From a virus: a stretch of DNA of 28,709 nt. Location: positions 1-28,709 of IMG/VR virus record IMGVR_UViG_3300009170_000020; one strand, given 5' to 3'. A program made the translations under genes and the position numbers. Each line of letters begins with the position of its first letter. Within the stretch, counting starts at the first letter, position 1. Shown here one piece after another: positions 1-28,709 of this stretch. The notes below the pieces were generated by a model. That model saw only the letters and a program-made list of their open reading frames with translations. It ran no database searches and was not told where the DNA came from.

Positions 1-587
1 AGCCATTGATAATCCATTGAAGCTGTAGGCAACTCAACTGAAAGATAGTTTTGATAATGAGGCGGATCGATATTAGAAGGTTTGCTATTTTTCAAATATT
101 CTTCCCACTCATCTATTGCGGTAGAACTCTTGATTACAGAAGGCTTACCGTCGGCATCAATGCGCACTGATTCTCCTTGTCTTACCGTGAGTGGCCCTTC
201 AAAAACTGTTCTAGTGCAATTCGGATAACAAGTTGTGAATCCGTCGTCTTCAACTTGCTGGTGCGGCTCGTGAGAAGGCAGTGGAGAATGTCGTCCAACA
301 CCAATTCCAACTTGGTTAATAGCTAATTCCTCACCCTTCTTGCCGACACCAGGTATCCATGCATATTCCCTTTCCAGCATCGCTCGCCATCCTTCGTAAT
401 CATCTCTGGTTTCAAGTGTGCGAATAAAATCTAGCGGCGGTGCTTTAGTCATACTCAACACATGCGTGCAAAGGCCTGTGATAATTCTGGGTGATAGATA
501 ATTTTCCAATTCTTCAAAACGAGTAGTGTCCAGTACCTTCTCAACAGGATCTTTCTTAAGATCATAAACAACGTATTGATATTTCAT
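1..587 (-). CDS. DUF3310-like protein, partial (3' end outside window)
   Basis: An open frame starts at an ATG at 587 and runs to the window edge without a stop, giving about 195 residues. The first 160 residues resemble nothing I recognise. The part closest to the edge contains an I-D-P-P-H-Y-Q-N-Y stretch followed about 12 residues later by Y-Q-W-L. This pattern resembles the N-terminal end of DUF3310 proteins (T7 gp1.7 relatives, some reported as nucleotide kinases), where an N/DPPHY motif is followed by a W-x-E-A-M helix. The DUF3310 domain would therefore be C-terminal and mostly outside the window. The gene follows the gp2.5-like gene after a terminator, a fitting place for a nucleotide-metabolism gene. 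I see no strong Shine-Dalgarno; GGAAAAAAC lies just upstream of the start. The family call is inference from one motif. Confidence 0.55.
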   Translation of the reverse strand, partial: MKYQYVVYDLKKDPVEKVLDTTRFEELENYLSPRIITGLCTHVLSMTKAPPLDFIRTLETRDDYEGWRAMLEREYAWIPGVGKKGEELAINQVGIGVGRHSPLPSHEPHQQVEDDGFTTCYPNCTRTVFEGPLTVRQGESVRIDADGKPSVIKSSTAIDEWEEYLKNSKPSNIDPPHYQNYLSVELPTASMDYQW

Positions 588-603
588 GTTTTTTCCTTCA
601 ATT

Positions 604-634
604 AAAAAGGGGATTACCCTTTCGAGTAATCCCC
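604..634 (-). terminator. intrinsic terminator after the gp2.5-like gene
   Basis: On the minus strand a perfect 9-bp stem (GGGGATTAC / GTAATCCCC, 626-634 with 609-617) closes an 8-nt loop and is followed by five T residues (608-604). It sits 20 nt after the stop of the ssDNA-binding protein gene and just before the ATG at 587. The upstream flank is A-rich, so partial activity in the other direction is possible. Confidence 0.85.
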
Positions 635-653
635 TCTTTTCTACATTGTAGAG

Positions 654-1166
654 TTAATCAAATTTACCAGCTTCTGCTTCTTCTTCCTCAGGCACATCAA
701 CAGTTTCAAAGTCCGTCTCTTCGAACTCATCATCGCGCGGCTTAGGAATATAAACAATATGCTTGATGATTTGAACACCCATCAGCACACTAACAATACC
801 TTTACCACTTTTATCCTTTTTCGGATATTCGTATTGATAAAGACGAACAAGACCGACAGAACCATTTCCAATGGTATTAGGATCAATTGGCTTTAGCTTT
901 CCATCAATTACAGGAACAGGCGATGATTTCTCACCACTGTTCTTGATAGACTTCTTTCGAAGGTTAACACGCCAATAAGGTTTTGCTCCTTCTTCGTCTG
1001 GTACAACAGCCTTCACTAGAAGACCCTTGCTCTCCCAATCCTTCTTTACTTCACGATCTTCAGTCCTAATCTGCACCTCCCAGGTGGGATTTTCGCGATT
1101 AAACTTCGCATTTGGACGTTCTGGATCTAGCTTGCAAAAATAAAGTTCAGCAGGTCCGATTTTCAC
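654..1166 (-). CDS. single-stranded DNA-binding protein, T7 gp2.5-like
   Basis: This 170-aa protein has the pattern of the gp2.5-type ssDNA-binding proteins of T7-like phages. An early F-N-R-E-N-P-T-W segment leads into an OB-fold-like core, and an I-D-P-N-T-I-G-N-G-S-V-G motif sits near residue 97. An S-V-L-M-G-V-Q-I strand follows, and the tail from about residue 144 is strongly acidic and ends in phenylalanine-aspartate. In the family the acidic tail with a terminal aromatic contacts the polymerase and primase-helicase. The start is a GTG (CAC at 1164-1166) with AGAGG seven bases upstream. It lies downstream of the RNA polymerase and ahead of the DUF3310-like gene, which fits a replication module. 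A terminator follows directly. Confidence 0.85.
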   Translation of the reverse strand: MKIGPAELYFCKLDPERPNAKFNRENPTWEVQIRTEDREVKKDWESKGLLVKAVVPDEEGAKPYWRVNLRKKSIKNSGEKSSPVPVIDGKLKPIDPNTIGNGSVGLVRLYQYEYPKKDKSGKGIVSVLMGVQIIKHIVYIPKPRDDEFEETDFETVDVPEEEEAEAGKFD

Positions 1167-1195
1167 AGTATTGCCTCTTGATATTGAATTTTACG

Positions 1196-1212
1196 ACCCT
1201 CATTACGAGGGT
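1196..1212 (-). other. small hairpin in the leader of the ssDNA-binding protein gene
   Basis: ACCCTC and GAGGGT pair around a 5-nt loop in the 79-nt gap before the GTG at 1166. The 3' flank on the minus strand reads CGTAAAATT, so it lacks the U-tract of a real terminator. It may be an mRNA structure affecting stability or translation of the downstream gene. Confidence 0.4.
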
Positions 1213-1245
1213 TAATCTAACAGCCTATCCTAAAAAGGAATGTAA

Positions 1246-1452
1246 TTATTCGTCTGGCTCACGTAGCATTTCCCATTCTTCATCCGTGATACCAGTCTTA
1301 ATAAACTCACGATCGCTAGCTGATAGACGAGGAAATACCTCTTGGATTAGACCTGCTTCACCTTTCTCGTACTTAGCAAGAAGCTCAGGATCAACATCAA
1401 TTTCTTTAGTAACAATTTTTCTCGTCAGTATCGATTTACGTGTTATTTGCAT
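1246..1452 (-). CDS. small conserved phage protein, unknown function (68 aa)
   Basis: The likely start is the ATG at 1452, which overlaps the TAA of the preceding gene by one base (TAATG), with GGAGG upstream. A GTG at 1461 is possible but less likely. The protein has a basic N-terminus (Q-I-T-R-K-S), a central run A-K-Y-E-K-G-E-A-G-L-I-Q and a C-terminal A-S-D-R-E-F-I-K-T-G-I-T-D-E-E-W motif. I recognise similar 'DREFL..GIT..EW' ends in small uncharacterised proteins from T7-like and other phages, but I know no function. It is soluble, with no membrane segment. It is translationally coupled to the 129-aa gene and sits between the RNA polymerase and the ssDNA-binding protein. Confidence 0.7.
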   Translation of the reverse strand: MQITRKSILTRKIVTKEIDVDPELLAKYEKGEAGLIQEVFPRLSASDREFIKTGITDEEWEMLREPDE

Positions 1453-1841
1453 TATCCCCACGCCTCCTTTGACATCTCAATTGACTTTGCAACATTCGGA
1501 CACTGATCCGCTAAAGCTTTTGGAATAAAATAGCTAGGACCACCAGCATCAGTAGTTGCCATAAAAATTTCGACCCAGCGACCATCACAAATATAACGGC
1601 AAGAGTCAAAGGAATCAGGAGTCTCTGTAATACTCTTCCAACGATTCTCACCAACAGCTTCAACTGTTGTAGGAATATCTATAAGATCAATCAGGTTTTC
1701 AACTATATAAACATTACCGCCATAATATTCTTCGAAAGGCCTTTCGTCAATCGGAGGTTCATGGCACTCCATTTTAAGAAAGTAGTTATAGATATCATAT
1801 GGTGCAGATTCCAATTCACCAAAATTTTTATATTCTTTCAT
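1452..1841 (-). CDS. conserved phage protein of unknown function (129 aa)
   Basis: A soluble acidic protein beginning M-K-E-Y-K-N-F-G. Its start overlaps the RNA polymerase stop (ATG at 1841, TGA ending at 1838), so it is translationally coupled to the polymerase. The C-terminal third has a recognisable pattern: W-V-E-I-F-M-A-T-T-D-A-G-G-P-S-Y-F-I-P followed by C-P-N-V and ending in S-K-E-A-W-G. I recall comparable 'NAGGP.YF(I/V)P' proteins in marine and T7-like phages, always uncharacterised. It has four cysteines (in M-E-C-H, S-C-R-Y-I-C-D and Q-C-P) but no regular zinc-finger spacing. Position suggests an early or middle gene co-expressed with the polymerase; the role is unknown. Confidence 0.7.
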   Translation of the reverse strand: MKEYKNFGELESAPYDIYNYFLKMECHEPPIDERPFEEYYGGNVYIVENLIDLIDIPTTVEAVGENRWKSITETPDSFDSCRYICDGRWVEIFMATTDAGGPSYFIPKALADQCPNVAKSIEMSKEAWG

Positions 1842-4066
1842 GAGAAGCAGTACTCCGATTTTAAAATTAAATTAATATCTAAGTTACCGAATTCAATATT
1901 TGTAAGATCGCCATTAATATCTTTCATAATCTTCGTTAAAGGATCAGCAGCATATAATTCAACAAAAGTTTCTCTAATTAATTTGTATAGTTTAGGCATA
2001 TCTGCAAGTAGACAACCAAAAGAATCATGAATTGTACTTACTGGAAAGTCAGCACGATGGACAGTAATAGCAAGATGAGCTGCATCAAGAGAATGAATTG
2101 CATTTGGGGAAGCACCTTGAGATTGCTTTCCTTTAGATGGCTTGACATCTTCAATAAAACATATTGCAAGCTGCAAAGTATTAGAATAGTGCCCTGTAGA
2201 AATCTTAGTGGTAGGTGGTCCATATTGAATCCAAATCTTTCTTACTTTTCCTTCGGTGTAATTTTGAACGACAGGGAAATTTGTAATGGGGACTGTCCAG
2301 GAAAGGAAGCGGCCTTCTGCTTCAGCACGCTTTCCAGCTGCTTCAAATACAGAGAGCAATTGCATAGGTCTGCGGAGAGACACTCTACAATCTGCAAACA
2401 CTTCTCGTCCAAGGAAGGCTCCCCATTTGTGTTCCATGTGTAACAAAAGTTCAATTCCATGCTTTCTCGCATCATCGATCTGCTGCTCACCAAGCCCATA
2501 AGCTGTTCCTCCATAAGGGAGTGTCATAACATTGCGTTTAACTATCTTACGCCGCTGCTTAGGATCGATTACTTTCATCCAATAGACGGGAGCAGCCTTT
2601 TCGATAAGACCTCTATTTCTGTCTTTAAAACTTTGAATTTTGGATATGAGTTCTTTGCGTCTTTCACTCTTAGGCTCTGCACCATTGATTTGCTTTTTAA
2701 TATCGATCAGTTCATCAATAAGACACTCACAATCTTTGATTTCTTTTTTAGTATAAGTTTCTAAAATTTTAGTAAGTCTATTCCAAACATGATCAGCTAC
2801 ATATTTGTATAAGTCTCCAGGAAGTGTCAGAGGAACGAGATTAACATGAGGAGCAGTAAGTTCATCACGAGTAAGAGCAGATAGATGCTGACTACCGTTA
2901 TTAGAACCATCAATATAAGCTTCAAAATGAGATTCATAGTTATAGCTTTCTATGTTACTGCCTTGCCAAATTCTAAATTTCATTAACTCATTGCAGGCTG
3001 CAAGAAATTGCCAAGGTTTATCGGCTTTCATCCAGCCTTGATTTACTTTAGGATTTTCAGCATATGATAATAGAATTTCTTCGTTATCAATAGCCCATTC
3101 AAATCTGTCATTTAAAGGAATCTTATCTGTCTTTCCTTGGTACTTCTCACCGCTGTCACCGGCCCAATTAGAAGCTATAGCAACCATCAACCAAAAGAAG
3201 CCTTCTTTACCCATCGCTTTCTTATCGGCACGGAGTAATAATCCCCGCGCGAGATCTGAGCCTTGTTCGTGAAGATATGCCGTCGCCGGATAGCGTCTTC
3301 CTCGAAAGTCGTAGTAATAAAGATGATAGAATTGTTTTCCAAGAAATCTTTTTGCAATACTTCCAACTGCTTTAGCTTCCCGGATTTTGGTAGCTCGAGC
3401 TTCAGAGTTATGCAGTTCCCAGATGTCGGAGAACGCATCCGTTTTATTACGAAGCGCCCATAGATGCAATTCAAAGATTGTTTCATTGATAATCCATCCT
3501 ACAGTCTGAGCTTTATTTACACAATCGAAAACAATTGGGTGTGTTTCAGGCGTAAGTTTATCTAAGACATCCTTATTACCTGTTTTAACTAGGATCATTC
3601 CAGTTTCATGCTTAGTTGATTTCCAAGGAGTATAGGGTGTTTCAGAAGGAAGCTTTTCAATTTTTGAAGGTTCTAGATTATCCCAAAGCTTACAAAGTTC
3701 ATCATCATCTTGAACTTGAATAATATATGCATTATGCCCTTTAGCGCCTTGCCCTAGAATTACTTGAAGAATACCAGCAAGCTCAAATGTATAAAGAATA
3801 AAAGCACCAGTCCTTGCTGCGACTGCAGAGTCTCTTTTTAGTTTATACTTGTTCCTAATCGCATGGCCAATAGCGCAAATAACTTCTGTAAGATATATTG
3901 TATTTCGATTTGACCCTCTCTTTTGCCGAGTGTACAAATACAATACTGAAATAACAGTATCTAAGTAATCTTCAATATTTAAGTGTTTCAAATATTTCAG
4001 AGTACTCTTATCTGATATTTCGGTCTTTATACGAAAACTCAGAGAATCGATAATTTGGTTTCTCAT
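1838..4066 (-). CDS. single-subunit DNA-directed RNA polymerase, T7 family
   Basis: A 742-aa polymerase (T7 enzyme 883 aa, so the N-terminal domain is shorter) with all catalytic motifs. Motif A is Y-I-D-G-S-N-N-G-S-Q-H near residue 385, carrying the first metal-binding aspartate. Motif B is K-R-N-V-M-T-L-P-Y-G-G near 507-517, with the conserved K, R and YG. Motif C is T-I-H-D-S-F-G near 680, with the second aspartate. The C-terminus G-N-L-D-I-N-L-I-L-K-S-E-Y-C-F-S aligns with the T7 end, including the penultimate aromatic. The region just before A-P/S-P-N-A-I-H-S corresponds to the promoter specificity loop. The ATG at 4066 is chosen over a GTG at 4084 because TAGGAT precedes it and it overlaps the upstream stop as TAATG. 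It would transcribe phage genes independently of the host enzyme. Confidence 0.95.
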   Translation of the reverse strand: MRNQIIDSLSFRIKTEISDKSTLKYLKHLNIEDYLDTVISVLYLYTRQKRGSNRNTIYLTEVICAIGHAIRNKYKLKRDSAVAARTGAFILYTFELAGILQVILGQGAKGHNAYIIQVQDDDELCKLWDNLEPSKIEKLPSETPYTPWKSTKHETGMILVKTGNKDVLDKLTPETHPIVFDCVNKAQTVGWIINETIFELHLWALRNKTDAFSDIWELHNSEARATKIREAKAVGSIAKRFLGKQFYHLYYYDFRGRRYPATAYLHEQGSDLARGLLLRADKKAMGKEGFFWLMVAIASNWAGDSGEKYQGKTDKIPLNDRFEWAIDNEEILLSYAENPKVNQGWMKADKPWQFLAACNELMKFRIWQGSNIESYNYESHFEAYIDGSNNGSQHLSALTRDELTAPHVNLVPLTLPGDLYKYVADHVWNRLTKILETYTKKEIKDCECLIDELIDIKKQINGAEPKSERRKELISKIQSFKDRNRGLIEKAAPVYWMKVIDPKQRRKIVKRNVMTLPYGGTAYGLGEQQIDDARKHGIELLLHMEHKWGAFLGREVFADCRVSLRRPMQLLSVFEAAGKRAEAEGRFLSWTVPITNFPVVQNYTEGKVRKIWIQYGPPTTKISTGHYSNTLQLAICFIEDVKPSKGKQSQGASPNAIHSLDAAHLAITVHRADFPVSTIHDSFGCLLADMPKLYKLIRETFVELYAADPLTKIMKDINGDLTNIEFGNLDINLILKSEYCFS

Positions 4067-4206
4067 TAGAATCCTATAAACCACCTAGCAAATGTTCCAA
4101 ACATTTTATAACAGATAAAGATGAAGACGAGGTGTACGAAAGCGAATATTAATCTATGAAAAATAAGTAAGAAAAATAATTCGATTCCGTCCCTCAACTC
4201 ATCCAT
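4066..4206 (-). CDS. 46-aa membrane protein coupled to the RNA polymerase gene
   Basis: A short frame with ATG at 4206 and TAA at 4066-4068, the stop sharing a base with the polymerase ATG. GGAG (4215-4218) sits eight bases upstream of the start. The product begins M-D-E-L-R-D-G and continues as a nearly unbroken hydrophobic helix of about 25 residues (E-L-F-F-L-L-I-F ... F-I-F-I-C-Y). It then has a short amphipathic end (R-W-F-I-G-F). Histidine and arginine residues interrupt the helix around residues 17-18. I recognise no family. Good ribosome binding sequence, hydrophobic character and coupling support a real gene. Its ribosome binding site directly abuts the U-tract of the terminator at 4219-4249, so it is the first gene of the polymerase transcript. 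Confidence 0.6.
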   Translation of the reverse strand: MDELRDGIELFFLLIFHRLIFAFVHLVFIFICYKMFGTFARWFIGF

Positions 4207-4218
4207 TCTACATGCTCC

Positions 4219-4249
4219 AAAAAAAAAAAAATAAGGGATTAACCCTTAT
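4219..4249 (-). terminator. strong intrinsic terminator upstream of the polymerase module
   Basis: On the minus strand ATAAGGG and CCCTTAT pair around a 5-nt loop (TTAAT) and run directly into thirteen T residues (4231-4219). The tract ends at the ribosome binding site of the 46-aa gene. This marks the boundary between late (tail/lysis) and polymerase/replication transcription. There is no U-tract on the plus strand, so it acts in one direction. Confidence 0.9.
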
Positions 4250-4254
4250 CTTAA

Positions 4255-4280
4255 ATCTACCACCCTTAAGGGTAGTAGAT
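4255..4280 (-). promoter_or_regulatory. hairpin upstream of the terminator; possible attenuator
   Basis: ATCTAC/GTAGAT plus ACCC/GGGT pair around TTAA with one C-A mismatch. On the minus-strand RNA the ACCCUUA of this hairpin is also complementary to the UAAGGGU arm of the following terminator. The upstream arm could thus compete for the terminator stem. The pairings are visible in sequence; any switching role is inference. Confidence 0.45.
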
Positions 4281-4321
4281 AGTTGATGTTTTTTAACTTT
4301 TTATCCTAACGGATCTAGACT

Positions 4322-4648
4322 CTATAATTTCTTAACATAAGTCATACTCGTTCGAGAGAACGTAAGTTCCTCTTGTTCTGGTACGTCAGGCACAATAGGC
4401 TGCGTTGCCACCTGTGGCGTTAATTTAACAGCCGGCCAACCGTCGCGAGGTACTTTCTTTATATAATTAGGATCCGAAAAGACTGGATCTAAGTCTTTTA
4501 AATTATCCAGTATTGCTTTATAATTTTGCCTGATAACTCTTGAATTCTTGTAGACTTCAACAACTGAAGGAAAAGACCATCTTTCTTGAGTTGCTTTAAA
4601 CTTCTCAAGAAAAGTTTTTGGTTTCTTTGGTTTATTTGGATTAGCCAT
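4322..4648 (-). CDS. hypothetical phage protein, lysine/proline-rich N-terminus (108 aa)
   Basis: The preferred start is the ATG at 4648 (M-A-N-P-N-K-P-K-K-P-K), with AGAG upstream across a T-run. A start at 4693 would add 15 hydrophobic residues read from the terminator-like hairpin and is less likely. The N-terminal dozen residues are highly basic. The middle is probably helical (F-L-E-K-F-K-A ... I-R-Q-N-Y-K-A-I-L-D-N-L), and the C-terminal third is proline-rich (P-Q-V-A-T-Q-P-I-V-P-D-V-P). There is no membrane segment and no family I recognise. It is the last gene before the strong terminator, so it ends the lysis-side transcript. Confidence 0.6.
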   Translation of the reverse strand: MANPNKPKKPKTFLEKFKATQERWSFPSVVEVYKNSRVIRQNYKAILDNLKDLDPVFSDPNYIKKVPRDGWPAVKLTPQVATQPIVPDVPEQEELTFSRTSMTYVKKL

Positions 4649-4680
4649 AAAAAAAATCTCTAAAAAAGAATAAGAGTAAA

Positions 4681-4708
4681 GGGAAGCCCACATCGCTGTG
4701 AGCTCCCC
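4681..4708 (-). terminator. GNRA-capped hairpin after the spanin-like gene
   Basis: On the minus strand a 12-bp stem with two G-U pairs is capped by GCGA, a GNRA tetraloop, 12 nt after the stop at 4721. The downstream RNA is CUUUACUCUUAUUCUUUUUU, only moderately U-rich. It is either a weak intrinsic terminator or an RNA stabilising or processing hairpin in the 5' leader of the 108-aa gene. Confidence 0.55.
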
Positions 4709-4720
4709 TGTTACCGCCGG

Positions 4721-5011
4721 CTAATCGGTGATATTGTCATCAAAGGGATTAACCTTTGACAACAAACGTCGTGTCCGATAACCAACCGTACCCTGATACT
4801 TTTCTTCTACCGCCGCAATGCGGTCGGTATAGTACACAAGGCGCTCGTTCTTCTCAAGAACCTCTTCCTCGAGATCCTTGATTCGTGCCTGGCAAAGATC
4901 CGTCATCACATTGGTCGCAGCCAACTCTTCCTGAGTTTTTGACAGACGGTGAGTCTGTACGCCGGCCATCGTCATCAGCACAATAAGCATCGTCGCAAAG
5001 AACGTCTTCAT
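4721..5011 (-). CDS. inner-membrane spanin-like protein (Rz-like candidate)
   Basis: The ATG at 5011 has an ideal AGGAGG five bases upstream; a more distal ATG at 5041 has none. The 96-aa product starts M-K-T-F-F followed by a hydrophobic segment (residues 4-18, A-T-M-L-I-V-L-M-T-M-A-G-V). A charged heptad-like helix then covers roughly residues 23-75 (K-T-Q-E-E-L ... D-L-E-E-E-V-L-E-K-N-E-R-L). An N-terminal anchor plus periplasmic coiled coil is the architecture of i-spanins, which act with an outer-membrane lipoprotein in the last step of lysis of Gram-negative hosts. I find no Rz1-like lipobox frame inside or next to it, so the call rests on topology and position in the lysis region. The repeated promoter-like element lies directly upstream. 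Confidence 0.55.
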   Translation of the reverse strand: MKTFFATMLIVLMTMAGVQTHRLSKTQEELAATNVMTDLCQARIKDLEEEVLEKNERLVYYTDRIAAVEEKYQGTVGYRTRRLLSKVNPFDDNITD

Positions 5012-5046
5012 AAGTCCTCCTATTGGACTATTACTAAGCAAGAGTT

Positions 5047-5093
5047 AAGGGGTGAGGGTATATCATATAAGATACCCAAAAACCCGCAGTTTA
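5047..5093 (-). promoter_or_regulatory. promoter-like bipartite repeat, copy 2
   Basis: On the minus strand TAAACTGCGG, an 8-nt spacer, then GTATCTTATATGATATAC and CCTCACCCCTT. It matches the copy at 5918-5964 at 28 of 29 positions in the long block and 9 of 10 in the TGCGG block, with identical spacing. It starts on the TAA of the 84-aa gene and lies 36 nt ahead of the ATG at 5011. It is likely a promoter for the phage RNA polymerase. TGCGG plus TATGAT at 16-bp spacing could also fit a host sigma70 site, and the TATC..GATA symmetry would fit an operator. Confidence 0.6.
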
Positions 5094-5345
5094 CTTATGA
5101 GTGGTTACCTCATAAGAGTTGCCTACAGTCTGCCTGACAGATATAATTCTTCTTTCCGTACCTGTCGGTGTACGTGTCGTCACTTCGTACGTGACAGGAT
5201 TGACCTGTCGTACTGTGACTGTAGTCTTTTGACCTGAGGCGATTACTGCAATCGCTTCTTTTTCTTTGACGACGATATCAGCACCTTCAGCAATTAAGCC
5301 GGTGAAGATACCTATAATGAAAACAAGTATGACTATTTTTCTCAT
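5091..5345 (-). CDS. small secreted protein of unknown function (84 aa)
   Basis: The ATG at 5345 has AAGGA seven bases upstream; an ATG at 5351 is too close to that site. The product begins M-R-K-I-V-I-L-V-F-I-I-G-I-F-T-G-L-I-A-E, a typical signal peptide or N-terminal anchor with cleavage likely after about residue 18-22. There is no lipobox cysteine, so it is not an obvious o-spanin lipoprotein. The mature part is rich in valine and threonine (T-T-V-T-V-R-Q-V and Y-E-V-T-T-R-T-P-T-G-T-E) with a beta-strand repeat pattern, Y-E-V-T-T occurring twice. It lies between two small genes and the spanin-like gene. An envelope role in lysis or superinfection is possible but unsupported. Confidence 0.6.
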   Translation of the reverse strand: MRKIVILVFIIGIFTGLIAEGADIVVKEKEAIAVIASGQKTTVTVRQVNPVTYEVTTRTPTGTERRIISVRQTVGNSYEVTTHK

Positions 5346-5354
5346 TAGCATTCC

Positions 5355-5669
5355 TTATCTGGATACTGCGATTTTTCCAGAAATTGTTCTGCAAGCCTTT
5401 AGGTATTCAATAGCGTACATCACTAAAGTCTCGTAAGAACCCCAACCATTTGCCGGGTTGAACTCCTCGTAGACTTCAGGCTGTAACACTAATTTCATAA
5501 GGCCTGCTTCAAGCTTCGGCAAAACCTCTTTAGTTGTTTTGCCTGCAGCTTCCCACATCACTTCATACAACCCGCATTCCATTGCCATCTTCGCCAAGTT
5601 GTGAGTGATGTTCCCATACCAAGCTTCTTCAGTGTCTTCGTTGGGGATTATCGTGATATCAAGACTCAT
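5355..5669 (-). CDS. conserved phage protein of unknown function (104 aa)
   Basis: The start M-S-L-D-I-T-I has GGGAG eight bases upstream. The protein carries the sequence N-I-T-H-N-L-A-K-M-A near residue 20 and F-N-P-A-N-G-W-G-S-Y-E near residue 71, followed by Y-L-K-A-C-R. I recall a family of roughly 100-residue phage and bacterial proteins with the same 'D-x-N-(I/V)-T-H-N-(L)-x-K-M ... N-G-W-G-x-Y' layout and no assigned function. It is soluble and acidic. It follows the cysteine-rich 71-aa gene by 11 nt and precedes the secreted protein by 9 nt, so the three form one transcription unit behind the promoter-like element at 5918-5964. Confidence 0.7.
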   Translation of the reverse strand: MSLDITIIPNEDTEEAWYGNITHNLAKMAMECGLYEVMWEAAGKTTKEVLPKLEAGLMKLVLQPEVYEEFNPANGWGSYETLVMYAIEYLKACRTISGKIAVSR

Positions 5670-5680
5670 ACAATTTCTCC

Positions 5681-5896
5681 CTAGTCAATTGACTGTCCTT
5701 TGCATCTATTACAAACAACACGCTCATAGGAAAGCATGTCGATGACACTTAATGTCTTGTCACCAAAGTAACGAGACGAGAACTCTTTCTTTGTCCATCG
5801 AAAGATAACACGAAGAATACCTTTCAATGAACGTTCGTGTGTCCCATAAGGAACATCGTTACAACACGAGCAAAGTTGCATACGATAAAAACTCAT
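5681..5896 (-). CDS. small cysteine-rich protein, possible zinc-binding (71 aa)
   Basis: The ATG at 5896 is preceded by AAGGAG at good spacing. The protein has C-S-C-C at residues 9-12 and C-N-R-C at 62-65, a pair of knuckles that could bind one zinc ion. Between them is a basic segment (R-V-I-F-R-W-T-K-K) and a short acidic loop. I do not recognise a family. It is the first gene downstream of the promoter-like element at 5918-5964 and should be the first product of that transcript. A nucleic-acid or regulatory role would fit a small basic zinc protein, but that is a guess. Confidence 0.6.
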   Translation of the reverse strand: MSFYRMQLCSCCNDVPYGTHERSLKGILRVIFRWTKKEFSSRYFGDKTLSVIDMLSYERVVCNRCKGQSID

Positions 5897-5917
5897 ATCA
5901 CTTCTCCTTAATGTTTC

Positions 5918-5964
5918 AAGGGGTTAGGGTATATCATATAAGATACTTCTTTTTCCGCAATTTA
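5918..5964 (-). promoter_or_regulatory. promoter-like bipartite repeat, copy 1
   Basis: On the minus strand TAAATTGCGG, an 8-nt spacer, then GTATCTTATATGATATAC and CCTAACCCCTT, ending 21 nt before the ATG at 5896. It follows immediately after the endolysin terminator. A 29-bp block (5918-5946) recurs at 5047-5075 with one difference. Conservation across a presumed start site and beyond is typical of single-subunit RNA polymerase promoters; this assignment is inference. Confidence 0.6.
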
Positions 5965-5965
5965 A

Positions 5966-5993
5966 AACCCTCCAGATTTTACTCTGGAGGGTT
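5966..5993 (-). terminator. intrinsic terminator after the endolysin gene
   Basis: On the minus strand an 11-bp perfect stem (AACCCTCCAGA / TCTGGAGGGTT) with a 6-nt loop begins 3 nt after the endolysin stop and is followed by TTAAATT. The two stem Ts plus this flank make a short U-tract. It separates the holin/endolysin transcript from the promoter-like element at 5918-5964. Confidence 0.8.
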
Positions 5994-5996
5994 CTT

Positions 5997-6335
5997 TTAG
6001 ACAAATCGCTCAAAGTGAGGAACGTCTTTGAATGACTTCCAATTACCACCCCATCGATTCTTTTGATTCAGGCTTTCCCAATAATCACCAATAGGTTTTA
6101 ATAAAACCATATCGTATGTAAGTTTTCCATCTTTGAAAAAATAAAGATCAATAGCACAACTTTTTAAATGCATACTATTCATAGTCTTACTACGACCTGA
6201 CTTAATATACAGCTGTTGCATTTCAAGAGGACGCTGCAATTCTCTTGCAACAACTACTAATCCTGTAGTATTGATAAATGCTCCTAGTTTTAACAAATCT
6301 TGAAAGAATGCTACTTGTTCATTTATGAGTGACAT
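5997..6335 (-). CDS. endolysin, M15-family peptidoglycan peptidase
   Basis: A compact 112-aa catalytic domain with no cell-wall-binding domain, the usual form in phages of Gram-negative hosts. The family signature S-x-H-x(6)-D is present as S-M-H-L-K-S-C-A-I-D (zinc ligands His56 and Asp63). The C-terminal W-G-G-N-W ... D-V-P-H-F-E supplies the third zinc ligand, His107, and the likely catalytic Asp104. The glycine usual two residues before A-x-D is serine here. M15 phage enzymes cut the L-Ala/D-Glu or a D-Ala peptide bond of peptidoglycan. No signal peptide is seen, so it needs a holin to reach the wall. The start at 6335 lies inside the end of the holin-like gene (16-nt overlap), with AGAGG upstream. 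A terminator follows the stop. Confidence 0.9.
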   Translation of the reverse strand: MSLINEQVAFFQDLLKLGAFINTTGLVVVARELQRPLEMQQLYIKSGRSKTMNSMHLKSCAIDLYFFKDGKLTYDMVLLKPIGDYWESLNQKNRWGGNWKSFKDVPHFERFV

Positions 6336-6861
6336 TCTTGACTACCTCTCGGATAGTATCGCCACTCCTCTTAGAACCCATACTAGAGCCGAAGAAGAAA
6401 GAAAAGATCTGAGCAATTAATGTTCCCAACGTAAATCCTAAGATGGTATCGGCGAAACGAACGTTTGCTTCCGGAATCTCACCAAAAGTAATGAAACCAA
6501 TATATAAGGCACAGAAAATAGACCAACCAATTGCAAAGTAATAAATAAATCTCTTAGAGAATAAATCTTCTTGACTTAATGCAACCATTTGCATACCACG
6601 TGCATTAGCCACATCTTCTAAATAAGCTTTCTCAATTTCGAAAGACAACTTATCATCTTCCTGACGAAGCTTAATTAGTTCCTCCTCATGGTCCATTTCA
6701 AATTGTTTTAATTTAACAAAGTCTTCAGGAGTCAATTCAGGCTGATCTAAATCAACACCTGTTTTTTCCTGAACCCACTTTTTACCTTTCTTTAATGCTG
6801 CATTAGCAACAAGATTAAGGCCTTGTGTAAGAATGGGTACTAGGAACGCTGGAATCGGCAT
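6319..6861 (-). CDS. putative holin-type membrane protein (two C-terminal TM segments)
   Basis: The 180-aa product has a short hydrophobic N-terminus, then a charged helical region (residues 40-100: P-E-L-T-P-E-D-F ... L-I-K-L-R-Q-E-D-D-K). Two membrane segments follow at about 104-126 and 137-158. It ends F-F-F-G-S-S-M-G-S-K-R-S, a motif I recognise from the 3TM holin / gene-transfer-agent release family and related phage membrane proteins. It overlaps the endolysin start by 16 nt and the preceding one-TM gene by 47 nt, the tight packing usual for a lysis cassette. GAGGT precedes the ATG. Holin is the most likely role: forming inner-membrane lesions that let the endolysin out. I cannot exclude another membrane function. 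Confidence 0.65.
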   Translation of the reverse strand: MPIPAFLVPILTQGLNLVANAALKKGKKWVQEKTGVDLDQPELTPEDFVKLKQFEMDHEEELIKLRQEDDKLSFEIEKAYLEDVANARGMQMVALSQEDLFSKRFIYYFAIGWSIFCALYIGFITFGEIPEANVRFADTILGFTLGTLIAQIFSFFFGSSMGSKRSGDTIREVVKNVTHK

Positions 6862-7342
6862 TATTGTTACCTCTAATAAAATTGATTAAACTGTTATAAT
6901 TGACACCTGCAATAAACAGGATAGCATAGATAACTAATGCCTCTATAATCTTTCTCTTACTACCTTTATTATCATTTTTCGCCTCTTCTTCTTCTTTCAT
7001 CTTCTGAGCAGCCCAGACACAATAATGTTTATTTTCATTATGTTCTCTAGCTACTTGTACAATATTCTCTAAAGTATTCTTTTGGATAAGATTCTTTTCA
7101 AGCCAATCATGATGGACTTCATGATTATCTACATGTCCGTTTAAAACGATTGTTCTCAAACGTCCCTCGTCTTGAATGACCCTTTCTAACTTTTGAAAAG
7201 CCTCGTGAATAAGCCTGTCTTGAGAATCTGAAATTCTTAATACTAAACCTAGAATAGCTCTTTCTTTAGGGTCTTCAAGTCCGGTGATTGCCTTGATCAA
7301 GTCTTCTCGAATTATATTTGATTCATGCTCAGTAACGTTCAT
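6815..7342 (-). CDS. one-TM protein of lysis cassette, unknown function (175 aa)
   Basis: Residues 1-128 are soluble, charged and mostly helical. A basic stretch G-S-K-R-K leads into a single membrane helix at about 131-148 (I-I-E-A-L-V-I-Y-A-I-L-F-I-A-G-V). The last 25 residues are polar (N-N-N-A-D-S-S-V-P-S-T-H). The basic residues before the helix predict the large domain in the cytoplasm and a periplasmic tail. The cytoplasmic part is histidine-rich (G-H-V-D-N-H-E-V-H-H-D-W). AAAGG lies six bases before the ATG. The gene overlaps the holin-like gene by 47 nt, so an antiholin or accessory lysis role is plausible. I recognise no family. It is the first gene downstream of the GC-rich island. 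Confidence 0.55.
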   Translation of the reverse strand: MNVTEHESNIIREDLIKAITGLEDPKERAILGLVLRISDSQDRLIHEAFQKLERVIQDEGRLRTIVLNGHVDNHEVHHDWLEKNLIQKNTLENIVQVAREHNENKHYCVWAAQKMKEEEEAKNDNKGSKRKIIEALVIYAILFIAGVNYNSLINFIRGNNNADSSVPSTHSYTRP

Positions 7343-7420
7343 GTCAACCTTTCTTTTAAATTGTTATGTAATAAATTTGATTCCTCTTTAATACAAATAA
7401 TTTTCTAAAAATAATCACTT

Positions 7421-7520
7421 CCTAGGGGCTGCAGGCGAGACGCCGGGCCAGGGCATGAGTGGGGTACTGGCCCCGCCCGGAGCGCCCTGCCTGCGCCACC
7501 TCCGGAGGACTGGTGGCCTG
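7421..7520 (-). other. GC-rich structured intergenic island, possible ncRNA or RNA element
   Basis: This 100-bp stretch has 76 G or C bases while the flanks are strongly AT-rich. It contains nested inverted repeats. GCAGGC (7431-7436) can pair with GCCTGC (7489-7494), enclosing GGGCCAG (7445-7451) with CTGGCCC (7467-7473). CCACC (7496-7500) can pair with GGTGG (7512-7516), and CCTCCGGAGG (7499-7508) is a palindrome. Alternative pairs exist, such as CCGGGC with GCCCGG. It lies between the tail and lysis genes and carries no convincing gene. A structured RNA, a transcription pause/processing element, or a foreign insertion are all possible. I do not recognise it as a tRNA or known RNA class. 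Confidence 0.55.
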
Positions 7521-7526
7521 TTTCGC

Positions 7527-8087
7527 TCAGCTTGTACGGTCGTGGAGCATCCGAACCACCAAGACAAGTGTCTTCAAAAGGTTACGTGCAGAAGCTAAAT
7601 CGGTAATATTGTTATTGATCCAAGTCTCAATCTGAGCAGGAGTAGCATTCTGAAGAGCAACCCAACGAGGATCAGCTTCTTTCGCTTCTTTAACTGAATC
7701 AATGACAAGACACGTTTTAGGCACATCATTTACATATTTACCAACAGCTTCAAAATGATAAGAAATTGCAGAAGCTTTGACAATTGTTAATACACCTTCA
7801 ATCACAGCAGTAGGCACTGAATTAACTGTCATAAATACATCTTCAGGTAATCCGGAGATTTGAATAGGTGTGTTAATTTCAACACTAGCAGGAATTGTGT
7901 AGCTTAAAGGAACACGATCTGCTAATAAACCATTCGAATCTACATAAAAGAGAGAAGAATCAAAGACACCTTCGTAAACACCAAATCGAAATGTTTCATA
8001 GCTAAGAACGAGGTCTTCGTCATCTTCACAATAGACTAAACCTACCACTTCTCTAGATAGTTTTCTATATAATGTTCCTGTTTTCAT
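7527..8087 (-). CDS. tail-associated protein downstream of the fibre, unknown (186 aa)
   Basis: The ATG at 8087 overlaps the stop of the giant fibre gene as TAATG, so the two are translationally coupled. Residues 1-110 are beta-rich. The C-terminal part reads T-P-A-Q-I-E-T-W-I-N-N-N-I-T-D-L-A-S-A-R and continues as a hydrophobic helix (L-L-K-T-L-V-L-V-V-R-M-L). Similar helical endings occur in small proteins encoded next to phage tail genes. Candidates are a fibre assembly chaperone or a small virion component. I do not recognise a defined family. No membrane topology is expected, since the C-terminal helix is short and amphipathic. The GC-rich island begins 7 nt after its stop. Confidence 0.55.
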   Translation of the reverse strand: MKTGTLYRKLSREVVGLVYCEDDEDLVLSYETFRFGVYEGVFDSSLFYVDSNGLLADRVPLSYTIPASVEINTPIQISGLPEDVFMTVNSVPTAVIEGVLTIVKASAISYHFEAVGKYVNDVPKTCLVIDSVKEAKEADPRWVALQNATPAQIETWINNNITDLASARNLLKTLVLVVRMLHDRTS

Positions 8088-11000
8088 TATGCATCCTTAA
8101 TAGCGGTTAAGCTAATAAACTTTTGAGCCAATAGATTTGTACCACCAGAATCTGAGTAAATGTATGCGACAACTGTTGCATTATAATCAACAACATTTGT
8201 AGTAGCAGGCGTAGATAACGATACTATTCTAGTTGTCGAAATTGCATTTATACCAGAAGGCATTACAACTGCATTTTGACTTTCCTGCATACCTGTCGCA
8301 GATATCACTAGAAATTTAATATAATAAGAACTTCCTATGGATGTTGTCGTTGGTGTATACCAGTTACCTATAAGAGTTACAGTACCGTTTACATTTCTAT
8401 AAACTTCTCCATTAGACCAATACTGGATAGCCGCAACAGTAGCCGTTGCAGTGTTAACACGGGTGGCAAAAGAGTAGTAGTCATCAGCAGTTAAAGAAGC
8501 ATCAGCAATAATATTTGAAGGATTGATATAAATCTTTAATTGAGTACCATCCCAGAAAAGATGATTAGCTGAGGAGTTACCGATAGAAAATTTAGGTGTA
8601 CCTCCATCAGAACCTAAGAAGAAACCAGTTCCCGTATTAAATGCTGTTTGGCCACTTCTTAGATGACCACCAGTAGTAATTTCAACTGTGCCCAATGTAC
8701 TCTTAATAGCAGAAAGTGTTGTTGCTTGAAGCTGAGCACCTACAATTGTACCACCTGATATTCTATCACCATGAATAGTACCAGCAGTCATGTGATTAGT
8801 CTGAATACTACCTGCTCTGATGATAGTACCATCAATAGCCTCTTCTAAACGTAAATCTTGAAATTCATGATATCCAGAAGAGCCGCCTAGATTGCCAATT
8901 GCAACTACTTGCATCCATTTAGCATTAGTTCCATTAGTATATGAAGAAAATAATAAATCCGCTCCAGAACCTGAGGGTCCAACTGTACCATAGTAATTAG
9001 CCCAAGATGTTCCTGGTGTGGCTCCGATTGCACCTAAGTACCAATAAGAACCATTACCACTAATATTAGCAAAGTTAGAGTCTAAAAGAGCAAGACCTAT
9101 ATAAGCAGTACCATTAGCTGTTGCACTTCTTCTGATATAAGATTTAACGCGATAGACTGTATTCACATTGATAGGAAAAAGACGTCTAGAGAGAATACTG
9201 GTTTCTGATGTACCGCTTCTAAATACCTTAGCACCAACAACACCATCTGTAACAGTCGTAAAGATAGGTGTACCAACTGACGCTTTCCAAGTATCTACTG
9301 GAGCTTCAAAACCAGGATCTTCACTGATTGTAGTACCAGTTACTACTGGTGACACCGGATACCATTTACAATTGGTTGCTGTACCATCCCACGTCGTTGC
9401 AGTAGAAGTCCATTTGTAAAGTTTGTCAGCTTCTGAAACAGGAAGGGAACGTGTATCGCGTACAGTAAGGTAGACTGTTCTTCCCTGGAAGAGATTAGAA
9501 GAAGGCAAACTACTGAGAATTTCATAACCACCTTTGTTCTTAGTGACAACAAAAGTCTTTTGGATAACGGTCGTGCTACGAGTCATAATCATAGTGAAAC
9601 TTTCTTGGTCAGTTGTCCAAGACGTACCACTGATTGAGTATACACCAGAAGTTTCATTAATTGTTAAAGTAAGACCGTTTTGTGTTTTAGACCATGAAGC
9701 ACCGTTATCAGTACCTTGGTAAATTGTAAAGATATTACCAGTACCAGTTAAGACAGTGTCGACATAAACCTGGAAAGTACCGTTAGCAGGAGTATAATCG
9801 TAAATAGAGCCATCTGCATATGCCCATAGAGATGCATTGCTTATAGACAATTCTGCAGCGATTGTTCCTGATGCAGCTTCACCATCTAAAATATTAGACA
9901 ACGTAATACTGTCATAAACAATAGTTGTTACAGTTGGCTGCGTAGGAACAAGTGTTAGGCTAAGCACACCATCAGAGGATGGCTTAACAGACATGCCATA
10001 AGAGCGTGTTCCTGAATAAGTTCCAATTTCTAATTTAGCAGAAGCCTTGCAGAATCTTACAACACTTTCATCACTGACTGTAGAGGGTGCAATAGTTTGA
10101 GTTAGATTGGTCCAACCAGTTGTTCCTACTGCTGTAGCATCATATAATTGATCTGCTAATAGTAAACCATAATCACTTGATATTGCAACAGATGCAGAGC
10201 TTGCTGTAGTATTAGCGCTATCTATATCTGCATATAGTAACACATTTGCTAATGTTTGAGTAGCATTTTTAAGAATATATACTGTAGCTGATTGTACTTC
10301 GTTAGCAATACCAGTCGAAGTTAAATAATAATTATTACCTTTGGTCTTTCCACTTAGCATGGTCTGATTCCAACCATATGTTATAATATGGTGACCATTA
10401 GCATTTGACTGAGTAGAACCAATTTTAGTACCATTAACATTAGCATACTTAATAGTGAAATCTTCAACCATTGTAGTATCTTCAATAAGTACTTTAGCAA
10501 GAACAAGAACGTTAGTATCTGAAATACCTGTTGCCCAAGGAATACTTCCTAGATTAAAATTAGGATCAGTAGAACCTGCAGCAGGAGCAAACATAATAGA
10601 TCTTGCCACAAGTCTATCATTATTAGTAACAGTACCGAATGTTGCAGTATAGGTTTTAGAACCAGTATTAGACCCGATCAGATGCTTAACAGTGCTACTC
10701 GTAAACACGTAGGTAGGGCCAGCATACTCGAAGAGCTCAGTACCTAAACTCCAAGAATATGTTTGGTTATCTATCGGACTTACAATTGTTGTCAACACTA
10801 AGGAATCGGCAGTCGAGGCATTAATTGTTGAGTCAAAAGTACTTAGATCAGTCAGTCCTGTTCCAGTGTCAGTCGCCGTATAAGTTGGAGAAGTTGTCTG
10901 AGCTGCATTAGTTAACCAAAAGAGTGTTAATTGACCATTAGCCGAACCGCCATAGCCTGAAGTAGCAAAAGTTATATTTGTTTGTCCTTTAGATAGGCCA

Positions 11001-14000
11001 CCACCAGTAAGCATCGCTTCTGTCCATATCCAGTGGCAAACATGCACATCTGTACCAGCATTTGAGGCAGACCAGACCGGTGCAGCAGATGTGCCACCTA
11101 ATGCTACACCATTAACTCCACCAAAAGCTACTGTCCAAATAGGATCACCAGCAGCAACTTCTGTTGTAAATTCAGCAACAAGTAATGCATTTGGAACGTT
11201 CGGAAAAGTAACGTTTGCTATAGAATAATCAGCAGTAGAAGCCTTTTCATAATTGGCAAAAGAATAAACATCTGCTTGAGTACTTGCACCACCAGAGTAT
11301 GTTGATTGAGAATGAGTAGAAACAATAACGGTTTGACTACCTGCAACAGTCGCAGACATATCTGCAAGTCTAATTACTCTTGAAGTACTTGAACTGAAAT
11401 CTGCAGCATTGTATGTAGCTGTGTAACCATCACCCTCAATACCATCAGTTTCATCGTAGAGTTTAATATTACCAGAACTCAAAAGAACATCAGCATTTTC
11501 AGCTAACGAATGTGCTTCAATAGTTAGAGATCCAGTATTATTCTTAATTGCAGTACCATTAAGTGGTTTAATATAGTAGAATGTTGGAGAAACACCATCT
11601 GTGCCGTTTGTACCATCTGTGCCATCTGTACCATCTGCACCATCTTTAATCTTAACAACAGAGATTAAATCGGAAACACCATCTTGTAAAACTTTAACAA
11701 CAACACCTGTTGTGGCTCCAGTAGTAATTGCAGTATTAAAATTAGCACCGGTCATAGTAATAGTAGTGCCAGTCATTGTAAACTGATTGGCACCAGGAGA
11801 ATTATCTACAATTGTACCAGAACCTGTTAAGTAAACACCTGCATCTAATTCTGTAGTACCATCCATTTCATACAAATAGACTGTCTTAACACCAGTAGTG
11901 TTTTGAGTAGTTACTGTAAAATTAATTGTTTGACCAGCAACGACCGTATCTGAAGAATTATAGGAAACAGTTTGCTTATCGGCAGAAACGTAAAGTAACT
12001 TGGCATTAGTACCTGCTGCGCCATCTAATGATTTAGCAAAAGTCTGTTGCTTTGTAAATGAGAATGCAGTACCATCAGCTCTTTGTCCAGAAATAGTATA
12101 TACGATATCTGCTACGGATGTGCTCATTCCTGAATGGTCACCATACCTGGCATACCTATTAGGCGTAGTACCAACTGAAGATTTTGTACCCGGAGCAATT
12201 GTTCCTACAGTACCGTCTGCAGCAGTGACGTTCCATGTACTAGGAGAGGTTCCTGCAGCATTATAATCAAGTTGAGTAGAACCTTCATATACAAAAATAT
12301 CGGTACCTGAACCAGTATAATTTACAGTACCACCAGCAGTCGTTGGACATGTATGAGCCTCATTTGTTAAGACTATTGTAATTGCACTATCGCCATCAGC
12401 ACCTGTATTACCAGTTGCACCTGTTTTAGATTTACTAAAAGACTGTGTCTTAGTTAAATTAAAGGCTGTATTGTTTGCTGAATATCCAGAGATATTATAA
12501 ACGATAGAGGATGCATCGGTACCAGAGGCTACACCAGAATGAACACCAACTGTAGCGGTAGTAGTACCAGTTCCAGAGATTGTTCCAACTGTAATATTAG
12601 CGGGCGTGGTTGTAAAAGTCCATTGACCCGCTGTTGGACTGGTTGTGACATAAGTTAAAGCAGTAATACCTTCATAAACATAAAGATTTGTTCCAGATCC
12701 TGCATAGGAAGAAACAACGCCAGTAACGCTGGCAGGAAATACATGAGCTTCATTAGAAAGAACAGCAGTAAAAGGTGAAGTACCTGAAGCACCAGAAGCA
12801 CCCTTAAAGACTACAGGTATTGTTTGAGTATCAATTAATGTAGCCGTTGCTACAGTTGCTCCATCATATAACTTAACTTCATACAGGCTTTCATCAGCAC
12901 CTAGTGCTGGCGCTAATGTAATACCGATTGAAGACGCCGTTGCTGTTACAGCTTCTGTTTCGTCATAACCAATACCAGTTACTGTAATATAACCCCAATC
13001 AGATGTTACGCCAGCAACGGTCTCTTTACCTTTAATTGAAACAGTTGTATGAGCACCATTTGTAACTCTGTCTGGAGAGTCCTTAAATACGACAGGTGCT
13101 GAAGTGTATATCCATCTAAAAGAAGCATTTGTACCATCTGCACCGGCAGTACCAGTTTTAGATTTACTGAAAGTTTGAGTTTTAACAATTGTAAATGGAA
13201 GGTTCTGGCGATTATAACCAGTAATAGTATAAGTAATACTTGCCGTATTTTGAGCATTGATAAAAGTATTATGATCGCCAATCGTTGCTGTAGTCGTTCC
13301 AGTTCCTGATAACGTACCTGCTGTAATATTAGAAACAGCAATAGCTATCGTATACTGGCTTACTACAGGTCCACTTGTAACGTAAGTTAATAATTGATCA
13401 CCATCATAAACATAAAAGTTTGTACCAGAGCCAACATAAGTAGAGACAACACCTGTGGAAGATGCTGTAAATGTATGATTCTCATTTGAAAGGACAGCAG
13501 ACATTCCTGGAGTACCAGCAAGAGATTTAGAGAATGTTTGTAATTTTGTAAAAGTATACTCAACTGCATTAGCATCTCTGCAAATAATAGTGTAAGTAAT
13601 TGTTGCCTGGTTAGCAGTCATATTAGAATGGTTTGCATAAGTCCTAACAGTCCCCGTTCCAGAAGCAGTTCCAGCGGTAATATTTGAAGCACTTGCACTT
13701 ACGCTAAATGTATTTGCACCAGAGAGCCCATATGTCAATGCTGTTGTACCATACCAAGCTTTAATTGTAGTACCAGAATTTGCATAATCTGTAATTACAC
13801 CTAAAATGCTAGCTGCAAATGTATGAGCTTCATTCGAAACACTTACAGTGAAAGCACTTGCGCCGCTAGTACCTGATGTACCGTCTTGTAATTTAACAAC
13901 AGTAAACTTATCTGAAACACTATCTGCAGTAATAGTTCCTGTAATTGTAACAGAACTTTGTCCTGCAAAGTCAGCTTCATGCAAGTATACAGTATTGCCT

Positions 14001-17000
14001 GTAGTTACAATAGTAGAGCCTGCTGTTGATGTTGCTCTTAAACTAGTAGCAGGCGTTGTGGACCAAGTTACAGCATTAGTAGTATTTTGCTTACTAGTTG
14101 TAATTGTGATATACTGACCAGAAGGTGTTGCTGTTCCAGATCCATTATATGTAAAGGTTTCTTTATCAGGAATTACTCTGAGAGTTATTGCATTTGCTCC
14201 TGACGTACCTGTAGCGCCTTGTTTTGCTTTTGTAAGAGATTGAACTCGAGTAAATGTAGTTTCAACACCATCACTATTTTTAACAGTAATTGCAAAAGAA
14301 ACATTCGCTGTATCAGCTAGCATTGCAGAGTGATCTGACCATCGACGTGTATATGTAGATACTGTCGATGCAGTTCCAAGTGTTATATTAGATGGCGTTG
14401 GTGTAATTCTAAAAGATGGACTCGCATAAGTGACTGTGTCATCATAAGGAACTGGCGTTGTCCCTTCATAGACTCTAATATCTAAACCTGAGCCAGTATA
14501 TATACCGTTATTTCCAGCAGAATCTGTAGGGATTGTATGAGATTCATTGGATAAGATAATAGTAATTGCATTTTCACCATCTGTACCTGAGGTACCTGAA
14601 GAACCATCGTAAAGTTTAACAATAGTTATTTCATCAGTATAAGTATCTGCTCCGGACCTGCAACGGATTCGTAGAGAAGTGTTAGTACTCCATGCTGCAT
14701 TATCGTAGGCTAATATATAAGTAGAAGTATTCTGAGTACCACCTAAATTTGCCCAAGCAGTACCATTCCAGTATTCCCAATCATAAACGCTTAGTGATCC
14801 GAAAAGAGTCGCAGTTAATGTGATAGAGGAAACAGTAGGTACTGATTGTCCAGCAAGGAACTTAAAGGCTTGTTCTCCATTAACCACTACATAAGCAGCA
14901 GCCGTACCGGAGGAGCCTGTAGCACCTTTAAAAACGACAGGGATAACTTGAGTATCTAAAAGTGTAGTCTTTACAGCATCGTTGTAAAGCTTAACGGTAT
15001 AATTTAGTTTGTCAGCACCGTTTGCAATAGCTGTAGTAATCGTTGTAGCTGTCGCTGTTCCAGCTTCAGTATCACCATTAGCTGTAACAGTAAGATAACC
15101 ATAATCTGTCGTTGTTGCGCCAATTGTTCTCTTACCAGTAACTGTGATATTGGTATGAATGCCATCTGTTGTAACATCAGGAGAATCTTTAAAAATAACT
15201 GGGGCTGTAGTATGGAGCCAATATACTGTAGAGTCTGTGCCTGAAGTGCCTGTTGCACCTTTGAAAACAACGGGAACTGTCTGAGTATCGAGTAATGTAG
15301 CACCTGCAACGGTTGCTTGATTATATAATTTTACAGTATAAACTGATTCATCATCAGCACTACCTGGCGTCTTTGTAATTGGATAAGCATTACTAGCTGT
15401 TGTAGACTCAGTTTCATAATCACCAGTAATTGTTACATAGCCATGATTTGTAGTTACATCACCAACAGTTCTCTTTCCAGTAACGAGAATACTAGTATGA
15501 ACACCATCTGCCGTTCTACTTATTGAATCTTTGAAAATAACAGGAGAAGAAATGTCTAACCAATAAGCTGTATTATCGTCACCAGGCGCACCTGCTTTGG
15601 ATTTAGAGATACTAAAGACTTTGTCAAGAACAACAGTATTATAAGTAGCTCTTAATGTAAAAGTTTCAACGTCTGTAGCTGCTGTCCATGTTCCAGATAA
15701 ACTATAGCTACCATCAGATGCCCCAGATTCAATAATGGTCATTACTAAACCATTCTGAGTCTTTGTCCAGCTAGCTCCACCATCTATGCCATCAACAATA
15801 CTAAATGTAGAAAATTCTGTTACGTCAGAAAGTCCATAAAAGACTTTAAAGTTACCATCAGAACCAGTAAGAACCGCACCTGTACCATCAGCATAAGCAG
15901 GAACAGTATGAGCTTCATTAGTTAGATAACCAGAAACTAATGGACCCATTAGATTCGTAATATTATCCTTTGTAGGATGCGTACCATCCATTACATAGGT
16001 ACCACCTGGTAAGAAATCAAAACCATCTGTGGTAGCTTCAATAGCAGTATTATAATAGCCTAGTAATAAGCCTTGCTTAGCAGAACTGGCAACATGTTGA
16101 AATTCTGCTCCGTCATAAACTCTAAGTCCAGTCAGTGGATCATAAATACCTGCAAGACCAGTATCTGCTCCACTGAAGCCGTCGTAATGAATGACACCAA
16201 CAGCTAAGTACCATTTACCAGTAGTAAGAATAGCGCCTTGACCGTTTACAAAATAGGGATTAGCAACTAAAACTCCACTTAAGTTTTCAATATTATTGAG
16301 AGGTTCCCATCCAAGGTAAATATTATTTGAAGTACTAGAACGGCGTTTAATCCAGACATATGAAATATAAGACTTTTTAGGATCTACATCGAAAGGATGA
16401 ACCCATCTACCAAACCAATTATTTTCTGTAGAAGCAGTAGTACCATCACCAGAAATTCTTAGTAGAGGCGCTGTTGTTCCATAAGGATCTACCTGACTCG
16501 TAATAATGCTATTAGCTAGCAATCCTTCGTCATGACGCCATCCGCCCATTGTAGTTCTAATAGTTCCTGTAAAGCTATTTGAAGGCGTTAGATTGGTAGC
16601 ACCTGTATTGTAATTATTCAGAATAACACTTTGAACAGTAACTTGTGTTGGGCCAGAATTAAAAGCATTAACAAAAACAATATTGGATAATTTTCCAGAT
16701 TTAGTTAAAGTTCTAACACCAAAAATTGCACTATAAGCATTTATTGCAGGAAGAATAAAGAAGTTCTCAGTTGTTCTTCCAATTTCAATAAATAAAGGCA
16801 CATTAGTTTCTGGATCGAAATAAGCGATATCTTTATCAGTAAATGCATAAATAATAAAGCATTCAAAATCACTCAAAGAAATTAATGGCCAATCTAATCG
16901 TCCTGCTGATGTCAAAGAGCTTACTGTTGGATCAGTGGAATAAGTAACATAGCGAGGTGCAGGAACAGAATAATCATAAATATTAGGAGGTTGAATATAA

Positions 17001-19276
17001 GCATCATCCTTAACATTCCAAGCAAGAAATGTATGATCAAAACGCTTTAAAACAACTTCACAGAGGAAATCTCCAACTAACTTAACACCTTCAACTCTAC
17101 AATATAACGCCGTTCCTGTCCCTAGCTCTAGTGTTGTAGAGTTTACACGAACAATATCGCCAGGCTCAGGAATACCAATTGTAATACGAAATGTTAAGTT
17201 TAAACCAAATGCACCACGACTAGTACGTACTAACTCCTCTGCTTTAGCTAATGCATGATAGTAATCAGTAATACCTTCTGCGTAGATTTCTGTTTCTAGT
17301 TCCATGCCATTGTCTTCGGCAAGGTATGTTCTATATAGTGTATTACTAACAGTCTTTTCTCTAAAAGCATCATAGCTGATTTCTCTAGTAGACCATACAA
17401 TAAAATTACCTTTCAGCAGTCTAAAAGCGAAACCACGTCCTTTTGTAGCAGAGCCTTGATCACCATCAGTCTCATCACCAAGATCTGTTGCCGTAACAAC
17501 TAGTCTGAAGAGACGGTCTTGTGTACCATCCAATGCCTCGCCAAGATCTGTTAAAGATTGTAATTGATTATTAGTTTGTTTTAAAATCTTAGTTCCTGAA
17601 GAACCAGAAGCAATTAACGTACCAGTAGGGTTTGCAATAGTCGTTACATAAAGACTCCATGAGCAAGTGTCATCAGAAGCATATTCAATTACAAGCGGAC
17701 CTTGGTTCTCTGCTTCTAAAATAAATCTATACTCAAGACTCGTAACATTATCATTACCGTTCCATACAGCATAATTATTTAATAGTCTACCACCGCCGTT
17801 ACCTTTTTGGTCTTCCCAACCATTTGCTGAAATACCTGGAGGATATCGTTTTCCTCCAATACCAACAAAATAAGTTTCTGTCTTATTGATAGTGGGTTCT
17901 AGTTTAGGCGGCCAAGAGGCTGTATCATCTTTAAAATCTTCAGATTCGTTTGCAAATTTAACAGTTGCAAAATTATAACGATCACTAGCAGATGGAAATG
18001 TAATATTTACTTCTTGATCTAATACAAGATTAGAGTCGTCTAAAGTTAGTACAGAAAGTGCAGCAGTTTGAGCTTCTGAAGTAGGATAAACAAGACTTAC
18101 TTTATATTTTCCCTGGGACCAAATAAGGCGAGCATCTCCCATTGTAGAAAGAATTGTTTCAATATTTTCTCTAATTGGACGTTTGGTGTCAAGTGTAGTA
18201 TTACATTCATATAGTGGCAAATCTCTGGTTAAGCTGTTTGTACCAGATACGCCACCGCCGCCATCTGTCGGTTTATAGATTTTACCACCAACGGCAACGC
18301 CAGATTGAACAACAGTCGCCGCAGTTATAGCAGCATTATAGAAACTTTCTAAATTGATTTCCGTTATATCTAACCCTTTTCCAGAGATAGGATCTAATAA
18401 GTAATCTAAAAGAACAAAGACAGGATTATTTGAGTATTCATAACCATTGTTATAAATACCGCCAGTAGAATTTAAAGCATAAACATAATTAGGAGAAACA
18501 CCCGTTCTGGTAATTTTTCTAATTAATTTACCTTCTACAAGGAATTGAATTGTAGGTGTACCAGAGAATTGAGGATTTTTTCTATCAAGACGGATTGTTA
18601 CAGAAGCATTTGCAATATCGTAAAATTTAGCTCTTCTTCGTTCACCAAAATTAGCAGCAAAAATAAGATCTTCTTGTCCAACAGCTTTGCCATTATGCAT
18701 GTCAATTCGAAGAGCTGCTTCAATCTTGTTATAAGCACTTTTATAGATGTCAGTACCTAATTGCGGGTCATCTAGGTATTTAGCTTCATCAATAATCACA
18801 TCATGAGTTTTATAAATTGGTCCTTGACACAATGCTTGTTGAAAATAAAGAAATTCATTCTTTTTACCATCAAAGCTTTTTGTCAATCGTGTATCATGAG
18901 CATTAATATAAACAGTCCAGCCACCACCACGAGTGTCTACTGTTACTACATATTCTGTTGAATCAGAAGCTGGCGTAAGTCCAGATAAGAAAGTTTTATC
19001 AACAGTAGTACCAGGATCAGTAAATACAAAACCACCTGTGCTATTATGATAGACTCTTGCACCACCAATTTTAGATCTACCGTAAACAATAGCAAGATTA
19101 GTCGCCATTCCCTCTACAGGAATTTCATAACCTCGTCTTGCTTCTGCTGCTCTTTTAGCAGCATCTTTTTGCTTTTTGGCTTGTTGAATAGAATAAGCAG
19201 CGCTTGCAACACTTACTGCAAGGCTGGCCCATGCTGCAATTGCTGTTGCAGAAATACCAGAGGCTACACCAGCCAT
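8087..19276 (-). CDS. giant J-like tail tip hub and central fibre protein (3729 aa)
   Basis: Residues 1-30 form a hydrophobic Ala/Ser-rich helix. Residues ~55-760 carry the tail-tip J / Phage-tail_3 hub pattern, with I-R-E-N-I-E-T-I-L-S-T-M-G-D-A-R-L-I-W near 370 and F-K-D-D-T-A-S-W-P near 450. Residues ~890-1108 look like a ligand-binding jelly roll. Residues ~1115-2560 form a long array of repeated ~100-residue beta modules joined by G-x-T/S-G linkers. Two related domains follow at ~2680-3108, then a second jelly-roll-like domain (~3315-3475). The region at ~3485-3525 has the A-G-S-I-Q / A-G-T-I-H / G-G-T-I-V repeats typical of J C-termini. Lambda J is 1132 aa, so this version is over three times longer. 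J proteins close the tail tip and contact the host receptor. The start overlaps the upstream stop (TAATG). Confidence 0.88.
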   Translation of the reverse strand: MAGVASGISATAIAAWASLAVSVASAAYSIQQAKKQKDAAKRAAEARRGYEIPVEGMATNLAIVYGRSKIGGARVYHNSTGGFVFTDPGTTVDKTFLSGLTPASDSTEYVVTVDTRGGGWTVYINAHDTRLTKSFDGKKNEFLYFQQALCQGPIYKTHDVIIDEAKYLDDPQLGTDIYKSAYNKIEAALRIDMHNGKAVGQEDLIFAANFGERRRAKFYDIANASVTIRLDRKNPQFSGTPTIQFLVEGKLIRKITRTGVSPNYVYALNSTGGIYNNGYEYSNNPVFVLLDYLLDPISGKGLDITEINLESFYNAAITAATVVQSGVAVGGKIYKPTDGGGGVSGTNSLTRDLPLYECNTTLDTKRPIRENIETILSTMGDARLIWSQGKYKVSLVYPTSEAQTAALSVLTLDDSNLVLDQEVNITFPSASDRYNFATVKFANESEDFKDDTASWPPKLEPTINKTETYFVGIGGKRYPPGISANGWEDQKGNGGGRLLNNYAVWNGNDNVTSLEYRFILEAENQGPLVIEYASDDTCSWSLYVTTIANPTGTLIASGSSGTKILKQTNNQLQSLTDLGEALDGTQDRLFRLVVTATDLGDETDGDQGSATKGRGFAFRLLKGNFIVWSTREISYDAFREKTVSNTLYRTYLAEDNGMELETEIYAEGITDYYHALAKAEELVRTSRGAFGLNLTFRITIGIPEPGDIVRVNSTTLELGTGTALYCRVEGVKLVGDFLCEVVLKRFDHTFLAWNVKDDAYIQPPNIYDYSVPAPRYVTYSTDPTVSSLTSAGRLDWPLISLSDFECFIIYAFTDKDIAYFDPETNVPLFIEIGRTTENFFILPAINAYSAIFGVRTLTKSGKLSNIVFVNAFNSGPTQVTVQSVILNNYNTGATNLTPSNSFTGTIRTTMGGWRHDEGLLANSIITSQVDPYGTTAPLLRISGDGTTASTENNWFGRWVHPFDVDPKKSYISYVWIKRRSSTSNNIYLGWEPLNNIENLSGVLVANPYFVNGQGAILTTGKWYLAVGVIHYDGFSGADTGLAGIYDPLTGLRVYDGAEFQHVASSAKQGLLLGYYNTAIEATTDGFDFLPGGTYVMDGTHPTKDNITNLMGPLVSGYLTNEAHTVPAYADGTGAVLTGSDGNFKVFYGLSDVTEFSTFSIVDGIDGGASWTKTQNGLVMTIIESGASDGSYSLSGTWTAATDVETFTLRATYNTVVLDKVFSISKSKAGAPGDDNTAYWLDISSPVIFKDSISRTADGVHTSILVTGKRTVGDVTTNHGYVTITGDYETESTTASNAYPITKTPGSADDESVYTVKLYNQATVAGATLLDTQTVPVVFKGATGTSGTDSTVYWLHTTAPVIFKDSPDVTTDGIHTNITVTGKRTIGATTTDYGYLTVTANGDTEAGTATATTITTAIANGADKLNYTVKLYNDAVKTTLLDTQVIPVVFKGATGSSGTAAAYVVVNGEQAFKFLAGQSVPTVSSITLTATLFGSLSVYDWEYWNGTAWANLGGTQNTSTYILAYDNAAWSTNTSLRIRCRSGADTYTDEITIVKLYDGSSGTSGTDGENAITIILSNESHTIPTDSAGNNGIYTGSGLDIRVYEGTTPVPYDDTVTYASPSFRITPTPSNITLGTASTVSTYTRRWSDHSAMLADTANVSFAITVKNSDGVETTFTRVQSLTKAKQGATGTSGANAITLRVIPDKETFTYNGSGTATPSGQYITITTSKQNTTNAVTWSTTPATSLRATSTAGSTIVTTGNTVYLHEADFAGQSSVTITGTITADSVSDKFTVVKLQDGTSGTSGASAFTVSVSNEAHTFAASILGVITDYANSGTTIKAWYGTTALTYGLSGANTFSVSASASNITAGTASGTGTVRTYANHSNMTANQATITYTIICRDANAVEYTFTKLQTFSKSLAGTPGMSAVLSNENHTFTASSTGVVSTYVGSGTNFYVYDGDQLLTYVTSGPVVSQYTIAIAVSNITAGTLSGTGTTTATIGDHNTFINAQNTASITYTITGYNRQNLPFTIVKTQTFSKSKTGTAGADGTNASFRWIYTSAPVVFKDSPDRVTNGAHTTVSIKGKETVAGVTSDWGYITVTGIGYDETEAVTATASSIGITLAPALGADESLYEVKLYDGATVATATLIDTQTIPVVFKGASGASGTSPFTAVLSNEAHVFPASVTGVVSSYAGSGTNLYVYEGITALTYVTTSPTAGQWTFTTTPANITVGTISGTGTTTATVGVHSGVASGTDASSIVYNISGYSANNTAFNLTKTQSFSKSKTGATGNTGADGDSAITIVLTNEAHTCPTTAGGTVNYTGSGTDIFVYEGSTQLDYNAAGTSPSTWNVTAADGTVGTIAPGTKSSVGTTPNRYARYGDHSGMSTSVADIVYTISGQRADGTAFSFTKQQTFAKSLDGAAGTNAKLLYVSADKQTVSYNSSDTVVAGQTINFTVTTQNTTGVKTVYLYEMDGTTELDAGVYLTGSGTIVDNSPGANQFTMTGTTITMTGANFNTAITTGATTGVVVKVLQDGVSDLISVVKIKDGADGTDGTDGTNGTDGVSPTFYYIKPLNGTAIKNNTGSLTIEAHSLAENADVLLSSGNIKLYDETDGIEGDGYTATYNAADFSSSTSRVIRLADMSATVAGSQTVIVSTHSQSTYSGGASTQADVYSFANYEKASTADYSIANVTFPNVPNALLVAEFTTEVAAGDPIWTVAFGGVNGVALGGTSAAPVWSASNAGTDVHVCHWIWTEAMLTGGGLSKGQTNITFATSGYGGSANGQLTLFWLTNAAQTTSPTYTATDTGTGLTDLSTFDSTINASTADSLVLTTIVSPIDNQTYSWSLGTELFEYAGPTYVFTSSTVKHLIGSNTGSKTYTATFGTVTNNDRLVARSIMFAPAAGSTDPNFNLGSIPWATGISDTNVLVLAKVLIEDTTMVEDFTIKYANVNGTKIGSTQSNANGHHIITYGWNQTMLSGKTKGNNYYLTSTGIANEVQSATVYILKNATQTLANVLLYADIDSANTTASSASVAISSDYGLLLADQLYDATAVGTTGWTNLTQTIAPSTVSDESVVRFCKASAKLEIGTYSGTRSYGMSVKPSSDGVLSLTLVPTQPTVTTIVYDSITLSNILDGEAASGTIAAELSISNASLWAYADGSIYDYTPANGTFQVYVDTVLTGTGNIFTIYQGTDNGASWSKTQNGLTLTINETSGVYSISGTSWTTDQESFTMIMTRSTTVIQKTFVVTKNKGGYEILSSLPSSNLFQGRTVYLTVRDTRSLPVSEADKLYKWTSTATTWDGTATNCKWYPVSPVVTGTTISEDPGFEAPVDTWKASVGTPIFTTVTDGVVGAKVFRSGTSETSILSRRLFPINVNTVYRVKSYIRRSATANGTAYIGLALLDSNFANISGNGSYWYLGAIGATPGTSWANYYGTVGPSGSGADLLFSSYTNGTNAKWMQVVAIGNLGGSSGYHEFQDLRLEEAIDGTIIRAGSIQTNHMTAGTIHGDRISGGTIVGAQLQATTLSAIKSTLGTVEITTGGHLRSGQTAFNTGTGFFLGSDGGTPKFSIGNSSANHLFWDGTQLKIYINPSNIIADASLTADDYYSFATRVNTATATVAAIQYWSNGEVYRNVNGTVTLIGNWYTPTTTSIGSSYYIKFLVISATGMQESQNAVVMPSGINAISTTRIVSLSTPATTNVVDYNATVVAYIYSDSGGTNLLAQKFISLTAIKDA
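9950..11230 (-). repeat. two diverged tandem domains within the fibre protein
   Basis: The segments encoded at about 11230-10590 and 10520-9950 share the same landmarks in the same order. These are A-L-L-V-A-E-F-T / V-L-V-L-A-K-V-L, then V-N-G-V-A-L-G / V-N-G-T-K-I-G. Next come W-T-E-A-M-L-T-G / W-N-Q-T-M-L-S-G, and a late G-S-K-T-Y / G-T-R-S-Y strand. Each is about 200 residues. They look like an internal duplication of a beta-sandwich, but DNA-level identity is low, so the duplication is old. Confidence 0.6.
11590..15930 (-). repeat. array of repeated beta modules with collagen-like linkers in the fibre
   Basis: Type C modules open with N-E-A/S-H-T and G-S-G-T-x-x-x-V-Y-E-G and start near 15910, 14545, 13830, 13480, 12755 and 12360. 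Type A modules open with V-I/V-F-K-D-S and close with P-V-V-F-K-G (about 15555-15255, 15225-14925, 13110-12795). Other modules close with V-V-K-L-x-D-G (about 14900-14600, 14190-13870, 12000-11640). Links are G-A-T-G-T-S-G-like. The array ends with a Gly-X-Y tract (11595-11650) whose DNA is a 9-bp GATGGNACA repeat. Confidence 0.75.
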
Positions 19277-19860
19277 TATGATTTACCCCACTTGAGTTGT
19301 AGTACACCAGACCCGCCATAGACTTGATCACAAGAGCTATCGTCAGCATTTCTACCACGAATGTAATCCTTACTACAATACATGGCACGCTTTAAGTCTA
19401 AATCTGCAAGTGGAGAAGAGCATGTAATACCTAATAATACTTCACCTCGTTCTTCTGTTTTGATTTGATAAGCAACGCTATCAATACGTCCAGCATAGGC
19501 GATTAAAGTCTTTTCAATTTCAGTCATAGGAAGCTTTGTGGTGGGATGAAGAAACCCAATACGGATTTCAACATTCCAACCTACCATATTAGTTTCAGCA
19601 GCAGAAGCTTCATCAAAGAAAGCATCAGCTAAAAATAGTTTATATTGCTCTCTATCGACATCTGTATTGATTTGGGGAGTGTCTAGTTTTACTATAGAAT
19701 TATCAGCAACATAGGTAATACTATTAACAATCACATTTGACCAATGATTCGTTACCGCTTTATAAATAGCAGCAGTTTCATCAACAATTTTTAATAAATA
19801 AAAGAAATCCGTTGGTTTAGTATTAAGAGCAGAAATTACATCAGCATGTAATGTAATCAT
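19276..19860 (-). CDS. tail tip/baseplate hub protein, DUF2163 / gpL-like (194 aa)
   Basis: The N-terminal 130 residues have the beta-rich pattern of DUF2163 and related tail-tip proteins (I-T-Y-V-A-D-N-S, then G-W-N-V-E-I-R-I-G). The C-terminal 50 residues carry three cysteines, Cys147, Cys162 and Cys177, in I-T-C-S, R-A-M-Y-C-S and D-D-S-S-C-D-Q. This matches the cysteine cluster in lambda gpL and gene-transfer-agent hub relatives, where a C-terminal domain binds an iron-sulfur cluster. The fourth ligand is not visible. The start ATG at 19860 overlaps the upstream stop (ATGA), and its stop overlaps the start of the J-like gene (TAATG). The order gpL-like then J-like is the standard tail-tip order. 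Confidence 0.7.
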   Translation of the reverse strand: MITLHADVISALNTKPTDFFYLLKIVDETAAIYKAVTNHWSNVIVNSITYVADNSIVKLDTPQINTDVDREQYKLFLADAFFDEASAAETNMVGWNVEIRIGFLHPTTKLPMTEIEKTLIAYAGRIDSVAYQIKTEERGEVLLGITCSSPLADLDLKRAMYCSKDYIRGRNADDSSCDQVYGGSGVLQLKWGKS

Positions 19861-20471
19861 ACTGCCTCCAAAATTCGAACTTGTCCCATATCCTGAAGAA
19901 TACCATTTGTAAATGACATACCACTAAGTGTATCTAAGTCATACAAACAAGTCATTTGAACATCAAGCTTAAATGTGAAGCTAGTACCAGCGGGGACTGC
20001 TGTTCTAAGTGGTGGATAGAAGCTCATTGTAGTACCGATAGTACTATTTAATACATCTGTTGTAGTCAAATAAATTTTAGTATGATTACTAAACTTAATA
20101 AAAGTACCTTTTGGAATTAACCCAGTATTTGAGCTAGTTGTTAGTGTAACAAAACTAGTATTTAAAGCAGCAGTACCAGTAGTTGTAGGTGTGCTGCTGG
20201 AAGTCCGAGCCTGATCAGCTCCATAATTCTGGGGCATGATAATAGTAAAAGTATTTGAATACCCTTTAGTAACCATATGCACAAATAACTCTTGTGCGGT
20301 GTGAGAAAGCGGCTCAAGACGGGTTTCGATCTCCCATCGTTGAGCCGTTCTCCGGCTAATACGCCTGCTTAAACTAAGGGTATCCGAGGCAAACACTGGA
20401 TGATTACTACGCACTGCTAAAGGAACAACAAATTGCGCAATAATTTTTCCACCTTCATAGATACCGTACAT
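19857..20471 (-). CDS. tail tip protein, gpM-position minor tail protein (204 aa)
   Basis: The protein follows the tape measure by 9 nt, with TAAGGAA before the ATG at 20471. The first 75 residues include R-R-T-A-Q-R-W-E-I-E-T-R-L-E-P-L, resembling the W-E-x-x-x-R/T-x-P-L segment of distal tail/tip proteins. A middle inserted module (about 88-165) has G-T-F-I-K-F-S-N-H-T-K-I-Y and ends in Y-P-P-L-R-T-A-V-P-A-G-T. I recognise that pattern (G-D-F/x-I-x-x-x-G-x-x-Y ... P-P-L-R) from tail-tip proteins of many siphoviruses. The C-terminal part returns to the first domain. It is expected to bridge the tail tube end to the hub and fibre. Its product class follows from position and these motifs. Confidence 0.65.
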   Translation of the reverse strand: MYGIYEGGKIIAQFVVPLAVRSNHPVFASDTLSLSRRISRRTAQRWEIETRLEPLSHTAQELFVHMVTKGYSNTFTIIMPQNYGADQARTSSSTPTTTGTAALNTSFVTLTTSSNTGLIPKGTFIKFSNHTKIYLTTTDVLNSTIGTTMSFYPPLRTAVPAGTSFTFKLDVQMTCLYDLDTLSGMSFTNGILQDMGQVRILEAV

Positions 20472-20480
20472 TCTAATTCC

Positions 20481-23400
20481 TTATGCTTGTTTATAACCCT
20501 TTTCACGATTATGAGAATTCACACCTTCCGCAATAGTGGGGAGCATTCTGAATAACTCAGCTTTTGTTTGTCGAGAAATATCTCCAGTGACAGTAATATT
20601 AATTGTTTGACTATTAGACTGTTGATTATTAACATTTGGTGGTTGAATATTAGTTAAAGTAGGTGTCGTGGTTAATACTGGTGAGATTAAACCACCAGTA
20701 GCAAATTTCTTAAGATCTTCGCCAGAGTTGATAGTCTCTAATATCTTGAGATTCTCTTTAGTAGCTTTTGCATTTACAATATACTCTCCTTTAGAGACGC
20801 GTGCAAGGATACTATCAGAAGTACCTGTACCTGGACCACTGATCGCACCACCAGTAGCGAATTTCTTAAGATTCTTACCAGAGTTAATAGCTTCTAAAAT
20901 TTTAAAATTTTCTTTAGTAGCTCTTGCATTTACAACATATTCACCTTTAGAAACACGCGCGAGAATACTATCAGATGTACCTGTGCCTGGACCGCTGATT
21001 TTACCACCTTCTGCAAATGCACCTGTTACAGCAGCTAATTGTACCGCACCTAAGACCATTGTAAGAACACCAAGCATCTTAGTGAAATTATCATCACTAG
21101 ACATCATAGCCATTCCTGCAATAGCCGTACCAGCAACGGCAGCGGCTTCTGTACCAGTAAGACCATCTTTAGTAACTTTAGTACCAGTCTCTGTTAGTTT
21201 ATTTTGTGCATCTAGTTTTTCAACAACAGGCTTCATCATATTTTCATTAGAAATTCCACTCGTCATTGTTTCAGCAGTCTGAGTAATAGGATCAGTCATC
21301 CCTGAGAATGGTGTGGACTCAAAACGACTTAGTGGTAACTGAGGCTCTGTAAACGGAGCAGAAATCTCGGGCAAGCCAGGCATTGTAGGGGACTCAAATA
21401 CTTCATAATTAGGCTCAAAAGCAGGTCTCTCAAATGGTACTGCTAATGCACTACCAATTGAAGCTGCTAACGGTGCTTTCTGACTTTCATAAACATCACC
21501 AAAATTAGTTTTTGTATCGAGTTTTTCAGTAGTCTTAGGTTTTAATATACCAATACTCTCAAGGATCTTTTGAATTCCACCGCCTTCTTCGAAAAGTTTT
21601 CCAATATTCTCTCCAATAGCTTTAAAACTTTTATCAACAAATTCTTTCTTGAAGAAAAGTCTATCAACCATGCTTTCAACAAATGTGTCAACAACAGAAT
21701 CAACAAAGCGCATTCCGATGTTCTTCATCATCTCGCCAAAAGACGATTTACCTTTTAAGAAATCCTTTACAGAAGAGCTAAAACCTTCTTTCATTGACAT
21801 TACAAAAGACTCACCAAGGACTTGGCTTGTTTTCTTGTAAAAAGGAGAAAGTTCTTCTAATTCCTCTTTAAGACCCGTAAGCATTTCAGCATTGGCTTTT
21901 GCATAACGTTTTTGAATTTCTGGATCAGTCTCAATTTCTAATGCTTCATTATTACTTTTTATTGCAGCAACTTTATCTTGAATTTCGGAACGTTTATCAT
22001 CAGACATATTAAAGTAAGTTAATCTTTCAAGAGTTAATCCTACGTCTTCAAAGTTCTGTTGCAATAAAGCAATATTGTCATTAGCAGCTCGTCGCTCTGC
22101 TGCAATTCTAATCTTTTCAACTTCTTTGAGAAGTCTTACAATCTCAAATTGAGCAGTTTCTCGTTTTGTATCATCTTTTTGATTTTCAATCTGTTTTGCT
22201 AATTCATCAAAAAGAGTGATTGTACGTGTCTCTTCAGTATTTGTCAATACATTATAAGCAGGTTGACCAAAATCAACTTCAGCTTTAATTGCTCTTGCAC
22301 TAAAATCTTCAAAGCCAGGACGCTTTCCTTTTAAAAGTTCCCAACTTGTTTTTAAACCTTTCTCGAGTTTCTCACGTGCAGCTTCGATTAATTCACCAGT
22401 TTTCTCACTATTGTATCCAACATCCGATAGTGCTGTATTTGCAGCATTAATATCAATTGCTGTCTTCATTAAAGCAAGTCGAATATCCGGACCAAGTTTT
22501 TTGAAAGATTCAAAAGTAAGACCTAACTCTTCCATTGTGGTTCCGATTAGCTCGAAAGCATCACCGAAATTTAAACCACCTTCACCACTAACCTCAACAT
22601 TACTAGAGACTTTACCTTCCATTTGAAGATTAGTAACTCTTTCTCTAAGGATCTTGTTAAGATCGTCTCTAAGCCCTTCTGCACTAGCTGCTGCACCTTC
22701 AGTGTTCATTTGCATTAATTTATCAATGTTATCCATTATGGTCAAGGCTTGAACTTGAAAATCAGGACCAAGTTCGTCTAATTCTTCTGGCTTAAGATTC
22801 TTGATACCAGCACTTTCAATTTGTGCTGTAAGATTAGCTTGGTACTTAGCAAACGTAGCATCATCAGCAATTTCATAACGTTCTTTCCATGACATATTGT
22901 CCAGAGGGTTCTTAACTTTATCTTTTTCCTTTTCCGAACCGAGCGTAGGAAAAAATTTAGTTACAAACGGTTGAAATAGAGTTTCGTTACCTAACTGAAT
23001 GGATGAAGAAGCTTTCTGTTGAAGTGTCATTTCAGCATTCGTAAGAATAGCCATTAAGCCATTAAAGAATGCTTTGAAATTTTCTCCAAAAGACACCTGT
23101 GCTTCTTCTAACTTTGTTTCTACTCTTTCCGCAGTAATTTCTACTTCAGTTAATGGGTTCTCTAAAGATTTATCCGAAGTCTTTTCTGTTAACTCTTTAG
23201 CAGTAGGTTTACCTAACTCAGATGCTTTGGCTGACGAGATAGGATTAAAAAGTTGTTCTAAACGCTTAATAGATTCAGGCTCTGGTAAAAAGAAATTCTT
23301 AACAGGATCAGCAAATTCTTGCTTTAAAGTTTCACCTAAGCTTTTCTCTATACCTTCTTCAGTGGCTTTCTTACTGTTTTCAGATGTACCGTAATAGTTA

Positions 23401-26400
23401 GTAACACCATGTCCAGCCAATTCTGTAAACTTTGAGAGAGAGCCAACGGGACCAAGAATCTTATTAGTAGGAGCAAAAGTTTCACTGACTTTTTTATGCC
23501 CTTCCTCTTCAGAAATTTCACCAGATTTTAATTTCTTTATATAGTCCCAAGCAGCAACTGCAGCATCTTTAATTGCTTGACCGATAATTAGACCAGCAGC
23601 AAAAGCGGCGGCTACCATGATAATAGGCATAGATGCTTGCATAATTGCAACAAATGCCCAACCTAGTGCAGTACCAATACCAGAGCCAATGCTTTCACCA
23701 GCTACAGCGGTTGCAATAGTTACGCCTACTTTTTGCCAGGCAGGAGCACCTTCCATACCTTCAGCAATTTTCATACCGATTTGGAATGCTGCTGCTCCAC
23801 CAAGAACTGCACCAATGCCACTACCAGTTTGAATAACACTATTTCTAAGTAGCATTCTACTATCGACAATACTACCTTGTAGTTTATCACGAATGCCCTT
23901 ATTTAAATCCATTCGTCTTTGGGATGCTCTAGCTCTTTCTTCGTTTTCTGCTTGTCTTACTGGACCAAGTGCAGCTGCACGTTGCTGATGAAGTGCATCA
24001 GCGGCATCTAGCTGCTGACGTGAAAAACGTCTTTCATCGCCAGGAGCAGTACCATGAGCTAGACGTTGTTGTGCGGTAAGAAGAGGTTGATCTTGTTCGA
24101 TTCTCCTATCTATTGCTCTTAAGTCAGCTCTGTTTGAAATATTCATTGCAATATTATTAGGAAGATTCAAGGCACTTGTAGCAATACCGCCTAAGAATTT
24201 TCTACCACCCTTAAATAGTAAAGCAAGTTTTGCAATCAACGAAAGAAAGTCTAAACCATTTGTAAGAATAGTACCGCCATTACCCCATGCATTATTACTA
24301 AGTAAATTCTTTAGACCATTTTGAAAGTTAGCAAGGAAATCCAAAATATCATTTGTTACTCTTTTAAAGACAGGCTTTTTCTTTAGAGTTTCTTCTTTTT
24401 CTACTTCACGTCCATAAACGGGTTTTAAAAACTTATCATTGACAAATTTAGCAACATTGAAAACAGGCTTAGCTAGCCCTTCTCTGTAAGTAGACTTATC
24501 AATTGTTTTCTGAGAAACAATTGTAAATCCGGCAAGTAATAAACCTAATAAACCAGTTCTAACAGGACCATCTTTAAATGCCTTTAGAATAGCATATCCA
24601 ATAAGCGCGGCAAGAGATACAACAAAAGGTGTTTGAATATTCTTTGGTAAGGCATTAATGATATCATGGCCAAAACTTCTATCTGGTAGCTTTCGTTGTG
24701 GACCTCTACCAACATATGCAAGAGTATCAATTTCTTGACCCATTATGTTACCAGAAAATCTATCACGAACTCCTAATACCTGTTTAATAGTACGGCCAAA
24801 GGCTGAGTAATTAAAAGATTCACCGAATTTGCTATCATTAAAATTATCTTTAAATCTTTGCCATTCTGTTTTAAAACCTTCATAACCGAAATTAAGGCGA
24901 CCTTTGATTTTATCCTTAAGAGGGACGATATTAGTCTTCTCTTTTACTGCCTTAATATTTTCAGAAAGTTTCTCATTCAAAGTTTTGTTATTCTTACGAA
25001 GAAGATCATTATTAAGTTCTGAAGATTTGTAGAGCTGAACACTAAAATCTTGACCTAGCTTATCTGCTGTTTTTACAACGGGATTGTTATCAGTAAGAAA
25101 AGGATTTTTCTTTGTAAAAGAGTCTTTACCAAAAACATTATAATTTAACTCTTGTCCTTTTAATACAGAAAAATCTTGCTTCTTTTCTTTTCTAGCTTTA
25201 AACCATCGTATACCAGATACTGTTGCAGCAAACAATGCAGCTAAAGAAATAAGTCTAATCATCATACTCTTATATTTAATCAAAAGAACAAGACCTAATG
25301 CTAATGGTGCAAAGAAAGACATTTTAGAGAAAGATGTATTACTTGCCTTTACGAAATCATTAATAATCATCAATGGCTTTCGTAACAGATAACCTAAGAC
25401 TGTTTCAACACCTTTTACTAAGTCAGGAATCCATGAGTTACCAATTACAGCATCATATAGTTGTGCAAATGGTTCCTCAGCTTTCTTTGCAAAATCTTTA
25501 ACAGTTACAACTGCATCATCTAAATTAGCGAATGGACTGTCTACATCAATAACAGCTGCATCAATAGAAATGTTTTTTGTCATTCCAAATAATGAACGAA
25601 CTTTATCTTCAATTCTCTCAATTGTTCTTTCAAAGGGAGCAAGAAGTGCTTTACCTTTTGCAAAGACAACGGTGAAGAATTCTTTAATAGAATAAGCAAA
25701 TACTAAGAATTTAGACTTCCACATTAGTAGACGAATATCTAAATTCATCGCAAAATGAGCGATAGATAAAGCGATATTATTTAAAGTTCTAGCAAAAAGA
25801 TCACCCATTTTAGTGAAAGACTCTTTTGTTTCAGCCCAAAGAATAGAAAGAGAATTTCTAATATTTGTAAAGGCTTCTGCATAGGTAACGTTCAACTTAC
25901 CAGTTTCTGCACCGACATTTTTAGCTTCTGCAAGGAGTGCTTTAAAGACTTTGATAGAAGGAAGTAATCCTTTTTCTCCCATCTCTTTAAGCATACCTAC
26001 ATCTACTTTTAGGCCACGTGCAATCGCTTCCAAGAGAACTGGAGCATTTTCACGTAATGACCTTAATTCATCACCAGCTAGAAGCTGAGATGACATCGCC
26101 TGGCCAAACTGTAAGACTGCTGAAGAAGCTTCTGCAGCTGTCGCACCAGAAAGTCTTAAAGCTTTGGTTACAGTATCAGTAACAGTCGCAACTTCAAACT
26201 GTGTAGCTCCAAAAGCTTTTGTAGCGCGAGACAGCTTAGAGTATAATGTTCCTACATCTTGAAGACCCGTTCTATTCTCTAGAGCAATTTTTCTAGTCTG
26301 ATTTAAGGCATAATTGAATTCATCTTCACTTTCAGTAGCAACTCTTAATTTATTATTTAGAACAGTAATTTTATCTGACATGCCAGTAATAGCTTTAATA

Positions 26401-26564
26401 CCAATAAAAGCACTTGCACCTAGTGCTAAGACCCTTGCCATCTTTCCGAAGTTAGAAGAAACTTGTTCTGTACTTGTTTTAATACTATCTACGGATTTAC
26501 GTAGCTTAGCAAGATCAGCTTGAGCTTCTCTAGAATCGGAAATTGTTTTTAGAACAATTGCCAT
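20481..26564 (-). CDS. tape measure protein (2027 aa)
   Basis: The gene is placed after the tail chaperones and before the tip genes, as in lambda-like tails. The N-terminal 260 residues show the TMP_3-type domain (G-L-K-V-D-V-G-M-L-K-E-M-G-E-K-G-L-L-P). Hydrophobic, probably membrane-active segments lie near residues 425-450, 646-684, 915-938 and 945-996. Long charged helices fill the middle. The C-terminus has a duplicated 52-residue G-P-G-T-G-T-S-D-S-I motif, a common feature of tape measure ends, and a final conserved T-I-N-I-T-V-T-G-D-I strand. At the usual 0.15 nm per residue it predicts a tail of about 300 nm, roughly twice lambda. AAGGAA lies seven bases before the ATG. A 14-bp stem precedes the gene. 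Confidence 0.95.
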   Translation of the reverse strand: MAIVLKTISDSREAQADLAKLRKSVDSIKTSTEQVSSNFGKMARVLALGASAFIGIKAITGMSDKITVLNNKLRVATESEDEFNYALNQTRKIALENRTGLQDVGTLYSKLSRATKAFGATQFEVATVTDTVTKALRLSGATAAEASSAVLQFGQAMSSQLLAGDELRSLRENAPVLLEAIARGLKVDVGMLKEMGEKGLLPSIKVFKALLAEAKNVGAETGKLNVTYAEAFTNIRNSLSILWAETKESFTKMGDLFARTLNNIALSIAHFAMNLDIRLLMWKSKFLVFAYSIKEFFTVVFAKGKALLAPFERTIERIEDKVRSLFGMTKNISIDAAVIDVDSPFANLDDAVVTVKDFAKKAEEPFAQLYDAVIGNSWIPDLVKGVETVLGYLLRKPLMIINDFVKASNTSFSKMSFFAPLALGLVLLIKYKSMMIRLISLAALFAATVSGIRWFKARKEKKQDFSVLKGQELNYNVFGKDSFTKKNPFLTDNNPVVKTADKLGQDFSVQLYKSSELNNDLLRKNNKTLNEKLSENIKAVKEKTNIVPLKDKIKGRLNFGYEGFKTEWQRFKDNFNDSKFGESFNYSAFGRTIKQVLGVRDRFSGNIMGQEIDTLAYVGRGPQRKLPDRSFGHDIINALPKNIQTPFVVSLAALIGYAILKAFKDGPVRTGLLGLLLAGFTIVSQKTIDKSTYREGLAKPVFNVAKFVNDKFLKPVYGREVEKEETLKKKPVFKRVTNDILDFLANFQNGLKNLLSNNAWGNGGTILTNGLDFLSLIAKLALLFKGGRKFLGGIATSALNLPNNIAMNISNRADLRAIDRRIEQDQPLLTAQQRLAHGTAPGDERRFSRQQLDAADALHQQRAAALGPVRQAENEERARASQRRMDLNKGIRDKLQGSIVDSRMLLRNSVIQTGSGIGAVLGGAAAFQIGMKIAEGMEGAPAWQKVGVTIATAVAGESIGSGIGTALGWAFVAIMQASMPIIMVAAAFAAGLIIGQAIKDAAVAAWDYIKKLKSGEISEEEGHKKVSETFAPTNKILGPVGSLSKFTELAGHGVTNYYGTSENSKKATEEGIEKSLGETLKQEFADPVKNFFLPEPESIKRLEQLFNPISSAKASELGKPTAKELTEKTSDKSLENPLTEVEITAERVETKLEEAQVSFGENFKAFFNGLMAILTNAEMTLQQKASSSIQLGNETLFQPFVTKFFPTLGSEKEKDKVKNPLDNMSWKERYEIADDATFAKYQANLTAQIESAGIKNLKPEELDELGPDFQVQALTIMDNIDKLMQMNTEGAAASAEGLRDDLNKILRERVTNLQMEGKVSSNVEVSGEGGLNFGDAFELIGTTMEELGLTFESFKKLGPDIRLALMKTAIDINAANTALSDVGYNSEKTGELIEAAREKLEKGLKTSWELLKGKRPGFEDFSARAIKAEVDFGQPAYNVLTNTEETRTITLFDELAKQIENQKDDTKRETAQFEIVRLLKEVEKIRIAAERRAANDNIALLQQNFEDVGLTLERLTYFNMSDDKRSEIQDKVAAIKSNNEALEIETDPEIQKRYAKANAEMLTGLKEELEELSPFYKKTSQVLGESFVMSMKEGFSSSVKDFLKGKSSFGEMMKNIGMRFVDSVVDTFVESMVDRLFFKKEFVDKSFKAIGENIGKLFEEGGGIQKILESIGILKPKTTEKLDTKTNFGDVYESQKAPLAASIGSALAVPFERPAFEPNYEVFESPTMPGLPEISAPFTEPQLPLSRFESTPFSGMTDPITQTAETMTSGISNENMMKPVVEKLDAQNKLTETGTKVTKDGLTGTEAAAVAGTAIAGMAMMSSDDNFTKMLGVLTMVLGAVQLAAVTGAFAEGGKISGPGTGTSDSILARVSKGEYVVNARATKENFKILEAINSGKNLKKFATGGAISGPGTGTSDSILARVSKGEYIVNAKATKENLKILETINSGEDLKKFATGGLISPVLTTTPTLTNIQPPNVNNQQSNSQTINITVTGDISRQTKAELFRMLPTIAEGVNSHNREKGYKQA
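20692..21003 (-). repeat. tandem 156-bp direct repeat at the tape measure C-terminus
   Basis: Two copies (20692-20847 and 20848-21003) encode nearly identical 52-residue units with G-P-G-T-G-T-S-D-S-I-L-A-R-V-S-K-G-E-Y and K-I-L-E-A/T-I-N-S-G. A third partial start (F-A-E-G-G) precedes them. Synonymous differences between copies show the duplication is not recent. Confidence 0.9.
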
Positions 26565-26583
26565 ATTCTATTCCTTATTTTAA

Positions 26584-26625
26584 TTTTATACCCAGGGCAA
26601 CATTATTGTCACCCTGGGTATAAAA
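26584..26625 (-). other. 14-bp perfect stem-loop between minor tail gene and tape measure
   Basis: TTTTATACCCAGGG (26584-26597) is perfectly complementary to 26612-26625 around a 14-nt loop that can itself close with ACA/TGT. On the minus strand the 3' flank is TTAAAATAAGG, so it lacks a real U-tract. It begins 2 nt after the preceding stop and ends 20 nt before the tape measure ATG. RNA processing, partial termination or translation control are all possible. Confidence 0.7.
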
Positions 26626-26627
26626 AT

Positions 26628-26954
26628 TCACCGCTCAATGTCTACAATCGTCCCCTCGGGACGTCCATATTTCAATGCAACAGATTCTATGAAATGTGCT
26701 GGTGCTTGTTTTGAAGAGCCTTGATTCAAACGTTCAATATATTCAGCAGTATTAGTTACATTATGACCTACATCTGTTTTATTTACTTTCCAAGACTCTC
26801 TAGCAAAACCAGTATCAATTGGAGTATTTTGAACGAGATCTTCTTTTAACACTCCAACAACAACTGCCGCTTGCCTTGAAGACAATTCTTTACGTGCACC
26901 AGCTAACTTCATAAATTCATTTTTAATATTCAGTAATTTCATTTGAAACTTCAT
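26628..26954 (-). CDS. small tail protein, HK97 gp10-like (108 aa)
   Basis: A helical N-terminus (about residues 1-40) is followed by the signature T-P-I-D-T-G-F-A-R-E-S-W-K-V, then V-T-N-T-A-E-Y-I-E-R-L-N-Q-G and Q-A-P-A-H-F-I-E-S-V. This pattern matches HK97 gp10-like / minor-tail-Z-type proteins that complete or terminate tails and bind the tube end. Such genes usually lie before the tail tube; here it sits between the chaperones and the tape measure, which is unusual. The start ATG at 26954 overlaps the chaperone stop (ATGA), with GAGGA upstream. It is shorter than typical members but contains the whole core. Confidence 0.7.
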   Translation of the reverse strand: MKFQMKLLNIKNEFMKLAGARKELSSRQAAVVVGVLKEDLVQNTPIDTGFARESWKVNKTDVGHNVTNTAEYIERLNQGSSKQAPAHFIESVALKYGRPEGTIVDIER

Positions 26955-27633
26955 TTCTTATCCTCAAAAAGAAAATCTGGCGAATCACCATATTTAGCAT
27001 TCTTTAGAAGGTTAAATATAGATGAAGCACGGAGGTTTTGTCCACTTATAGAGCCGTCTGGATTAGGTGTGTCTGGTTTAAAGATATACTTTAAAGTGTC
27101 AAAGACTTTTTCTGGAGGTTCTTTAACACCTTTTAGTTTCATCATAACATAAGCACGATAATCATGTCGCCAATCGACAGGTCTTTGTCGAAAATAGGCA
27201 ACCCATTTATTAAATACATCATAAGGCATTTGTTCTATATCTTCAACATCCTTGTTTAAATTATAGGCTAATTCATACAGAACTAATTCATCATCAGTTA
27301 GCTCTGTTTCTTTGGTTCGTTTCCCAGGCCTGAGAACCTCATGATCTCTTCAGAAAGCTTACTCAGCTCATCAATCGGAAACTGTTGAAAATCTTCGTCA
27401 GTTAATGCCTGACCGTTTTCTGCAGCAGATCTGATTACTAACTTCAATAAGTCAAGACCATCCGAATCTGACTTATCAGAGTTATCATCAAGCTTGAGCT
27501 CTTTAGCCTTTGCTTGAATTGCAAGAACTTCTGCAACAAGCAATTTTTTAATTTTTAGATCCTGGCCCATGAATTTAACGGATTTCTCCATATTTCGGCC
27601 AACAAAGCTCTTGATACCAGTTACTTCTGTCAT
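26951..27633 (-). CDS. tail assembly chaperone, -1 frameshift fusion (gpGT-like, 227 aa)
   Basis: Ribosomes reading the gpG-like frame can slip back one base at GGGAAAC (27325-27319) and continue in an open frame to the stop at 26951. The product keeps 105 residues of the first protein, then adds 122 residues beginning R-T-K-E-T-E-L-T-D-D-E-L. The second part includes a tryptophan- and tyrosine-rich helix (Q-R-P-V-D-W-R-H-D-Y-R-A-Y). An ATG at 27229 lies inside this extension, 68 nt after the upstream stop and without a convincing ribosome binding site. It is therefore better read as part of the fusion than as a separate start. In lambda, G and GT bind tape measure and tail tube subunits during assembly and are absent from virions. 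Confidence 0.85.
27298..27633 (-). CDS. tail assembly chaperone, unshifted form (gpG-like, 111 aa)
   Basis: The ATG at 27633 has GAGGTG eight bases upstream and lies one base beyond the preceding stop, so it is preferred over an ATG at 27678 that would add 15 residues overlapping the upstream gene. The acidic, helical protein has V-G-R-N-M-E-K-S-V-K-F near the start, K-I-K-K-L-L-V-A-E-V-L-A-I-Q in the middle, and ends E-I-M-R-F-S-G-L-G-N-E-P-K-K-Q-S. Such short acidic proteins just before the tape measure, ending in a slippery site, are tail chaperones of the lambda gpG type. It should be the major product, the fusion being made at a lower ratio. Confidence 0.8.
   Translation of the reverse strand: MTEVTGIKSFVGRNMEKSVKFMGQDLKIKKLLVAEVLAIQAKAKELKLDDNSDKSDSDGLDLLKLVIRSAAENGQALTDEDFQQFPIDELSKLSEEIMRFSGLGNEPKKQS
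27319..27325 (-). promoter_or_regulatory. programmed -1 ribosomal frameshift site GGGAAAC
   Basis: On the minus strand the codons CTG GGA AAC contain G-GGA-AAC in the zero frame, a canonical X-XXY-YYZ heptamer. Lambda uses GGGAAAG at the same place in gene G. The zero frame stops 18 nt after the heptamer while the -1 frame stays open for 122 codons. No obvious downstream pseudoknot was identified by eye. Confidence 0.85.
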
Positions 27634-27634
27634 T

Positions 27635-27871
27635 TCAATCACCTCGGAAATTATCGGAATTGTCAGCTTGGAAGTCATCTAAACCTTTCCTCATCATGTG
27701 TAAGAAAGATAACGTTCGAAAAACTTCCTCTGACTTTTCTTTATCGTCTGCAAATTCTGCAACTCTTTCAAAAGTCTTCCGAATACTGATATCAATGCTT
27801 TTCCTCATATGTTTAGCTGTGGTACGTAATACATACCCCATACTAAACGGTCTTGTCGTATTCTCTGTCAT
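27635..27871 (-). CDS. small protein between tail tube and chaperone genes, unknown (78 aa)
   Basis: The ATG at 27871 has AAGG five bases upstream. The stop is one base short of the chaperone ATG, so translation is likely coupled. The protein is helical and charged, with a basic middle (T-T-A-K-H-M-R-K-S-I-D-I-S-I-R-K) and an acidic D-D-K-E-K-S-E-E segment, ending F-Q-A-D-N-S-D-N-F-R-G-D. I recognise no family. Its position among tail genes suggests a tail assembly factor or small structural component. Confidence 0.6.
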   Translation of the reverse strand: MTENTTRPFSMGYVLRTTAKHMRKSIDISIRKTFERVAEFADDKEKSEEVFRTLSFLHMMRKGLDDFQADNSDNFRGD

Positions 27872-27957
27872 ATTTACCTTTTATTTTAAAAAGATGGACG
27901 TTACAAGACGTATTCAATTAAGCCACGGTATCTACTCCGAAGCTCCATCATAGTTCA

Positions 27958-28554
27958 TTATGTATTAGTGAATGGACCAACAAAATCAGACTGAATTGAA
28001 ATTGTCAGAACTGCAGTGTTGCCGTCAGTTAGCTGAGGATTGATCTGCAATGCTTCAAACTTACCCATCCAGAAGTACTGACTGTTACCAATACCACCAG
28101 CGCCAAGACCTGTACTGTCTACAGAAGCCCATGTTCCTGTAGGTGCAGAGTTAAGTAATGTAAAGCGAAATGGATATAACTTTCCGTTACCTACTAAGCT
28201 ACCATGCTTATAATTTGTAACAATAGTATCCCAATCGCTAGGAACATAGTTGATAGTAACTTCAAAGGTAGGAGCGTCAGCTTGTCCCTGGACCTGCTTA
28301 GAAGTCTTAAAGCCAAAAGTAGGCACATTTACAATATTCGGAGGAGTGCCCATTTGTGGGAACTCACGAACATCAGCAATGCGCCGAAATTCGTTAACAC
28401 CTGCTGTTACGTTAGTACCGTTGGCAAGCAATGTAACAAAATAACCTTTGTAAGTGGCTTCAATAGCAGTAGAAGGTGCAGCAAGGTCTGGATTATCAAT
28501 ACTGTAAGATAGATCCGAGAAAATACCAGCACCAATAGAAGTAATGTGTGTCAT
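27958..28554 (-). CDS. major tail tube protein, copy 2 (198 aa)
   Basis: A beta-rich protein beginning M-T-H-I-T-S-I-G-A-G-I-F with G-Y-F-V-T-L, then R-E-F-P-Q-M-G-T-P-P-N and a C-terminal N-S-Q-Y-F-W-M-G-K-F-E-A. Length, position before the chaperones and strand pattern fit siphovirus tail tube subunits, which polymerise as hexameric rings around the tape measure. AGGAG lies six bases before the ATG. The gene immediately upstream ends in an almost identical C-terminal sequence, so this phage carries two tube paralogues in tandem. No C-terminal Ig-like domain is present. Confidence 0.8.
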   Translation of the reverse strand: MTHITSIGAGIFSDLSYSIDNPDLAAPSTAIEATYKGYFVTLLANGTNVTAGVNEFRRIADVREFPQMGTPPNIVNVPTFGFKTSKQVQGQADAPTFEVTINYVPSDWDTIVTNYKHGSLVGNGKLYPFRFTLLNSAPTGTWASVDSTGLGAGGIGNSQYFWMGKFEALQINPQLTDGNTAVLTISIQSDFVGPFTNT

Positions 28555-28565
28555 ATTTGCTCCTA

Positions 28566-28709
28566 TTAGCTCGTGTAAGGACCGACAAACTCTGACTGAA
28601 TTGAGATCGTCAATACAGCAGTGTTTGCATCAGTTAACTGAGGGTTAATCTGGAGTGCTTCCATCTTACCCATCCAGAAATACTGGCTATTTGGAACAGT
28701 ACCTAGACC
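28566..28709 (-). CDS. major tail tube protein, copy 1, partial (C-terminal 47 aa)
   Basis: The open frame enters at the window edge and ends at TAA (28566-28568), 12 nt before the ATG of copy 2. Its last 41 residues match copy 2 at 36 positions (shared N-S-Q-Y-F-W-M-G-K, E-A-L-Q-I-N-P-Q-L-T-D, N-T-A-V-L-T-I-S-I-Q-S). The differences are mostly conservative: Asp/Glu, Phe/Tyr, Ser/Asn. Many third codon positions differ, so the two copies have diverged under protein-level constraint. The N-terminal part lies outside the window. Confidence 0.85.
   Translation of the reverse strand, partial: GLGTVPNSQYFWMGKMEALQINPQLTDANTAVLTISIQSEFVGPYTS

Follow-up and report, generated by a model that had tools for sequence, protein, structure and literature searches.

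Probable promoters of a T7-like RNA polymerase in an uncultured siphophage group

Results

Two copies of a repeat in a viral genome very probably serve as promoters for the T7-type single-subunit RNA polymerase (RNAP) that the phage itself encodes, judging from comparison with related sequences, and repeat and enzyme would very probably constitute a new polymerase-promoter pair, in which the repeats act as start signals for the virus's own T7-like RNAP. The element itself, its conservation, its co-orientation with the RNAP gene, its restriction to one RNAP clade and its alignment to the T7 register were all established by computation. The stretch of DNA analysed, referred to as the window, is the 28.7-kb virus record IMGVR_UViG_3300009170_000020 (28,709 nt), in which all substantial gene-like ORFs lie on the minus strand, including structural and tail genes and the RNAP gene. 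A megablast search of the window against phage records returned no match.

Following the direction of the genes, the window contains a tape measure gene (20481-26564), a very long tail-tip/fibre gene (8087-19276) and an M15-type endolysin gene (5997-6335). A terminator-like 13-bp hairpin (5964..5995, minus strand, -22.3 kcal/mol, z -6.4) lies between the endolysin gene and one copy of the repeat, P2 (5918..5963, minus strand), which it may insulate from the upstream operon. Three minus-strand ORFs follow P2, encoding 71 aa with CxxC motifs (5681..5896), 104 aa belonging to phrog_4019 (5355..5669), both with no assigned function, and 86 aa (5091..5351), the stop codon of the last overlapping the TAAAC located upstream in the other copy, P1 (5047..5093, minus strand). 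Past P1 are a minus-strand ORF of 96 aa (4721..5011), which starts at an ATG with AGGAGG and whose putative membrane anchor and coiled coil make it spanin-like by appearance only, a terminator-like hairpin (4680..4709, minus strand, -22.7 kcal/mol), a second such hairpin with a T-run 5' of the RNAP gene (4228..4252, minus strand) and the gene for the T7-type single-subunit RNAP of 748 aa (1838..4084, minus strand), the proposed reader of P1 and P2. Variable cargo occupies the segment between the endolysin and RNAP genes, both in the window (4721-5896) and in the corresponding interval of relatives, with a different small ORF after each promoter and many ORFs having membrane or signal-like starts. 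The window also has a very G+C-rich stretch of approximately 100 bp (7427-7530), in a genome of 38% G+C, which is located between the small genes and the tail-tip region; its folding is no better than that of shuffled versions, and an exact-match search of IMG/VR with a 29-nt piece of it returned nothing from elsewhere.

A single base distinguishes the 29-bp blocks of the two copies (5047-5075 and 5918-5946), and beyond an 8-nt spacer of unconserved sequence each is accompanied by a 10-bp block (CCGCAGTTTA and CCGCAATTTA), just as an earlier note on this DNA had described. On the minus (coding) strand both copies read TGCGG-N8-GTATCTTATATGATATACCCTNACCCCTT, a pattern which, at up to three mismatches, is found exactly twice in the window and never in 100 dinucleotide-preserving shuffles. 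P1 is composed of a TAAAC-TGCGG box with GCG at 5087-5085, the spacer and the core GTATCTTATATGA at 5075-5063, with its predicted +1 G at 5064, while P2 has a TAAAT-TGCGG box with GCG at 5958-5956, the spacer and the same core at 5946-5934, with its predicted +1 G at 5935. Both copies are intergenic and face the transcribed strand just 5' of gene starts, in line with the same note: the predicted +1 positions lie 53 nt (P1, 96-aa ORF) and 39 nt (P2, 71-aa ORF) before start codons preceded by Shine-Dalgarno sequences on the minus strand. P1 comes directly after a stop codon and P2 after the terminator-like hairpin that ends the endolysin operon. A stem-loop at the 5' end of the predicted transcripts was looked for and is absent from both window copies.

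The label of "late genes" given to the genes downstream is less well supported, as those directly following the two copies are small variable accessory or lysis-adjacent ORFs and then the RNAP gene. No copy is close to the structural genes of the window, the total in the window being two, and a promoter further away would be needed to transcribe them.

We scanned IMG/VR with the window RNAP and obtained 71 loci encoding RNAPs 26 to 82% identical to it. The element is found on the RNAP strand, in one to three copies, upstream of nearly every RNAP with at least 41% identity. Specifically, all 38 loci with such an RNAP and more than 3.5 kb of upstream sequence (window included) carry upstream copies, the nearest at 0.9-4.7 kb, and the six loci whose RNAP is 26% identical have no copies. 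The bipartite element, at up to two mismatches, gave 78 unique occurrences in relatives versus none in the reversed control. A scan of the IMG/VR RNAP relatives using the 13-nt core GTATCTTATATGA as sole query found 71 distinct exact copies versus 0.04 expected, with GCG at -23..-21 in 65 of them and at least two of its three bases in all 71, at one fixed spacing. This core-only scan rules out the GCG box as an artefact of the search pattern.

Comparison with relatives also revised the extent of the repeat. Both 29-bp copies exist as described, but the conserved unit runs only from -28 to about +4, TAAAYGCGSAAAWNNRGTATCTTATATGAWA, since TACCCTNACCCCTT, which makes up the 3' portion of the 29-bp block, is absent from the relatives and private to the window's phage. 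The first six bases of that portion (TACCCT) occur together with the core in one further contig, which is the single extra contig recovered by the first search pattern, the full 21-nt window core including TACCCT.

Searching from the element towards the polymerase gave a concordant picture. A shorter bipartite pattern matched at least 119 stretches and, of 25 new contigs tested among the matches listed, 22 encode the RNAP, in every case co-oriented with the element; in the remaining three element-bearing contigs, from records of 36-41 kb, the RNAP was sought and not found. Matches were present in 22 of 22 whole records searched, nearly all on one strand, with two to six in each at up to three mismatches, a threshold at which matches are roughly at the level of the reversed control; related whole records carry about 2-5 copies in 40-80 kb. 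Co-orientation alone is weak evidence, because most genes are co-oriented in these phages. Among RNAP genes of relatives, two contain group I introns (Rfam RF00028; L044:11055-11288 and L046:11553-11749), and in other relatives the RNAP matches are stretched by approximately 0.7-1 kb.

In relatives, the median distance from an element to the first start codon with a Shine-Dalgarno sequence is 43 nt, and the first ORFs downstream belong mostly to unrelated clusters, so coding conservation cannot account for the element. This placement bears on the idea that the repeat has no role in transcription and serves instead in, for example, replication, packaging or recombination, or stems from a recent duplication. 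Such a reading would suit the low number of copies per genome (2-5 in 40-80 kb), and we regard it as the least probable of those considered, given the position of the elements shortly before Shine-Dalgarno genes and, for the window copies, directly behind a stop codon (P1) or a terminator-like hairpin (P2), their strict co-orientation and their correlation with the RNAP clade. Moreover, the flanks of the two copies are not homologous, which argues against recent duplication.

Properties of the sequence downstream of the predicted start are consistent with transcription beginning there. Within the window's clade, stems of at least 5 bp starting exactly at the predicted +1 were found in 14 of 57 distinct elements; 1000 within-sequence shuffles gave 1.7 on average and never more than 6, and a harsher swap control never more than 12. 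The folding energy likewise reaches its minimum exactly at this +1.

Genes in long related records are arranged as RNAP, DNA polymerase, exonuclease and primase; a third promoter follows some distance beyond, and after it come terminase, portal, capsid, tape measure and tail tip, and finally the promoter pair that precedes RNAP. In the records examined, this third copy lies approximately 16-19 kb beyond the RNAP gene and 11-13 kb before the terminase gene, and in three of four it is upstream of the same 184-aa gene (L076:15680, L081:14320 and L090:3398). In the two examined closely, L076 and L081, it comes after a gene resembling a DHH-type phosphoesterase. The low number of copies per related record and the position of this third copy call for caution in judging the expectation of further copies near late genes; in the window, neither of the only two copies is by a structural gene.

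We aligned the element to the T7 register by taking the G of ATATGA as +1, which gives agreement with T7 at G-11, T-8, C-7, the A/T-rich -4..-1 and G+1. In this register the element has GCG at -23..-21, an A-rich part at -19..-15, G-11, C-7, an A/T-rich -6..-1 and GA at +1/+2, and the frame from -17 to +6 thus contains G-11, C-7, an A/T-rich melting region and G+1. The register was checked on phi1.1A, where the annotated position is the expected G.

TATGAW also resembles a -10 box, and its spacing from the TGCGG box is plausible, for which reason the earlier note had left room for host sigma70-type promoters, read by the bacterial RNA polymerase with TATGAT as -10 and the TGCGG region as -35. 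No -35 signal is present, however, as the best -35 matches average 2.73 of 6 versus 3.0 in shuffles. The sixth base of the putative -10 box is A or T about equally, both P1 and P2 are missing from the list produced by a sigma70-type scan of the window, and 13 contiguous bases are near-invariant across many phage lineages and absent where the RNAP has diverged. The same note had left an operator open on account of the TATC..GATA symmetry; such a site would serve a phage repressor or activator, and in P1 of the window GGGTATC-TTATAT-GATATACCC does form a near-perfect inverted repeat. Nevertheless, this symmetry is not kept in relatives, since no more than 33 of 78 have the GATA and 3 of 78 the long palindrome arm, and the conserved part is asymmetric, the GCG box having no mirror copy. 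The lack of a -35 signal and the occurrence of the dyad in a minority of relatives make both readings unlikely, host promoters very much so and an operator slightly more so.

Promoters read by the phage RNAP are, on the other hand, compatible with the features of the enzyme. The window RNAP matches Pfam RNA_pol (4.5e-64), has an N-terminal part shorter than that of T7 and has intact catalytic residues, with the equivalents of T7 D537, K631, Y639, H811 and D812 all present. In T7 RNAP, R746 reads position -7. N748 of the same enzyme reads -10/-11, R756 reads -9 and Q758 reads -8 (PMC5937735). The window residues equivalent to T7 R746 and Q758, K616 and Q638, are invariant among 25 relatives, and the element keeps C-7 and has T at -8, as in T7. 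The R756 equivalent has changed, in most cases to T, and the element has A at -9 where T7 has C; likewise, the N748 equivalent has changed, in most cases to W or Y, and the element has T at -10 where T7 has A. The specificity-loop residues, which were matched at approximately 20% identity across a loop with an insertion of approximately 11 residues relative to T7, therefore appear to change in step with the promoter bases. In an AlphaFold model (pLDDT 87.6), which matches the T7 RNAP-promoter complex 1CEZ with a TMq of 0.74, K616 and Q638 are carried by strands 613-620 and 636-643, and these strands would fit the specificity hairpin as expected.

The earlier proposal that the repeats are the cognate promoters of the T7-type RNAP thus gained support from the fixed bipartite architecture, exclusive co-orientation and occurrence with one RNAP clade in more than 70 related contigs, and further from the T7-register alignment and the correlated specificity-loop residues.

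Discussion

The promoters of T7, T3 and SP6 (Autographiviridae) share with the element a frame of approximately 23 bp, an A/T-rich upstream part, C-7, A/T-rich -4..-1 and G+1; G-11 is common to T7 and SP6, and recognition of the T7 type is through the specificity loop. As the earlier note had recognised, the element is unlike the T7 consensus, its core GTATCTTATATGA differing at -10, -9, -6 and -5, and it matches none of the T7, T3 or SP6 consensus sequences. This mismatch is a different specificity within the T7-type kind, the consensus defining the T7 subgroup and not the kind. Unlike in those phages, the A-rich part of the element is shifted upstream (-19..-15), the initiating sequence is GAWA and only 2-5 copies are present per 40-80 kb siphophage record. 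Furthermore, T7, T3 and SP6 promoters have no GCG box at -23, whereas the element has an almost invariant one at -23..-21. Cognate promoters have been inferred for phage RNAPs mined from metagenomes, in a search that required a T7/SP6-like core CACTA at -7..-3 (PMC13029058), which would miss the present element because it has CTTAT. We found nothing on Naomviridae promoters or on the element motif in a literature search whose coverage mostly excludes subscription journals.

The nearest isolates by RNAP are DSS3_VP1 and DSS3_PM1 (Naomviridae, Noahvirus), with RNAPs 37% identical to that of the window. Related records share with DSS3_VP1 the terminase (approximately 57% identity), portal and MCP and the order RNAP-DNApol-exo-primase. 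The window-type element was not found in DSS3_VP1, the isolate checked, and both phages have a different, T7/SP6-like motif, RATAGGKKRCGTTAAAGA, in the same G-11/C-7/G+1 frame, one variant of which equals SP6 TAGGTGAC at -14..-7. The shared frame supports the predicted register independently. As a de novo repeat search of DSS3_VP1 was dominated by terminal and fibre-gene repeats, the motif was obtained from intergenic gaps and then used in a scan: the consensus RATAGGKKRCGTTAAAGAGGGGGA has approximately 15-16 copies in each phage at up to two mismatches, all on the gene strand, compared with none in the reversed control. This predicted promoter set is unmarked in the feature tables of MN602266.1 (DSS3_VP1, L091/L092) and MN602267.1 (DSS3_PM1, L094/L095). 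Like the window element, the predicted DSS3 promoters have GA at +1 within the G-11/C-7 frame and, at many sites, a strong 5' stem-loop that begins near the start; unlike it, they follow the consensus RATAGGKKRCGTTAAAGAGGGGGA, lack a GCG box and occur also ahead of the portal and phoH genes. Direct terminal repeats of approximately 127 bp (L092:1-127 and the end of L091) are present in the DSS3_VP1 record, as is a split terminase gene with group I-like sequence between its parts.

From these results we infer how the RNAP would recognise the element, where +1 lies, how transcription may be timed and that expression of the RNAP may be under positive feedback. The RNAP would bind a 25-bp bipartite site composed of the core GTATCTTATAT (-11..-1) and, roughly one helical turn further upstream, the GCG box (-23..-21) and the A-rich part (-19..-15); RNA would start at the G of ATATGA (+1 G, +2 A). 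From P2, after the hairpin closing the tail/lysis operon, transcription of the three small genes would proceed, and P1, just past them, would drive the next unit, towards the RNAP gene. The promoter pair may thereby feed the RNAP gene too, making positive feedback possible; in the window, two terminator-like hairpins stand between P1 and that gene.

What makes the element unusual is its GCG box, which is firmly conserved and set off from the core by one helical turn in the upstream direction. It is quite possible, if somewhat short of probable, that the RNAP reads a bipartite promoter in which this box is obligatory, by means of an enlarged specificity loop or of a second phage protein; if true, this would be a mode of recognition longer than that of T7, T3 or SP6.

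For uncultured siphophages of a widespread group, the element and its RNAP offer a pair that is open to direct testing and seems orthogonal to T7, T3 and SP6; the DSS3_VP1/PM1 phages provide a second such pair. They also give a handle on the layout of transcription in a siphophage with its own RNAP, with 2-5 promoters per genome and one pair ahead of the RNAP gene. Lastly, a GCG box beyond the known T7 footprint raises the question of whether the upstream reach of single-subunit RNAPs can exceed that of the examples studied.
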